From contig JALSNC010000282.1 of the NCBI GenBank assembly GCA_026987195.1, forward strand, positions 1 to 64,000: DNA of 64,000 nucleotides. The letters run 5' to 3'. A model generated the notes under the pieces. That model saw only the letters and a program-made list of their open reading frames with translations, did no database searches and was not told the origin of the DNA. How positions within the stretch are numbered: position 1 is the first letter of the stretch; the number at the start of each line of letters is the position of its first letter. Shown one piece after another: positions 1 through 64,000 of this stretch. A program made the position numbers and the translations under genes. This DNA is from Desulfobulbaceae bacterium (GTDB lineage: Bacteria; Desulfobacterota; Desulfobulbia; Desulfobulbales; Desulfobulbaceae).

Positions 1-3
1 GGA

Positions 4-825
4 TCAAGTCTCCATCTTCCCGGGCCCCATCACCCTTGTTCTCCACCCCCAGAGCAGGATACCGGCCAGGACCATGGCCGAGCTGAGGAACTGGCCCATG
101 GTCAGGCCCAGGGCAAGGGTGCCGAGCTGGGGATCGGGCTGGCGGACAAATTCGACCAGGAAACGGAACACGCCGTAGAGGATCAGGAACAGGGCGAGCA
201 TGCTGCCGTGCGGCCAGAGTCGGGACCGGGGTTCCGACCAGGGCCGCGCCCTGAGACTCCAGAGAATGCCAAAGAGCAGCACGCCCTCGAGCAGGGCCTC
301 GTAGAGCTGGGACGGGTGGCGGGGCAGGGGGCCGCCGCCCGGAAAGACCATGCCCCAGGGCAGATCCGTGGGCCTGCCGAACAGCTCGCCGTTGATGAAG
401 TTGCCGATCCTGCCCAGGCCCAGGCCGATGGGTACGGTGACCACGTAGAGATCTGTCCCTTTCCAGAAATCAAGGCCATGCCGGCGGCTGTACCAGAGCC
501 CGGCCAGAAGTACACCGATGCAGCCGCCGTGAAAGGACATGCCGCCCTCCCAGGTCGCGAGGATCTCCAGGGGATGGCGGAGGTAGTAGCCAGGATTGTA
601 GAACAGGACATAGCCCAGCCTGCCGCCCAGGATGACCCCCAGGATCAGGGCCAGGTTCAGGTTGTCCAGGTGATCGAGCATGGCCTGCCAGCGGAAGCGT
701 GTTGCCTGGCGGCGGACCAGCAGATAGGTGGCGGCAAAGCCGAGCACGTACATGAGGCCGTACCAGCGGATCTGCAGGGGACCGATGGAAATGATGACCG
801 GGTCGATGCGGGGATAGGTGAGCAT
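4..825 (-). CDS. lgt: Prolipoprotein diacylglyceryl transferase Lgt
   Basis: Inner-membrane enzyme that moves diacylglycerol from phosphatidylglycerol to the lipobox cysteine of prelipoproteins, the first step of lipoprotein maturation. The 273-aa polytopic protein has the Lgt signature GRIGNFINGE at residues 138-147, whose Arg is an essential family residue, and WEGGMSFHGG at 92-101 with the conserved His. Length is normal for the family. It lies 4 bases after mnmG in the same orientation, so the two are probably co-transcribed. Its clients in this window include the lipobox proteins at 19435 and 57701. Confidence 0.97.
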   Translation of the reverse strand: MLTYPRIDPVIISIGPLQIRWYGLMYVLGFAATYLLVRRQATRFRWQAMLDHLDNLNLALILGVILGGRLGYVLFYNPGYYLRHPLEILATWEGGMSFHGGCIGVLLAGLWYSRRHGLDFWKGTDLYVVTVPIGLGLGRIGNFINGELFGRPTDLPWGMVFPGGGPLPRHPSQLYEALLEGVLLFGILWSLRARPWSEPRSRLWPHGSMLALFLILYGVFRFLVEFVRQPDPQLGTLALGLTMGQFLSSAMVLAGILLWGWRTRVMGPGKMET

Positions 826-829
826 GGGA

Positions 830-2713
830 TTATAACAGCCCCTGTTTCTTGAGATGGATCTGCAGGACCGAGATCGCGGCCGGTGTGATGCCGGAGATCC
901 GCGAGGCCTGGCCCAGGGAACGGGGCTGGACCCGGGTCAGTTTCTCCACCACCTCGTTGGAAAGTCCCGGCAGCCCCCGGTACTCCATGTCCTCGGGCAG
1001 CAGGGTCTGCTCCAGTTTCCTGAATCGCCGGACCTGTTCCTCCTGGCGCCGGATATAGCCTGCATACTTGACCTGGAGCTCGATCTCGTCGGCAAAGGGC
1101 TGCCGGTCCAGGTCCGGGGGCAGGGAGATGGAGGCCGCCGCCACCAGGGAGGAGAGATGGGCAAGGCGGATCTCGGGCCGGCGCAGGAGCTCGGCCAGGG
1201 TCTGGGCCTGGGTGAGCGGTGTCGAGCCGATCCGTTCCAGCTCGCGGTTGACACTGTCCTGCGGCCGCAGCCGCAGCTCGTGCAGCAGGCGCACGGTCTG
1301 GTCGATCATGTGTTGCTTGTGGATAAAGGCCTGCCAGGTGCTGTCGTCCACCAGGCCGACACGGCGGCCGATCTCGCGCAATCGCAGGTCGGCGTTGTCC
1401 TCGCGCAGGAGAAGCCGGTACTCGGCCCGGGAGGTGAAGAGCCGGTACGGCTCTTTCGTTCCCAGGGTCACCAGGTCGTCGATGAGCACCCCGATATAGG
1501 CCCGGGAGCGATCAAGGACCAGCGGCTCCCCGCCGCGCACCTGCAGGGCCGCGTTGATGGCAGCCAGCAATCCCTGGGCCGCTGCCTCCTCGTAGCCCGA
1601 GGTGCCATTGATCTGGCCGGCGTGGAACAGGCCCCGGATCCGTTTTGTCTCCAGTGTCGGCTTCAGCTCCCGCGGATCGATGTAGTCATATTCGATGGCA
1701 TAGCCGGGCCGGATGATGCGGGCATGCTCCAGCCCCCTGATGGAGTGGACCATCTTGACCTGGGTGGCCAGCGGCAGGCTGGTGGGGATTCCGTTGGGAT
1801 AGACCTCGACCGTGTCCAGGCCCTCGGGTTCGAGAAAGATCTGGTGGCGCTCCTTGTCGGGAAAGCGCATCACCTTGTCCTCGATGGACGGGCAGTAGCG
1901 GGCCCCCACGCCTTCGATGATGCCGGCGAACATGGGTGACTGGTCGATGGAGGCGCGGATGATGTCGTGGGTGCGGGCGCAGGTATAGGTGATGTGACAG
2001 GGCCGCTGTTCCAGTCGCGGCTCGCCCGGACCGGTGAAGGAGAACATGGCCGGCGGATCGTCGGAGTACTGGGGTTCGAGCTGCGAATAGTCGATGGTGG
2101 TGCCGTCCAGGCGGGGCACGGTTCCGGTCTTCATCCGGCCGACGGTGAATCCCTGCAGGCGGTACCAGCGGGCCAGGCTGGTGGAGGGGGCGTCGCCCAT
2201 GCGGCCGGCGGGAAAGTTCCTGAGGCCGATGTGGATGAGGCCGTTGAGAAAGGTGCCGGTGGCCACCACCACGGCCCGCGCCGGGATCACCTCGTCCAGC
2301 GAGGTGCGGATGCCGGTGACGCGGCCGTCCCGGACCAGGATCTCGTCGACCACGGTCTGCCGGATCTCGAGGTTCTCCTGGTGCTCCAGGACCCGTTTCA
2401 TACGCAGCCGGTAGAGGAGGCGGTCGGCCTGGGCCCTGGAGGAGCGGACTGCCGGGCCCTTGCTGGTGTTGAGACGGCGGAACTGGATGCCGGTGGCATC
2501 GATGTTCCGCGCCATTTCACCGCCCAGGGCATCGATCTCCTTGACCAGATGGCCCTTGGCCAGACCGCCGATGGCCGGGTTGCAGGACATGGCGCCGATG
2601 GTATCGGCGTTGATCACGCAGACCAGGGTCCTGCAGCCCATGCGGGCCGCTGCCAGCGCTGCCTCGCAGCCGGCATGACCGGCGCCTATGACAACAATGT
2701 CGAACGGGTTCAT
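830..2713 (-). CDS. mnmG: tRNA uridine-5-carboxymethylaminomethyl modification enzyme MnmG (GidA)
   Basis: FAD-dependent subunit of the MnmE-MnmG complex, which builds the carboxymethylaminomethyl group on wobble U34 of certain tRNAs using glycine or ammonium and a folate one-carbon unit. The 627-aa protein opens with the dinucleotide-binding motif [10 protein letters not shown] at residues 10-19 and shows the conserved [13 protein letters not shown] and [13 protein letters not shown] segments. Its C-terminal helical domain, which contacts MnmE, is complete. The partner mnmE is 7.5 kb away on the other strand. The start codon has no strong Shine-Dalgarno sequence, but the N-terminus matches the family. 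Confidence 0.98.
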
Positions 2714-2731
2714 CGCAGTGGAAAGAGCCGG

Positions 2732-4243
2732 TTAACGGTTTGCGGAGGGGCCGCCCGTGGCGGCCGTTTTCTTCTGCCAGCGCATCTTCGGCCTGCGGGT
2801 CATCTTCCAGAAGCCCGGGGTCAGCAGGATGGCGATGGTGTAGAGTTCCAGGCGGCCGGCCAGCATGCAGAAGATCAGGACCAGCTTGGCGAGATCCGGC
2901 AGATGGCCGAAGTTCTGCGTCGGCCCCACCAGAGCCAGGCCGGGCCCGATATTGTTCAGGGTGGCGATCACGGCGGTGGGGCCGGTGATGATGTCCACGC
3001 CAAGGGCGGTGACGATCAGGCTGGCTATCAGGAACACCGCCAGGTAGATGGCGAAAAAACTGAGGATGGCGATCATCACGTCCTGGGGAACCTTGGTCCT
3101 GCCCAGCTTGATGGTCTCCACCTGGCGGGGATGGACCAGCCTGTGGAGCTGCAGGCGCGCATGCTTGAAGAAGAGCAGGATGCGCACCACCTTGATGCCG
3201 CCGCCGGTGGAACCTGCACAGCCGCCGACGAACATCAGGGCCACCAGCAGGACGCGGCAGAAGGGCGGCCAGGAATCGAAATCCGCGGTGCCGAAGCCAG
3301 TGGTGGTCATGATGGAGACCACCTGGAAGAAGACATCGCGCAGGTTCCGTCCAATGTCGAGGTAGGTGCCGCTGACCTGGTTGGCCACCAGGATCAGGAG
3401 GACCGCAAGAAGGACGATGGCGCCGTACAGCCGGAACTCCTCGTTCTTCCAGTAGGCCTTCAGGTCGCCGCGCAGGGCCATGAAGTGGAGGGAGAAGTTG
3501 GCGCCGGCCAGAAACATGAACAGGATCACCACCGACTGGATATAGGTGGACTGGTACTGGCCGAGCGAGGCATTGTGGTTGGAGAAGCCGCCCGTGGCCA
3601 GGGTGGCGAACGAGTGGGTCAGGGCGTTGAAGAAGTCGACTCCGCCGGCCATGAGCAGGCCGGTCTCCAGCAGGGTCATGAGCAGGTAGACGCTCCACAG
3701 GATACGGGCCGTGTCCTGGATGCGCGGCGCCAGCCGGTCCTTGGTCGGGCCCGGCACCTCGGCCTGGAAGAGCTGCATGCCGCCGATGCCGAGCAGGGGC
3801 AGGATGGCCAGGGTGAGGACGATGATGCCCATGCCGCCGAGCCAGTGGGTCATGGTGCGCCAGAAGAGCAGGCTCCTGGGCAGGATCTCGATGTCGGCAA
3901 GGATGGTGGACCCGGTGGTGGTGAAGCCGGACATGGACTCGAAGAAGGCATCGATAAAGGAGGGGATGTAGCCGCTGAGGACGTAGGGCAGGGCGCCGAG
4001 CAGGGCCAGGCCGATCCAGCTGAAGGCGACGATGGCAAAGCCGTCCTTGTAGCCGAGTTCACGCTCGGGCAGGAAGACTGCCACCAGGATGGTGCCGGCC
4101 ACGAGTCCCAGCAGCGAGCTGATCAGGAAGGTGGGGATCATGCCGTCGCTGAAGTAGATGCTGAACGGAATGGGCGAGAGCAGCATCAGGGAGAGGATGA
4201 TGATCAGCTTGCCGAGAAGATTGAGAACGCCGCCGATACGCAT
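2732..4243 (-). CDS. trkH: Trk-type potassium uptake membrane subunit TrkH
   Basis: Ion-conducting subunit of the Trk/Ktr potassium uptake system. The 503-aa protein has about ten membrane segments in repeated membrane-pore-membrane units, with the conserved [29 protein letters not shown] and [15 protein letters not shown] pore-loop regions that make the potassium filter. The gene lies 35 bases downstream of trkA on the same strand, and the products are known partners: TrkA gates TrkH in response to nucleotides. Length and all four pore loops are intact. Confidence 0.97.
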
Positions 4244-4278
4244 GGGTCAGTTGCCGGGCCTGGGAATGGATGCGGGTG

Positions 4279-5631
4279 TCACGATTGCGGGGAAAAGAAT
4301 TTTTCCACGTCCCTGGCCGCGTCACGGGTGAAGAAGATCACCAGGTTGTCGCCGGGACGGATGACCGAGTTGCCCGAGGGGATGAAGACCGATTCGCCGC
4401 GGACAACGGCGCCCACCACCGAGCCGCGGGGAAAGGGGCAGTCCTTGATCTTGACATTGTCGAACCTTTTGCGCTCCGGCACGGTCACCTCCATGACCTC
4501 GGCGTCCGAATCGAGGATGGTGGCCACCGAGACGATGGAGCCGCGGCGGACGTAGCGCAGGATCATGTCCGCTGCCACCTGCCGCGGGCTGAGGGCGACG
4601 TCGATACCGAGCTTGCCGAGCATGGGCACGAAGTCGTGCCGGGTGATCTTGGTGATGCAGCGTCTGGTGCCATGGTGTTTGGCCAGCAGGCTGGAGAGGA
4701 TGTTGGTGGTGTCCGAGCCGGTGACCGCGATGACCAGGTCGGCGAGATCGATACCTTCCTCCAGCAGGTCATGGGCGTCCAGGCCGTCGAAATTGAGAAC
4801 AATGGAATGGCCCAGGTTCTCGGACAGGAACCTGCACCGCTCCACATCTTCCTCCACGATCTTGATCTCGAGATCCAGTTCCTCCAGGCGGCGGGCCACC
4901 AGGTAGCCGATATCACCGCCGCCGATGATGAAGACCTTGGCCGGCAGTCGGCTGGCCAGGTTGAACATCTGTTCCACCCGTGCCATCTCTTCCCTGAGCA
5001 CCATGAGGTAGATCTTGTCCCCGGCGCGGATGGTGTCCTCGCCGCGGGGAATGATGGTCTCGCCGTCGCGGATGATGGCGGTGATGACGTAGTGATGGGT
5101 GCCGTGTTCCCGGCCCAGCTCGAAGAGTGATCTGCCGACATGGGGGTTGTTTTCATTGACCACGTAGCCGAGGAGCACCACCTTGCCCCCCGCGAACTCG
5201 GCGGTGTCGAAGGCCTCGGAAACGTGGATCAGCTTCATGATCTCGTCGGCCATGGCCCAGTCCGGGCTGATGAGCAGGTCGATGCCGAGCGCCTCCTCGT
5301 TGAGCGACATGCCCGGGGTCAGGAAGTCCTCGTTGCGCACCCTGGCGATGCGAATGCCCACGTCATACTGGCGTGACATGATGCAGGCCACCAGGTTGAC
5401 CTCGTCGCTGTCCGTGACCGCAATGAAGAGATCGGTCTTTGCTATCCCTGCCTCGGCCAGGATGCGGGCCGAGGCCCCGGAACCGTGCACGGTGAGGATG
5501 TTCATCTCCTGTTCGATCCGCAGCAGTTTGTCCTTGTCGCGGTCGATGAGGATCACGTCCTGGCCTTCCGAGGAAAACTTGGAACAGAGGTACTGGCCCA
5601 CCAGGCCGGCACCGACGATCATTATCCGCAC
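4279..5631 (-). CDS. trkA: Trk potassium transport regulatory subunit TrkA (two RCK domains)
   Basis: Peripheral cytoplasmic subunit that binds NAD(H)/ATP and gates TrkH. Two RCK_N-RCK_C units are visible: the first nucleotide-binding motif is GAGLVGQYLC near the N-terminus, the second GGGDIGYLVA near the middle. I chose the GTG at 5631 over the longer reading frame opening at 5697, because a clean GGAGG sits 6 bases upstream of it. This gives a protein of about 450 aa that starts MRIMIVGAG and no longer overlaps the methyltransferase gene upstream. It is in an operon with trkH. Confidence 0.95.
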   Translation of the reverse strand: MRIMIVGAGLVGQYLCSKFSSEGQDVILIDRDKDKLLRIEQEMNILTVHGSGASARILAEAGIAKTDLFIAVTDSDEVNLVACIMSRQYDVGIRIARVRNEDFLTPGMSLNEEALGIDLLISPDWAMADEIMKLIHVSEAFDTAEFAGGKVVLLGYVVNENNPHVGRSLFELGREHGTHHYVITAIIRDGETIIPRGEDTIRAGDKIYLMVLREEMARVEQMFNLASRLPAKVFIIGGGDIGYLVARRLEELDLEIKIVEEDVERCRFLSENLGHSIVLNFDGLDAHDLLEEGIDLADLVIAVTGSDTTNILSSLLAKHHGTRRCITKITRHDFVPMLGKLGIDVALSPRQVAADMILRYVRRGSIVSVATILDSDAEVMEVTVPERKRFDNVKIKDCPFPRGSVVGAVVRGESVFIPSGNSVIRPGDNLVIFFTRDAARDVEKFFSPQS

Positions 5632-5659
5632 GGGTAGCCTCCGCAAAGTAGTGACATCA

Positions 5660-6478
5660 TCACGGCCGCCAGCTGATGAAGGCCCAGGTGGGAACATGGA
5701 TGCGCCTGAGCACCAGGGAGCCGTTGTCTGCAGAGGTGGTAATGGACCGGACGTATTTTTGCAACCGTTTTTCCTCCTCCGCCCTCAGGTCGCGAAACAT
5801 CCAGCGGTAGCTCTCAACGGCATCCTCCAGGGAACGGTAGACCATCTCCTCCTCCAGGACGATGTACTCCACCGTTGGCAGGTAGCCCATCCGGTAGAGC
5901 AGGTTGACGGTGTAGATGAAATCCGGGCCCGGCTGCAGAAGGCGGCCCACGGCGGCAAAGGCGTCCGGGTCAAAGGGACCGTGCCGGACCCGGTCCGTGA
6001 TCACCACCCTGCATCTGGCATGGCGGCTGAGCTGTTCCAGGGCTGCCCCCAGGTCGGCAACAGCCAGGGATCTCGAGGCAATGGCAATATCGTGGCGGCC
6101 GATGCCCAGGGTCTGCCAGTCGTCACCCCAGCCGGCGTGACAGGTGGTGATATTGCCCAGGTGTGCCCGGGCAGCGCGCTCCTTCAGGATATCGAGCATC
6201 CGGCCGGAGAAGTCCAGGGCCGTCACCCGTTCCACTCTGCGGGCGAGCGGCAGGGCCAGGGTGCCGGGACCGCAGCCCACGTCGAGGACCGACCAGTTCT
6301 TCCGCGGCCGGAGCAGGGCCAGGAATTTTTCCGTGTAGACCGATCTTTCGGTCCGCTCGGCAAAGGAATCCGCCTTGCGGTCCCAGTCGGCGGCACCCTT
6401 GGATTTCCATGATTTCTCCTGCCGGGCCCGCTGATACATTAGGTTCCAGTCGAGCTCTTCAAAACGTGGTTGTTGCAT
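5660..6478 (-). CDS. Class I SAM-dependent methyltransferase, substrate unknown
   Basis: Rossmann-fold methyltransferase of about 272 aa. Motif I reads VLDVGCGPGTLALPLARRV, followed by the acidic VTALDFS turn that binds SAM ribose. The frame is open to 6523, but the ATG at 6478 has GGAG at a good distance and starts MQQPRFEELDW, a more typical N-terminus. The substrate cannot be read from the sequence. The neighbours trkA/trkH suggest co-transcription rather than shared function. The promoter is divergent from rpmH across a 245-base gap. Confidence 0.82.
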   Translation of the reverse strand: MQQPRFEELDWNLMYQRARQEKSWKSKGAADWDRKADSFAERTERSVYTEKFLALLRPRKNWSVLDVGCGPGTLALPLARRVERVTALDFSGRMLDILKERAARAHLGNITTCHAGWGDDWQTLGIGRHDIAIASRSLAVADLGAALEQLSRHARCRVVITDRVRHGPFDPDAFAAVGRLLQPGPDFIYTVNLLYRMGYLPTVEYIVLEEEMVYRSLEDAVESYRWMFRDLRAEEEKRLQKYVRSITTSADNGSLVLRRIHVPTWAFISWRP

Positions 6479-6505
6479 ACTTTCTCCGCAGGGACATGAA
6501 ATAAT

Positions 6506-6535
6506 TTGACAGAGTAGGACCACTGTGATTAAAAT
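6506..6535 (+). promoter_or_regulatory. Sigma-70 type promoter for the rpmH operon
   Basis: A perfect -35 box TTGACA at 6506-6511 is followed after 18 bases by TAAAAT at 6530-6535. It sits in the only AT-rich stretch between the methyltransferase gene and rpmH and points towards rpmH, leaving a leader of about 185 bases. Confidence 0.6.
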
Positions 6536-6723
6536 ACAAAATTTTGATAAAGTAAACGGCCGGTGTCAACGACGGTCAGCCCATCCCGGTCAGATCCCGG
6601 CGCTGCAGTTTCTGTAATCGCTCACAGGCAGCGTGCGGGCACATCAGACAGAGTCCCCGGGAGGGCCCTACCATTCGGAGGGACCGCGGCACCTGTCCTC
6701 AAACCAGCAGAAGGAAGCAGATC

Positions 6724-6861
6724 ATGAGCAAGAGAACATTTCAGCCCAGCAATACCAAACGGAAGCGGACCCACGGTTTCAGGGTCAGGATGAGAACCCG
6801 TGCCGGCCAGGCGGTGATCAAACGGCGCCGCGCCCGGGGGCGCAGGCGGCTTGCTGTCTGA
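6724..6861 (+). CDS. rpmH: 50S ribosomal protein L34
   Basis: The 45-residue protein reads [20 protein letters not shown] and ends in the Arg-rich tail [12 protein letters not shown], a full match to L34 of the large ribosomal subunit. AAGGAAG precedes the ATG. It is the first gene of the conserved rpmH-rnpA-yidD-yidC-jag-mnmE order, and rnpA starts 5 bases after its stop. Confidence 0.97.
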
Positions 6862-6866
6862 TCCGG

Positions 6867-7217
6867 ATGAAGAGGTTCGGGCTTCCCAAGACCTGTCTGC
6901 TCAGGAAGACCGGGGAGTTTAACCGTGTCTACCGGCAGGGCCGCCGTCTGCACGGCAGGGGGTTCTCCCTGATTTACGTGGCCAACGACCTGCCGTGGAA
7001 CCGTCTGGGAATCAGTGTGCACAGAAAGACCGGCGGCGCTGTCCGCCGCAACAGGATCAAGCGGATCGTCCGCGAGACCTTCCGCCTGCACCGGGATATC
7101 TTTCCTCCGTCATCCGACATTGTCTGCACGGTGCGGCCTGATTTCGGCCCTGACAGCCCGGCGGCCATGCTGACCGCGGTGAGGCGGCTGCTGGAAGCCG
7201 GGGAGCGGCCGGCATAG
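6867..7217 (+). CDS. rnpA: Ribonuclease P protein component
   Basis: Basic protein subunit of RNase P that helps the catalytic RNA trim 5' leaders from tRNA precursors. The start at ATG 6867, 5 bases after rpmH, gives 116 aa beginning [20 protein letters not shown]. The RNase P signature is [14 protein letters not shown] near the middle. The frame is open upstream to 6633, but that extension runs through rpmH and is not real. The stop TAG shares a base with the GTG start of yidD, which suggests translational coupling. Confidence 0.96.
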
Positions 7218-7498
7218 TGGTGTCTCACTGCCGCAGGCATACCGCGCCACCTGGCGGACCGCGTCACCGGGCAGGAGTGTCTGCCCTGGCCGGCCGTCTG
7301 CTGGTGGTACTGTTCAGGGGCTATCAGTATCTTGTTTCACCGCTTTTTCCCGCCACCTGCCGCTACACCCCGACCTGTTCCCAGTACGCCATCGAGGCCG
7401 TGGCACGCTACGGTGCCATTCGGGGGCTGTATCTGGCCGTCCGCCGGATCCTGCGCTGCCATCCCTTTGCCCGCGGGGGCTATGATCCCGTGAAGTAG
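7217..7498 (+). CDS. yidD: Membrane protein insertion efficiency factor YidD
   Basis: Small membrane-associated protein that assists YidC-dependent insertion. The family core is [20 protein letters not shown] followed by CSQYAIEA and a C-terminal [14 protein letters not shown], all typical of YidD. The 93-aa frame starts at a GTG overlapping the rnpA stop; the first 25 or so residues are poorly conserved, so a later start is possible. The position between rnpA and yidC is the canonical one. Confidence 0.94.
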
Positions 7499-7597
7499 TC
7501 GTGTCTATAATCCAGTGACAGGCTGTTGTCCCGGTCGCCGCGAAACCGGCGCGTTGTCACTTTCCTGCGGACGGCAGCCTTTTTGAGGTAAATACCC

Positions 7598-9295
7598 ATG
7601 GACCTGCATAGAGCCCTCCTGGCCTTCGTTCTTTCCATCGCCATCCTGCTGGGGTACCAGTACTTTTTTGTCAAGCCGGCAGTAGAGCACCAGCAGGCGC
7701 AGACCGGGCAGACAGCCTCGGCCCCGACCGGAGAGACGGCCGGGCAGCCGGCTCCGCCCGCCCGGGCCGGGAAGCCGGCCGCGGCCGCGCCCGTTGCCCC
7801 CACGCCCCTGGCAAAGGCTGTGGCCGTCAATCCCGAGGCCAGGGATATCACCATAGATACGCCCCTGTACACGGCAGTGATCAGTGAACAGGGCGGCGGT
7901 TTCAAGAGCTTTGTTCTCAAGCGGTATCGCCAGAAGCTGGACAGGGATTCCGACCCCATGCAGCTCGTGCAGACCCGCAATCCGGTGGAACTGCCCCTGC
8001 TCTTCACCCTGGACAACGGCGCTGCGGCGCAGCTTCCCCTGTACCGGGCCGATACCACCGCCCTGACCCTGAAGGGCAGTGGTGACACCGCCACCCTGCG
8101 CATGGCCGCCACTCTGCCGTCCGGTCTCCGGATCACCAGGACCCTGGAGTTCAACGGCGCCAATTACATGGTGAAGAACAGCTACAGGGTGGAAAACAGC
8201 GGTTCCGCCCCGGCGCAGATCACCCCGGCCATGGTCCTGACCAATGAGCCGTTTGAAAAGAACGCCGCCTCCGGTGGTGTCAGCCGCTATCTCTTTTCCG
8301 GTCCGGCCGCCTACATCGACGCCAGTCTCACCCAGGTCAAGGGCAAGGCCCTGAAGGAGGGGCCCAAGGTCATGCAGGGCATCGTAACCTGGGCCGCCTA
8401 TGAGGACAACTACTTCATCTGCGCCGTGATCCCCAGGCCACCGGTCCGGCGGACCGTGACCATCCGTGCCGAGGGAGAGCGGGTGCGCACCGTGGTCTCT
8501 GATCCGGTCGTGACCCTGGCGCCGCAGGATGCCAGGGAGTTCGGCTATAACGCCTACTTCGGCCCCAAGAAACTGGCCATCCTCAAGGCCGTGGATCACG
8601 AGCTGGCCAAGGCGGTCAACTTCGGCTGGTTCGACGTCATTGCCAAGCCCATGCTCTGGCTGCTCAACTTCTTCTATTCCTTTGTCCACAACTACGGCGT
8701 CGCCATCATCATGGTGACCATCCTCATCAAGGCCGCCTTCTGGCATATAACCTCCAAGGGCATGAAGTCCATGAAGAACATGCAGAAGCTGCAGCCCAAG
8801 GTCGCCAAGCTCAAGGAGAAGTACAAGGACGATCCCGCCAGGATGAACCAGGAGATGATGGCTCTCTACAAGACCTACAAGGTCAATCCGGTGGGCGGCT
8901 GCCTGCCCATGATCATCCAGATCCCGTTCTTCTTTGCCCTCTACCGGGTTCTGATGTCGGCCATCGAGCTGCGGCATGCGCCGTTCATGCTCTGGATCAA
9001 TGACCTGTCCGCCCCTGACCGGCTGATGATCGGCTTTGACATCCCTTATATTCACGGTATCCCGGTCCTGACTCTGCTGATGGGCGCCTCCATGTACCTG
9101 CAGCAGAAGATGACACCCACCACCGCCGATCCGACCCAGGCAAAGATCATGCAGTTTCTTCCTATCCTGTTCACCTTCATGTTTCTCAACTTTGCCTCCG
9201 GCCTGGTCCTCTACTGGCTGGTCAACAACCTGCTCTCCATCCTGCAGCAGCAGCTCATCAACCGGCAGGTGAAGGCCGCATCCCAGGCCTCTTGA
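7598..9295 (+). CDS. yidC: Membrane protein insertase YidC
   Basis: Inserts and folds inner-membrane proteins, alone or with SecYEG. The 565-aa protein has an N-terminal membrane anchor (about residues 5-25), a low-complexity Ala/Pro-rich linker, the large periplasmic beta-domain of Gram-negative YidC, and then a C-terminal five-helix insertase core with the conserved KYKDDPARMNQEMMALYK coiled hairpin and NPVGGCLPMIIQIPFF. The Gram-negative type with a periplasmic domain fits a diderm host. Length is close to the E. coli protein. Confidence 0.97.
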   Translation: MDLHRALLAFVLSIAILLGYQYFFVKPAVEHQQAQTGQTASAPTGETAGQPAPPARAGKPAAAAPVAPTPLAKAVAVNPEARDITIDTPLYTAVISEQGGGFKSFVLKRYRQKLDRDSDPMQLVQTRNPVELPLLFTLDNGAAAQLPLYRADTTALTLKGSGDTATLRMAATLPSGLRITRTLEFNGANYMVKNSYRVENSGSAPAQITPAMVLTNEPFEKNAASGGVSRYLFSGPAAYIDASLTQVKGKALKEGPKVMQGIVTWAAYEDNYFICAVIPRPPVRRTVTIRAEGERVRTVVSDPVVTLAPQDAREFGYNAYFGPKKLAILKAVDHELAKAVNFGWFDVIAKPMLWLLNFFYSFVHNYGVAIIMVTILIKAAFWHITSKGMKSMKNMQKLQPKVAKLKEKYKDDPARMNQEMMALYKTYKVNPVGGCLPMIIQIPFFFALYRVLMSAIELRHAPFMLWINDLSAPDRLMIGFDIPYIHGIPVLTLLMGASMYLQQKMTPTTADPTQAKIMQFLPILFTFMFLNFASGLVLYWLVNNLLSILQQQLINRQVKAASQAS

Positions 9296-9309
9296 CAAGG
9301 ACACATTAC

Positions 9310-10263
9310 ATGGCAAAAGGAAAAGATTTTTTTGGCAAGGATGTAACCGAAGCGATCCGGCAGGCCTGCAGGGAGCTGGCCATCCCCCAGGAGGAACTCG
9401 ACATCGAGGTCCTGGAGACCGGTTCTGCCGGGATTTTTGGCCTGTGCAGGAAAAAGGCCCATATCAGGGTGACCCCCAAGTCGAAGGCCGGTGAGGAGTC
9501 GGCCGACAAACCGGCACCCCGCCGCCGCGGCGGGTCGGGAGAGGGAAAAAAGGATTCACGGCAGAAGAAGGTGAAGCCGGCGAAGGAAAAGCCCGAGAAA
9601 ACCGCTCCCCCCGGGGCAAGGCAACAGGAACAGCCGCAGGCGGACACGGCCGGGGCGCAAAAGGAGCCTCCACCCGAAGAGAGTGCGCCGGCCGGCAGGC
9701 AGCAGGCCGAACCGGTTGCGGCCGAGGTCACCAGGGAACCTCCCTCGGCCGAGGTCCTGGAGATGATCCGGGCCGATCTCGAGGAGATGCTCTCGCTGAT
9801 GGGATATCCGTCCCGGGTGGCGGTGGAGGTGGAGGATCTCACGGTCCGCTGCCGGATCAGCGGTGAACACGAGGAGGTGATCATCGGCACCGACGGCCGG
9901 ACCCTGGACAGCCTCCAGTATCTGCTCCGCAAGATGATGAGCCGCCGCCTGCCCGACCGGGTGATGCTGACCCTTGATGCCGGCAACTTCCGGCAGCGGC
10001 GGGCCGAGGAGCTGAAAGAGCGGGCCCGGGACCTGGCCGGCCAGGTCCGGGAAGACGGCAAGACACGGGCCATCCCGGCGCTCAATCCCTCGGAGCGGCG
10101 TGTGGTCCACATGACGCTGCAGGAAGACAAGGGCATCCGTTCCCGGTCGGTGGGTGACGGCCTGTTCAAAAAGGTGCTGATCTACCGGCCCGGCAAGGAC
10201 AGGAAGTCAGGTTCCAGGAAACGCAGAGGCCGCCAGGGTGACCGTTCTTCATCGGGAAACTGA
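9310..10263 (+). CDS. jag: Jag/KhpB-type RNA-binding protein (Jag-N, KH, R3H)
   Basis: Cytoplasmic RNA-binding protein that follows yidC in many bacteria. I chose the ATG at 9310 (AAGGA upstream), giving about 317 aa that begin MAKGKDFFGKDVTEAIRQAC, a standard Jag-N domain. A Lys/Glu/Pro/Ala-rich linker of roughly 110 residues follows, then a KH domain with IIGTDGRTLDSLQYLLRKM (the GRTLD loop) and a C-terminal R3H domain with NPSERRVVHM. The linker is the variable part of the family. The 3' end overlaps mnmE by 26 bases. Confidence 0.94.
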   Translation: MAKGKDFFGKDVTEAIRQACRELAIPQEELDIEVLETGSAGIFGLCRKKAHIRVTPKSKAGEESADKPAPRRRGGSGEGKKDSRQKKVKPAKEKPEKTAPPGARQQEQPQADTAGAQKEPPPEESAPAGRQQAEPVAAEVTREPPSAEVLEMIRADLEEMLSLMGYPSRVAVEVEDLTVRCRISGEHEEVIIGTDGRTLDSLQYLLRKMMSRRLPDRVMLTLDAGNFRQRRAEELKERARDLAGQVREDGKTRAIPALNPSERRVVHMTLQEDKGIRSRSVGDGLFKKVLIYRPGKDRKSGSRKRRGRQGDRSSSGN

Positions 10264-11629
10264 GACCATCGCCGCCATCGCCACGGCCCCCGGCACCGGC
10301 GGTATCGGCATCATCCGCATCTCCGGGCCCCGGGCCCGCGCCATCCTTGACGCCATGTTCCGGCCCTTCCGGGCCGGTTCCGTCCCCGAAAGCCACAAGC
10401 TCCGTTACGGTACGGTCATCGACCGTACCGGCCGGGTCCTCGACGAGGTCCTGGCTGTCTACATGCAGGCGCCTGCCACCTATACCCGCGAGGACGTGGT
10501 GGAGCTGCACAGCCACGGTTCCTACCTGGTCCTGCAGGCCATCCTGGCCGAGGTACTGGCCCGTGGCGCCCGGCCGGCCGAACCCGGCGAGTTCACCAAG
10601 CGCGCCTTCCTCGCCGGCCGTATCGACCTGACCCGGGCCGAGGCGGTCATCGACCTGCTCCAGGCCCGGACCCGGGGTGGTGTCGATCTCGCCGTGGGCC
10701 AGTTGCAGGGCGGGCTCCAGGAACAGGTGGAGGTCGTGCGCCAGGGCCTGACCGATATCCTCGCCATCCTCGAGGTGGCCATCGATTTTCCCGACGAGGA
10801 CGTGGAGATTCTGGACAGCGGCCATCTCCTGGAGCGGCTGGAAAAGGATGTCGAGGCGCCCCTTGACCGGCTGCTTGCCCTGGCGGAGACGGGCAAGGTG
10901 ATCCGGGAAGGGATCAGCGTGGTTATTGCCGGCCGGCCCAACGTGGGCAAGTCCAGCCTGCTCAACGAGCTGCTCCAGGAGGAGCGGGCCCTGGTCACCG
11001 AGGTGCCGGGCACCACCCGCGACACCATCGAGGAGATGATCTCCATCCGCGGCATTCCGGTCCACCTTGTGGATACCGCCGGAATCCGGGCCCATGACGA
11101 CCTGGTCGAGGAACTGGGTATCGAGCGGGCCCGCCGCAAGCTGGACGAGGCCGATCTGGTTCTGTTCCTTGTCGACGCCGGGGCTGGTCTCACCGACCAG
11201 GACCGGGAACTGTACGGGTCCGTAGCCGGCCGCGACCATATCGTGGTGCTCAACAAGACCGACATCGCCTCTCCGGACCTGCTTGCCGGGCTCGAACAAT
11301 CGTTCCCCGGCACAGAGGTGGTCCGGATCTCCTGCCACCGGCACGAGGGGATCGAGGGGCTGCGGGAGGCCATGTTCCGCCGGATGCAGGGGGACGGCAC
11401 CCTGGAGGAGCGTCCAGCCTGCGCTCCCAACCTGCGCCACCGCCTGGTGCTTGAAAAAAGCCGTACCGCCTGCCGTCGTCTGCGCGAGGCCATGGCCGGG
11501 GGCGCACCCGCCGACCTGCTCGCCGTCGAGGTTCAGGCGGCCCTCGATCACCTGGGTGATATCGTCGGTATCACCACTCCCGAAGATGTGCTCGACGCCA
11601 TCTTCTCCAGGTTCTGCATCGGTAAATAA
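10238..11629 (+). CDS. mnmE: tRNA modification GTPase MnmE (TrmE)
   Basis: Potassium-activated GTPase partner of MnmG in wobble uridine modification. Order: folate-binding N-domain (TIAAIATAPGTGGIGIIRIS), helical domain, and an inserted G domain with P-loop GRPNVGKSSLLNELL, switch region TTRDTIEE, DTAGIR and NKTD. The protein ends in the essential C-terminal motif CIGK, whose cysteine is conserved. Length 463 aa is normal. The start GTG lies inside the 3' end of jag. Confidence 0.97.
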   Translation: MTVLHRETETIAAIATAPGTGGIGIIRISGPRARAILDAMFRPFRAGSVPESHKLRYGTVIDRTGRVLDEVLAVYMQAPATYTREDVVELHSHGSYLVLQAILAEVLARGARPAEPGEFTKRAFLAGRIDLTRAEAVIDLLQARTRGGVDLAVGQLQGGLQEQVEVVRQGLTDILAILEVAIDFPDEDVEILDSGHLLERLEKDVEAPLDRLLALAETGKVIREGISVVIAGRPNVGKSSLLNELLQEERALVTEVPGTTRDTIEEMISIRGIPVHLVDTAGIRAHDDLVEELGIERARRKLDEADLVLFLVDAGAGLTDQDRELYGSVAGRDHIVVLNKTDIASPDLLAGLEQSFPGTEVVRISCHRHEGIEGLREAMFRRMQGDGTLEERPACAPNLRHRLVLEKSRTACRRLREAMAGGAPADLLAVEVQAALDHLGDIVGITTPEDVLDAIFSRFCIGK

Positions 11630-11720
11630 TTCTGTCGGCCGGGTCCATGTTCCTGGAGCCCCTCTCCGGTCGACGGGCTGTCAGCGGTGTATTATGTTCA
11701 TACCGGAAGTTCACTGCCCC

Positions 11721-12926
11721 ATGGACGCGACACGATACATCGTGGCGGGAAGGCTCATTGACGGCAGTGGCGGCCAGGTCCGCCGCCGGGTCTTCCTGGC
11801 CGTCAGCGGCGGGATCATTACCGCCATCGCTCCGCTCTCCGCCCTTCCGACCCATGCCGCCCCCACGACCGTGACCGACCTCTCGCACTGTACCCTCCTG
11901 CCGGCGCTGGTGGACTGCAGTGTCAGCCTCTGTCGCTCTCCTTCCGTCGACCGGTCGCTGCGCACTGCCCTGGACCGGGCCGATGACGACGCCAGGCTGG
12001 CCATGCTGGAGCGGCATGTCCTCTACTGCCACTCCTACGGTGTGTTGGGGGTTGCTGATCATGATGATGACGCCGGCCTGGCGGCACGCTACAGGGCCGG
12101 GTCAGAGCGTGCCATCGAGATCCGGAGTTCCGGGACCCCGTGCAGGAGCCGGCAGGACTGTGACCGGGAACGTCCAGGAGAGCGGGAGTACCTCAGGGTC
12201 GTCCTGTCCGGCGACATCGGCGATGAGGATGATACCCTGCCGTTCCCTGACCGGGCCGAGCTGCAGCACATCCTGGCGCACCGGCGCGGCAGAACCGTGG
12301 TGGCCGTGGCCAATGGCCGGCGGCAGGTGGCCCTGGCCCTTGCCGCCGGCTGTGATGCCGTCGAACAGGGCTACCGCATGGGCGAAGCCAATCTCAGGGA
12401 GATGGCGCGGCGGCAGGTGGTCTGGATACCCTGTGCCATCCGGGCCAGGAACGGCCTGGACAGCGCCACCGGTGACGGTGGAGTGGCCTGCCGGTTTTCC
12501 CAGCGCTATATCTCGCCGGAAAAGGCGGCTCCCGGGGCGGAGGCCTTCTGGAAAGAGACGCTGGCCGACCAGTTGAGACAACTGGGCCTGGCCAGGAAAC
12601 TGGGAGTCAGGACAGCCGTGGGTACCGGCGCCGGCAGTGTCGGCATCCTTCATGGCGAGTCCATGGTCGAGGAGATGAAGCTGTTTCTCCGGGCCGGTTA
12701 TTCCCTGGAGGAGACCGTCCGCAGCGCCTCGGAACATGGGGCCCGTCTTTTCGGCATGGACAGTCTCGGCATGCTCGCCGCCGGCCGGCGGGCGACCTTC
12801 CTGGCCGTGCGCGGCACGGTCAGGCAACTGCCGCGAAAACTCTCCTACCTGGAGGGGATCTATATCAACGGTATGCCCAGTTCCCTCTATCACAAGGACC
12901 CGGCCGGGATCAGAACCACGCCCTGA
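11721..12926 (+). CDS. Amidohydrolase-superfamily protein lacking the metal ligands (probable pseudoenzyme)
   Basis: The 401-aa protein has the architecture of the imidazolonepropionase/prolidase branch of metal-dependent amidohydrolases: N-terminal beta-sandwich (IVAGRLIDGSGG), TIM-barrel, and C-terminal part with EETVRSASEHGARLFGMD and LGMLAAGRRATFLAV. Every expected ligand position is changed: the HXH after strand 1 is SVS (67-69), the bridging Lys position reads Arg159, the His of the AHA motif is Asn198, EHG is EQG (Gln216) and the catalytic TDAG is TGAG (Gly303). The rest is intact, so this looks like a maintained non-catalytic protein. The start could also be ATG 11694; neither has a clear ribosome site. 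Its 3' end overlaps convergent copB by 17 bases. Confidence 0.8.
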   Translation: MDATRYIVAGRLIDGSGGQVRRRVFLAVSGGIITAIAPLSALPTHAAPTTVTDLSHCTLLPALVDCSVSLCRSPSVDRSLRTALDRADDDARLAMLERHVLYCHSYGVLGVADHDDDAGLAARYRAGSERAIEIRSSGTPCRSRQDCDRERPGEREYLRVVLSGDIGDEDDTLPFPDRAELQHILAHRRGRTVVAVANGRRQVALALAAGCDAVEQGYRMGEANLREMARRQVVWIPCAIRARNGLDSATGDGGVACRFSQRYISPEKAAPGAEAFWKETLADQLRQLGLARKLGVRTAVGTGAGSVGILHGESMVEEMKLFLRAGYSLEETVRSASEHGARLFGMDSLGMLAAGRRATFLAVRGTVRQLPRKLSYLEGIYINGMPSSLYHKDPAGIRTTP

Positions 12927-13620
12927 TACCGGCAACAAACCGGAAGTCATCCACGTCCCGGTTTCCGGCCCGGGCCATGTCTGCCGTGTCACCGTAGAGG
13001 TGGACCCAGTTGATGCCGATATAGGGCGCGAATTCCCGCCTGATTTCGTACCGGAGGCGGAGACCGAGCTCAAGGTCAGAGAGTCCCGAGCCGGTACCCG
13101 TGTCAGGATCGTCCCTGCCGTACAGGTTCACCTCCAGGTCCGGGACCAGGATCAGGCGCTGGGTGAACAGGATCTCGTATTCCGCGGTAAGCCGTGCCGC
13201 GGTGCGGCCACGATCACCGAGAAACAGGGCCGCATCGATGTCGAAAAAATAGGGAGCCAGTCCCTTGACACCCATGGCCAGCCAGTTGCGGCCCGGTTCC
13301 GGGCGCAGGTCACCCCGCCATCCCACCTGCAGGTCCCAGTACGGCGCCACCGCCCGGCTGTAGAGCACCTGCAGTTCCGCCTCCTCGACCTCGCCATCCA
13401 GATAGTCACCGTCTGTCTTTATCCAGAGCTTGTTCAGGTCGTATCCCAGCCAGCCTTCAGCATCCCATGCCAGGGGATCGCTGCCGTCACCGGCCCGTAC
13501 CTCCATCTGGTCCACAAGGAGCCGGCCCAGGAGCGGGTCGTCGATCATGCCGCCTCCATACGCGGTGACGGATGGGAGCAGGCACAGGAGCAGCAGGGAC
13601 AGGTATCGTTTCATTCTCAT
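12910..13620 (-). CDS. copB: Copper resistance outer-membrane protein CopB
   Basis: The 236-aa protein has an N-terminal signal peptide (KRYLSLLLLCLLPSVTAYG) and the PcoB/CopB-type outer-membrane barrel, seen in WDAEGWLGYDLNKLWIKTDG, EVEEAELQVLYSRAVAPYWD and the C-terminal RRFxPYIGINWVHLYGDTAD type segment. PcoB family proteins act with the multicopper oxidase CopA in periplasmic copper tolerance. The Met/His-rich N-terminal extension of some CopB proteins is absent. The gene lies 4 bases after copA. Confidence 0.9.
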   Translation of the reverse strand: MRMKRYLSLLLLCLLPSVTAYGGGMIDDPLLGRLLVDQMEVRAGDGSDPLAWDAEGWLGYDLNKLWIKTDGDYLDGEVEEAELQVLYSRAVAPYWDLQVGWRGDLRPEPGRNWLAMGVKGLAPYFFDIDAALFLGDRGRTAARLTAEYEILFTQRLILVPDLEVNLYGRDDPDTGTGSGLSDLELGLRLRYEIRREFAPYIGINWVHLYGDTADMARAGNRDVDDFRFVAGIRAWF

Positions 13621-13624
13621 CTCC

Positions 13625-15445
13625 TCACCTCACCACGACTTTGCGGAACATGGCCAGCATGTGATAGAGCAGGTGGCAGTGGTAGGCCCACGGCCCCATG
13701 GCATCGGCAGTCACCAGGTAACTGATCTTTGCACCCGGCTGGACAATGACCGTGTGCTTACGCGGGATACGGCGGCCATCACCGGTCTCCAGGTCACTCC
13801 ACATGCCGTGCAGGTGCATGGGATGGTTCATCATGGTGTCGTTGACAAAGGTGATGCGGAGACGTTCGCCATACCTGAAACGCAGGGGCTCGGCATCCGC
13901 GTACCTGATCCCGTTGATCGACCACATGTAGCGGGACATGTTGCCGGTCAGGTGAAGCTGGATTTCACGCCCCGGGTCGCGCGGATCAGGGGTGGGGTAG
14001 AGATTACGCAGATCCGCGTAGGTCAGCACCCGGCGGCCGTTGTTTCGCAGGCCCACGCCGGGGTCATCGAGCCGGTAGCGCGGGTGCATGGCCCGCATGT
14101 CGACCTGTGGCCCGAATTCCGTTGCCACGTGCACCACCGGCGCATCGCTTCCTGTTCCGGCTGGCCCCCGAGCCGTCCTTTCCCGGGCCGTCCCGTCCCG
14201 GGAAGACGTCATTGTGTCCATTCGCCCCATGGCTTGCTGCGTATGGGGCATGGCCCGGCCGCCATCCTTCCCGGTTGTCCCGGCCATGTCCATGCCCATG
14301 TCGGTCATGGTCAGGATCGGATAGGGATCATAGTCAGGAACGTCTGCCGTCAGGGCCGGATCCGGGGTGAGCGTACCCCGTGCGTGGCCTGACCGGTCGA
14401 TGGCCTGGGCAAAGATACAGTAGGCGCGGTCATCCCTGGGGGTGACAATGACATCATAGGTCTCGGCAACACCGATCCTGAATTCATCCACGGTAACCGG
14501 TTCGATGTTCTGGCCGTCCGCCGCCACGACAGTCATCTTCAGCCCGGGGATGCGGACATCAAAAAAGCTCATGGCCGAGCCGTTGATCACCCGCAGGCGC
14601 ACCCTTTCCCCACGTCTGAACAGGCCGGTCCAGCCGGCAGCGGGTGTCCGGCCGTTCATGAGATATGTATAGGTATAGCCGGTCACGTCGGAAAGGTCCC
14701 GGTCGCTCATGCGCATCATGTTCCACATGCGCCGGTCATTCCAGGTGTTCACCAGGCCTTTTGTGCGGAGGTCGTTGATCAGGTCACCCAGGGTACGTTC
14801 GTTGAAGTTGTAGTAATCGCTCATTTTCTTGAGCTTGGCGTACAGGTCGTCGGGATCTTCATCCGTCCAGTCCGAAAGCATGACAACGTGTTCCCGGTCC
14901 CAGGCAAAGGGGTCGGGCTCCAGGGGCTCGACGATGAGGGGGCCATAAAGGCCGGTCTGCTCCTGGAACCCGGAATGGCTGTGATACCAGTAGGTGCCAC
15001 TCTGGCGGACATCGAACTGGTAGTGGAAGGTTTCGCCGGGTGCAATACCGTCAAAGCTGATATCCGGTACCCCGTCCATGGTGGCAGGCAGAATGATGCC
15101 GTGCCAGTGGATCGAGGCAGACTCGGCAAGACGGTTGGTGACCTTGAGGCTTACCCTGTCCCCCTCCCGCCATCGCAGGACCGGTCCGGGAACCGAGCCG
15201 TTGACAGCCGTTGCCCAGCGTATTTTTCCCGTGAAGTTGACCTGCTGCGGCGCAATGGTGAGATGAAAATTCCTGCCGCGCAGGACAGGAATCCGGTCTT
15301 GTTCCGCGGCCCCGGCAGCGGCTGTTCTGCGGGGCAGCACGCCCAGGCCGAGCAGAATGCCGCCAGCCGCTATTCCCTTGACAAAACGGCGTCGGTCCAT
15401 GGACGGCAGGCCGTCAAGATGCAGGAGAAGCTTTTCGATATCCAT
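13625..15445 (-). CDS. copA: Copper resistance multicopper oxidase CopA (PcoA type), Tat-exported
   Basis: Periplasmic copper oxidase/sequestration protein of 606 aa. The N-terminus carries a twin-arginine signal (DRRRFVKG, residues 17-24) followed by a hydrophobic stretch and an Ala-rich cleavage region. The four copper-binding motifs are present: HWHG (113-116), HSHSG (155-159), HPMHLHG near 555 and HCHLLYHM near the C-terminus, so type 1, 2 and 3 copper sites look complete. A Met/His-rich segment with TMTDMGMDMAG and following Met residues resembles the copper-collecting region of PcoA/CopA. It forms an operon with copB and may belong functionally to the metal cluster upstream. Confidence 0.95.
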   Translation of the reverse strand: MDIEKLLLHLDGLPSMDRRRFVKGIAAGGILLGLGVLPRRTAAAGAAEQDRIPVLRGRNFHLTIAPQQVNFTGKIRWATAVNGSVPGPVLRWREGDRVSLKVTNRLAESASIHWHGIILPATMDGVPDISFDGIAPGETFHYQFDVRQSGTYWYHSHSGFQEQTGLYGPLIVEPLEPDPFAWDREHVVMLSDWTDEDPDDLYAKLKKMSDYYNFNERTLGDLINDLRTKGLVNTWNDRRMWNMMRMSDRDLSDVTGYTYTYLMNGRTPAAGWTGLFRRGERVRLRVINGSAMSFFDVRIPGLKMTVVAADGQNIEPVTVDEFRIGVAETYDVIVTPRDDRAYCIFAQAIDRSGHARGTLTPDPALTADVPDYDPYPILTMTDMGMDMAGTTGKDGGRAMPHTQQAMGRMDTMTSSRDGTARERTARGPAGTGSDAPVVHVATEFGPQVDMRAMHPRYRLDDPGVGLRNNGRRVLTYADLRNLYPTPDPRDPGREIQLHLTGNMSRYMWSINGIRYADAEPLRFRYGERLRITFVNDTMMNHPMHLHGMWSDLETGDGRRIPRKHTVIVQPGAKISYLVTADAMGPWAYHCHLLYHMLAMFRKVVVR

Positions 15446-15634
15446 CTGATCCCTCCTGGGAAGAGGTTGGCTGGGAGAGTTCCGGCCTGGCGGCCACCAT
15501 GGGACAACCGCGCCGGTTCAGGCTGCCGCGACGTCTGGCGAGGATTTGAATCTGAGGATAATCAAATTCGCGTCAAACGTCGAGGAGGCTCTGTTGTTCT
15601 TTTCGCATACGGCAATTTCAGGCACTCGGTCGGA
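15446..15634. other. copA upstream region with a short inverted repeat
   Basis: This 189-base gap lies between the membrane-protein gene at 15635 and copA, both on the minus strand. It contains an inverted repeat ATTTGA-N12-TCAAAT at 15544-15567 and an AT-rich segment that could hold the copA promoter. No convincing promoter pair or known copper-operator consensus was recognised. Confidence 0.35.
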
Positions 15635-16639
15635 TCAGCTCTCGCCGCCTGTGAGCATGTAGCGGAGGTAGGGGAAGGAGGCCAGGGCCGTAAAGACAAG
15701 AAGGAGAAACAGGGAGATCTTGAGCGCTGCCGTGCGGTATATGGCGATGGGGCCTGCCAGACCTGGACGGTGGCGGAAGGGTTCGACCAGGACAGGAGTG
15801 ATGCCGAAGAAGGTGGCCGGGATCAGGGTGCCGTAGAGGAGAAAGCCGATAAAGTGGTACTGCGGCTTGAGGATGCAGAACGGGCACTTGTGAAAGGGCA
15901 TGTTGTAGATGTAGGAGGAAAAGACCGTGATGATCGCCACCATGGCCAGGCCGAAAAACCAGCACCAGCCGAGGCTGTAGGCAATGGCGGCGGTGATGCG
16001 CCGGCGGCGGAGGAGGAAGACGGCCAGGCCGGCCAGGAGAAGGACCGTGGCGTAGAAGAGCTGCAGGACCGGAACCTGTGGCGCGCGCAGGAGCAGGGGG
16101 CCGCCGCCGCTGGAGGAATCAAAGACCACGGCGCAGCAGGAGGTGATGATGTCGGGCCTGAGGCCGGCAAGGTAGGACATCTGCAGGCCGATATCCAGGG
16201 CCAGGAAGGGCAGGAGCAGGAGGAGGTAGATGTACTTGACGCGGACAAGGGGGTAGTGTTCGGAACGGATGTCAAGCTGATGGAGCAGGAGCCAGAAGCC
16301 GTAGAGAAAGACGCCTGCCAGTTTGATGAGCAGGGTGGGCATGCCCCGCGGATCGGCCAGCAGGGCGCCGGTGGCGCACATGGCACCGGGGATGGAGCCG
16401 GCAAAATGGTCGGCTGCCAGGACAAAGACCACCAGGGAGATGATCTGCACGCCCAGGCCGTACTCCACCAGGGTGGACGTCAGCCAGATCTCGTTTTCCA
16501 GCCGGATCTGGCGGTTGTCGTCGCTGGCCGGGTTCCAGAACCGCAGGACCCGCAGCGCGCTCCGGCCGGCAAATACCATCAGGAAGGCCACCACCGTGCT
16601 GCAGACGATCAGCGCCAGGCTCCAGACGTCAAGCAGCAT
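15635..16639 (-). CDS. Polytopic membrane protein with paired cysteines, metal/redox cluster
   Basis: About 334 aa with roughly nine hydrophobic segments. Cysteines cluster at or near membrane boundaries: GAMCATGAL, IITSCCAVVF, GWCWFFG and the CXXC in KCPFCILKPQYHFIGF. Such pairs suggest thiol redox chemistry or metal binding at the membrane surface, but I do not recognise a named family. The ATG at 16639 overlaps the end of the ABC ATPase gene by 11 bases, so it is translationally coupled to the transporter and very likely part of the same machine. The frame extends to 16675, but that start would lie deeper in the ATPase gene. Confidence 0.8.
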   Translation of the reverse strand: MLLDVWSLALIVCSTVVAFLMVFAGRSALRVLRFWNPASDDNRQIRLENEIWLTSTLVEYGLGVQIISLVVFVLAADHFAGSIPGAMCATGALLADPRGMPTLLIKLAGVFLYGFWLLLHQLDIRSEHYPLVRVKYIYLLLLLPFLALDIGLQMSYLAGLRPDIITSCCAVVFDSSSGGGPLLLRAPQVPVLQLFYATVLLLAGLAVFLLRRRRITAAIAYSLGWCWFFGLAMVAIITVFSSYIYNMPFHKCPFCILKPQYHFIGFLLYGTLIPATFFGITPVLVEPFRHRPGLAGPIAIYRTAALKISLFLLLVFTALASFPYLRYMLTGGES

Positions 16640-17306
16640 GGATACGTCCGTCCCGGATATCGATGATCCGCTCAATGGCCGGGTGTTCCGTGACCAGGGG
16701 ATCGTGGGAGGTGATGACGATGGTCTTGCCGGCGGCCCGGAGTTCGGCCATCAGGTCCATGAAGACATGGCTCAGCCGGGAGTCCAGATGGGCGGTGGGC
16801 TCATCGGCCAGGATTATGGGCGGGTCATTGATCAGGGCGCGGGCAATGGCCACCCGCTGCAGTTCACCGCCCGAGACCTGGGCGGCCCGGAAATTCTCGC
16901 GGTGGATGATCCCGAACCGCTCCATCAGCTCGCGGGCCCGGGCCCTGCGATCGGCCGGGCCCACGCCGAGCGGCAGCAGGGGCAGGGTGATGTTGTCAAG
17001 GACAGTGAGCTCCGGCAGCAGGTTGAAGCGCTGGAAGATGAAGCCGATGGTGCGGCGCCGATGCAGGGTCAGGAACCGGTCCGGCAGCCGGGACAGCTTG
17101 CGGCCGGCAATGGCGGCCCTGCCACTGGTGGGCGGAAAGATACAGCCGATAATGGAAAGCAGGGTGGATTTGCCCGAACCCGATGCGCCCCGCAGGCAGA
17201 CCATGGTCTCGGCCCCGATCCGCAGGTCGATGGCATCCAGGGCCCTGACCTCGTTGGGCCTGCCCTGGTTGTAGATCTTGGTCACTGATTCGAGTTCGAT
17301 CAGCAT
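16629..17306 (-). CDS. ABC transporter ATPase, MacB/LolD type
   Basis: The 225-aa ATPase subunit has Walker A GASGSGKSTLL, signature SGGELQRVAIARAL, Walker B IILADEPTAHLD and a switch His in TSHDP. This subfamily works with FtsX/MacB-fold permeases that use mechanotransmission on the periplasmic side rather than moving substrate through the membrane. Its partner permease ends 20 bases upstream, and its 3' end overlaps the Cys-rich membrane protein gene. The insert common in the Met/ABC importers is absent. Confidence 0.93.
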   Translation of the reverse strand: MLIELESVTKIYNQGRPNEVRALDAIDLRIGAETMVCLRGASGSGKSTLLSIIGCIFPPTSGRAAIAGRKLSRLPDRFLTLHRRRTIGFIFQRFNLLPELTVLDNITLPLLPLGVGPADRRARARELMERFGIIHRENFRAAQVSGGELQRVAIARALINDPPIILADEPTAHLDSRLSHVFMDLMAELRAAGKTIVITSHDPLVTEHPAIERIIDIRDGRIHAA

Positions 17307-17326
17307 CGGCTCTTCTCCTTTCCTGT

Positions 17327-18520
17327 TCAGGCGCCGCTGAGGGCGGAGTCGGCAGGCACGCTCGCCGTGTGCCAGGCCGGGATGACGGTGGCGGCCAGAT
17401 AGGGCAGAACGGAGAGGCAGAAGATGAGGAGAACGACCTGCGCCGTCATCTCCGGGACCAGGTGAAAGGGCGGGAAGATGACCGACCAGCCCACCATGAT
17501 CGGCCGGAACAGGGCCGCGTCGAAGAAGGCGACATGGATGAAGGCCAGGGTGACGCCGACGAGGAAGGAGATGCCGGAGACCAGCAGGCTTTCCCAGAAG
17601 CGGACCGCGAGGATGTCCGCGGTCTGCCAGCCCAGGACCTTGAGGATCGCGATCTCCCGTTTCTCCTCCTGTGACAGGCCCGATGCCTTGTCCCAGGCCA
17701 GGATGATAAAGGCGGTCAGGGCGGTGAGCAGGCAGATGGAGCCGAACCCGCTCCGCCAGCCGAAGACGACCCGGTAGGTCTTGAGGATCTGCGGCCTGGT
17801 GACCACCCTGGTGTCGGGGAGCAGGTCGGCGATCTTCCTGGCAATGGTGTTGATCTCGTTGGGGTTGGTCACATAGACGCAGAGATCGGTGGCCCGGTCA
17901 CCTCTGATACGGAAGAGATCGCGGGCGTCGTCGATGTTCATGACCACCAGGTCGCGGGTCAGGATATCGGTGGCATCGGCGAAGACGCCGCTGATCTCGA
18001 ACGAGGCCATGCTCAGGTCGTTCCGGAACAGGGAGAGCAGGTGGCTGCCCCGGGCCTGCACCATGTCGTTCACGGCCCGGCCAAGCACCACGCTGCCCCG
18101 GCTGCCCGGCCCCGGGAAGCTGCCGCTGGCCAGGGCAAGGTGCAGCTGGTCGCCCATGGGCATCCGGTCGGTGGCAAGGCCCATGACCGTGAGGTTGGCG
18201 CCCGTGACCTCATCAAAGTAGTAGCCCCAGACCCTGGGGACGATGCGGCTGATGCCGTAGATGGAGGACAGCCTGGCGGCATATTCCGGCGGGATATCCA
18301 CCTGCCGCCCGGCAGACATGCGCTGCAGGGTGATCTGGGGAGCATTCTCCAGCACGCGCTCCGCGGTCCGGGTCAGGGCGCCGGTGGTCATCTGGAAGGA
18401 GGCGACCAGGAAGATGACCGCGGTGAAGACCAGCAGGACGCTGAGGTTCTTCATCCGTCGTCGCCAGAGCGAGGAGAGCGCATAGTCGAGGACGTTGATC
18501 TGTCGGGCCAGGATCTGCAT
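17327..18520 (-). CDS. ABC transporter permease, FtsX/MacB fold
   Basis: The 397-aa protein has one N-terminal membrane helix (about residues 24-45), a large periplasmic domain and three C-terminal helices, the FtsX-like topology. The cytoplasmic coupling segment LSQEEKREIAILKVLGWQTADILAVRFWES is the family signature (normally ..[14 protein letters not shown]..). It is paired with the ATPase at 16629. The periplasmic domain is of MacB-PCD type; the substrate cannot be read from sequence. It differs clearly from the second permease at 22293, so the cluster has two distinct transporters. Confidence 0.92.
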   Translation of the reverse strand: MQILARQINVLDYALSSLWRRRMKNLSVLLVFTAVIFLVASFQMTTGALTRTAERVLENAPQITLQRMSAGRQVDIPPEYAARLSSIYGISRIVPRVWGYYFDEVTGANLTVMGLATDRMPMGDQLHLALASGSFPGPGSRGSVVLGRAVNDMVQARGSHLLSLFRNDLSMASFEISGVFADATDILTRDLVVMNIDDARDLFRIRGDRATDLCVYVTNPNEINTIARKIADLLPDTRVVTRPQILKTYRVVFGWRSGFGSICLLTALTAFIILAWDKASGLSQEEKREIAILKVLGWQTADILAVRFWESLLVSGISFLVGVTLAFIHVAFFDAALFRPIMVGWSVIFPPFHLVPEMTAQVVLLIFCLSVLPYLAATVIPAWHTASVPADSALSGA

Positions 18521-18551
18521 GGGCTGCTGTGAGAAGGGGGCCGCGCCGGGT

Positions 18552-18839
18552 TCAGAGCCGGGAGCGGGGCGGCGCCCAGAAGGAGCCGGTGGGAAAGTGG
18601 TCCATGGCGCCGGGGTGGTCCATGAAGGGCGCCACCAGGTCGGTCACGGCCGGGTGCCTGGTGTAGCGGGCCTCGGTGGCGAGGCAGAGATCGGTCAGGC
18701 CGAGGCCGGAGACGGCAATGGCCTGCAGGCGCGCCGCCTGCTCCTGCCGGGCCCGACGCTGTGCGGCGGACAGGATGAGCCCGGCGTCGATGGCCCCCAG
18801 GATCGCCAGCAGGAGCAGGAGGATATGGGATGGCCGCAT
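18552..18839 (-). CDS. Small membrane-anchored protein in the metal cluster
   Basis: A 95-aa protein with an N-terminal hydrophobic anchor (HILLLLLAILGAIDAGLIL) and a short periplasmic part with several Arg and two His residues near the end (RHPAVTDLV, HPGAMDHFPTG). I do not recognise a family. It lies 4 bases after the NosL-like gene and 31 bases before the permease gene, so it belongs to the same transcript. Possible roles are an assembly factor or small transporter subunit; this is inference from position only. Confidence 0.65.
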   Translation of the reverse strand: MRPSHILLLLLAILGAIDAGLILSAAQRRARQEQAARLQAIAVSGLGLTDLCLATEARYTRHPAVTDLVAPFMDHPGAMDHFPTGSFWAPPRSRL

Positions 18840-18843
18840 GACG

Positions 18844-19371
18844 TCAGTTCTGCATCTTCATGTTCATCTTCATCATCTTCATGCCCGAGCGCATGGACTG
18901 GATCAGGGCGTCGGTGAGCTGGTCAAAGGCGAGGATCTGCCTGCCCTTGTGGTCCTTGAGGAAGCTTTCGGCCGCCTTCCGCCCGGTAAAGGGAATCAGC
19001 TCCTTGCCCATGGGGCCCATGACGTCGGAACCGATGACGTAATAGGCCTTGCGTCCGTCGATCCACTGCATGGTGTAATAGTCCCTGACCTGGATATCCT
19101 TTATCTGGTCCCGGCCCGGGCCGCCATATTTTTCCGGTGAAAAATAGAAGGCCATCATGTCCTTGACACCGTCAAAGTATTTTTCCGTGCCGTCGGCAAA
19201 GCGGATACCGGTGAGCCAGTTCCTGTACTTGGCGACAAACATGCCGCACACGGCACAGCGGCTCTGCGGGGTCACGGTCTCATCCGGTGTCGAGGCCCGG
19301 ACCGGGCTGACGGTGAGGGCCAGCAGCAGGAAGGTGGCTAACAGGGTGTTTCTGATCAGGCTGATGGTCAT
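18844..19371 (-). CDS. NosL-family copper-binding protein with Met-rich tail
   Basis: NosL proteins bind Cu(I) in the periplasm and deliver it to nitrous oxide reductase. The 175-aa protein starts at the ATG at 19371 (AAGGAGG 5-6 bases upstream), has a Sec signal peptide (cleavage likely after VRA, residue 26), the NosL core CAVCGMFV (Cys39, Cys42) followed by WLTGIRFADGTEKYFDG, and DVMGPMGKELIPF. The last 17 residues contain seven Met alternating with Lys, a tail that could bind Cu(I). In other lineages NosL has a lipobox; here the signal peptide lacks one. No nosZ is in the window, so another protein must be the client. Confidence 0.88.
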   Translation of the reverse strand: MTISLIRNTLLATFLLLALTVSPVRASTPDETVTPQSRCAVCGMFVAKYRNWLTGIRFADGTEKYFDGVKDMMAFYFSPEKYGGPGRDQIKDIQVRDYYTMQWIDGRKAYYVIGSDVMGPMGKELIPFTGRKAAESFLKDHKGRQILAFDQLTDALIQSMRSGMKMMKMNMKMQN

Positions 19372-19434
19372 GGTTTCCTCCTTGTTCTCATGTATGCCGG
19401 GGGAGGATGCGGTCACCCGCATCATCGCCGGCCC

Positions 19435-19959
19435 TTATTGTCCCCGGGTATCGGGCAGAAAGGGGGCGAGCAGGCGGTTCAGCTCGGCCGCACTGATGCC
19501 GCCGAGGATGGCGCCGATGATTGTACCCTGCGGGTTGATCACCACGGTGAGCGGCAGGGACTTGACGTTGTAGCGGCCCGCGATCTTTGCTCCCTCGTCC
19601 CTGACCACGGGGAATCGGATATCAAGATCACGGACGAAACGGCGGATGTCGGCATCGGGTACACCAAGGGTCTCGACATAGACAACCTTGAGGCCCGCAT
19701 CACGGTACCGGCTGTACAGGTCATTGAGCACCGGGGTATCGGCCTTGCAGAACTTGCAGTCGATGAGGAAGAAGCGGACAATGGCCGGATGACCGGCGAA
19801 CTCGGTGCTGGAGACGGTCCTGCCGTTCATGTCGGTCACCGTGAAGGCCGGGGCCGGATCGCCCACCTTGAGCGGTGGCGCGGTCTCACGGGAACAGCCG
19901 ATGAGCAGGCAGAGGAGCAGGAACAGGCAGGTGCGGGGCAGGAGACGGCGACCGGGCAT
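19435..19959 (-). CDS. TlpA/ResA-like thioredoxin lipoprotein
   Basis: Membrane-anchored periplasmic thiol-disulfide protein of 174 aa. The ATG at 19959 has GGGAGG upstream. The signal ends in lipobox LLIGC (Cys22), followed by the AhpC/TSA-Redoxin core GDPAPAFTVTDMNGRTVSS. The active site is IDCKFCKAD (Cys68, Cys71), with a CXXC of unusual sequence in place of WCXPC; the missing Trp may shift its redox potential. The cis-Pro region is KSLPLTVVINPQGTIIG. Between the NosL-like gene and an ABC ATPase, it likely keeps cysteines reduced for metal loading or haem attachment. Confidence 0.88.
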   Translation of the reverse strand: MPGRRLLPRTCLFLLLCLLIGCSRETAPPLKVGDPAPAFTVTDMNGRTVSSTEFAGHPAIVRFFLIDCKFCKADTPVLNDLYSRYRDAGLKVVYVETLGVPDADIRRFVRDLDIRFPVVRDEGAKIAGRYNVKSLPLTVVINPQGTIIGAILGGISAAELNRLLAPFLPDTRGQ

Positions 19960-19969
19960 GATGACCTCC

Positions 19970-20665
19970 CTACGCCGCCCGGGTCCGGGCCGGGTTCTCC
20001 TCGCTGAGGACGCCCTTGCGCATGTGCAGGATCCGGGGACTCTCCTGCGAATCGGCCAGGTGCACGTTATGGGTGACGACGACAAAGGTGGTGCCCTGGC
20101 GGTGGTACTCGTGGAAGACGGCAAGGATCTCCTGTTCCGTGTCCTCGTCGAGGTCGCCGGTGGGCTCGTCGGCAAGGATGATGGCCGGCTGGTTGATGAA
20201 GGCTCGGGCAATGGCGATCCGCCGCTGCTGGCCGCCGGAGAGCTGGGCCGGGAAGGCGTTTTCCCGGTCCTTCAGCCCGACCTGGGCCAGGATGTCGCGG
20301 GCCTGCCTGCTGCTGGCGGCCTTCCGGTTGCCGAAACTCAGGGGCAGGAGGATGTTTTCCAGGGCCGTCAGGGTGGGGATGAGGCTTGCGAACTGGAAGA
20401 TGAAGCCGATGGTCTGGTTGCGCATCTCGGTCAGGCGGGCGTCGCTCTGGTGCCAGTTTTCGATGCCGTTGACCAGGACCTCGCCCGAATCCGGCGTTGT
20501 CAGGCCGCCGATCATGGACAGCAGCGTCGTCTTGCCCGAGCCGGAATGGCCGAGGATGATGGCAAAGTCGCCGGCGGCGATGGAGAGGTTCACATCGTCC
20601 ACCGCCGTGACCGCCTGGCCGTCGGCGACATAGGTTTTCTTCAGGTTGCGGCATTCAATTATCAC
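19970..20665 (-). CDS. Second ABC transporter ATPase, MacB/LolD type
   Basis: About 231 aa from the GTG at 20665 (AGGAA 6 bases upstream); the frame is open to 20725, but that part is not conserved and overlaps an operator-like palindrome. Walker A is GHSGSGKTTLL, signature LSGGQQRRIAIARAF, Walker B IILADEPTGDLD, H-loop THNVH. Its partner is most likely the FtsX-type permease at 22293 on the other strand, since the permease at 17327 already has an adjacent ATPase. The divergent layout places the two halves under a shared control region. Confidence 0.9.
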   Translation of the reverse strand: MIIECRNLKKTYVADGQAVTAVDDVNLSIAAGDFAIILGHSGSGKTTLLSMIGGLTTPDSGEVLVNGIENWHQSDARLTEMRNQTIGFIFQFASLIPTLTALENILLPLSFGNRKAASSRQARDILAQVGLKDRENAFPAQLSGGQQRRIAIARAFINQPAIILADEPTGDLDEDTEQEILAVFHEYHRQGTTFVVVTHNVHLADSQESPRILHMRKGVLSEENPARTRAA

Positions 20666-20719
20666 GGTGTGTTCCTGTTTCTTTTGGCAGACAGTGATTT
20701 TTTTTTCTTGCCTCCATGC

Positions 20720-20731
20720 TACCACGTGGTA
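20720..20731. promoter_or_regulatory. Operator-like palindrome 1 (TACCACGTGGTA)
   Basis: A perfect 12-base palindrome, 55 bases upstream of the ATPase start codon. Its half-site TACCAC resembles the half-site TACTAC of the second palindrome 83 bases away. A wider pair GCTAC-N13-GTAGC surrounds it. It is a plausible repressor site; the binding protein is not in the window. Confidence 0.5.
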
Positions 20732-20802
20732 TATAGTAGCTCCACTGCCGTATCAGGCCATTTTCAGTATCACGATGTCCTTTTTTCTTTTCCCGGTTTT
20801 TG

Positions 20803-20817
20803 TACTACGAGGTAGTA
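20803..20817. promoter_or_regulatory. Operator-like palindrome 2 (TACTAC-GAG-GTAGTA)
   Basis: A perfect inverted repeat of 6-base arms around a 3-base spacer, running into TATAAAG, which may be part of a -10 region. TACTAC...GTAGTA resembles the operator arms bound by the BlaI/MecI/CopY winged-helix family, whose CopY members respond to copper. That match is a resemblance, not proof. Confidence 0.5.
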
Positions 20818-21003
20818 TAAAGATCAAGATCTTTTGAAAAACATCTTTTTTCGGGAGGTTCAGGCAGAAGAGATCCGCTATCCAGTATCCGGTTTCGTCC
20901 GTTCGGGTTTTCCAGAGTTTCCCGGCGGATGAAAATTGTCGAGGCCTGCTGCGGGGTGTGGCCGGCCGGCGCAATACCATGGAAATCAGCAAAGGAGGAG
21001 AAC

Positions 21004-22176
21004 ATGACAGTGTCGAAAAAGACATGGTTCACAGCTATTCTTGCCGCAGGAGCCCTGACCTGGGGGCTGGCCGGGGGAGCCGCCCCGGTGCAGGCAGCAG
21101 ACAAGTACGATGCGACCTTATATATCGCCGCCATGGGTGGACATTTCGCCAAGGCCGATGTGACCATCGTTCCCGGTGACGAGGCACCCATCAAGCTCAA
21201 CAAGCTCACCAAGATCGACATCGGTGACGAGGAAACCCATCCCACCCACGATGCCCGCATCGACAACAACAACCGCAAGCGGATGTTCTGGTCCACCTAT
21301 CATATCGATCCCAACACCAAGATGACCCATGTCGGCGTGAGTGATCTCACCACCGGCGAGGTGTTGAAGGATATCAATGTCTCCATTCCCAAGGAGGCGA
21401 CCAAGACGCACCACATGTACTGCGCCTCGGCCCAGACCAAGGATTACTACATCCCGATCAGCATGGCCAACAAGGGCTACATCGACGTCTTCCGCAAGTC
21501 CGACCTCAAACTGGTGCAGCGGATTTTCCTGGAAGGCACCGAGGCTGACATCAAGGCGCCCTACCTCTTCTATCACGGCACCAACTCGCCGGACATGAAG
21601 AAGATCCTCATCACCATCAACGAGGCCGAGACGCCCCAGGGCAAGCCCATCGGCAAGATGCACCTGTTCATGCTGGATGCCGACGCCCTGGTGCATGGCA
21701 AGGTCAAGGTCCTGGCCAAGGGCATCGCCCCCGGCGCTCCGGGCAAGACCATGAGCTTTCGCCAGTACTTTTCACCGGACGGCAAGTACATCGCCAACTC
21801 CGGCGCCGACCGGATGTACCTGATCGATGCCAACACCCTCAAGGTCCTCGACTCGGAGATGATGGGCAAGCTGGAAGAGAACCACGACGCGATCTTTACC
21901 CCGGATTCCAAGTACATCATCGCCACCTCCAGGACCAAGACCCTGACCGATGGCAACTACAAGAAGATCTCTTACAAGACGCCCTTCTGCAGCGAAGAGA
22001 TCGCCGACAAGGAACTGGGCCCGGACGACTACATGATGGACGGCCAGGTCAAGCTCTACGACGTGGCTGCCAGGAAGTTCATCGGCAAGGCCACCTCGAC
22101 CTGCACACCCTGTCATAAGGCTGAGGAGGTTGACCAGCACGCTGTTCTCTGTGGTATCGATGCAAACTGGAAGTAA
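21004..22176 (+). CDS. Secreted His-rich beta-propeller protein with C-terminal CXXCH haem motif
   Basis: A 390-aa periplasmic or exported protein. The ATG at 21004 has a near-perfect AAAGGAGG. A Sec signal is cleaved near VQAA (residue 31). The body has repeated beta-propeller strands ([34 protein letters not shown]). A CTPCH motif at 367-371 suggests one covalent c-type haem, 19 residues from the C-terminus. Histidines are frequent and paired: HPTH, THHMY, MTHVG, YHGTN, ENHDA. The HH and [10 protein letters not shown] contexts recall the propeller His ligands of nitrous oxide reductase, but the cupredoxin domain and CuA motif of NosZ are absent. It is transcribed divergently from the NosL/TlpA/ABC genes and is the likely client of that machinery (inference). 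Confidence 0.82.
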
Positions 22177-22202
22177 CACCTGAGCCGTTTTTCATGCGGC
22201 AT

Positions 22203-22238
22203 GACCGGAGGGAAGGGAACTTCTCTCCGGTTTTTTTT
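22203..22238 (+). terminator. Rho-independent terminator after the beta-propeller gene
   Basis: A stem with arms ACCGGAG (22204-22210) and CTCCGGT (22225-22231), extended inward by GAAG/CTTC, is followed by a run of eight T. It lies between the propeller gene and the permease, so it should lower permease expression relative to the propeller. Confidence 0.8.
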
Positions 22239-22292
22239 GGTGTGCCGGCGCAGGCCGGTCGTTCGTTGAGTTCTTACCGGGAATGGATCGTT

Positions 22293-23486
22293 ATGTCACG
22301 GGAAGGTGTTTCTTCGATTTTCGCGGTGGCCTGGAAGACGGTCATCCGCAAGCTGTTTCGCAATTCGGTGCTGGTGCTGGCCGTTGCCCTCCTGGTTGCC
22401 CTGCTCGTCTTTGCCTTTCTTTTCAACGATATGGTCCAGGAGAACCTGGAGGCTGCCTCAAAGAAACTCGGGGCCGATATCGTCCTGGTGCCGGCCGAGG
22501 CCATGGGTATGGCCGAGGAGTTTATCCTCGAATCCAGTGAAAAGACGTTCTACATGGACAGGTCTATCCTCGATTCCGTCCGCGCGATGCCGGAGATCGA
22601 CAAGGTGACGTTCCAGGTATATCTCAGGACCCTGGAGTCGGGATGCTGCTCCATCGTTGCCGGCCAGGTGGTGGCCATCGACCCGGCAACGGATTTTGTC
22701 GTCAGGCCCTGGCTGCCTGCCTCGGTACCGGAACTGGGCCAGGGTGAGGCCTACGTGGGCAACTATGTCTGGGAATACCTCGGGCTTATCTCCACCGCCA
22801 CCCTGTTCGGCCATCCCATCAAGGTGGTCGGGCACCTGGAGAAAACAGGTACCGGCCTCGATCACGGCATCTTCATGCGCTATGCCGACCTCTCCCAGGT
22901 GACCGAGACGGCAGCAGGAAGCTATTCCAAGGACAAGATCTCCATCGTGTTCATCAAGGTGAAGGACGGTGTCAACGTGGAGGACCTGACCAGGAAGATC
23001 CAGTCGGAGAACCCCACCGTGGGTATCATGACCAGCGGGACCATCGGCACGGACATCCGGGCCACGCTGAAGGATATTCTGCGGGTCTTTTCGGTCACCA
23101 TCCTGGTCTCCTCGCTGCTGGCCATTCTCCTGGCCTGGTCCACCTTTTCGGCCATCACCAACGAGCGCAGGCGGGAGATCGGTATTCTGCGCGCCATCGG
23201 CGCCAGGCGTTCCCACATCATCCGGATGTTCATGGCCGAGGCCGCCATTATCTCTGGCATGGGCGGTATCCTGGGGATTCTGGGCGGCCAGTTCCTCATC
23301 ACCTATACTGCCGGCGACTTTGACCTTCTCAACCGGCTCGGCGTTACCACGGGCATCACCACCACCGGTGTCCTGTTCAGCCTGCTGGCCATGGCGGCCG
23401 GCGTGCTGGTCTGCCTGCTCGGCGCTCTGGTGCCCATCGTCCGCCTGGCCAGGATGGAACCGCTGCTCGCCATCAAGGAAGAATAG
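22293..23486 (+). CDS. Second FtsX/MacB-type ABC permease
   Basis: About 397 aa from the ATG at 22293 (the frame extends upstream to 22194 through the terminator, so the later start is favoured). Topology: one N-terminal helix ([21 protein letters not shown]), a periplasmic domain with a CC pair ([11 protein letters not shown]), then three helices. The coupling helix [30 protein letters not shown] is the family hallmark. Similar permeases bring lipoproteins, peptides or haem-related substrates out of the inner membrane, or act as mechanical drivers. The likely ATPase partner is at 19970. Confidence 0.9.
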
Positions 23487-23525
23487 AACGGACGCGCCGG
23501 GCCGGGACCTTTCCTGCCGTCCGGA

Positions 23526-24920
23526 TCAGGAGTCGGCCGGCAGGATCCGGTCAAGGGCAAAATACAGGGTCGCCCGGGTTCCTGCACCGGGGTCAGACGC
23601 AAGGTGCAGGCCCCCGCCGTAGCGTTCTCCCACCGACCTGGCCAGGAAGAGGCCAAGGCCCATGCCCTGGCCCGGTTTCTTGGTGCTGAAGAACGGTTCT
23701 GTTGCCCGGGCCAGGGTCTTTTCGTCCATGCCGATACCGCTGTCCTCGACCAGGAAGGCCAGGTGATGCGCTTCCCGGAAACAGGTCAGACGCACTTCCC
23801 TGTCACCGCCCGCATCCAGGGCATTTTTTACCAGGCTGCTGAGAGCCCGTTTCATGGTCCTCGGCGGTGCCTGGATCACCATGGCGCCCACCTTGTTGAC
23901 GATCCGCAACCGGTCCGACGGGAAATCCTGTTCCAGTTCGTCCAGCAGCCCGGGCAGCCGGATGATGGCCGGCTGTTCGCCCATTGGCTGACCGGCATCG
24001 GCGGTCATGTGGTACAGGATCTCCTTGCAGATCTCCACCTGCTGCCGGATCAGTCTGGCATCCTGGACCAGTTCGTCGTCGCCGTGGTGCAGGAGTGTGC
24101 GGTACATCTCGCCCGCGACAACGGCGATCAGGGAAAGCGGCGTGGAGAGCTCATGGGCCGCACCCGCCGACAGGGTGGCCAGGGAGGCCAGACGTTCGCT
24201 GCGGTTCTTCTCGTCCCTGAGCGAGGCCACGGTCTCCTGGTAACGGTTGAGGGACTGCTGGATCTTGCTGACAAAAAAGACAATGAAGACAGCGGTGAGG
24301 GCAAAGGCCAGCAGCATCCCCTGGAGGTGGATCTGCATCCTGGCCGGCGCCGTGGCCGTGGGGGCGTGACAGAGAGGAACCGGGGCGGGCCGGCCGAGAG
24401 GAAAGGGGGCAGCACCTGTCTGGTCGGGGAGCTGGAACAGGGCGGCATAGCAGGAAACCGTGAACAGGAGCAGGAGCCAGGCCATCTTCGGTCGCAGGAT
24501 GATGGACGCGATGACGATGTGGACCAGGTAGAGCGAGGTGAAGGGGTTCATGGGGCCGCCGGTGTAGAAGAGCAGCAGCGTCAGGAGCAGGACATCCATG
24601 AACATGCCGGCAATGAGCATACGATCGAGCCACTTCTTCTTTTTCTTGAACGCGGCAAAGACCAGGTTGCTCACTGCCTGGAAGACAATGATGGCGGAGA
24701 TGATCAGGAAAGGCAGCTCGATCCGGAAAAGAAAATAGATGGCCGTGATCAGCAGCAGCTGGCAGACCACCGCGCCCCAGCGCAGCAGGAGGAGCCAGCT
24801 GAAGGCGATATCCGTGGTTTTCCGCCTGTCGGCACCGCCTGGCGCTGTCCCGGGCAGGGTGCCGCGGTCCATGGGGGGGGAGAACATCGCAATGGCAGGA
24901 AGTTCATGGAAATGCGACAA
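23526..24920 (-). CDS. RegB/PrrB-like membrane redox sensor histidine kinase
   Basis: A 464-aa kinase with six N-terminal membrane helices. The loop GGPMNPF (121-127) matches the quinone-binding GGXXNPF motif of RegB. The phosphoacceptor H-box is AGAAHELSTPLSLI (His256), and Cys298 in VEICKEIL sits where the redox-active cysteine of RegB lies. The ATPase domain has LVKNALDAG, VEDSGIGMD and GMGLGLFLARS. No RegA-like response regulator is adjacent, so it is an orphan in this window. It is convergent with the metal-cluster permease; a regulatory link is possible but unproven. The start is uncertain (TTG 24920, or Met codons 12 or 17). Confidence 0.9.
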   Translation of the reverse strand: MSHFHELPAIAMFSPPMDRGTLPGTAPGGADRRKTTDIAFSWLLLLRWGAVVCQLLLITAIYFLFRIELPFLIISAIIVFQAVSNLVFAAFKKKKKWLDRMLIAGMFMDVLLLTLLLFYTGGPMNPFTSLYLVHIVIASIILRPKMAWLLLLFTVSCYAALFQLPDQTGAAPFPLGRPAPVPLCHAPTATAPARMQIHLQGMLLAFALTAVFIVFFVSKIQQSLNRYQETVASLRDEKNRSERLASLATLSAGAAHELSTPLSLIAVVAGEMYRTLLHHGDDELVQDARLIRQQVEICKEILYHMTADAGQPMGEQPAIIRLPGLLDELEQDFPSDRLRIVNKVGAMVIQAPPRTMKRALSSLVKNALDAGGDREVRLTCFREAHHLAFLVEDSGIGMDEKTLARATEPFFSTKKPGQGMGLGLFLARSVGERYGGGLHLASDPGAGTRATLYFALDRILPADS

Positions 24921-25204
24921 TATGCCACATTGCCAGGTAGAGGGTTAGGGGGTATATACAGTATGACCGCTTGCGGCAGGGAGCCGGACGCCACTGGAAC
25001 GCCGCATTCCCTGTCGGCGGAACATGGTCTCAGGCACATCCATCCTGGAGCGGAGGAAACCGAAAACTCTGGAAATGTTCTCCTCTCCTCCGCTCTGGAT
25101 GGTTGTCTTCGGCCAGGGGCGGTCAGGCACGCGGTGGTTTCCGTTATGGTCATGTAACGTACCAGTTCACCGCAATGGGCAACTGCCGTGAAACAGCGGT
25201 ACGT
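24921..25204. repeat. Intergenic region with a strong hairpin and a short repeat copy
   Basis: Between the kinase and bactofilin genes. Arms at 25040-25057 (CCATCCTGGAGCGGAGGA) and 25086-25102 form a near-perfect 17-base stem with a 28-base loop, not followed by a T-run. A copy of the GTTGCC...CGGTGAACTG...ACG motif lies on the minus strand at 25158-25183. No coding sequence is evident. Confidence 0.6.
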
Positions 25205-25657
25205 TTACGTGGCCGCCGCGGCCGGTTTGTTCCCGGCCGCATCCTTTCTGCCGGTCCCCGTGGCCGGGGCAGGAGCAGCTGTCTGCTGCCGGCGTGCGGC
25301 CTTGATCTCCCCTTCCAGGGTGGCGCCTGCCTCCACGGTGAGGTTGGCAGCGGTCAGGCAGCCGTTGATCCCGGCGGTGGCGTGGGCCGTGATCAGTTCG
25401 GCCTTGATGTCCCCCTCCACCCTGCCGTGGCAGACCAGGGTCTCCAGTTCCAGGTTGCCCTGGATTCTGCCGCTTTCGCTGATCACCAGGTATTCTCCCC
25501 TGATATCGCCTTCTACCGTACCGTCGATCCGTGCCTTGCCCTTGAAGCTGATATCGCCGTGTACCTGCATCTCGCTGGAGATCACCGAGGTGATGGGCAT
25601 ATCGGAGCCCCTGGCGTCCTGGACCGCTGTCCTGTCTTTTTTCCTGAACAGTGCCAT
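25205..25657 (-). CDS. Bactofilin (polymer-forming cytoskeletal protein)
   Basis: A 150-aa protein with the DUF583 right-handed beta-helix core: repeats such as VHGDISFKGKARIDGTVEGD, IQGNLELETLVCHGRVEGDI and AGINGCLTAANLTVEAGATLEGEI. Disordered charged N-terminal and Ala-rich C-terminal tails flank it, as usual. Bactofilins polymerise without nucleotide and position cell-wall enzymes. The gene follows the M23/LytM gene by 5 bases, the conserved bactofilin-peptidase pair. Confidence 0.95.
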   Translation of the reverse strand: MALFRKKDRTAVQDARGSDMPITSVISSEMQVHGDISFKGKARIDGTVEGDIRGEYLVISESGRIQGNLELETLVCHGRVEGDIKAELITAHATAGINGCLTAANLTVEAGATLEGEIKAARRQQTAAPAPATGTGRKDAAGNKPAAAAT

Positions 25658-25662
25658 GGGAT

Positions 25663-26595
25663 TCAGTGTCGCACCGTGAGGTTGAGGCCCGCCACCTGCA
25701 TGTACTTCATGGGGTTGATGGCCCGGCCCTGGTAGCGCAGCTCGTAGTGGAGATGCGATCCGGTGCTGCGGCCGGTGTTGCCGAGCAGGCCGATGACCTG
25801 GCCGCGGCTGATATGCTCACCCCGTTTGACGAGCTGTTTCTGAAGATGGGCAAAGACCGATTCATAGCCGTTACCGTGCGACAGGATGATGTACCGGCCG
25901 AGCCCCCTGTTGTAGCCCACCTCCCGGACAACGGCATCACCGGTGGCATGGACCTTGTCGCCGGTATTTCCCTTGAAATCGATACCGGCATGGAAGGCCC
26001 GTTTGTGGTTGATGGGGTCGGTTCTGCTGCCGAATCCGGAGCTGATCCCGCTGGCAACGGGTTTGCCGAGGGGAATCTTCTGCAGGAGCTCCAGGTAGCG
26101 TTCGGTGGTGGAGATGAGACGGTCACCGTAATCCCGTTTCTCCTCGATAAAGGGACCGCCGCTATGGCCTGGATCCTCCTCCACCCTGACCTTGACACCG
26201 ATACGGTCCATCACGGTCTGGATGATCCGGCTCCGTTCGTCCAGCCTGCTGATACTGCCTTCCAGTCTGCTCTGTTCCTCCCGCAGGTCAGCCACCTGTT
26301 CCTCGTAGCTGGCGATCAGCCTGGCCTTTTCCGCGCGCACCGATGTCAGGTCGGCCGCCATGGCGGCGAGTTTCGCGTCCTGCTGCCGGAGCCGGTCGCT
26401 GGTGGTGGCGAACTCGGCGCGCAGGGTCCTGTACCTGTCGAAGGTGCGGATGCCGAGGATGCCGGCGGCCAGGAGTATCAGGCTGCAGAGCGTGGACCCG
26501 ATAACCAGGTTGCGGGCAAGCCTCTTGCCGATGACCAGGGTACGGGCCCTGCCGTGTTCCCCGGTGATGATGATATGGTACCTGTCGTGGCTCAT
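25663..26595 (-). CDS. LytM/M23-family cell-wall metallopeptidase, membrane-anchored
   Basis: About 310 aa from ATG 26595. A short cytoplasmic N-terminus (MSHDRYHIIITGEHGRARTL) precedes one membrane helix (near residues 30-50), a coiled coil (RTLRAEFATTSDRLRQQDAK onwards) and the M23 domain. Zinc ligands are visible in FHAGIDF (HXXXD) and SHLHYE (HXH), so the enzyme should be active. It is bactofilin-associated and probably trims peptidoglycan crosslinks at sites set by the bactofilin scaffold, for example for cell shape. Confidence 0.93.
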   Translation of the reverse strand: MSHDRYHIIITGEHGRARTLVIGKRLARNLVIGSTLCSLILLAAGILGIRTFDRYRTLRAEFATTSDRLRQQDAKLAAMAADLTSVRAEKARLIASYEEQVADLREEQSRLEGSISRLDERSRIIQTVMDRIGVKVRVEEDPGHSGGPFIEEKRDYGDRLISTTERYLELLQKIPLGKPVASGISSGFGSRTDPINHKRAFHAGIDFKGNTGDKVHATGDAVVREVGYNRGLGRYIILSHGNGYESVFAHLQKQLVKRGEHISRGQVIGLLGNTGRSTGSHLHYELRYQGRAINPMKYMQVAGLNLTVRH

Positions 26596-27183
26596 GTTAT
26601 GCAGGAATTCTCTGTTGTCGGTAACTGTATGTAATGCCTGGCTTTTGCAGGTTTCTGGCCGCAGTGGCAGCCAACCATGAACATCTGCCAGGTACCTTCG
26701 TGACCCTGCCACAGGCGTAAAGGTTCGGCAGCACGCCATCCGCACGTCCTCGCGACTGTCCGCATAGGCAGGCACGACCGTGCAGCGAGGTCAGCGAAGA
26801 CTCCGTGCGGTTCCTGTGAGCGCGTACCTGTTTCCAGGTCCCGGAATGGCGTGAAATTATGTTCTTTATACCCGGAGGACAGTGCTTTTGCAAGCTGATT
26901 GGGGGGCTGTCCCGGTGAGTGACGGGATGAGGCTGGATGGGGAGAAGGGCGGCGGGAACTGTTCCGGCTCCTGCCGACGGGTCGGTTGCAGGGGCCGGAA
27001 CAGTGGCAGGAAAGAGCTGCGGACAGGAGGGTCGACGCCTCTTGCATGTGGCGCAAGCCGGAAAGGCAGCTTCTTGCGATCAGGTAAAAGTTCAGCAGCA
27101 CGCACGGCTGACGCATTGCTGAGCTTTCACCAAACGTATCCGTATGTTCAGATAGTTGCCGATACCGGTGAACTATTACCGGA
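26596..27183. repeat. 588-base repeat-rich intergenic region
   Basis: No gene is supported here. It contains a short-motif copy at 26606-26630 next to the M23 start, a stem-loop family unit at 26768-26828 (GCAGGCACGACCGTGC through CCTGTGAGCGCGTACC), a long hairpin with arms at 26959-26974 and 26988-27003 (CTGTTCCGGCYCCTGC, 15 of 16 pairs), the phrase AAAAGTTCAGCAGCACG at 27089-27105 that recurs near 48030 and 59155, and a second short-motif copy at 27149-27180 touching the end of the next gene. Confidence 0.7.
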
Positions 27184-27732
27184 TCAGTCGCTGAAGCTGT
27201 CGGCAAAGAGTTTTTCGATGGCCGCGTGGCCGTCCTCGCTGAGATAACGGGTGCCGGAGCCGACAAAGGTGTCATAGGTGATCCTGGGGGTGTCTTCCTG
27301 CCAGCTCGAGTCTGTCCAGGTGAACCACTGCTTGCGGCCCTGGTCGTAGACATGCAGGGGCCGGTTGAACAGCTTGGCCAGCTCGACGGCCCAGCCGGTA
27401 CCGCCCTTGACCGAGTTGTCGTCGAGGATGGTGCCGATGACAAAGACCTGGTGTCCCCGGTTGACCATGTGAAAGATACACTGCAGGACCTTGCGGATCT
27501 TCTCGGTCTCGTAGTAGGTCCGGTTCATCATCCGCGAGGCGATCTCCATGCTGATGTCGCCGCGCTGGAGTTCTTCCTCCGAAAGGACGATGGCGTTTCT
27601 GTCCCGGTTGAGCTTGTGGCCCTCGAAGGTGAAAATGACCTCGCTGACCCCGTACTTCTCGGCATTCTCACCAAAGATGGTTTCCGCCCCCTTGAGGCCG
27701 CCGTGGTAGAGTGTACATTCACTTGCATTCAT
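27184..27732 (-). CDS. SLOG/Rossmann-like protein, conserved hypothetical
   Basis: A 182-aa soluble protein. Segments HGGLKGAETIFGENAEKYGV, IFTFEGHK, FVIGTILDDNSVKGGTGWAVELAKLFNRPLHVYDQ and TFVGSGTRYL suggest a nucleotide-binding Rossmann fold of the SLOG (LOG/DprA/YpsA-like) type, with the Gly-rich KGGTGW loop as likely phosphate site. The biochemical role is unknown; related folds bind nucleotide second messengers or act as nucleosidases. It stands alone, upstream of no obvious partner, with cmoB ending 34 bases upstream. Confidence 0.7.
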   Translation of the reverse strand: MNASECTLYHGGLKGAETIFGENAEKYGVSEVIFTFEGHKLNRDRNAIVLSEEELQRGDISMEIASRMMNRTYYETEKIRKVLQCIFHMVNRGHQVFVIGTILDDNSVKGGTGWAVELAKLFNRPLHVYDQGRKQWFTWTDSSWQEDTPRITYDTFVGSGTRYLSEDGHAAIEKLFADSFSD

Positions 27733-27766
27733 AATCCGATCACCTCGTTATCAGAATGTCTGAAGT

Positions 27767-28777
27767 CTACGTTTTCCTTGCCTTGAAAAAGACCCGCCAG
27801 GGGGCGGGGTATCCCTCTATAGTACGCTCCGGGTTGTGCTTGTCAATAAAATCTTCATAGGATTCAAAGACCATCCACTCGGTGCGGCGCTGTTCCCGGC
27901 TGCTCATGGGATGGCGGCAGAAGCAGCGGATGTCGGAGAAGCCGGTCCGGGCAAGCCAGTTGTCCAGACAGGAGGCAGTGGGCACGAACCAGGTGCCCGG
28001 CACCTTGGCATAGGTGCGGCCGGGGAACAGCGCCACCGGCGCATCGCCGGGGATGGCCTGGGACTCGATGATCACGGTGCCGCCGGGCTTCAGGGCCGCC
28101 TGCAGGGAACGCAGGGCCTCCACCGGTGACGGCCGGTGATAGAGGATGCCGAGACAGAAGATGACATCAAAGCAGCCTGGAAAGAGGTCCAGATGTTCGA
28201 TACCCAGGGGTTCCAGGGCCAGCTCCTTCTGCGCGGCCAGGCTGTTCAGGGTGTGGAAGGCATAGTAGTGCTGGACGTAGGGCTCGAAACCGAGCACCAG
28301 GGCCGGCCGGTGGGGGAGCATGCGGAACATGTAATAGCCGTTGTTGCAGCCGATGTCGGCCACGATCCGTCCACGAAGGTCCGGCAGCTCGGGCACGATG
28401 CGGTTCCACTTGCGCTCACTGCGCCACTCGGCGTCGATCCTGATCCCGAACACGGAAAAAGGTCCCTTGCGCCAGGGCATGAAACTGCGCATCGACTCCA
28501 GGACCAGGGTGTGCTCCTGTTCGGAGATCTCCTCCCGTCGGCCGATCCTGACCACGTCACCGCTGAAATCGCAGGAGCCGGCACGCAGGTGGCTGATTGC
28601 GCACATGGGCTGACGGTAGCGGAGAAAGCCCTTCTTCGGCTGGCTGATCCAGCGCCGCCGCTCCAGGATCTGCGTGCGCAGGCGGTCATGGCAGGCCGGG
28701 GGCAGGTGGCGGAGGAAGGCGATTTTCTCCAGGTCCCGCTGGTTCCGGCTGCAGGGAAAGGTCATGGCGGAACTCAT
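27767..28777 (-). CDS. cmoB: tRNA U34 carboxymethyltransferase CmoB
   Basis: Transfers the carboxymethyl group of carboxy-S-adenosyl-methionine to 5-hydroxyuridine in tRNA wobble position 34, giving cmo5U. The 336-aa protein has the CmoB N-terminus, then KGPFSVFGIRIDAEWRSERK and the Rossmann motif VADIGCNNGYYMFRM, followed by FDVIFCLGILYHRPSP. It overlaps cmoA by 4 bases (ATGA), which supplies the cofactor. Confidence 0.96.
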   Translation of the reverse strand: MSSAMTFPCSRNQRDLEKIAFLRHLPPACHDRLRTQILERRRWISQPKKGFLRYRQPMCAISHLRAGSCDFSGDVVRIGRREEISEQEHTLVLESMRSFMPWRKGPFSVFGIRIDAEWRSERKWNRIVPELPDLRGRIVADIGCNNGYYMFRMLPHRPALVLGFEPYVQHYYAFHTLNSLAAQKELALEPLGIEHLDLFPGCFDVIFCLGILYHRPSPVEALRSLQAALKPGGTVIIESQAIPGDAPVALFPGRTYAKVPGTWFVPTASCLDNWLARTGFSDIRCFCRHPMSSREQRRTEWMVFESYEDFIDKHNPERTIEGYPAPWRVFFKARKT

Positions 28778-29496
28778 CTGATAGCGACAAAAGAGGCAAA
28801 GTTGAACCAGCGGAAAAAGATCTCCTGGGCGGAGAATCCGGCCCGGCGGAGCAGGGCGCTGTTTTCGTCCACCGAAAAGGGGACGAGCACGTTCTCCAGG
28901 GCCTCGCGCTTGGCCGCGATCTCCAGTTCCGAGTAGCCCTGCCGGCGTTTGAAGCCGTGGTACATCTCGATGAACTGCCGGTTCAGGTCCGGGGCATGGG
29001 AGATCACCTTTTCGCTGAGGATAAGGAGACCGTCCGGAGCCAGGGCATGATGGAGACGACGAACGAATTCCTGGCGCAGCAGGGGGCGGATGAACTGCAG
29101 GGTGTAGTTGCAGATGATGGCGTCGGCGCCTTCGATGGGGCAGGTGGTGATATCGGCCTGCCGGAACTCGATGACACCGCCCTTGGAAAACATCTCCGCC
29201 TTCCGTCGTGCCTTGGCCAGCATGGCCGGTGCATTGTCGATGCCGATATAGGAGAGTTCAAGATCCTCCAGGCGCCGGGCCAGCGCAAGCAGGGTCGTAC
29301 CGGTGGCACAGCCGAGATCATAAAGGGTGGCGCCCTTTTTCAGGCGCAGGCGCAGGAATTCGCCCATGGCGTCGATGACCGCGCCGTAGAAGGGGATGGA
29401 GCGGTCGAGCATATCGTCAAAGACCTCGGCCACCTCTTCGTTGAACCTGAAATCTTCTCTGACCGATCCGGTCCTGTAGAGTTCATCCCGGGCCAT
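28774..29496 (-). CDS. cmoA: Carboxy-S-adenosyl-L-methionine synthase CmoA
   Basis: Makes carboxy-SAM from SAM and prephenate for CmoB. The 240-aa protein opens with ARDELYRTGSVREDFRFNEE and has the SAM motif YDLGCATGTTLLALARRL plus IICNYTLQFIRPLLRQEF, all family-typical. It is the first gene of the cmoA-cmoB operon; its promoter must lie in the gap upstream of 29496. Confidence 0.96.
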   Translation of the reverse strand: MARDELYRTGSVREDFRFNEEVAEVFDDMLDRSIPFYGAVIDAMGEFLRLRLKKGATLYDLGCATGTTLLALARRLEDLELSYIGIDNAPAMLAKARRKAEMFSKGGVIEFRQADITTCPIEGADAIICNYTLQFIRPLLRQEFVRRLHHALAPDGLLILSEKVISHAPDLNRQFIEMYHGFKRRQGYSELEIAAKREALENVLVPFSVDENSALLRRAGFSAQEIFFRWFNFASFVAIR

Positions 29497-29854
29497 GCTT
29501 TTCTCGGTGCTCTGCTGTAAAAAACGGGAAAATGTTCAGGCGCAGCGTAGGAGTCCGCCCCTGCGGGCGATTGGTGTCGGTTGTCTGTGCCGTGATTGTC
29601 GCGCACAGGGGGCGCTCCTGCCCGTTCCGGGTTGCGGGTTACGTCCGCGTCGGCCCTGTTGCCGCGGTCCCTTCTTCGGCGGCTGTTCCGCGGACGGGCA
29701 CGGTTGACAGATGTAAAATAGCCTTGCTATCTTGTCAAACTGAAAGTATAAACTTCGATCTCAGGGAGGTCGTTTTTCAGGGTGGCCGCGAGCGTATGCA
29801 GATGGCGTGCTGCCGGGACGTTACCGGGAAGAGCATTACCACGAGGAGGGGAAT
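29497..29854. other. Divergent intergenic region upstream of cmoA and the His-tailed protein
   Basis: 358 bases without a gene. The left part has GC-rich inverted segments (REP-like GGAGTCCGCCCCTGCGGGCG near 29549). The right part is AT-rich and carries the promoter at 29704-29733. No coding frame with a good start was found. Confidence 0.5.
29704..29733 (+). promoter_or_regulatory. Sigma-70 type promoter for the His-tailed membrane protein
   Basis: A perfect TTGACA at 29704-29709, an 18-base spacer and TATCTT at 29728-29733, facing the gene at 29855. Confidence 0.55.
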
Positions 29855-30412
29855 ATGGACAGTAAATTCTGGGCAAACGTGGCCCTGTGTGTCGTTCTTG
29901 GCATTCTGGTGGTTCTGGGGTTGAGCCGGCTCAGTTCGGCGCTGACTCCCAAGGGGTTGTTCGTGGAGGATCCAGAGCCGTCTGCCGAGGCGGCGCCGCT
30001 CATGCAGCAGGTGACGCTGCTGGACTACAGCCTTGCGGAAAAACCGGGACAGATGGTCAAGGCCCGGTTTACCGTGCAGAACGAATCTGCCAGGGATATC
30101 CGGGATCTTGATATCCTCTGCGAGTTCTATGATCGTAACGGAAAGTACGTTGATCGCAAGCACTGGCTCCTGGCCGACACCATCCCGGCGGGCAGCAGGG
30201 ACAGCCACTCGTGGCTGGACCGGCGCTTTGTCAATACCCGGGCCGGTGGCGTGCGCTGCCGGATCGCCGATTTCCGGGTGGTCGGCGAACCCTTTTTCAA
30301 GCTGCACCGGGCCGAGGAGGGGCATGGCGGAGAGCATGGCATGGCCACGGACGAGGGACACCCCGCTTCTCATGGCGGGCACGAGGTCCACGGCGAGGCG
30401 ACACACCACTAA
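29855..30412 (+). CDS. Membrane-anchored periplasmic protein with His-rich tail
   Basis: About 185 aa from ATG 29855 (GAGGAGGGG upstream). One N-terminal anchor helix (WANVALCVVLGILVVLGL) leads to a beta-rich domain whose ARFTVQNESARDIRDLDILC resembles FxLYD/DUF3426-type immunoglobulin-like domains. The last 35 or so residues hold about ten His among Gly and Glu (EEGHGGEHGMATDEGHPASH and the terminal THH), a likely Zn, Ni or Cu binding tail. No partner gene is adjacent: downstream lie only repeats. Function unknown. Confidence 0.8.
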   Translation: MDSKFWANVALCVVLGILVVLGLSRLSSALTPKGLFVEDPEPSAEAAPLMQQVTLLDYSLAEKPGQMVKARFTVQNESARDIRDLDILCEFYDRNGKYVDRKHWLLADTIPAGSRDSHSWLDRRFVNTRAGGVRCRIADFRVVGEPFFKLHRAEEGHGGEHGMATDEGHPASHGGHEVHGEATHH

Positions 30413-30489
30413 AGGATGCTGTTTTCAGATAGTTGCTGATAACGGTGAACTGTTACGCAGCCTCAACCAGTCGTGAAAACCAAGGATAT

Positions 30490-30651
30490 GATGGCGTCGC
30501 AAAAAGTCCGATCTACTGCGTTGTAGCGGGTACGGCCAATGCTCGACGTATTCCATGTACGCCTCCGCCTGGCCGACACCGCTACGCCTTGTATATCGAA
30601 CATTTATGCTTAGCCATCTTTAGAGTGTGATGGACTTTTTACGAGTCCATC
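30490..30651. mobile_element. MITE-like element, copy 1
   Basis: 162 bases bounded by imperfect 20-base terminal inverted repeats GATGGCGTCGCAAAAAGTCC (30490-30509) and GGACTTTTTACGAGTCCATC (30632-30651; 17 of 20 pairs). Inside, GTAGCGGGTACGGCCA pairs with TGGCCGACACCGCTAC. The direct repeat AGGATATG flanks it on both sides (30483-30490 and 30652-30659), as expected of target duplication. No coding capacity. Confidence 0.8.
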
Positions 30652-30666
30652 AGGATATGACTATAC

Positions 30667-30866
30667 CCCAAATCCTGCAGTCGTCCGGCATTCGAACGTC
30701 GAGACAGGCACATCTGCTGCGTCAGTTTCACCATTTTTGTGCTTGACGTACCACAAGTACGCCTGCGCCGACAATGGTTTGCTTCCTTGCATCTGCACCT
30801 GTCTCGACGTTCTCGGCAAACGAACAGTGATGCGGCGAAGACCGCATGACGACTGCAGGATTTAGG
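30667..30866. mobile_element. Long-palindrome MITE-like element, second family
   Basis: About 200 bases with near-perfect 19-base terminal inverted repeats CCCAAATCCTGCAGTCGTC (30667-30685) and GACGACTGCAGGATTTAGG (30848-30866). Inner arms GAACGTCGAGACAGG and CCTGTCTCGACGTTC extend the palindrome, so nearly the whole element can fold into one hairpin. Only one copy is in the window; no clear target duplication and no coding capacity. Confidence 0.7.
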
Positions 30867-30941
30867 TACAATGGCACTGCCGCAGGCAGCCGACTGTTCT
30901 GTTCCCTGGCACCTGTCCCCTGATACCTGATACCTGAGACA

Positions 30942-31589
30942 ATGTCCCTGAAGATTCATTTTGACGAGATCATCAGCAAGTACCGTTCCGATCCCTACGA
31001 CTATGTGGACATGCATGCCCGCCATACCGGCAAGGTCCGCTTCCTGGTCGACGAACAGGCCGAGGTCACGGGGCCGTCGGGCGAATGGAAACACATCCCG
31101 GGCACACCGCTGTACGAGATCACCAGGGAACGGAACACCAAGGTGATCTGCTCCGAGACCAACGGCACGGTGTCCGCTATCAACTGGGATGCCGATAATA
31201 CCTTTGTCGAGGCCGGGGAAAAACTCCTCACCATCCGTCATCCGCTCAAGAAAAAGGAGATCATCGAGGCCATCCTCCAGGAGGTCCTCTATCTCTTTCC
31301 CGCCCCGGAACGGGCCCGCTACTATTTCTCCATGGACATCCAGTCCCGGATCGAACGGAAGGGCGCCCGATCGGTCTTTGTCAAGCCCGGCGACGAGATC
31401 ATCACCATGTCCCTGATGAAGCGGGATACGCCGGTCTATTATACCGGCGAGCCCGGTATCATCCATTCCATCTACTTCCGGGCCGGTGACAGTGTTGACC
31501 AGGGGGTCCCCCTGATCGGTGTCTGCGCCGAAGACAAGCTGCCGCTGGTCCAGAAGATCATCACCCGCGTCAAGGCCGACTGGGAGTAG
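30942..31589 (+). CDS. Biotin/lipoyl-carrier-like protein without a canonical AMKM motif
   Basis: A 215-aa soluble protein with two half-motifs of the biotinyl/lipoyl beta-barrel: ETNGTVSAINWDADNTFVEA leading to GEKLLTIRHPLKKKEI, and EPGIIHSIYFRAGDSVDQGV leading to PLIGVCAEDKL. The usual biotin-accepting EAMKM is replaced by HPLKKKE in the first unit and by CAEDK in the second, so whether a lysine is modified is unclear. It sits 29 bases before a biotin-ligase-like gene, which suggests the pair act together. The start ATG lacks a strong ribosome site. Confidence 0.75.
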   Translation: MSLKIHFDEIISKYRSDPYDYVDMHARHTGKVRFLVDEQAEVTGPSGEWKHIPGTPLYEITRERNTKVICSETNGTVSAINWDADNTFVEAGEKLLTIRHPLKKKEIIEAILQEVLYLFPAPERARYYFSMDIQSRIERKGARSVFVKPGDEIITMSLMKRDTPVYYTGEPGIIHSIYFRAGDSVDQGVPLIGVCAEDKLPLVQKIITRVKADWE

Positions 31590-31618
31590 TTCCCGCACTC
31601 GGCCTGGTTTCCCTGTCC

Positions 31619-32539
31619 ATGCCTCCCCGTGAACCGTGGATCGTCCATGCCGAGATCCTGGACCGGCTGCGTGCCGATGCCGCTGATACCTGCTTCTCCG
31701 CCACAATGGCCGAGACCGTTTGCCGTTACGGCGCACCGGTGGGCCGGGTGGTCGAGCATCACCGCCGCCTGGGCCGCTGCATGGAGCGGCTGCGGGAGCT
31801 GATCCATGCGGCCGGTCGGCAGGGCACCAGCCTCGCCAGCGGCACGGTGGTGGTCGCCGATGCCCTGAGCGGCTCCAGCGGCCGGTTCGACCGGAGCTGG
31901 TTTGCTCCCGAGGGTGGCCTCTGGCTGGCCCTGGCCTGGGCCGATACCCTGCTGCCCGCCTACAGCGGTCTCCTGCCCCTGGCCGCGGGAATAGCCTGCT
32001 GCGAGACCGTGCGCGGCATGGGTGCCGACTGCGCCATCAGGTGGGTCAACGACGTCCACCTGGCCGGCCGCAAGATCGCCGGTATCCTCAGTGAGACCGT
32101 GGTCGCCGACGATACCGAACGTTTCCACCTCCTGGGTATCGGCTTCAATGTCAATAATATCGATTTTCCGGCGGAACTCGCCAGTGAGGCCACCAGTCTC
32201 AAGGCCATCACCGGCCACTGCCATGACCGGCGCAGGGTGGCGGTCCGTCTCCTGGCCCGGCTGGCCTGGAACATCGGCCTGCTCCATCACTGCGAGGCCA
32301 GGGGACTGGCACATGGCCAGGAGACCCCGAACGTATCGGCAACGGCGCCGCTCATCGACCGCTGGCGACAGCTCACCGACACTATCGGCCGCAGGGTGGT
32401 CTACGGGTATGACGTGGTGAAGCGGCCCCTTTTTCGGGCCAGGGTGGTGGATATCGATGCGACGGGCGGGCTGCGTCTGGCCCTGGATGACGGCACGCTG
32501 CTCAGCAGGTACTCGGGCGAGATCCGTTACCTGGACTGA
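31619..32539 (+). CDS. Biotin-protein-ligase-like protein (no DNA-binding domain)
   Basis: 306 aa of the BPL/LplA fold. The region SGSSGRFDRSWFAPEGGLWL aligns with the biotinyl-AMP loop GRGRRGRxWxSPxGGLW, but the first Arg of GRGR is Ser and the spacing differs; RWVND replaces KWPND; AGRKIAGILSE keeps the catalytic Lys region and GIGFNVNN the downstream motif. There is no N-terminal winged helix, so it would not be a biotin repressor. The N-terminal 65 residues are unusual. It may modify the carrier-like protein upstream. Confidence 0.8.
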   Translation: MPPREPWIVHAEILDRLRADAADTCFSATMAETVCRYGAPVGRVVEHHRRLGRCMERLRELIHAAGRQGTSLASGTVVVADALSGSSGRFDRSWFAPEGGLWLALAWADTLLPAYSGLLPLAAGIACCETVRGMGADCAIRWVNDVHLAGRKIAGILSETVVADDTERFHLLGIGFNVNNIDFPAELASEATSLKAITGHCHDRRRVAVRLLARLAWNIGLLHHCEARGLAHGQETPNVSATAPLIDRWRQLTDTIGRRVVYGYDVVKRPLFRARVVDIDATGGLRLALDDGTLLSRYSGEIRYLD

Positions 32540-32727
32540 GGCGACTCGCCACGGTCACTGTCGTCTGGTTGCTCGTTGTCCGGCAACAGGTACCCCAGGC
32601 CGAAACAGACCGGACACTCCTCGCTGGTGAGCAGGAACCTGCTTTCGCCCTGGAAAAAGGAGATCTGGCCCGTGCCGCCACAGGCCGGGCAGGGCTTTTT
32701 TTCCTGGTGTTGCCGCGGGGTCGTCAT
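32527..32727 (-). CDS. Small zinc-ribbon protein (DnaJ-like CXXCXGXG repeats)
   Basis: A 66-aa protein with two motifs CPACGGTG and CPVCFGLGYL, the CXXCXGXG zinc pattern of DnaJ. The spacer binds one zinc with four cysteines. It lies 6 bases after the VKOR-thioredoxin gene on the same strand, so the two are probably co-transcribed. The 3' end overlaps the convergent ligase-like gene by 13 bases. Function unknown. Confidence 0.75.
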   Translation of the reverse strand: MTTPRQHQEKKPCPACGGTGQISFFQGESRFLLTSEECPVCFGLGYLLPDNEQPDDSDRGESPQSR

Positions 32728-32733
32728 CTTGGT

Positions 32734-33714
32734 TCAGCGCGGAATCAGGTTGTCGTCACAGTTGGATTCGATGCGGCATTCGCCATCCTCTTCCTGGCCG
32801 GGCAGGGGCCATGGCTGGATCGGGGGCAGCCGGTTTTGTATTGTCGCCGGTTCAGGGCTGAGGCAGTTTTCCTTGAGATAGCGCGAGATTTGTCTTTCTC
32901 CCTGGATGAATCGCCAGCCGGTCGCCTGCTTTTCGATCAGGACCGGGATGGTATCGATCCCCAGCAGCTTGAGGGTGGTGACATTGACCGCCGGATCAAA
33001 GTGCTCTTCCCGGCGCACACCGGGGAGCAGATCCGGATCAATGGCATGGACCGGGTTGAAGCGCAGCTCGCAGCGGGTGCAGCCTTCCAGCAGTTCCAGC
33101 ACCCGGCGGCAGTGGGGGCATTTTTCGGAAAAGATCAGGTAGAGGAGACGGCGGGGGCTGGAGCACTGCTTGATGCCCCAGGTGCCGTTATCCAGGGTCA
33201 GCTGTGTCTCCGCCGGCCCGACGGGCCGGAACTGGAGCAGGGAGAAGAGGAGCAGGGGCACGAGGAATACCGTCGCTGCCGTCACCACCTGGCGTCTGCC
33301 GGCCAGGATGTTGAGAAGCAGGATCGCGGTGCCGATGATCAGGCAGTAGGAGCAGAAGGTCCGGACCACGAAGGCCTGGTAGGCCACCAGCACGCCCTCG
33401 GCCGCGGCCCCGGCAAGGAGCAGCAGTGGCAGCGGGCATGGCAGCCGGCCCCTGCGCCTGCCCTGCAGCGAGAGCAGAAAGAGGAGCAGGAAGAAAACGG
33501 CGCCCAGGAGGTTGAACCAGAGTGGCGGGATACGGAGGAGTTCCTCCACCACCGCGCAGCCCTGGTTCAGGCAAAGGGCCCGCTCACGGACGAAGAGCAG
33601 CAGGGACTGGCCCAGGATAAGGAGGGTGGTCAGGCCGCTGAGCACCACCATGGCGGTGAGGGCGGCAGGTCCGGGAACAGGGGCGGCGCATCTGTCGTTG
33701 CTCTTGATCGTCAT
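32734..33714 (-). CDS. VKOR-thioredoxin fusion, disulfide-forming membrane protein
   Basis: A bacterial vitamin K epoxide reductase homologue, a functional counterpart of DsbB, fused to a thioredoxin domain that acts like DsbA. In 326 aa: loop cysteines LCLNQGC (Cys48, Cys53), active-site CSYC (Cys121, Cys124) within four or five membrane helices, then a periplasmic domain with SEKCPHCRR (Cys199, Cys202). All four VKOR cysteines and the thioredoxin CXXC are present. It would oxidise exported cysteines and pass electrons to quinone. The C-terminal tail is Pro/Cys rich. Confidence 0.93.
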   Translation of the reverse strand: MTIKSNDRCAAPVPGPAALTAMVVLSGLTTLLILGQSLLLFVRERALCLNQGCAVVEELLRIPPLWFNLLGAVFFLLLFLLSLQGRRRGRLPCPLPLLLLAGAAAEGVLVAYQAFVVRTFCSYCLIIGTAILLLNILAGRRQVVTAATVFLVPLLLFSLLQFRPVGPAETQLTLDNGTWGIKQCSSPRRLLYLIFSEKCPHCRRVLELLEGCTRCELRFNPVHAIDPDLLPGVRREEHFDPAVNVTTLKLLGIDTIPVLIEKQATGWRFIQGERQISRYLKENCLSPEPATIQNRLPPIQPWPLPGQEEDGECRIESNCDDNLIPR

Positions 33715-33751
33715 CGTCAGCCGTGGGTCTGAGGAAGGGGGACCGGCGGTG

Positions 33752-34768
33752 TTACCCCTCGTATCCCCGTGGATTCATGGACTGCCAGCGCCAGGTGTCC
33801 TCGCACATCTCCCTGATGCCACGTTGGGCCTTCCAGCCCAGCTCGCGCCGGGCCAGGCCCGGATCGGCATAGCACTGGGCGATATCGCCCGGCCTGCGAT
33901 CCGTTATCCGGTAGGCGATCCGGCGGCCGCTGGCCTCCTCGAAGGCCCGGACCATGTCCAGTACCGAGTAGCCCTGGCCGGTCCCCAGGTTGTAGGTGAC
34001 CACGCCGGGATCCTGGCGCAGCTTTTCCAGGGCCTTGAGATGGCCCAGGGCCAGGTCCACCACGTGGATGTAGTCACGGACCCCGGTGCCGTCATGGGTG
34101 GGATAGTCGCCGCCGAACACGGACAGCTCCTTGAGTACGCCCACTGCCACCTGGGAGATGTAAGGCATCAGGTTGTTGGGGATGCCACCCGGGTCCTCAC
34201 CGATACGGCCGCTCTTGTGGGCGCCCACCGGGTTGAAGTAGCGGAGCAGGGCAACGTTCCAGCGCGGGTCGGCCACGTGCAGGTCGCGGAGAATCTCCTC
34301 GATCATCAGCTTGGTGCGGCCGTAGGGGTTGGTGCAGGAGAGGGGGAAGTCCTCGAGGATGGGCACCCGTTCCGGATCGCCGTACACGGTGGCCGAGGAG
34401 CTGAAGACGATGTTCCTGATGTCGTGCCGTTCCATCACCCGGCAGAGATTGATGGTGCCGGTGATATTGTTGTGGTAGTAGAGCAGGGGCTTGGCGACCG
34501 ATTCCCCCACCGCCTTGAGGCCGGCGAAATGGATCACCGCGTCTGCGTCCGCGCTTTTTGCAAACACCCGCTCCATCGCCTCGGGGTCCAGGAGATCGGC
34601 CTCGAAGAAGCGGATCGGCTTTCCGGTCAGTTCCTCCACCCGGCGCAGGGCCTCGCGGCTGGAATTGCAGAGGTTGTCGAGCACCGTGACCTGGTGGCCC
34701 GCTTCGAGAAGCTCCAGGCAGGTGTGGCTGCCGATGTAACCGGCACCGCCGGTGACGATGATGTGCAT
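33752..34768 (-). CDS. galE: UDP-glucose 4-epimerase GalE
   Basis: NAD-dependent interconversion of UDP-glucose and UDP-galactose for polysaccharide synthesis. The ATG at 34768 gives about 338 aa starting [15 protein letters not shown], the Rossmann glycine motif; the upstream frame to 34873 is not conserved. The catalytic Ser is in [10 protein letters not shown] and the Tyr-X3-Lys in [12 protein letters not shown]. Length is standard. It is a single gene; its upstream region carries a MITE-like element. Confidence 0.96.
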
Positions 34769-35183
34769 GAGGTGTGCCCTCCCCGGGGATGAACCAATTG
34801 TTGACCTTCGCTGCCGGAGCGCGGTGGCAGTCGGCAGCGATCCTGTCCGGCAGTATAACCCGATCGACTTCAAAAGAAAATTCTGATATGATGAGGGCGT
34901 CGCAAAAAGTCCGGTCTACCGCGTTGTAGCGGGTACGGCCAGTGGCCGGCGTACTGCATGTACACCTCTGCCTGGCCGACACCGCTACGCCTTGCATATC
35001 GAACGTTAATGCCTGGCCATCTTAAACGTGTGATGGACTTATTACGAGTCCATCGTATGATAGGGGATGCCGAAAAAAGCAGGTATCCCGGGAGAGGACC
35101 GGTTGCCACAGATTGTCACTATTGGCAGCCACTTTGAAATAGCGGGACTTTTTCCCGCAGACAGCCATGTGGAGATCACCGCC
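34769..35183. other. 415-base divergent intergenic region with MITE-like element
   Basis: Between galE (minus) and the tautomerase (plus). MITE-like copy 2 fills 34894-35054. The rest holds the galE ribosome site and an AT-rich segment (34865-34890). An open frame from 35067 reaches the tautomerase in frame, but its first 39 codons show no conservation signal. Confidence 0.55.
34894..35054. mobile_element. MITE-like element, copy 2
   Basis: About 161 bases, clearly homologous to the copy at 30490: same inner arms GTAGCGGGTACGGCCA and TGGCCGACACCGCTAC, same right end (GGACTTATTACGAGTCCATC). The left end is slightly altered (AGGGCGTCGCAAAAAGTCC). TATGAT occurs directly outside both ends (near 34887 and 35056), an imperfect target duplication. 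Confidence 0.75.
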
Positions 35184-37690
<2,507 letters not shown>

Positions 37691-37727
37691 AAGTACGGTC
37701 CGGGCCGTCGTGTCGCATGGATGGAGC

Positions 37728-37979
37728 ATGAAGAAAGTCAAGATTCCCACCGGAGAACCGGCCGGCCGCATTACCTGCCAGTCATGCGGCAACAATACCG
37801 ATTTCGTCGAAGTGGCGGAGGACGTCCTGGTCACCACCCACTATGTCCAGAACGCTGATGGCAGTTTCACGCCCCGGGAGAACGAAACCGAGATCCACGG
37901 CCAGGTACGGCTGCTGTGCGGCAAGTGCGGAGCAGATCTGACGCCGTTTCATTCCCATTTCCTGGAAATGATCTTTTAG
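37728..37979 (+). CDS. Small zinc-ribbon protein
   Basis: An 83-aa protein with CQSCG near residue 17 and CGKCG near residue 65, a four-Cys zinc ribbon. The segment between is beta-rich (FVEVAEDVLVTTHYVQNADG). The ATG at 37728 has GGAG very close (3 bases), and the frame upstream runs into acyP and is ignored. It lies 14 bases before the ATP-grasp gene, suggesting a pair. Function unknown. Confidence 0.75.
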   Translation: MKKVKIPTGEPAGRITCQSCGNNTDFVEVAEDVLVTTHYVQNADGSFTPRENETEIHGQVRLLCGKCGADLTPFHSHFLEMIF

Positions 37980-37993
37980 GCTGCGCTGATATA

Positions 37994-38815
37994 ATGCTGC
38001 TGGTGACGGACAACGATACTCTCCTGGCACAGTACGACCGGCTCGCAGCCGGTGATACGGTGGTTGGGCGCCTGCGGCTGCGGCCGGGCGAGGAGCATCT
38101 TCTTGTTGACCTGCAGGCCCGCGGCGTGCGGATGATCCCCTCGGCGACCTCCCAGCTCTGCAGCCGCTCCAAGGTCTTTCAGGCCCGAATCCTGGGTGGT
38201 TACATGCTGCCCCGCACCGCACCGGTCTATGATCTCCACGACATGATGCGGCTGGTGGGGCTCTATACCAGGGCCGTGGACGGGCCCGTGGTCTGCAAGC
38301 TTGACCGGGCCAACGGCGGCACCGGTATTCTCCGCTTTGCCTCCATCGAAGATGTCTACAGCCAGGCGGTCCTGGGGACGCTGCCCTTTCCCTTCGTGGT
38401 GCAGCCCTTTGCCCACCATTGCCGTGACATCCGCATCGTGCTCCTGGGTGGTATCGTGGAGGCCTATGAGCGGCACAATCCTGATAATTTCCGCCACAAC
38501 CTGCACTGCGGCGGCAGGAGCAGCAGTGTCGAACCCTCGGCAGGGCAACTCGAACTCTGCCGGCAGGTCATGGCGCGGGCCGGATTTCCCTATGCCTTTG
38601 TTGATCTCCTCATCGATGACAGGGGAAGAAACTGGCTTTCCGAGATCAACCTGCGGGGGGGGCTGCGAGGAGCGCGGTTGAGCCAGCAGGACTACCTGCA
38701 GGCCGTGGAGGAAATCCACCGCCAGATACTGGCAGGCGGATACGATGGTGGTGAAGATGATTCGCCGGTGGCAGGAACGGTTCATTCCCGGCGTGACGGA
38801 GGTAACAACAGATGA
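37994..38815 (+). CDS. ATP-grasp protein, RimK-like
   Basis: 273 aa with ATP-grasp features: GPVVCKLDRANGGTGILRF (the phosphate-loop Lys and Gly-rich segment), FVVQPFAHHCRDIRIVLLGG, and the metal-binding AFVDLLIDDRGRNWLSEINLRGG (Asp and Glu-Asn pair). This is the RimK/glutathione-synthetase branch, which forms amide bonds between a carboxylate and an amine or peptide end. The substrate is unknown; co-location with the zinc-ribbon gene hints at a peptide-tailing pair, as inference only. The start lacks a clear ribosome site. Confidence 0.82.
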   Translation: MLLVTDNDTLLAQYDRLAAGDTVVGRLRLRPGEEHLLVDLQARGVRMIPSATSQLCSRSKVFQARILGGYMLPRTAPVYDLHDMMRLVGLYTRAVDGPVVCKLDRANGGTGILRFASIEDVYSQAVLGTLPFPFVVQPFAHHCRDIRIVLLGGIVEAYERHNPDNFRHNLHCGGRSSSVEPSAGQLELCRQVMARAGFPYAFVDLLIDDRGRNWLSEINLRGGLRGARLSQQDYLQAVEEIHRQILAGGYDGGEDDSPVAGTVHSRRDGGNNR

Positions 38816-39241
38816 CAATCAGGCAGGCACTGTGTTGCGCCGCAGGGCGGTGCAACGAGGTTGAGGTGCGGCCGGGATACAGGCCGGCAGGATAAAAAAA
38901 GCCGGTCTTTTTAGGTGGTTGCCGATAGCGGTGAACTATTGCCCGGCAGGTGCCCCATGACGAAAAGCCAAGGCTCCTGCTGCCTGAAACCTGCCCCGGG
39001 TAACCCCTCACGGGATGGGGCTAACCATCGGTTTGTCCGGCCACAAGGATGTAAGCGCTCTCAGGGGCCGCAGATTCGGAGTCTGCGCTTACCTAGAGGC
39101 GTGCCTGGCCGCAGGTAAGCGGACCGCAGGGAGACTCCGATAGCCTACCTGTGCGGGCAGGCACGACCGTGCAAGGAGGTAAGCGTAGACTGCGTTCGGC
39201 TCCTGTGAGCGCTTACGTTCCCTGGCCCCTGATCTTCGCAC
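38816..39241. repeat. Composite stem-loop repeat cluster
   Basis: No gene. A short-motif copy (38914-38945) is followed by an inverted copy of the repeat core (39000-39060: TAACCCCTCACGGGATG, AACCATCGGTTT, then TGTAAGCGCTC) and by paired arms GTAAGCGCTCTCAGG (39051-39065) and CCTGTGAGCGCTTAC (39202-39216) that close a large hairpin around GCAGGCACGACCGTGC. TTCCCTGGCCCCTGATC follows at 39218-39234. Confidence 0.75.
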
Positions 39242-39275
39242 AAAAAAAAGGAAGGTCGCCCAGGCGGCCTTCCTT
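39242..39275 (-). terminator. Rho-independent terminator of dsrC
   Basis: A 13-base stem AAGGAAGGTCGCC (39248-39260) with GGCGGCCTTCCTT (39263-39275), one mismatch and a tight loop, followed on the minus strand by a T-run of eight (39242-39249). It lies 34 bases beyond the dsrC stop. Confidence 0.9.
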
Positions 39276-39309
39276 CTGAAATCAGCGCACTAGCAGGCTG
39301 GTTTCCACA

Positions 39310-39627
39310 TCATACACAACCGGTGGGCTTGGGCAGACCAGCCATCTTGCAGGCTCCCTTACCAGGTCCGGACGGGAACAGCTCGTAGATCCGCTTCAGC
39401 GGGAAACCGGTGGTCTTGGAGAGAATACGTACCATCGGGGCAATGCCGTTCTTCTTGTAGTACTCCTGCAGGGCGTCGATGACCTTCTGGTGCTCGTCGG
39501 TGATCTCGGAGATACCCTCAACGGTCTTGACGTAGTCTACCCAGTTTTCGTCCCACTCGTCTCCTTTGAGCAGGAAACCGTCCTCGTCAACCTCGTAAGT
39601 CTTGCCATTGTGCTCGATAGTTGCCAT
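39310..39627 (-). CDS. dsrC: DsrC, sulfur-carrier protein of dissimilatory sulfite reduction
   Basis: DsrC carries the trisulfide product of sulfite reductase DsrAB to the membrane complex DsrMKJOP. The 105-aa protein reads WDENWVDYVKTVEGISEITD and ends GACKMAGLPKPTGCV, with both functional cysteines (Cys93 and the penultimate Cys104). The two-Cys form separates true DsrC from RspA-like and TusE proteins, so the host is a sulfate/sulfite reducer or sulfur disproportionator. It is a lone gene with strong signals (AAGGAGGATGCAAC ribosome site, own terminator), as expected of one of the most abundant mRNAs. Divergent from ppiD. Confidence 0.98.
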   Translation of the reverse strand: MATIEHNGKTYEVDEDGFLLKGDEWDENWVDYVKTVEGISEITDEHQKVIDALQEYYKKNGIAPMVRILSKTTGFPLKRIYELFPSGPGKGACKMAGLPKPTGCV

Positions 39628-39698
39628 GTTGCATCCTCCTTGGGCATGATAATATGGTATTGGCCAATGCTTTTCCCTAATGTCATAAGGTACGCGTT

Positions 39699-39727
39699 TT
39701 TTTACTATAGGGCAATCCTTTTGTCAA
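39699..39727 (-). promoter_or_regulatory. Candidate dsrC promoter
   Basis: On the minus strand TTGACA (39722-39727) is followed after 17 bases by TAAAAA (39699-39704), about 70 bases upstream of the dsrC start in a very AT-rich region. The -10 match is moderate. Confidence 0.45.
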
Positions 39728-39883
39728 GCAAACACAAGGTATTTTTTTGAGTGAACCATCAATCATTTTTTCGGCCCGCCGGAATGCATTTTTCACTGGT
39801 AAGTTGCTATCAAATTGAACATAATGGACCCTTCAAAAAAACGCGTCAAACCAGCCCATGTCTGTTGAAGGAGCAAGTTTATC

Positions 39884-41767
39884 ATGCTGAACATGTTACG
39901 TAAAAAGGCCCAGTCTCCGCTTATCCAGGGACTCGTCCTCCTCATTGCCGTTGTCTTTATCTTCTGGGGCGTGGGAAGCAACCTGAATCAGAATCGCAAT
40001 GCCATCGCCGTGGTCAATGGGGCCGAGATCAGCCTCCAGGACTTTCAGCGGAACTACGAACAGGCGGTGGAGCGGTTCCGGCAGCAGTTCGGTGGCCAGC
40101 TTCCGCCCGGGCTCCTGGAGGGGGCCGGTCTGAAGCAGCAGGTCCTCAACCAGATGATCCGTTCCGAGCTGATCCGCCAGGGAGGCGGGAAGATGGGAAT
40201 CCAGATCAGCGATGCCGCTGTGCAGCGGGAAATCGAGAAGATCGACGCCTTCAGGGAGAATGGCCATTTCGACGTCCAGCGGTACAGCCAGGTCCTCGGC
40301 CGCAACAGGCTGACCCCGGTCGCCTTTGAGAAGGGGTTGCGCAGCGACCTGCTGACCAGGCGGGTGGAGAAACTGGTCGGGTCCTTTGCCGTGGTGCCTG
40401 ACAGCGAGGTCCAGGCCTGGATCGATTTTGCCAATGAAGAGCTCAGGGTCAGCTATCTCGGTCTCAGCAGCGAGGATTTCCGGGACAAGGTCAAGGTCGA
40501 TGACGCCGATCTGGCCGCCTGGTTTGAACAGCACCGGGATGCCTACAAGTCCGAGCCGGCCATCCGGGTCCGGTATCTGTTCTTCCCCTTTACTGCCGAC
40601 GAGGCGGCGATAACCGTGACCGACGATGAGGTCAGGGCCCGCTATGAGGCCGACAGGGCCAGGTACGAGGAACCCGAGAAGCGCCATGCCCGGCATATCC
40701 TTTTCCAGGTTACGGCCACGGACAGCGATGCGGCCCGGGCGGAGAAGAAAAAGAAGGCCGAAGAGGTCCTGGCCCTGGCCAGAAAGGGTGGAGATTTTGC
40801 CGGGCTGGCCCGGAAGTATTCCGAGGGCCCGAGCAGGAAAAAGGGGGGCGACCTGGGATTCTTCACCAGGCGGAGCATGGTCAAGCCTTTTGCCGACGCG
40901 GTCTTTTCCATGCAGCCCGGGACAGTGAGCGGCATTGTCGAGACGCCGTTCGGTTATCACATCATCAAGCTCGAGGAGGTCCGGCCGGCGCGGGTTCGGC
41001 CCCTGGAGGAGGTGCGCAGCGAGATCACCGCCGAGCTGCAACGGGAAAAGGCTGCCGGCCTCACCTTTAAACGGGCCACCAGGGCCTACGAGGAGATCAT
41101 GCGCACCGGCAGTCTCGACAAGTATGGCCGGCAGAAAGGCGCGGAAAAGGTGGAAGAGACGGATTTCTTCACCCGCAGCAACCCGCCGGCGGGCATTACC
41201 GCCAACCGCGATTTCCTGGCCAGGGCCTTTGCCCTGCAGAAGGGTGAGCTGAGTTCCCTGGTCAGGCTGGACAAGGGCTACGCCATTATTTTTGTCGAGG
41301 ACGTTCGCCCGCCGGAGGTGCCTGCCCTGGACAAGGTCCGTGACCGGGTGGTTGCCGACTATCGAAAGGATCAGGCTGTCCGGCTCGCCAGGGAGGCCGC
41401 GGAAAAACTGCTGCAGGAGGCCCGTGAAAAGGGGTCCCTGGCCGCGGTGCACAAGGAGCTTGCGGCCTCGGCCTATGTCAAACGCTCGGCTGCCGCCACC
41501 TCGGTGGATCCGCCGGCGCCGGTCATCCAGGACGCCTTCGCCCTGGCCGGTGATGCGAAATTGCCGGAACAGCCGGTGGATGTGGCCAATACCTTTTATG
41601 TCTATGAGGTGCTGGACCGGCGACCGGGGCGTGCGGATGAGAAAACGGACCGGAAAAAGATCGCCGGCCGGCTCATGGCAAGCCTCAGGAACCGCCTGGT
41701 TTCGGACTGGCTGACCCGCCTGCAGGCCGACTCCGAGATCTGGATCAATTCCGAGTATCTCAAGTAG
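39884..41767 (+). CDS. ppiD: Periplasmic folding chaperone / peptidyl-prolyl isomerase PpiD
   Basis: Inner-membrane-anchored chaperone at the exit of SecYEG. The 627-aa protein starts MLNMLRKKAQSPLIQG (GAAGGAG upstream), with one membrane helix at about residues 13-32, a SurA_N-3 domain (VNGAEISLQDFQRNYEQAVE), a parvulin domain (KRHARHILFQV to GYHIIKLEEV, including GGDLGFFTRRSMVKPF) and a second degenerate parvulin-like part. Length and order are as in PpiD. No neighbour in the same direction until the helicase. Confidence 0.93.
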   Translation: MLNMLRKKAQSPLIQGLVLLIAVVFIFWGVGSNLNQNRNAIAVVNGAEISLQDFQRNYEQAVERFRQQFGGQLPPGLLEGAGLKQQVLNQMIRSELIRQGGGKMGIQISDAAVQREIEKIDAFRENGHFDVQRYSQVLGRNRLTPVAFEKGLRSDLLTRRVEKLVGSFAVVPDSEVQAWIDFANEELRVSYLGLSSEDFRDKVKVDDADLAAWFEQHRDAYKSEPAIRVRYLFFPFTADEAAITVTDDEVRARYEADRARYEEPEKRHARHILFQVTATDSDAARAEKKKKAEEVLALARKGGDFAGLARKYSEGPSRKKGGDLGFFTRRSMVKPFADAVFSMQPGTVSGIVETPFGYHIIKLEEVRPARVRPLEEVRSEITAELQREKAAGLTFKRATRAYEEIMRTGSLDKYGRQKGAEKVEETDFFTRSNPPAGITANRDFLARAFALQKGELSSLVRLDKGYAIIFVEDVRPPEVPALDKVRDRVVADYRKDQAVRLAREAAEKLLQEAREKGSLAAVHKELAASAYVKRSAAATSVDPPAPVIQDAFALAGDAKLPEQPVDVANTFYVYEVLDRRPGRADEKTDRKKIAGRLMASLRNRLVSDWLTRLQADSEIWINSEYLK

Positions 41768-41964
41768 GGGCCCTTTCTGCCCGGCCTGCCGCGATCACCT
41801 GCGGCAGGCGTACTGCTGCTTGTGCAGAAAATCCCGGTGTTCAGGGTGGTCGGCAAGATCGGTTAACGGTTGCTGCCCGCCTCCACCGCCGGTGGGCAGG
41901 CGGTAAATGTCCGGCTCTTTCAATGGAGTTGCCGATGGCGGTGAACTGTGAGGGCAGGCGTAAG

Positions 41965-41992
41965 CCCCGGATGGGTCCCATCCGGGGTTTTT
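41965..41992 (+). terminator. Rho-independent terminator downstream of ppiD
   Basis: Perfect 11-base arms CCCCGGATGGG (41965-41975) and CCCATCCGGGG (41977-41987), then TTTTT. With so tight a loop, the real hairpin probably opens the innermost pairs. Confidence 0.8.
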
Positions 41993-42029
41993 CGTTCTGC
42001 GCCAAGGAAAAACGGTGATGTTTTTTTCT

Positions 42030-42058
42030 TTAACCAAACCGGATGATCGTTGTATAGT
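42030..42058 (+). promoter_or_regulatory. Promoter of the SNF2 helicase gene
   Basis: TTAACC at 42030-42035, a 17-base spacer and TATAGT at 42053-42058, 45 bases before the favoured ATG. Confidence 0.5.
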
Positions 42059-42102
42059 GGAACGATTTGGAACTTTTTTCAACCTTCAGGATCCAGAGGT
42101 CC

Positions 42103-45100
42103 ATGTCCGCAACTGACCCGATTGCAGAGAACCTGCCTTCCATCACCGGTCTGTCCGCCTTTGAGCAGTTTCTCCTCCAGTTTATTTCCATCATCTATGA
42201 ACCGGTTTCCGTGACATTTCTCGGCAAGTGCCTGGCCAGGATGGATATGCTGCCACCCGATGCCACCACCACCGGCAGGACCGAGCTTGCCGGGGTGGTT
42301 TCCCGTCTTCGGGAGGAGGGCTTTCTCAACCGGCAGAACCAGTGCCGGCCGGCGCTGGCGGAGCGTCTCACCAGGATGGCGGTGGAAAACGGCCTCTTTC
42401 CCCGCTTCGTCGCCCTGATCGAGAAGGAGGCCCCGGTCTCCTACCAGTATGGCAAGTGGTCCACCCGCTGCTGGCGGGCCATGCGCCAGTTCCGGATCGG
42501 GGTCTACAGCCAGAATTTCGACCGCATCGATGAGGCCCTGGCCTTTCTCGAGCAACACTGCGGCCGCCAGCTCGGCCTGGAACCACCCGCAGTCCTGGTG
42601 GTGGCCCGCGCCTTTGACCCGGACTGGTTCGGCAGCCTGCCGGGTTCCCTGCAGTTCTTTCTTCTCAACCTGGTGGTCCGGCATGCCATGGAGCGGTTGT
42701 GCCATTTTCCCGAGGTTCAGGCCTATCTGGCCAGCGAGCAGGCCCTCACCATCTCCGAGATCGAGCTGGTCCCCTTCCGCCGGATGCTGGCCGGGTATTA
42801 CCTCCTCCAGGGGCGTTTCGGCGACCTGGAGCAGTTGCTGGCAACCCACGCCGACTCTTTCCAGGGTTCCGGTTTCGGCGGCACGGTGGCCTTTCTCCGC
42901 GGCGATACCGGTCAGGCCATGGAGTTGTTCGAGCGGGACCTGGAACAGCTGCAGGAGTACGCCGGCCCGGAAGGCAGCTTTTTCCTCGGTATCACAGGCC
43001 TGTTCTGTATCCTGGCCCTGCTGGCCCGCGGCGGCGAGGGAGACCGCGCCACCATCCGTCGGTCGGTGGCCATTGTCCTGGCCCGCTGCCAGGGCTGCCC
43101 CGAGGAGGTGCCGTTTCGTTTCCTCGATGCCTATGTCCGTTCCACCGAGGGCACCATGCCGGACATGATGCAGCTCACCGAGCAGCTGGCCGTGGATGAG
43201 CGGAGCCTGACCACCTTCATCGCGGTCCTCTCTCTCTACTGGATCGGGGTGGAGATCCCGGCCGATTTTCAGCAGGCCCTGGAGGAGCTGCACCGGCAGG
43301 CCCGGGAGAATACCTTTGCCTGGCTGGCCATGGAGACGGCCGAGCTGCTGGCCATCCTTGACCGGAACCGGGAGGAGATGGCGGCGGTGGCCGAGTCCAT
43401 GCGCGACCAGCTGGGGTGCCGCAGCATCTGCCGTGTCGTCACCCCCGAGGAGGAGTGGAAGCAGAGCCTGCAGGAGCTGATCGAGGTGACCCGCCAGGCC
43501 CGCGAACCGGAGCGGACGACCCGTCTGGTGTGGCTGGTGGAATACGTGGACAACATGCTGACCCTGCAGCCCAAGGAACAGCGCCGCACCGCCTCCGGCC
43601 AGTGGAGCAAGGGGCGGACCATCGCCCTGAACCGGCTCATGCAGGGCACAGGCTTCGATTATCTCACGGCCCAGGACCGGCGGGTCTGTGCCGCCCTGGA
43701 GCAGGTGGGGGAACCTACCTCCAGGAACGGGGGCTGTGCCTTTGACCTGGAAAAGGCCCTGCCCGAGATGGTGGGCCATCCCCTGGTTTTCCTGGCCCGC
43801 TCGCCGTCCACCCCGGTGGAACTGGTGGCCGGGGAGCCGGAGCTGGTGGTGGAGCAGCAGGAGGAAGTCCTCTTCATTCACTTTGCCCAGGACATCGGTG
43901 AGGGCAGCGTGGCGGTCTGGCAGGAAACCCCCACCCGGTACCGTATCATCCGCATCAATGACAACCACCGCCGGGTGGCCGGGATCACGGGCCGCAACGG
44001 GCTCCGGGTGCCCATGAGCGCCAGTCAGCAGGTCCTGGACGCCATCGGCAACATGGCATCCTTCATGACCGTGCACTCGGCCATTGACGTGAGCACCGAG
44101 GGGCAGGACGTGACCATGGTCGAGGCCGACCCCACCATCCACATCCACATCATTCCCTATGGCTCGGGGTTCCGTCTGGAGATGTTCGTGCAGCCCTTTT
44201 CCCATGACGGCCCCTACATGAAGCCCGGCAAGGGGGGCGCCAATGTCATGGCCGAGGTCAGGGGCCGGCGGCTGCAGACCCGGCGCAACCTGAAACTGGA
44301 GGAGGAAAAGGCCCGCGAGATCGAGGAGAGCTGTCCCATCCTCGATCTTGCCATCGACCTGGAACAGGAAAACGAGCGGGAATGGCACCTGCTCGATCCC
44401 GAGGAATGTCTGCAGGCCCTGCTGGAGCTGGAGGAGATCCGGGACCGGGTGGTGCTCGAATGGCCGGAAGGGGAAAAGCTGGCCGTGCGCCGGCAGGCGG
44501 GGATCAACCAGCTCAACCTCAACATCCGTACCAGTCAGCAGGACTGGTTCGCCTTGACCGGCCACCTGGAGGTCGACCAGGACGAGGTCATCGAGCTCAA
44601 GACCCTGCTCGACCGGATCAGCGAATCGCGCAGCCGGTTCATCCCCATGGGCGATGGCCACTTCCTCGCCCTGACCCAGGAGTTTCGCAACAGGCTCGAG
44701 GAGCTGATCCTGTTCGGTGAAAAACAGCAGGGCGAGGAAAACGGGATCCGGATTCATCCCCTGGCCGCCATTGCCCTGGACGATCTCACCCGCCAGGCCC
44801 GGACCGAGGCCGACGACGGCTGGCGCCGCCAGCTCGAGGCAATCCGCGAGGCCCAGGAACTGGTGCCCGAGGTCCCCACCACCCTGCAGGCCGAGCTGCG
44901 CGATTACCAGGTGGAGGGGTTTGTCTGGATGGCCCGCCTGGCCCATCTTGGCATCGGTGCCTGCCTGGCCGACGATATGGGACTGGGCAAGACCCTGCAG
45001 GCCCTGGCGGTGATCCTCAATTTCGCCGACCGGGGACCGACCCTGGTGGTGGCGCCGACCTCGGTCTGCATGAACTGGGAACAGGAGGTGAGCCGGTTCG

Positions 45101-46263
45101 CTCCCACCTTCCGTCTCCATACCCTGAGCGGCCAGAACCGGGACGAGGTGATCCGGGGGCTTGGACGGTTCGACCTGCTGGTGACCTCCTACACCCTGCT
45201 CCAGCAGGAGGTGGAACTGCTGGAGACCGTGCAGTGGCAATCCATCGTCCTTGACGAGGCCCAGGCCATCAAGAACGCGGCCACCAAGCGTTCCAAGGCC
45301 GCCATGCGGCTCAACGCCAGGTTCCGTCTCATCACCACCGGCACCCCCATCGAGAATCACCTGGGCGAGCTCTGGAACCTGTTCCACTTCATCAATCCGG
45401 GCCTGCTTGGCACCTATAAGCAGTTCAATGCCCGTTTCGGCATCCCCATCGAGAAACACCACGACCGGGAGGCCAGGCGCAAGCTGAAGAAACTGATCCG
45501 GCCCTTCATGCTGCGCCGCATCAAGTCCCAGGTCCTGGACGAGCTGCCGCCACGTACCGAGGTCACCCTGCAGGTGGAGATGCATCCCGAGGAGATGCGG
45601 TTCTACGAGGCCCTGCGGCAGCAGGCCATCGAGAATATCGAGGGCAGTACCGAGAAGTCGGGCCGGCACCTGCGCATCCTGGCCGAGATCATGCGGCTGC
45701 GTCGCGCCTGCTGCAATCCGCGCCTGATCACCGAGGATATCGACATCCCGTCCGCCAAGCTGGAGGTCTTTGCCGAGGTGGTGGAGGAACTGCTCGGCGG
45801 CCGGCACAAGGCCCTGGTCTTCAGCCAGTTCACCGGCCACCTGGCGCTGATCCGCGAGTTCCTCGACAGCAGGGAGATCTCCTACAAATACCTGGACGGC
45901 ACCACCCCGGCCAGGGAGCGGCAGCGGCAGGTGGAGAGCTTCCAGGCCGGCGAGGGCGACCTGTTTCTGATCAGTCTCAAGGCCGGTGGCCTGGGACTGA
46001 ACCTGACCGCGGCCGATTACGTCATCCACATGGATCCCTGGTGGAATCCGGCGGTGGAGGACCAGGCAGCGGACCGGGCGCACCGGATCGGCCAGAAGCG
46101 GCCGGTTACCGTCTACCGGCTGGTCACCTCGGGCACCATCGAGGAGAAGATCGTCCGCCTGCACCAGGAGAAACGCGAGCTTGCCAACTCCCTGCTCGAG
46201 GGTTCCGATGTCAGCGCCCGTATCAGCGCCGAGGAACTGCTGGAGCTGATCTGCAGTTCCTGA
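42103..46263 (+). CDS. Large SNF2-family DEAD/DEAH-box helicase
   Basis: About 1386 aa from ATG 42103 (AGAGG upstream; the frame is open to 42067). Roughly the first 920 residues are a helical, uncharacterised extension without recognised motifs. The C-terminal third is a Swi2/Snf2 ATPase: Walker A DDMGLGKTLQALAV near residue 955, DEAQ box LDEAQAIKN near 1050, STGTPIENHL type motif III (TTGTPIENHLGELW), LKAGGLGLNLTAADYV and motif VI DRAHRIGQKR near 1323. Such proteins move along duplex DNA and remodel protein-DNA complexes. The last 41 bases overlap recO on the other strand. Confidence 0.92.
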   Translation: MSATDPIAENLPSITGLSAFEQFLLQFISIIYEPVSVTFLGKCLARMDMLPPDATTTGRTELAGVVSRLREEGFLNRQNQCRPALAERLTRMAVENGLFPRFVALIEKEAPVSYQYGKWSTRCWRAMRQFRIGVYSQNFDRIDEALAFLEQHCGRQLGLEPPAVLVVARAFDPDWFGSLPGSLQFFLLNLVVRHAMERLCHFPEVQAYLASEQALTISEIELVPFRRMLAGYYLLQGRFGDLEQLLATHADSFQGSGFGGTVAFLRGDTGQAMELFERDLEQLQEYAGPEGSFFLGITGLFCILALLARGGEGDRATIRRSVAIVLARCQGCPEEVPFRFLDAYVRSTEGTMPDMMQLTEQLAVDERSLTTFIAVLSLYWIGVEIPADFQQALEELHRQARENTFAWLAMETAELLAILDRNREEMAAVAESMRDQLGCRSICRVVTPEEEWKQSLQELIEVTRQAREPERTTRLVWLVEYVDNMLTLQPKEQRRTASGQWSKGRTIALNRLMQGTGFDYLTAQDRRVCAALEQVGEPTSRNGGCAFDLEKALPEMVGHPLVFLARSPSTPVELVAGEPELVVEQQEEVLFIHFAQDIGEGSVAVWQETPTRYRIIRINDNHRRVAGITGRNGLRVPMSASQQVLDAIGNMASFMTVHSAIDVSTEGQDVTMVEADPTIHIHIIPYGSGFRLEMFVQPFSHDGPYMKPGKGGANVMAEVRGRRLQTRRNLKLEEEKAREIEESCPILDLAIDLEQENEREWHLLDPEECLQALLELEEIRDRVVLEWPEGEKLAVRRQAGINQLNLNIRTSQQDWFALTGHLEVDQDEVIELKTLLDRISESRSRFIPMGDGHFLALTQEFRNRLEELILFGEKQQGEENGIRIHPLAAIALDDLTRQARTEADDGWRRQLEAIREAQELVPEVPTTLQAELRDYQVEGFVWMARLAHLGIGACLADDMGLGKTLQALAVILNFADRGPTLVVAPTSVCMNWEQEVSRFAPTFRLHTLSGQNRDEVIRGLGRFDLLVTSYTLLQQEVELLETVQWQSIVLDEAQAIKNAATKRSKAAMRLNARFRLITTGTPIENHLGELWNLFHFINPGLLGTYKQFNARFGIPIEKHHDREARRKLKKLIRPFMLRRIKSQVLDELPPRTEVTLQVEMHPEEMRFYEALRQQAIENIEGSTEKSGRHLRILAEIMRLRRACCNPRLITEDIDIPSAKLEVFAEVVEELLGGRHKALVFSQFTGHLALIREFLDSREISYKYLDGTTPARERQRQVESFQAGEGDLFLISLKAGGLGLNLTAADYVIHMDPWWNPAVEDQAADRAHRIGQKRPVTVYRLVTSGTIEEKIVRLHQEKRELANSLLEGSDVSARISAEELLELICSS

Positions 46264-47020
46264 CGCCGGTCACGGGCAGGAAACGGCGGGAATGGATGTC
46301 CTGCTGCAGGAGATGGCGGGCGTAGGCGGTCAGGGCATTGATGGTCTCGCCGGCCGCCCTGGCCGGCATCTGCAACCGGCGCAGCAGGCGCAGCTCGAGC
46401 TGCTGCGCCTGCTGCAGAAACCTGATGGTCTGGAGCGAGAGGACCTGGCCGGAGGCGGCGTACGCCTCCCGCCGGCAAAGACTGCAGGTCAGGATGCCGC
46501 TGGCAGGGTCAAGGCGGTAGTCCAGTTCGGCGGAGACGGGACGCCGGCACAGGGCGCAGGTGTCGAGGCCGGGCTGGTAGCCGGCCAGGCCGAGCAGGCG
46601 GAGGAGAAAGATGGCGGCAATGCGCGGTGGCCTGGCCCCCGTGTCGAGGGAGAACAGCGCCCAGTGGACGAGGGTGAAGATCCCGGGGTCGGGGTCATGT
46701 TCCCTGGTGAAGCGCAGGACGAGTTCGGCCACGAACATGGCCGTGGTATAGCGGGAATAGTCATGGCGCAGGGTGAGAAAGGCGTTGTCCAGGTCGGCTT
46801 CGCTCAGGAAGAGCAGGCCGCCCCTTCGCGGGGGACGGTAGAGGATGGAAAGCAGGGTGAACTCTTCGAGCTTGTTGACAAAGCGGTGCTTGCTCCGCTT
46901 GGCGCCCTTGGCGATGCCGGTCACCAGCCCCATGTCGGGGCTGTAGAAGGTGACCAGTTTGTCGGATTCGGCATGGGGGGCTATGGCGAGAACGACACCG
47001 CGGGTCCTGCGGGTGGTCAT
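46223..47020 (-). CDS. recO: DNA repair protein RecO
   Basis: Loads RecA on SSB-coated DNA in the RecFOR pathway. 265 aa: N-terminal OB fold (RRTRGVVLAIAPHAESDKLV, FYSPDMGLVTGIAKGAKRSK), helical domain, and a four-Cys zinc finger CALCRRPVS...CSLCRREA as in many RecO. It overlaps rodZ by 4 bases upstream and the SNF2 helicase by 41 bases at its 3' end. The C-terminal residues therefore share DNA with the helicase C-terminus. Confidence 0.93.
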   Translation of the reverse strand: MTTRRTRGVVLAIAPHAESDKLVTFYSPDMGLVTGIAKGAKRSKHRFVNKLEEFTLLSILYRPPRRGGLLFLSEADLDNAFLTLRHDYSRYTTAMFVAELVLRFTREHDPDPGIFTLVHWALFSLDTGARPPRIAAIFLLRLLGLAGYQPGLDTCALCRRPVSAELDYRLDPASGILTCSLCRREAYAASGQVLSLQTIRFLQQAQQLELRLLRRLQMPARAAGETINALTAYARHLLQQDIHSRRFLPVTGVRNCRSAPAVPRR

Positions 47021-47937
47021 TGCCGGGGGCGGGGCTGCGGGATCTCCACCTGCCAGCGTCCGTCGCGTTCCGCAGGAAAGGGGAGCGGCCGGCCGTTGAC
47101 CAGCAGGATGGCGCTCGCCGGCCGGTCGAAACGGATCGTCATCCGCCTGGCCGCGGTCCAGTTGGCGGTGTCACCCTGCAGGAAACTCCGCCGGATGACC
47201 TCTCCCCCATCCCGCGTCAGCTCGACGCCGGTGGCCCTGGTGAATCGGACGGTCAGGGTGTAGGGCGGCGCCAGGGGCCGGGTCTGCACCTCTGCCGCCC
47301 TGGAGCTGTTGGCGCCGGCCAGCTCGCTGAGAGCTGACTCGTGCCCGTCCGGCGCGGCAGGGGATCCGCCGTTTCCCATGATCAATGCCCCCTGCTGCCT
47401 GGCGGCTTCCTCCGACTGGAGGACGCCGATCATCGAGGCGGGGATCCTGTCGCTGCGCTCGGTGAGAAAGGCAAACGGATTCCAGGATGTGTAGATACAG
47501 AAGATGGTGAAGGTGACGATGATGAGCAGGAGCAGGATGGCGGCGAGGGTGGCCGATGAGATATGGGAGGGTTCGGCCATCTTTTTGGGGGACAGGGACT
47601 GGGCAGATACCCGCCTCCTGGCCCTGCGGCCACCCCGGCCGGCGTCCCTTTCGCTCAGAAACACGGCGGCCATGTGCACCCCGTCCAGGCCGAGAAACTC
47701 GGCATAGATCCGGATCTGGCCCCTGGTGAAGGTGTCAGCCGGCAGGGCGTCATAGTCGTGGGCCTCCATGGCCCGCAGGTTGGATGCCGATATCCTGGTC
47801 GCCTCCTCGACATCCCGGATACTCAGGCCCTTTTCCTTGCGAACGCGGCGAAGGTGGCCGCCGGCATCCTCGCTGATCTGTTCCGCCTGCCGCCCTTCTA
47901 GGCCGGGGCTGCTGTCGGCTTTCTTTGCTTCACTCAT
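47017..47937 (-). CDS. rodZ: RodZ-like protein (cytoplasmic HTH, membrane helix, DUF4115)
   Basis: Cell-shape factor that links MreB to the membrane. The 306-aa protein has a Cro-type HTH (LRRVRKEKGLSIRDVEEATR), a basic juxtamembrane stretch (RGGRRARRRV), one membrane helix (TLAAILLLLIIVTFTIFCIY) and a periplasmic DUF4115 beta-domain (LTRDGGEVIRRSFLQGDTAN). The start is supported by length and HTH placement. Co-transcribed with recO. A short-motif repeat lies just upstream. Confidence 0.9.
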   Translation of the reverse strand: MSEAKKADSSPGLEGRQAEQISEDAGGHLRRVRKEKGLSIRDVEEATRISASNLRAMEAHDYDALPADTFTRGQIRIYAEFLGLDGVHMAAVFLSERDAGRGGRRARRRVSAQSLSPKKMAEPSHISSATLAAILLLLIIVTFTIFCIYTSWNPFAFLTERSDRIPASMIGVLQSEEAARQQGALIMGNGGSPAAPDGHESALSELAGANSSRAAEVQTRPLAPPYTLTVRFTRATGVELTRDGGEVIRRSFLQGDTANWTAARRMTIRFDRPASAILLVNGRPLPFPAERDGRWQVEIPQPRPRQ

Positions 47938-48374
47938 TTTCCGTTACCGGTCGCTGCCGCCGGATACGTTTTCGTAACAGTCCGCCTCTGTCGGCAACCA
48001 CCTCGGATTACCGGTGCTTCTGGTAAAGTTCAGCAGTGCGTGAGTAACCCCTCGCCGGATGACGAGCCACCTGTTTTACCGGGCACAATGATGTAAGCGC
48101 CGTCTCCGGATGGCTGCTGCTGAACATGGACGTTGTCTGTAAGCGCTCACAGGAGCCGCACGGAGTCTTCGCTTACCCCTTTGCACGGTCGTGCCTGCCT
48201 GCACAGGTAGGCTGTCGGAGTCTCCCTGCGGTCGCTTACCTGCGGCCAGGCACGCCTGCACAGGAAAGTGTAGACTCCGAATCTGCGGCCCCTGAGAGCG
48301 CTTACACCATTGTGGTCGGACAACCCGATGGTTGGCCATCCCGTGAGGGATTGCCATTGTCTTCAGGACCTTCA
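47938..48374. repeat. Composite stem-loop repeat cluster with inverted cores
   Basis: No gene in 437 bases between rodZ and surA. Short-motif copy (47973-48003), AAAGTTCAGCAG (48032), an inverted core (about 48050-48105), paired arms and GCACGGTCGTGC region (48139-48215), and a forward core (48293-48357, ending ATCCCGTGAGGG). The opposed cores give the region the look of one large inverted repeat. Confidence 0.75.
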
Positions 48375-49343
48375 TCAGAGAATCTTGATATAGGCCTGTT
48401 CCCGCATCTTCTTCATCCAGTTCTTGTAGAGTTCCTGCATCTCCTGCTGGTAGAGGGTGGCGCGGATCTCCTCCTTCACGTCCTTGTAGGGCACCTTGGT
48501 GATGATCTGACCCTCCTGGCTGGAGAGGAGTTTGTAGATCTGGTAACCGGCGGGTGTCTCCACCACCGCGCTCACCTGGCCCGGCTTCAGGGAGGTGACG
48601 GCCTCGCGCATGTAGTCGGCCATTTCATCCTTCCGGAACACACCGATGTCGCCGCCGTCAACACTGGAGGGCAGGTCCGAGTACTTCCTGGCCAGTTCCT
48701 TGAAATCCTTGCCGCTTACCGCCAGGCTGCGGATACGCTCGGCCTTCTTGCGGGCCTCCTGCTTCGATATTCCCTCCTTGTCCCAGGAGATACCGATCTG
48801 CAGGATATAGTAGCCGCCTTCTCCGACCTGTTCCGTATAGTGCGTATCATAGTAATCGATGATCTTCTCTTCGGGAATGATGATCTTGGAGCGAACCTCG
48901 TAATTGACCACTTTGGAGCCGAGAATCTGGTCCCTGAGGTCTTCCCTGTAGCGCTGTTCATCCATACCCATGGCGGCAAGTTCGCTCCTGAACTGTTCCC
49001 TGCTGGTATGGTTCCGTTCCAGGATTCGTGCCAGCGCCTCCTCGACCTCCTTGTCAGTGACCTGTATGTGCAGCTTCTTTGCCTCCTGGGCAAGGAGTTT
49101 CTTTTCGATCAGTTTGTTGATCACGGTCTTGCGGGCCTGCTGCAGGGCCTCGGCAAGCTGGTCCGGCGACACCTGCTCCGCGACCCGCTGGAAAAGCGGC
49201 TTGCCCATCTCGTTGACCTCGGAAAGGGTGATGATGTCGTCGTTGACCACGGCGACGCAACGGTCAACGACATCGGCATGCAGGGTGGAGATGAGGACGA
49301 GGATACAGAAGAGGGTTGCGAAAAAAATACGGAGTGGCTCCAT
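48375..49343 (-). CDS. surA: Periplasmic chaperone SurA-like peptidyl-prolyl isomerase
   Basis: Escorts outer-membrane proteins through the periplasm. The 322-aa protein has a signal peptide (FFATLFCILVLISTLHA), a SurA_N domain (VVDRCVAVVNDDIITLSEVN) and one parvulin domain (YYILQIGISWD to GYQIYKLLSS with GGDIGVFRKDEM). E. coli SurA has two parvulin domains; a single one is common in Desulfobacterota. The ribosome site is weak. Confidence 0.9.
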   Translation of the reverse strand: MEPLRIFFATLFCILVLISTLHADVVDRCVAVVNDDIITLSEVNEMGKPLFQRVAEQVSPDQLAEALQQARKTVINKLIEKKLLAQEAKKLHIQVTDKEVEEALARILERNHTSREQFRSELAAMGMDEQRYREDLRDQILGSKVVNYEVRSKIIIPEEKIIDYYDTHYTEQVGEGGYYILQIGISWDKEGISKQEARKKAERIRSLAVSGKDFKELARKYSDLPSSVDGGDIGVFRKDEMADYMREAVTSLKPGQVSAVVETPAGYQIYKLLSSQEGQIITKVPYKDVKEEIRATLYQQEMQELYKNWMKKMREQAYIKIL

Positions 49344-49921
49344 GGTGATCGGTCTGTACGGATGATGGTTGAGAAGATATCGGCCCGGCCGGGAACCCCG
49401 GCCGGTGGTTTACCTCTTCAGCAGCGGGCCGGAAAAGGACCGTGTCTGCAGGTGATCAGATGACCGCCTGCAGGATCGGGATTAGTAACAGTTCGTCGCT
49501 ATCGGAGTCTCCCTGCGGTCAGGCACGCCTGCACAGATCTGCGGCCCCAGAGAGCGCTTACGCCATTGTGCCCGGAAAAACCGATGGTGCGTCATCCCGT
49601 GAGAGGTTACCGGCAGCCTGGCAGAGCCCGGTTTTTCAGGATGACCTGGAATTATCTACTAGGATCCAGGGAAATACGCAATGGTTTTCAAAGCACTGTC
49701 GCACAACCATTTTGTCAAACATCGTAGTCTAACGGGCTTTGTCTGAAAATGGAACCCTTTTTGCAACCTTCACAGGGAAAGCCGGTTGGCCGGAACACGT
49801 CCCCGGCTTTCCAGCACTGCGGTTTTCCAGGTTCCGAACCGTACGCCGGTTGCGGTGGTGCGGGCCGGTGCAGGTCTCCCCTGCCGCCACGGCCTGCAGT
49901 TGACGCTCACTGGAGGTAGCC
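49344..49921. repeat. 578-base gap with repeat copies
   Basis: A short-motif copy on the minus strand (49483-49505), a partial stem-loop unit with core (49552-49613, GAGAGCGCTTACGCCATTGTG then AACCGATGGTG and ATCCCGTGAG), and an AT-rich stretch (49640-49760) that probably holds the promoter of the next gene. No gene seen. Confidence 0.65.
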
Positions 49922-50275
49922 ATGATATCAGGAGTGCAGGCAGCACTGACCTCTTTGCAGGCATTTGCCACGAAGCTTGACAATAATGGTAACAATATCG
50001 CTAATATGAGTACGGACGGTTTCCGTAGGGGACGGGTCCTGCTTGCCGAGCGTCCCGGGGGCGGGGTCAGTGCCGTTGCGGAGAGGGTGGATCAGCCCGG
50101 TCCCCTGGTGGCCACCCCGACCGCAGCCGGTTACGAGTTGGTCGAGCAGTCCAGCGTGGACCTTGGCGAGGAGATTCCGGACATGATGCTTTCCGCCAGG
50201 GCATACGAGGCAAACCTCAAGACTCTGCAGGCCGGGGAGGAGATGGGCAGAACGCTGCTTGATATCAGGCGCTGA
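49922..50275 (+). CDS. Orphan miniature flagellar rod-like protein
   Basis: A 117-aa protein made of the N-terminal flagellar rod motif (LTSLQAFATKLDNNGNNIAN, then STDGF) joined to the C-terminal rod/hook motif (SSVDLGEEIPDMMLSARAYE, then ANLKTLQAGEEMGRTLL) with only about 45 residues between. FlgB and FlgC are somewhat longer; FlgG has about 150 more. GGAGG lies 6 bases before the ATG. No other flagellar gene is in the window. It could be a stand-alone rod subunit or a protein repurposed for another axial structure. Confidence 0.85.
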   Translation: MISGVQAALTSLQAFATKLDNNGNNIANMSTDGFRRGRVLLAERPGGGVSAVAERVDQPGPLVATPTAAGYELVEQSSVDLGEEIPDMMLSARAYEANLKTLQAGEEMGRTLLDIRR

Positions 50276-50596
50276 GCAGGGCGGCTCTGTTACGTTTTTG
50301 TTCTTCGCCCTTCCCTTTCGTGCTTCCGTTCCCATGGTCGATGGTCGGCCTCCTTTGATTTCCCTCCCGGGGCATGCCTGTGCCGCCCGGTTCTCCTGTT
50401 GACAGAATCTCGCTCAGAGGTGTAATAATCGGGGACGATGGTTCCGGCCGTGGCTTTTTTGCCACAATGTATTATTGTTGATACGAGGCGGACAGGGCCG
50501 GTGTGGCCGTGCCTGTGCCGCAAGGTTCCCGAAAAGGGAAACAGCCGCGTCCGAACGTGGAAGACAAACATTCAAGAACAGGAGAACGTACTGATC
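50276..50596. other. 321-base gap before the thioredoxin gene
   Basis: Contains the promoter at 50399-50428. Otherwise pyrimidine-rich sequence with no gene or recognised repeat. Confidence 0.5.
50399..50428 (+). promoter_or_regulatory. Promoter of the TlpA-like thioredoxin gene
   Basis: Perfect TTGACA (50399-50404), 18-base spacer, TAATAA (50423-50428). The leader to the ATG at 50597 is about 160 bases. Confidence 0.55.
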
Positions 50597-51094
50597 ATGT
50601 TGTACAGGATAAAGACATACTACCTGCTGGCCATGGCCTGCATGCTGTTGACCTTCGCCGCCGCATCCACGGTGGGAGCGGCGGTGAAGATGCCAGCCTT
50701 TGCTCTGCCGTCGGCGGTGGATGGCAAGGTCGTCAAGAGCAGCTCTTTCAGGGGCAAGGCCATGCTGGTCACCTTCTTTGCCACCTGGTGCCCGCCCTGC
50801 AGACAGGAGATTCCGACCCTCAAGAAGCTGCAGGAGGAATTCGCCGACAAGGGGTTTTCCGTTGTCGGCCTGTCCGTTGACGAGGGGGGGCCCAGGGTGG
50901 TTGCCAAACTGGTCAAGCAGGAGGCCATCAATTATCCGGTCCTGATGGCGGACCGGGCCACGGCCAATGATTTCGGCGGTATTGCCGGTATTCCCACCTC
51001 CTTTCTCATCAACCGGAAAGGGAACGTGGTAAAACGGTATCCCGGTTATGTTCCCCATGCATTACTGGTAAAGGATATCGAGTCCATCCTGTAG
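50597..51094 (+). CDS. TlpA/ResA-like periplasmic thioredoxin
   Basis: 165 aa from ATG 50597. A signal peptide (YLLAMACMLLTFAAASTVGA) leads to an AhpC/TSA-type thioredoxin with ATWCPPCRQEIPTLKKLQEE (the classic WCPPC active site) and cis-Pro in GIPTSFLINRKGNVVKR. It is likely a reductant in cytochrome c maturation or general periplasmic thiol control. It differs from the lipoprotein at 19435, whose CXXC is atypical. It is a single gene with its own promoter; an alternative start further upstream in the same frame is less likely. Confidence 0.9.
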   Translation: MLYRIKTYYLLAMACMLLTFAAASTVGAAVKMPAFALPSAVDGKVVKSSSFRGKAMLVTFFATWCPPCRQEIPTLKKLQEEFADKGFSVVGLSVDEGGPRVVAKLVKQEAINYPVLMADRATANDFGGIAGIPTSFLINRKGNVVKRYPGYVPHALLVKDIESIL

Positions 51095-51136
51095 CCGGGA
51101 TGTCGCGGGCAGCACGTTGTGGCACCTGAATTCCTG

Positions 51137-51166
51137 TTGACAATTCTCCGTCAATCTTGTTATGTT
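51137..51166 (+). promoter_or_regulatory. Promoter of the small secreted protein gene
   Basis: Perfect TTGACA (51137-51142), 18-base spacer, TATGTT (51161-51166). Confidence 0.55.
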
Positions 51167-51234
51167 TTTAGGGCTATATGGAAGGATTGAGGGAGAGAAC
51201 AAGCCCACAGAACCATTTTTGCAAGGAGGATATC

Positions 51235-51435
51235 ATGAAGAAACTGATTACTGTTGTCATGGTTGCAGCTTTTGCCCTGAGCGCTGGCGCTGCACTGGCA
51301 GGCTCGGTCAAGTGCACCGTTGAGAGCGTCTCCGGCGATACTGTCACCCTGACCTGCAAGAAGGCCAGCAAGCTGAAGGTCGGCGAGAAAGTCAAGGTCA
51401 AGGCCGCCAAGAAGAAAGCCATCGAAGGCTGCTAA
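51235..51435 (+). CDS. Small secreted Lys-rich protein
   Basis: 66 aa from the ATG at 51235, with a perfect AAGGAGG 6 bases upstream. A Sec signal peptide (LITVVMVAAFALSAGAALAG) is followed by a mature part of about 43 residues: VKCTVESVSGDTVTLTCKKA, then a basic KVGEKVKVKAAKKKAIEG and a final Cys. The beta-strand pattern suggests a small barrel, and three cysteines could bind a ligand or form a disulfide. Strong promoter, ribosome site and terminator imply high expression. Similar small proteins occur near selenite/tellurite reduction genes in related bacteria, but I cannot confirm that here. Confidence 0.8.
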   Translation: MKKLITVVMVAAFALSAGAALAGSVKCTVESVSGDTVTLTCKKASKLKVGEKVKVKAAKKKAIEGC

Positions 51436-51461
51436 CAGTCCTGACGTCCTCGCAGTCTCAA

Positions 51462-51498
51462 GGGCGGGTCGATGTGGAAGCATCACCCGCTCTTTTTT
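51462..51498 (+). terminator. Rho-independent terminator of the small secreted protein gene
   Basis: Arms GCGGGT-C-GATG (51464-51474) and CATC-ACCCGC (51481-51490) around TGGAAG, then CTCTTTTTTT. Confidence 0.85.
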
Positions 51499-51783
51499 TA
51501 TCAGAAAATCAGGTGTCAGGGGCCAGGTGCCAGGGAAGTTGCCTGCCTGCGCCAGCGCGTACACCATTGTGCTTGAAAAACCGATGGTGAGTCGTCCCGT
51601 GAGGGGTTGCATATGCCCTCTGCCTGATGTTCATCGGTTGGTGTGTCCGCTCCTGCGGCCATGCTGGCTTATGCAGTTCCGGGAAACGTGAGAACGGTGA
51701 TGGAAAGGGTTTTTGATTTCGGTCCCTGTGGCGCCGGTTTTGTGCATTCCCGCCTTCTTCAACCCCAGACCAGCGAGACCGGT
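51499..51783. repeat. Gap with residual motif and repeat core
   Basis: Contains AGGTGTCAGGGGCCAGGTGC (51510-51529, inverse of the phrase at 30902 and 39218) and a repeat core at 51553-51612 (ACACCATTGTG, AACCGATGGTG, GTCCCGTGAGGGGTTGC). The remainder leads into the methyltransferase gene. Confidence 0.6.
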
Positions 51784-52476
51784 ATGGATCCTCAGACACT
51801 GCCTGCCCGTGAGCAGGAGATTTATCAGAATATCCGACAGCAGTACAAGGTGGGTTTTGAGCCGCTCAAGGTGGGCGATATCCGGCTCAACCTGCTCAAG
51901 ATGATCGACCTGGAGCAGATCCTCGAGGGCAAGGATCCCCTGGCGAATGTCTCCGAGTTCCCTTTCTGGGTCCGGCTCTGGGAGGCGGCCATTGTCCTGT
52001 CCGAGTTTCTGGCAGGGCAGGAGTTCCGTCCCGGCACCACGGTGCTCGAGCTGGGAGCCGGCCTGGCCGCGCCCGGGTTGACCGCCGCCGCCTGTGGCTG
52101 CGAGACCACGTTGAGCGATTACGAGGAGCTGATCCTCGACTTTGCCCGCGTGAGTGCCGCGGCCAGTTCCGTCTCCGGTGTGAACTTCGAGATCCTCGAC
52201 TGGCTCGATCCGCCTGACATGGATCGGTATGATGTCATCATCGGCGCCGAGATATTGTTCAGAGAAGATTTTTTCGAGCCATTGCTCGGGATCCTCCGCA
52301 AGGCGCTCAAACCGGGCGGTGTGGTCTACCTGGCCCATGATGTGCGGCGCAAGAGCCTGAAGCCCTTCCTGGAGCTGGCGGAAGGGGAATATCGGATCGC
52401 CGCCTCCATGCGCAGGCTGAGGAGCCTTGAAGAAGACCGGGAGATCCTGCTCACCCGGCTGCAGCCCCGCCCGTGA
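51784..52476 (+). CDS. Class I methyltransferase, METTL21/Methyltransf_16 type
   Basis: About 230 aa from ATG 51784 (an upstream start at 51700 is possible). SAM-binding motif VLELGAGLAAPGLTAAACGC and LSDYEELILDFARVSA, with YDVIIGAEILFREDFFEPLL in the post-II region, match the lysine/METTL21-like methyltransferases of the seven-strand class. Substrate unknown. It starts the block that continues with siroheme and haem genes; the gap to the next gene is under 100 bases. Confidence 0.82.
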   Translation: MDPQTLPAREQEIYQNIRQQYKVGFEPLKVGDIRLNLLKMIDLEQILEGKDPLANVSEFPFWVRLWEAAIVLSEFLAGQEFRPGTTVLELGAGLAAPGLTAAACGCETTLSDYEELILDFARVSAAASSVSGVNFEILDWLDPPDMDRYDVIIGAEILFREDFFEPLLGILRKALKPGGVVYLAHDVRRKSLKPFLELAEGEYRIAASMRRLRSLEEDREILLTRLQPRP

Positions 52477-52564
52477 TACGACAGGTTCCCCGCAATCCTC
52501 AACCGTCCGGCCGGGGCCCGGCCATGGGACTCCGGCGGTATCGCAATCCTGCTCTCACGTAGCC

Positions 52565-53230
52565 TTGTATCCCGTCTGTCTGAACATAACCGGCAAGCTG
52601 TGCATCGTCGTTGGTGGCGGCAGTGTGGCCGAGCGCAAGGTCAGGGGGCTGCTCGCCGCCGGCGGCCGGGTACGGATAGTGAGCCCCGAGCTCACCTCCT
52701 CCTTGTCGGCACTGGCCGAAGAGGGCAGGGTGGAATGGCAGCGCAAGCAGTATGCCGAAGGTGACCTGGACAACGCCTTTCTGGTCTTTGCCGCCACGGA
52801 CAACCGCCGGGTGCAGGAAGCGGTCTGCCGGGATGCCGGCCGCAACGGTATGCTGATCAACGTGGCCGATGATCCGGACCACTGCGCCTTCCAGGTCCCG
52901 GCCACGGTCCACCGCGGCGATCTGACCCTTTCCGTGGCCACCGGCGGCAGGAGTCCGGCCGTGGCGGCCATGGTCCGGAGGCAACTGGAGCGCGATTTCG
53001 GCCGGGAATACGCTGTCCTGCTGGAACTGGTGGCCATGATCCGGGAACATGTGCTTGCCGACGGCCGCAGCCCGCAGGAACGGAAAATTCTGTTTCAAAA
53101 TATACTTCATGACGATATAGTTCTCTGGATCCGCGAAGGCCGCTGGGATCGGCTGCAGCAGCACCTGCGCCAGGTTCTCGGCCCCGAGACGCCCCTTGAC
53201 TTCAGTCGACTGAAACAGGACCTCCCATGA
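52565..53230 (+). CDS. Precorrin-2 dehydrogenase / sirohydrochlorin ferrochelatase (CysG-N, Met8 type)
   Basis: NAD-dependent oxidation of precorrin-2 on the way to siroheme (for DsrAB) and, in sulfate reducers, to haem by the alternative route. About 221 aa with the Rossmann motif GKLCIVVGGGSVAERKVRGL, INVADDPDHCAFQVPATVHR and SVATGGRSPAVAAMVRRQLE. The frame opens at 52427, but conservation starts at YPVCLNITGK; I chose TTG 52565, with low certainty. The stop overlaps the ccsA start (ATGA). Confidence 0.9.
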   Translation: MYPVCLNITGKLCIVVGGGSVAERKVRGLLAAGGRVRIVSPELTSSLSALAEEGRVEWQRKQYAEGDLDNAFLVFAATDNRRVQEAVCRDAGRNGMLINVADDPDHCAFQVPATVHRGDLTLSVATGGRSPAVAAMVRRQLERDFGREYAVLLELVAMIREHVLADGRSPQERKILFQNILHDDIVLWIREGRWDRLQQHLRQVLGPETPLDFSRLKQDLP

Positions 53231-54034
53231 GTTTTCTTCTCTTCCAGATCAGCTTTGCCGGCTACTTCCTGGCCATGTCCGCCTACCTGGTCTTCTTTAT
53301 CTCGCAGAGAAAACCGGTCCGCCGCATCGCCAGGATGATCTTTTTTGCCGCCGCCATCCTGCATACCCTCAATATCCTTGCCCGCTACCTGGAGGCCGGC
53401 CATACGCCCATCACCAGCCAGCACGAGGCGGTCTCGTTCTTCGCCTGGTCTGTTGCCTGGTGTTACCTCTCCTTCCGCTGGCGCTATACGGTCAAGAACT
53501 TCGGGACCTTTGTCTCTGTTTTCGTCTTCCTCCTCATGCTGCTCTCGTCGCTGGCGTCGCGGCAGATCATGCCGCTGGTGCCTGCCCTGCAGTCGTGGTG
53601 GCTGCCGGTGCATGCCTCCATCTCCTTGGTGGCTGACGGTTTTCTCGCCCTGGCCTGTATCGGCTCCATCATGTATTTGCTCCAGGAGCGGGAGATCAAG
53701 AACAAACGGTTCGGTTTGTTCTATTCCCGCCTGCCCTCGCTGGACTCCCTGGACAAGCTGAACCAGCACTGCCTGAGTGTCGGTTTTCCGCTTCTTACCC
53801 TGGGGATCATCACCGGTTCCCTGTGGGCCAAGCAGGCCTGGGGATCCTACTGGCACTGGGATCCCAAGGAGACCTGGTCGCTGATCACCTGGTTTCTCTA
53901 TGCCGCCGTGGTGCACCAGCGTTTCACCGTGGGCTGGCGGGGCCGCCGGGTCGCGGTGCTCACCATCATCGCCTTTGTCGCCGTTCTTTTCACCCTCTGG
54001 GGCGTGACCTTTCTTCTGAAAGGGGTGCATACCT

Positions 54035-54045
<11 letters not shown>
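53227..54045 (+). CDS. ccsA: Cytochrome c assembly / HemX-type membrane protein CcsA
   Basis: 272 aa with about eight membrane helices and the haem-handling motif WGSYWHWDPKETWSL (WWD-like domain), flanked by conserved His residues (HAS, VHQRF). In many bacteria this protein precedes hemA; it is named CcsA/ResC when working in cytochrome c maturation and HemX when controlling HemA levels. Here it overlaps hemA by 11 bases, so either role is possible. Its partner ResB/Ccs1 is not in the window. Confidence 0.9.
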
Positions 54046-55323
<1,278 letters not shown>

Positions 55324-55327
<4 letters not shown>

Positions 55328-55824
55328 GCAGCAGCAGCGAACGGGCCCTGATCCTGGAGGAGGAGCTGCTCATCCTGCGCCACTCCGGCGAGATTCCTGA
55401 AATCGCCTACCATTCCTCCCTGCACTATCTCTGCCAGGACGGTGAGGGGCCGGGCCTGGTGCTTTCAGACAGGGAGCTCCGTGCCCTGCAGGACGCGGCC
55501 CTTGAGCGGAGCCGGGAGATTGTGCTCCGGGACCTGGACCCGGCCAACCGCGATCTTTCCCTCTACCGTGGCGTGCGGCGCAGTATCTGCAACTGGCAGC
55601 GCCACCTCGATTTCTGCCGCCGTATCGGCCGGGACGATGCTGATTTTCTGCCCACGGTCCGCCAGGCCCTGGTGGAATTCCTGCGCTGCGAGGCGGACGA
55701 TGTCTGCAGCGGTCGTCGGACCTCCTCCATCAACTGCAGCGACGAGGACCTGGCCGGATTTATCGCCAGGCTGGGCATCAGCCGGGAAGACCTCCCGGAA
55801 AACTGGCAGGCACTCTGTCCCTGA
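55324..55824 (+). CDS. Hypothetical protein coupled to hemA
   Basis: A 166-aa soluble, acidic protein that starts in the 4-base overlap with hemA (GTGA). It is mainly helical (LILEEELLILRHSGEIPEIA at the N-terminus, RSICNWQRHLDFCRRIGRDD in the middle) with five cysteines and no recognised motif. Tight coupling suggests a link to tetrapyrrole synthesis, such as HemA stability, but this is inference from position only. An 11-base gap leads to the oxidoreductase gene. Confidence 0.7.
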
Positions 55825-55834
55825 GGAGAGAGGC

Positions 55835-56812
55835 ATGCGGGTGGGAATCATCGGCACCGGTCGCCACGGGAGCAGGTATGCCAACCATATTGTCCGTGAT
55901 GTGGAGGGCCTGACCCTGGCCGCCATCAGCCGCCGATCGGCAGAGGGACGGCGGCAGGCCGAAGGGTGGGGATGCAGGCTGTTTGCGGACTGGCGGAACC
56001 TGGTGGGTGATGCCGGGGTGGAGGCGGTGATCGCCGTGGTGCCGCCGGCCCTGCATCCCGAGATTGCCACAGCCTGCGCCGCGGCGGGCAAGCCCCTGCT
56101 GCTGGAGAAGCCGCTGGCGGTCTCGGTGGCTGCGGGCTGCGGGATCGTGGACCTGTTTCGCCGGCAGGGCCTGCCGCTCACCGTTGGCCAGACCCTGCGG
56201 TACAATCGGGTCATCCGTCACCTGCGTAAGCGGTTGCCGGCGCTCGGCAGGTTGTACAGTTTTTCCGCCAACCAGCGTATCGAGCCCTCAACCCTGGCGT
56301 GGCACGCCCGCCCCGAGCTGGCCGGAGCCGGGGTCAGCTTCCATACCGCGGTTCATGTCTTTGATGCCCTCCGCTACATCACGGGGCTGGAGATCGTGCG
56401 GGTCTGCGCTGTCACCAGGCAGGAGCACAATCCCTGCCTGGAGGATTCCCTGGCCGTGGTCATGGAGCTGGAAGAGGGGGTCATCGGAACGGTGGACTGT
56501 TCCAAGGTGGGGCATGCCCGTTCCGGCCGCTTCGAGTTCGTCGGCAGTGAGGGGCAGCTTGCCGGTGACCAGATATACAATACCTGCGAGAGGATCCGGG
56601 GACTGGAGGTGCAGGCCCTTGATCCGGGCCGGCCCGTAGGCACCATCGTGCCGCTGCTGGAGGACTGGCGCGAATTCCTCGCCGGCCGGGGAGAAAACCC
56701 GGTCACCGGCGAGGACGGCCTGGCCGCTGTCCGCTGCTGCCAGGCCTGCCTGGAATCGGCCCGCCGGCAGCGCTGGGTGGAGGTCGGGCGCGAATCTATT
56801 CCATCCAGGTGA
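55835..56812 (+). CDS. Gfo/Idh/MocA-family oxidoreductase
   Basis: About 325 aa from ATG 55835 (GGAGAGAGG upstream). NAD(P)-binding motif VGIIGTGRHGSRYANHIV, the conserved EKPLAV, and HTAVHVFDALRYITGLE as in the substrate domain. Family members act on sugars, inositols and related compounds; biliverdin reductase belongs here too, which is notable beside hemA, but specificity cannot be read. Its last 17 bases overlap the convergent nitroreductase gene. Confidence 0.85.
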   Translation: MRVGIIGTGRHGSRYANHIVRDVEGLTLAAISRRSAEGRRQAEGWGCRLFADWRNLVGDAGVEAVIAVVPPALHPEIATACAAAGKPLLLEKPLAVSVAAGCGIVDLFRRQGLPLTVGQTLRYNRVIRHLRKRLPALGRLYSFSANQRIEPSTLAWHARPELAGAGVSFHTAVHVFDALRYITGLEIVRVCAVTRQEHNPCLEDSLAVVMELEEGVIGTVDCSKVGHARSGRFEFVGSEGQLAGDQIYNTCERIRGLEVQALDPGRPVGTIVPLLEDWREFLAGRGENPVTGEDGLAAVRCCQACLESARRQRWVEVGRESIPSR

Positions 56813-57458
56813 GGATCTCTTCCGTGGCGACCCGGTCCGTGCGCAGGCTGTTGGCCGGGGCATCCATGTCCGGATAGCCGATGGCCATGCCCAGGACCAG
56901 CCGTTTGGTCTCGGGAATGGCGAGGAACTTTTTGGTCTCTGCCGCATAGTCCACGGCAAAGGCCTGCGGGACCGTGCCCAGGCCCCGGGCATGGGCGGCC
57001 AGCATCAGGGTCTGGGCAAAGATCCCCAGGTCGAAGAGCGACCACTGGGAGAGCGAGGCGTCCTGGTAGAGAAAGATCCCGTGCGGTGCGTTGTAGAACC
57101 GGAAGTTGGCCTTCTTGGCCCTGAGGATCATCTCCGGTGCTCCCAGGTCGATGCCGGTGGCCTCCTTCCGCTTCCTGAACAGGTCGTCAATACGTGCCTG
57201 TTCCGCCGGCGGCCATGACTGGGGGGCCTCCAGGTCGGGACAGGGTTCGCGGCCGCTTTCGAGCAGCTCGATCAGGTGGGCTGCCAGGGCCTTCTTCTTC
57301 TCCCCTGAGACGATCATCACCTCCCATGGCTGGCTGTTCTTGTAGGACGGCGCACGCTGGGCCGTGGCAATGACCTCGGTCAGCAGTGCCCTGTCCACGG
57401 GTTCCGGTTTGAACTGCCTGATACTCATCCGCGTTTCGATACACTTGATGGTGTCCAT
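56796..57458 (-). CDS. Nitroreductase-family flavoprotein
   Basis: FMN-dependent oxidoreductase of 220 aa, from ATG 57458 with GGAGGATG upstream. The N-terminus ETRMSIRQFKPEPVDRALLT and RAPSYKNSQPWEVMIV carry the FMN-phosphate binding residues (Arg-Ser-X-Arg and SXXNXQPW); LGTVPQAF and LVLGMAIGYPD follow. The insertion DLFRKRKEATGIDLGAPEMI is typical of one subgroup. The natural substrate is unknown. The upstream 240 bases are shared with the divergent lipoprotein gene. Confidence 0.92.
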   Translation of the reverse strand: MDTIKCIETRMSIRQFKPEPVDRALLTEVIATAQRAPSYKNSQPWEVMIVSGEKKKALAAHLIELLESGREPCPDLEAPQSWPPAEQARIDDLFRKRKEATGIDLGAPEMILRAKKANFRFYNAPHGIFLYQDASLSQWSLFDLGIFAQTLMLAAHARGLGTVPQAFAVDYAAETKKFLAIPETKRLVLGMAIGYPDMDAPANSLRTDRVATEEILTWME

Positions 57459-57700
57459 GCTGCATCCTCCTGCCGCGATTTCCACGGTTTCCAGGTGTTG
57501 GTGTGCGGTTACGCACGGGGGCTCTGTCTGTCCTCTCCCACAGAGTGTACCCAATGACCGGTCCGGCCCGCAACTGTTCTTCCGGGTTTTGCCGGGCTTT
57601 TTCCCTGCCGCGTTCTTTCGGCTTGACTCTTGCTCCTGTTCCACTGATGATGAAACCAGGAGATGGGAATATTCTTGTCAGCCGCGAGTGGAGGAACAAT

Positions 57701-58012
57701 GTGCGATACCTGGTGACAGCCGTCCTCGCGGTCCTGCTGCTGACCGGCTGTGATGCCGTGCAGGACATGCGGACGATGTGGGAAAAACAGGAGATCGTCA
57801 GCAAGATGATCAGGGAGCGATACGGCTGGGACACCGGCGTGGGATGGCACATGCAGAATGGCCGCCTCACCGAGGTGACGGTGATCTTTGCAGCCGGGGA
57901 CGTGGGCCGGGAACAGGTGGCCACCCTGGAGCAGGCGGCGAGGGAGGCGGTGACAAAGGCCTTCAGGAGCAGTCCGCAGGTGATACGTATCCAGGTGGAA
58001 TGCCGGCCATGA
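57701..58012 (+). CDS. Small lipoprotein
   Basis: 103 aa from a GTG at 57701 with GGAGGAACAAT before it; a longer frame to 57503 has no support. A short signal YLVTAVLAVLLLTGC with lipobox LLTGC makes Cys17 or so the lipid anchor. The mature part is an alpha-beta domain (GWDTGVGWHMQNGRLTEVTV) of unknown function. The stop overlaps the signal peptidase start (ATGA), and the next gene overlaps again, giving a three-gene operon. Confidence 0.82.
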   Translation: MRYLVTAVLAVLLLTGCDAVQDMRTMWEKQEIVSKMIRERYGWDTGVGWHMQNGRLTEVTVIFAAGDVGREQVATLEQAAREAVTKAFRSSPQVIRIQVECRP

Positions 58013-58497
58013 GAGCCGGCCGCTGGCTGGTGCCGGCCATGAACCTCCGCTCCCTGGTCCGGGTCCTGCTGCTGGTTTCGGCCAGCTGGCTGTTGTTCTC
58101 CCGTCTGTACCAGCCGCTCTGCATCGAGGGCCGCTCCATGGAGCCGACCTATACCGATGGTTCCCTGGTCTTCTGCAACCGTATGGCCTACCTGTTCTCC
58201 GAACCACGCCGTTTCGACGTCGTCGCCATCCGCATGGCCGGCGACCGGATCGTTCTGCTCAAGCGCATCGTCGCCCTGCCGGGTGAGACGGTACGGTTCA
58301 GAAACGGTGTGCTCCTTGTTGACGGCAGGCCACTGGCCGAGCCCTATCTGCAGGGCCCCTCTGACTGGAATCTGGCGCCGCGGACCGTGGCACCGGGGAC
58401 ATTGTATGTGGTGGGGGACAACCGTTCCGTCCCCATGCAGGTCCATGTTTTCGGCCAGGTGGACCGGCAACGGATCCTGGGGAGGGTGCCATGGTGA
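58009..58497 (+). CDS. Signal peptidase I (S26A)
   Basis: Cleaves Sec and Tat signal peptides at the periplasmic face. 162 aa with one N-terminal anchor, catalytic Ser43 in EGRSMEPTY and Lys85 in RIVLLKRIVALPGE, and the box E VVGDNRSV. Shorter than E. coli LepB, like many single-span Gram-positive types. It is embedded between a lipoprotein and an NTF2-like gene with overlaps on both sides, which suggests a dedicated role rather than the main housekeeping enzyme; this is inference. Confidence 0.9.
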   Translation: MRAGRWLVPAMNLRSLVRVLLLVSASWLLFSRLYQPLCIEGRSMEPTYTDGSLVFCNRMAYLFSEPRRFDVVAIRMAGDRIVLLKRIVALPGETVRFRNGVLLVDGRPLAEPYLQGPSDWNLAPRTVAPGTLYVVGDNRSVPMQVHVFGQVDRQRILGRVPW

Positions 58498-58982
58498 AGA
58501 AGGTTGTGATTGTCCTGGCAGCGGCGGCAGTGGCCGTACTCCTGCTGCGCTATTTTTTCCCGTCCGACGAGCGGCTCATACGCAGGCAGTTCGACCGTCT
58601 GACCGAAAACATCTCCAGACCGGCAGGGGAAAAGGCCCTGGCAGGCCTGCAGCGGGCCGCGGCCGTGAGTGACCTTTTTAGCGACCGGGTACGGCTCGAC
58701 CTGCCCGAGGCAGGCCTGGCCGGTGAGTATGACCGGCAGGAGATCAGGACCCTGGCCATGGTGTTCCGCAACCGGTTTACCCGCCTCAGCGTGGAATGCC
58801 GGGATCTTCACATGACCCTGGATCGCGATCAGGCCAGGATCACCGCCACCTGCCGGGCCCGGGGTGTGGCAGGTAGCGAGCAGGTTCGGGAGACCCGGGA
58901 GGTTCGCGCCGAACTCGTCCGCACCAGCGAGGACGGCTGGTTGTTCTCCGGATGTGCCTTTGTCCAGGTCCTGCGGCGGTAA
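58491..58982 (+). CDS. Membrane-anchored NTF2-like protein
   Basis: 163 aa with an N-terminal anchor (VVIVLAAAAVAVLLLRYFF) and a periplasmic alpha-beta domain (EYDRQEIRTLAMVFRNRFTR, then a strand-rich half ending GWLFSGCAFVQVLRR) resembling NTF2/SnoaL folds. Overlaps the signal peptidase gene by 7 bases. Function unknown; perhaps part of an envelope complex with the two preceding genes. Confidence 0.75.
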   Translation: MVKKVVIVLAAAAVAVLLLRYFFPSDERLIRRQFDRLTENISRPAGEKALAGLQRAAAVSDLFSDRVRLDLPEAGLAGEYDRQEIRTLAMVFRNRFTRLSVECRDLHMTLDRDQARITATCRARGVAGSEQVRETREVRAELVRTSEDGWLFSGCAFVQVLRR

Positions 58983-59277
58983 TCCGCGTAAGCGGTCACA
59001 GGTACCGCATCTTCGCACGGTCGCTCCTGTCCGCATAGTAAGCTATAGCGGTCAGGAGCGACCGTGCGAACCTGCAGCACCTGAGACCGCTTACAGCATT
59101 GTCGTTGAAAAAACCGGTGGTTGGTTATCCCGTGAGGGGTTACTAATCCGCAGTAAAAGTTCAGCAGCCCGTCATCCGGAGTCTACGCTTCCCTGCATAC
59201 GCTTGCGGCAAGCCGCACAGTACGCCATACGGGCAGTCGTAAGCCGGTGCCGATGGCGTGCTGGCGAACTGTAGTGG
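58983..59277. repeat. Composite stem-loop repeat with perfect 17-base arms
   Basis: Arms TCGCACGGTCGCTCCTG (59013-59029) and CAGGAGCGACCGTGCGA (59053-59069) pair perfectly; outer arms GTAAGCGGTCACAGG and CCTGAGACCGCTTAC extend the hairpin to about 110 bases. A repeat core follows (to 59146: AACCGGTGGTTGGTTATCCC then GTGAGGGGTTAC), then AAAAGTTCAGCAGCCCG (59155). No gene. Confidence 0.8.
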
Positions 59278-59589
59278 TCATTTCTCCCTGATCCAGTCCA
59301 GGGCCGCCGCCACCCGCGGAAAACCGATGGTGGAGATGAGCAGGAGCAGGGCGTGTTCGATCTCCTCGCTGTCGGCACCCGCCTCCCGCGCCTTGCGGGC
59401 ATGGGTTCGCACCGAGCCGGTGGACTGGGTGGCGGCCGCGGCCGCAAGTTGGATCAGCTCTGCCGTCTTTCGGTCGATGGGGCCGGCACTGTGCACGGTC
59501 TGGCCCAGGTTTTCCACGGCCGCCAGCACGGTGGGGAACTTTTCGTTCAGGTAGCGGTAGTGGCTGCTGGGTGACTGCTGTTCACTCAT
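59278..59589 (-). CDS. AhpD/carboxymuconolactone decarboxylase-like protein without the CXXC
   Basis: 103 aa from ATG 59589 (AGGAGG upstream). The helical fold KTAELIQLAAAAATQSTGSV then RTHARKAREAGADSEEIEHA aligns with the AhpD/CMD core, where a CXXC normally precedes the conserved His. Both cysteines are missing (Ser/Thr/Gly/Val instead) while the His stays. So peroxidase-type activity is unlikely, and a non-redox CMD-like or structural role is more plausible. It stands alone between repeats. Confidence 0.82.
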   Translation of the reverse strand: MSEQQSPSSHYRYLNEKFPTVLAAVENLGQTVHSAGPIDRKTAELIQLAAAAATQSTGSVRTHARKAREAGADSEEIEHALLLLISTIGFPRVAAALDWIREK

Positions 59590-59669
59590 GGGGCACCTCC
59601 TGTTGGATGTTGAAAGACGATCTGCGTAACTGATCACAGGGTATGCAAAGTTGCGGTTTTTCAACTTTG

Positions 59670-59830
59670 ATGGCGTCGCAACAAGTCCGACCTACTGCGT
59701 TGTAGCGGGTACGGCCAATGCCCGACGTACCACATGTGCGCCTCCGCTTGGCCGACACCGCTACGCCCTGTATATCGAACTGTTATGCTGAGCCATCTTT
59801 AGAGTGTGATGGACTTTTTGCGAGTCCATC
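59670..59830. mobile_element. MITE-like element, copy 3
   Basis: 161 bases homologous to the copies at 30490 and 34894, ending GATGGCGTCGCAACAAGTCC and GGACTTTTTGCGAGTCCATC. AACTTTG lies directly at both borders (59664-59670 and 59831-59837), a 7-base target duplication. Located between the AhpD-like gene and the AICAR transformylase. Confidence 0.8.
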
Positions 59831-59872
59831 AACTTTGTTTTTGTAAACGGTTACAGGTACCGCCGACGAGGA

Positions 59873-61162
59873 TCAGTGTTTGAACGAGCGCTGGCCGGTG
59901 AACATCATGGCCACCGGCGGATCGGCCTCGTTGCAGGCCTCGATGGAGGCGTAATCCCGCATGGAGCCGCCGGCCTGGAGGATGGCGGTGATACCTTCGC
60001 GGATGCCCACATCGGCGGCGTCACGGAAGGGAAAGAAGGCGTCGGAGATCATCACCGAGCCGGGCAGGCCGCCCCGGTCCGCCTTGACCCTGGCGTCGAT
60101 CTCCTCCTTGTCCGCCCTGTCCCGTTTGCCCTGCTCCACCTCCAGGGCCAGGTCGGCATACGGAATGCCGAAACGGTCGAAACAGGTGATGTCGGCATAC
60201 TTGATGTAGGCCTTGTGGATGGCGATTTCGGCCACTCCGACCCGGTCCTGCTCACCGGTGCCGATGCCGGTGGTGCAGCCATCTTTCACGTAGATGACCG
60301 AGTTGGAGGTCACGCCGTGTTCCACGGCCCAGCCGAAGATCATGTCGTCGAGTTCCCGCTGGCTGGGCTCCCGTTTGCAGCGATATTCCTTGCCTTTCCA
60401 GGTGGCCACCGCCGGTTTGAGGTCAGCGGGCGAGCGGATGGAGTTGACCGCCGACTGCTGAACGATGATACCGCCGTCGATGAGTGACTTGAAGTCGACA
60501 AAGCGGAATTTCTCGAAATCGGCCAGCCGGTGGATGGCGTCCATACGGATGACCCGCAGGTTCTTGCGCGCTGCCAGTATCTCCAGGGTTCCCTCTTCAT
60601 ATTCCGGCGCGCAGACCACCTCCAGGTAGTTTTCGGCCATCAGGCCGGCGGTCTCCCTGTCCACGGCGCGGCTCATGACCACGGCGCCGCCAAAGGCGGC
60701 GATCCGGTCCGCCCGGTTGGCCCGGTTGTAGGCATCGGCCAGGGTGTCGCCGATGGCGGCGCCACAGGGATTGTTGTGCTTGAGGATGATGGCGGCCGGC
60801 CTGTCCACAAGGTATTTGAGGATATTGAGGCCGTTATCGACATCGGTCAGGTTGATCTTGCCAGGATGCTTGCCCACCTGCAGCATATCCTCGACAGTGA
60901 TGCCGCTGACCAGGGCGTTGCCCGGCTCGATGAACTTGCAGTCGCCCAGGACCAGGTTACCGTTCACCAGTTCATAGAGGGCCGCTTCCTGGTCCGGGTT
61001 CTCGCCGTAGCGCAGACCGCGCTCCTCGGTGGTGCCGTCCTCCATGGTGATCTTCCAGGTCCGCTTGCGGTAGACCAGGGTCTGATCACCAAAGGAGATG
61101 GTCATCTCCATGGGAAAGGAATCTCCCAGGATGTTGGTGTACATCTTCTTGATATCACTCAT
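59873..61162 (-). CDS. Stand-alone AICAR transformylase (PurH C-terminal type)
   Basis: Formylates AICAR with 10-formyl-tetrahydrofolate in purine synthesis. The 429-aa protein has LRYGENPDQEAALY, the catalytic Lys-His of KHNNPCG (128-134) and SDAFFPF, all of the transformylase domain, but no N-terminal IMP cyclohydrolase (MGS-like) domain found in standard PurH. The final cyclisation must be done by another protein. GGAGAAG precedes the ATG. thiH ends 93 bases upstream; a short-motif copy lies between. Confidence 0.9.
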   Translation of the reverse strand: MSDIKKMYTNILGDSFPMEMTISFGDQTLVYRKRTWKITMEDGTTEERGLRYGENPDQEAALYELVNGNLVLGDCKFIEPGNALVSGITVEDMLQVGKHPGKINLTDVDNGLNILKYLVDRPAAIILKHNNPCGAAIGDTLADAYNRANRADRIAAFGGAVVMSRAVDRETAGLMAENYLEVVCAPEYEEGTLEILAARKNLRVIRMDAIHRLADFEKFRFVDFKSLIDGGIIVQQSAVNSIRSPADLKPAVATWKGKEYRCKREPSQRELDDMIFGWAVEHGVTSNSVIYVKDGCTTGIGTGEQDRVGVAEIAIHKAYIKYADITCFDRFGIPYADLALEVEQGKRDRADKEEIDARVKADRGGLPGSVMISDAFFPFRDAADVGIREGITAILQAGGSMRDYASIEACNEADPPVAMMFTGQRSFKH

Positions 61163-61255
61163 TGTATCTTCTCCACGCTCTGGGTTGGTAATAGTTCATC
61201 TCTCTGGGCAACCACCTGACAGGACCGACACATTGACGTCCGCAGGCGCAGCCGG

Positions 61256-62401
61256 TCACACTCGGGTGCAGATGGCATGTCCCCGGGGTTCCACCACCTG
61301 CTGGAAGGTCCGGTCCCAGTCCTTGCAGACCGGATCGAATCCCTTGCTGCGGATGACCCGGCAGACCTCGTCCACGCTGCGGTGATCGCCGACGCTGAAC
61401 TGCTCGCCGTCATGATCTTCGTGGCTGTAGCCGCCCGGAGCGGTGCAGGAACCGGCCGAATACCTGGTCGGTCCCAGGCCGAGCATACCGTCCCGGTACC
61501 GGGGCTCTTCCCGGGTGGACAGGATCAGGCCGACATCGGGATCAAAGATGCGCAGGGCAAAGATCAGCTGGCTCAAGTGCTTTTCGTTCACCGCCACCAG
61601 GGGCTGAAATTCGCCGGCCGCAGGCCGCAGGCGGGGAAAGCTGACCGTGAAACCGGTCTGCCAGAACCGGCGTCGCAGCCAGGCCAGGTGCAGGCCGATG
61701 GCCAGGCCCTCGGCCCGCCAGTCGGAGAGTCCCAGCAGGGCACCGATGCCGACCTCGCGCATGCCGGCGGCGGCAGCGCGGGCCGGGGTGGCGAGCCGGT
61801 AGTCGTAGTCGCATTTTCTGCCGGCCAGGTGCACCCGGTCATAGACCCTGCGGTCGTAGGTCTCCTGGTACACGGCCACCGCAGTGATGCCGGCCCGGAA
61901 CAGGCGCGCGTACTCGTCCTCTTCCAGGGGCTGGACCTCGATGGAGACCGCGGCGAACCGGTCACGCAGGCGCAGGGCGATCGCCTCCAGGTACTCCACG
62001 TCCAGCACGGCAGGGGCCTCGCCGCTGACCAGCAGGATATGCTGGAACCCTCGACCGCGCAGGATTTCAGCCTCAGCCACTGCCTCGTCCAGGGTCAGCT
62101 TGCGGCGGTGGATCCGGTTGCCGGCGGAAAAACCGCAGTAGGCGCACCGGTTGACGCAGTAGTTGGACAGGTAGAGCGGCGCGTAGATCTGGGTGGTGCG
62201 GCCGAACCGCTGCCGGGTGATGTCGCGGGAGCGGGCCGCGAGCTGCGGCAGGAAGGACCCGGCCGCGGGCGAAAGCAGGGCGGCCAGATCGTCGTCCGTG
62301 CAGTGGTCCCTGGCAAGCGCTGTCAGGACGCGCTCTGCCGGAATATCGGCAAGCTGCGCCTGCAGGGCGGCAAAGTCGGTGATGGTGAAAGAATCCTTCA
62401 C
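61256..62401 (-). CDS. thiH: 2-iminoacetate synthase ThiH
   Basis: Radical-SAM tyrosine lyase that supplies dehydroglycine for the thiazole ring of thiamin under anaerobic conditions. 381 aa with the iron-sulfur motif [10 protein letters not shown], and the typical [19 protein letters not shown] and [19 protein letters not shown]. Start GTG 62401 (GGAGGGAGC upstream), overlapping the thiG stop. Use of ThiH instead of oxygen-dependent ThiO fits an anaerobe. Confidence 0.97.
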
Positions 62402-63189
62402 GCTCCCTCCTGGAGAAAGCCGAGGTCCTCGCCAATGATGCCGGTCTCCGGCGATGAGGCATGGGCCACTGTCGAGGCGGCGCCAAGCCCGGCCTCAAAG
62501 GCATCACGGCCGCTCTCCACCGCCTGGCGGAAGGCCCGTGCCATGCGGACCGGGTCGCCGGCCACGGCAATGGCCGTATTGACCAGCACGGCGTCCGCGC
62601 CCATCTCCAGGGCCCGGGCGGCATGGGACGGGGCACCGATGCCGGCATCCACCACCACAGGTACCCGGGCCTGTTCGATGATGATCTCCACCTGCAGGGC
62701 GGTGCGGATGCCGAGATTGGTGCCGATGGGCGCGCCCAGCGGCATCACCGCGGCTGCGCCCGCATCCTGCAGGCGCAGGGCCAGGATGGGATCGGCGTTG
62801 ATGTAGGGCAGGACAATGAATCCCTCCTGCGCCAGGATCTCTGTGGCCTTCAGGGTGTCGATGGGATCCGGGAGCAGGGTGCGCGGGTCTGGGGTTACCT
62901 CGAGCTTGAGCCACGGCGTACCCGTGGCGGCCCGGGCCAGACGGGCCAGACGAATCGCCTCCTCGGCAGTGCGGGCCCCGGAGGTGTTGGGCAGGAAATG
63001 GAACCGCTCCCGGTCGAGATGGGACATGATGTCGTCCTCGGGATTGTCCAGATCCACCCGGCGCAGGGCCACGGTGACCATGTCGGCCCCCGATGCCTCG
63101 ATGGCCTGCCGCATGATGTCGGCAGAGGCGAACTTGCCGGTACCGACAAAGAGACGGGAGGAGAAATGGGTATCAGCGATGGTCAGCAC
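62398..63189 (-). CDS. thiG: Thiazole synthase ThiG
   Basis: Forms the thiazole phosphate from deoxyxylulose phosphate, dehydroglycine and ThiS-thiocarboxylate. 263 aa TIM barrel: [29 protein letters not shown], and [20 protein letters not shown] with the phosphate-binding segment. Starts with GTG one base after the thiS stop. Complete and standard in length. Confidence 0.97.
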
Positions 63190-63190
63190 G

Positions 63191-63391
63191 TCAGCCGCCT
63201 CCTACGAAACGGATCAGCTCGATCCGGTCGCCGTCCCGGAGGCGGAGATCCTCGTACTGGTCACGCTCGATGATTTTTCTGTTGACTTCGGCAACAACCG
63301 TGTTCGGATCGAGGTCAAGCATGGCCAGCATTGCGGCCAGGGTGGTGTCCTCTGCAAGGTCACGGCGTTGTCCGTTACAGATGATCTGCAT
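63191..63391 (-). CDS. thiS: Sulfur carrier protein ThiS
   Basis: 66-residue ubiquitin-like carrier, from ATG 63391, starting [12 protein letters not shown] and ending in [11 protein letters not shown]; the terminal Gly-Gly is adenylated by ThiF and becomes the thiocarboxylate. The frame is open to 63820, but only this part is ThiS. Followed immediately by thiG. Confidence 0.95.
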
Positions 63392-63470
63392 ACAATATGT
63401 CGTGGTAAAGGGGATGGAACGATCCTGCCCGGCCGGCGGTGCGGAGGCCCGCCTGCCGGACAACGCCCAT

Positions 63471-63499
63471 ATAATACCCCCAACCCCCCTGGAGCGCAA
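63471..63499 (-). promoter_or_regulatory. Candidate internal promoter before thiS
   Basis: On the minus strand TTGCGC (63494-63499), a 17-base spacer and TATTAT (63471-63476), in the 155-base gap between thiF and thiS. The bases of a TPP riboswitch (CTGATCTGG region) are not found in this gap. Confidence 0.4.
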
Positions 63500-63546
63500 C
63501 CGGGATGAATCGGTTGCCGACACCTTCTCCAGCGCTGCAGAGCAGC

Positions 63547-64000
63547 TCAGGCTTCGTCGATACCCAGCAGCAGCCTGAGGGCCTGGTTGGCCTGGTGATG
63601 GGCCGCGATGCCGACCCGGGGCGCCAGCAGGCTGCCGGCGGTGCGGACATCGGATTCGTCGTCGCCGACGATATAGACCCGGGGCCTGATTTTCCGGGTC
63701 AGGATCGTGTTGCCGGACCCGTAGCCGGCCAGGCCCGAGGCCCCCACGTAGCCGATCCCCGGCATGTGGGTGAGTACCGTGCGCAGGGCCACCGCCTTCA
63801 TGGCCGGATTGTCGAAGCATTCGAGCAGCACGTCCACATCGGCGAATATCTCGCGGATCAGGCGGCTGTCCAGCTTGACATCCCGTGTCTCCACGGCCAC
63901 GAAGGGATTGATGTGGACGAGGAAGGCCTTGAGGGCCCGGGTCTTTTTCAGGCCGATCTGGTCGATGAGGTAGTGCTGGCGATGGATATTGCTGAGGACC
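63547..64000 (-). CDS. thiF: Sulfur carrier protein adenylyltransferase ThiF, 5' end outside window
   Basis: E1-like enzyme that adenylates the ThiS C-terminus. Only the C-terminal 151 or so residues are in the window: SNIHRQHYLIDQIGLKKTRA, HINPFVAVETRDV, LLECFDNPAMKAVALRTVLT and the following GYVGASGLAGYGSGNTI, as in the ThiF type that uses one domain of MoeB/ThiF fold. The reading frame continues past base 64000, so the gene is cut by the window edge, not broken. First visible gene of the thiF-thiS-thiG-thiH run. Confidence 0.92.
   Translation of the reverse strand, partial: VLSNIHRQHYLIDQIGLKKTRALKAFLVHINPFVAVETRDVKLDSRLIREIFADVDVLLECFDNPAMKAVALRTVLTHMPGIGYVGASGLAGYGSGNTILTRKIRPRVYIVGDDESDVRTAGSLLAPRVGIAAHHQANQALRLLLGIDEA

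Follow-up and report, generated by a model that had tools for sequence, protein, structure and literature searches.

What does a secreted beta-propeller with many histidines, a terminal haem motif, and a NosL-like neighbour do, and is it, in particular, a copper protein of the kind represented by nitrous oxide reductase (NosZ)? The question is raised by a gene in a stretch of 64,000 nucleotides from a Desulfobulbaceae bacterium (assembly GCA_026987195.1, contig JALSNC010000282.1), hereafter the window. The gene belongs to a divergent cluster, in which the propeller and permA point in one direction, and ATPaseB, a lipoprotein thioredoxin, NosL, sm95, permB, ATPaseA, and mem346 point in the other. 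The features are as follows:

13625–15445, minus strand: CopA-type copper-resistance multicopper oxidase (TIGR01480, 882 bits; cut-off 479)
15635–16639, minus strand: mem346, polytopic membrane protein of no known family, with invariant MC, SCC, and HxCPFC motifs
16629–17306, minus strand: ATPaseA, second MacB/LolD-like ABC ATPase, assigned by sequence match and conserved place in the cluster
17327–18520, minus strand: permB, second FtsX-type ABC permease (PF02687, 5e-08)
18552–18839, minus strand: sm95, small membrane-anchored protein of no known family, with a near-invariant C-terminal segment
18844–19371, minus strand: NosL-family protein (PF05573, 1e-31), with CxxCGM and a second invariant Met
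19435–19959, minus strand: ResA/TlpA-like thioredoxin lipoprotein, with conserved CKFC motif and lipobox Cys
19970–20725, minus strand: ATPaseB, LolD-like ABC ATPase (LolD, 9e-66, under the curated cut-off)
20726–21003, no strand: divergent intergenic region between the two operons, defined by gene order, with equal layout in at least 24 loci
21004–22176, plus strand: secreted seven-bladed beta-propeller ORF, with invariant His47, His82, His191, His294, Cys140, Cys383, and CxxCH (367–371), and with His79 and His109 conserved at more than 95%
22293–23486, plus strand: permA, FtsX/MacB-type ABC permease (PF02687, 8e-21)
23526–24920, minus strand: histidine kinase beside permA (PF02518, 1.5e-18)

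The preliminary description had placed the propeller gene correctly, in frame and coordinates: the ATG at 21004 follows AGGAGG, a good ribosome-binding site, the stop codon occupies 22174–22176, and the product has 390 residues. The protein carries a Sec-type signal ending ...APVQA-ADKY, in agreement with the secretion proposed for it, and contains every motif that had been listed, including CTPCH near the C-terminus, the His of which (His371) lies 19 residues from the end. The propeller is covered by no Pfam or NCBIfam family, the top matches being generic propeller repeats below threshold, and PDB sequences matched it only as WD40 repeats. A cupredoxin (CuA) domain, already thought to be absent, gave no match; the chain terminates in the haem motif and, after it, the last central strand. 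When whole genomes were searched in translation, relatives turned up in 80 of the 258 genomes of the order Desulfobulbales (one further match, in G468, is a repeat match only and was left out of the 80). Outside the order, the propeller occurs mainly in G318, with a fragment in G369; the named relatives are Desulfobulbaceae and Deltaproteobacteria MAGs, and viral and plasmid collections yielded no relatives. The propeller family is real, conserved, and without existing annotation.

Conservation was scored over an alignment of 48 propeller homologues, down to 34% identity. His47, His82, His191, His294, Cys140, Cys383, and the CxxCH motif (residues 367–371) are invariant in all 48 sequences, and His79 (98%) and His109 (96%) are nearly so. 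The paired histidines had been put forward as a set; the alignment retains HPTH (His79 and His82), MTH (His109), YHG (His191), ENHDA (His294), and CTPCH, adds His47 of MGGH, which the earlier list lacked, leaves MHLF in between (His220, 65%), and removes TYH (His100, 27%), VHG (His231, 15%), and the THHMY pair (His136, 15%; His137, 25%). Six histidines are accordingly conserved among homologues. Invariant positions are enriched among His (5 of 13 in the mature protein, hypergeometric p 0.01) and among Cys (4 of 5, p 0.0007), with p values that are indicative only, the sequences being related.

The propeller tree does not simply track host families, and it separates a minimal clade (support 97/91), the Desulfurivibrio alkaliphilus type, from the clade with the full gene cluster. 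One genome of the set, G195, is what we take to be the D. alkaliphilus AHT2 chromosome; its propeller gene lies at about 509,787–510,911. Every member of the full-cluster clade has His379, whereas the minimal clade has Lys, Ser, Thr, or Asn at this position and also lacks His220; the association of His379 with cluster type represents one change on the tree and is weak as a correlation. Three genomes encode double-length lipoprotein propellers of 760–800 residues (L062:7647-10034, L063:7282-9642, and L064:2467-4740), having propeller parts repeated in tandem or permuted and most core residues kept; in L062 and L063, two permA-type permeases lie downstream. In a 1.7 Mb genome, the propeller gene (L069 / G218:C2:35018-35911) is interrupted by a TGA and a frame change, which probably reflect either gene decay or faulty assembly.

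AlphaFold models (pTM 0.62 and 0.52, from alignments of 4 and 1 sequences) have a generic propeller shape and are too weak to place a site. Foldseek searches with these models returned generic propeller matches, with thiocyanate dehydrogenase (TcDH; e.g. 8q9y) among many others; models and matches, weak as they are, support the beta-propeller fold that had been assigned. In our reading of the blades from the sequence, His82, Cys140, His191, Arg253, His294, and, in one clade, His379 appear to be equivalent residues of consecutive blades, each the first on its innermost strand, and the last strand, HAVLCGID, would close blade 7 together with N-terminal strands. In copper-propeller enzymes, the metals are held at that first innermost-strand position.

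For this protein, the haem motif stands on firmer ground than copper. The CxxCH motif is present in 48 of 48 sequences of a protein exported with a Sec-type signal, as expected of a c-type cytochrome, and the terminal haem motif recognised at the outset, CTPCH, is invariant. Two distant members (L011:1258-2451 and L061:1493-2644) contain a second CxxCH between the first CxxCH and the final LCG, an arrangement that, as in dihaem cytochromes, fits haem binding by the propeller. We infer that the propeller carries a covalent haem c.

The nine-gene divergent cluster is found in at least 24 loci, and some loci end at contig ends. Where the flank is long enough, permA is almost always the neighbour of the propeller. 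The conserved Cys119-Cys120 pair of permA (numbering from GTT at 22290) was considered as a copper mark and set aside as not specific, being common to Treponema and Fusobacterium relatives in other contexts. sm95, which was matched by no Pfam or NCBIfam model, has about 40 C-terminal residues that are near-invariant across families (LCxATEARYTRHP...PFMDHP...EHFPTGSFW). The minimal clade keeps the propeller, permA, ATPaseB, and often the thioredoxin, with the NosL module not adjacent to the propeller. CopA adjoins mem346 in this genome, a placement that does not imply constancy across loci. Relatives of the histidine kinase lie near the cluster in several other genomes (about 290–400 bits in L077, L078, L079, L081, L082, and L083; 757–766 bits in L001 and L002), and the edge of such a locus often holds a second NosL fragment.

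The NosL gene noted in the partner operon belongs to the family by its PF05573 match, and is the sole NosL found in its genome. Two features described for NosL, CxM and a second conserved Met, are present in it (PMC6530538); its only conserved cysteines are Cys57 and Cys60, with no conserved N-terminal lipobox Cys. NosL is present in 134 of the 258 genomes of the order, specifically in 76 of the 80 genomes with the propeller versus 58 of the 178 without it (p 4e-23, overstated since the genomes are related); G088 and G415 have the propeller and no NosL match anywhere in the genome. NosZ gave no match in the source genome and was found in none of the 146 genomes of the order that were searched, where only cupredoxin-like stretches matched. 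The association of the propeller with NosL and copper genes is real and widespread (at least 24 loci; 76 of 80 genomes).

We lean, with little better than even confidence, towards a periplasmic copper–haem c redox protein of a new family, with predicted metal, haem, and activity. This reading preserves from the original copper–haem proposal the central-strand histidines, the haem motif, the absence of CuA, and the NosL/copper link, and abandons the HH pair and a sequence relation to classic NosZ. Counting against it are the minimal clade, in which the NosL module is not adjacent and His379 and His220 are missing, the two propeller genomes without NosL, and the module itself, which mostly occurs without the propeller.

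Part of this counter-evidence favours a haem c propeller whose invariant His and Cys hold a cofactor other than copper (iron, zinc, nickel, or, as cytochrome cd1 does, a second haem), with the copper genes as mere neighbours. The minimal clade manages with no NosL module linked to the propeller, the haem motif is surer than copper, and the generic Foldseek matches include the haem propellers NirN (6rtd) and cytochrome cd1 (1e2r). However, the NosL linkage recurs in its 24 or more loci over several families, with co-occurrence in 76 of 80 genomes, and no gene for haem d1 turned up in the stretches that were read; we judge another cofactor to be unlikely, although deserving of real weight.

The distribution of the NosL module bears on what the module does. 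mem346 occurs in 60 of 395 Desulfobacterota genomes, usually with NosL, sm95, permB, and ATPaseA; the propeller occurs in about 10. In one locus (L143, on G230:C6, positions 751–13167), NosL, sm95, ATPaseA, and mem346 share one strand with genuine NosZ (TIGR04246, 799 bits) and NosD (TIGR04247, 383 bits); the nosZ operon, comprising NosZ, NosD, ABC parts, thioredoxin, and NosL, runs straight into sm95, ATPaseA, and mem346, which may be overlooked nos accessory genes. The same locus contains, on the minus strand, a NosL-family ORF that also has CxxCH and a weak cytochrome c match (L143:4627-5409; PF13442, E 0.003), a possible NosL–cytochrome fusion. Elsewhere, the NosL module lies beside CusA/CzcA-family RND genes (L130, L136, and L144 confirmed; L134 and L137 by inspection). 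The nosZ operon and the CusA/CzcA-family neighbours support copper handling by the NosL module, and the same facts show that it is not dedicated to the propeller; it may serve general copper homeostasis.

Another candidate is a propeller that binds, senses, or traffics periplasmic copper without being an enzyme, the cluster being a copper-resistance island, as the adjoining CopA, the CusA/CzcA-family genes beside the NosL module elsewhere, and the nearby histidine kinase would suggest. Yet a haem c motif and strictly conserved central residues would be unusual for a copper store, and the occurrence of the NosL module beside Cus genes without the propeller makes the propeller an added, specific part; a purely homeostatic role seems to us distinctly unlikely.

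A nitrous oxide reductase of a new class, in which haem c replaces CuA, was assessed by direct comparison with NosZ. The NosZ models TIGR04244, TIGR04246, and NF052460 gave no match to the propeller of the window, and NF052460 was reached by only 2 of 41 propeller members, at E 0.025. Direct homology to classic NosZ was rejected, since two NosZ sequences, one from S. meliloti and one from the Desulfobacterota, gave an hhalign probability of 0.6%; the NosZ-like sequence pattern perceived earlier thus corresponds to no detectable sequence relation with classic NosZ. The HH pair, which had been read as a NosZ-like mark, is ruled out as such by its low conservation in the alignment. Set against the seven CuZ histidines of NosZ, the propeller offers four invariant and two more than 95% conserved histidines, His379 in one clade, and an HH pair at 15% and 25%, with models too weak for geometry. 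With four clade III L-NosZ sequences, hhalign aligned one pair of blades (5–6) of the propeller family (70%, E 4e-5), with His294 matched to the latter His of the HH motif (VHHI) in L-NosZ. This similarity of blades around a putative CuZ His, the presence of NosL in the cluster, and the accessory module in a nosZ operon are what a new N2O reductase would have in its favour. Against it, the propeller cluster contains no nosD and no nosF or nosY of the usual type, its ABC parts being of the FtsX/LolD type, and the HH pair is not conserved, the CuA domain is absent, and no NosZ family model matches; we consider such an enzyme highly improbable. Propellers commonly serve as scaffolds, and a structural or binding propeller without redox function, with CxxCH as a disulfide or zinc motif, is a further candidate. 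However, CxxCH, Cys140, Cys383, and the histidine set stay invariant in sequences that otherwise diverge to 34% identity, and two members have an extra CxxCH; we hold this assignment to be very improbable.

For the favoured copper–haem c protein, we propose the following mechanism. At the upper end of its central channel, the seven-bladed propeller would hold a metal, most probably copper, with His47, His82, His191, and His294, probably His79 and His109, and perhaps Cys140 as ligands. A single c-type haem, attached just ahead of the last central strand, would relay electrons between this metal and a cytochrome outside the protein. Cu(I) would reach the propeller through NosL, the lipoprotein thioredoxin would keep the cysteines of the apoprotein reduced, and the two FtsX-type ABC machines, sm95, and mem346 would act in copper loading or maturation, as NosDFY does for NosZ. 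By analogy, the substrate is most likely a small sulfur or nitrogen compound, as favoured by the precedents (thiocyanate and N2O) and by the sulfur-cycling hosts. More tentatively, and with rather more doubt than belief, we suggest that the family stands next to NosZ and TcDH as an additional class of copper-cluster propeller enzyme, having a mixed His/Cys copper site wired to a haem c on the same chain, loaded by the NosL module and two FtsX-type ABC machines, and catalysing a periplasmic sulfur or nitrogen step in Desulfobulbales.

If the copper–haem c reading is true, it adds an unannotated redox family to an order whose members include disproportionators of sulfur and nitrate-dependent oxidisers of sulfide, Desulfurivibrio among them, and offers a possible role for NosL genes in genomes without NosZ (NosL in 134 of 258 genomes; NosZ in 0 of 146 searched). 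The shared accessory module (sm95, mem346, and the FtsX-type ABC), recurring in a nosZ operon, bears on copper-cluster assembly in propellers. In D. alkaliphilus, the first step of sulfide oxidation has been described as unresolved (PMC5516251). Terms for the propeller are absent from the main text of that paper and of two other Desulfurivibrio papers (PMC12142623 and PMC12545173), and from the main text of papers on conduction and sulfur oxidation in cable bacteria (PMC11976967 and PMC13047784).

Among known systems, YncE/YVTN and WD40 propellers and the hydrazine synthase beta subunit share weak blade-repeat similarity with the propeller but have no full-length match and no model that covers its His/Cys/CxxCH set. 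The NosL-family protein (18844–19371) resembles NosL (PF05573) in family match, CxM, and second Met, and differs in having no conserved N-terminal lipobox Cys and in residing in a genome without NosZ. TcDH, a periplasmic propeller of seven blades, carries three coppers within its central tunnel and hands electrons on to cytochrome c (PMC9456337), and its loci have been reported to contain two ABC permeases, two ABC ATPases, two hypothetical proteins, a two-component system, and copCD (PMC5328954). The gene list of Thioalkalivibrio TcDH resembles the propeller cluster, the parts being compared by description only; TcDH bears a Tat signal, and its cytochrome is a separate protein, whereas the propeller here has a Sec signal and its own haem motif, and a profile of 41 propeller members searched against all PDB chains, at E up to 1, matched no TcDH chain. 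NosZ (clades I–III) is like the propeller in fold, in conserved His placed, by our reading of the blades, at the starts of central strands, in NosL within the cluster, and in the accessory module of a nosZ operon; unlike NosZ, the propeller has no CuA, no conserved HH pair, no family match, and FtsX-type ABC transporters instead of nosDFY. By the tests run, the propeller belongs to neither system, yet it may work like TcDH or NosZ.
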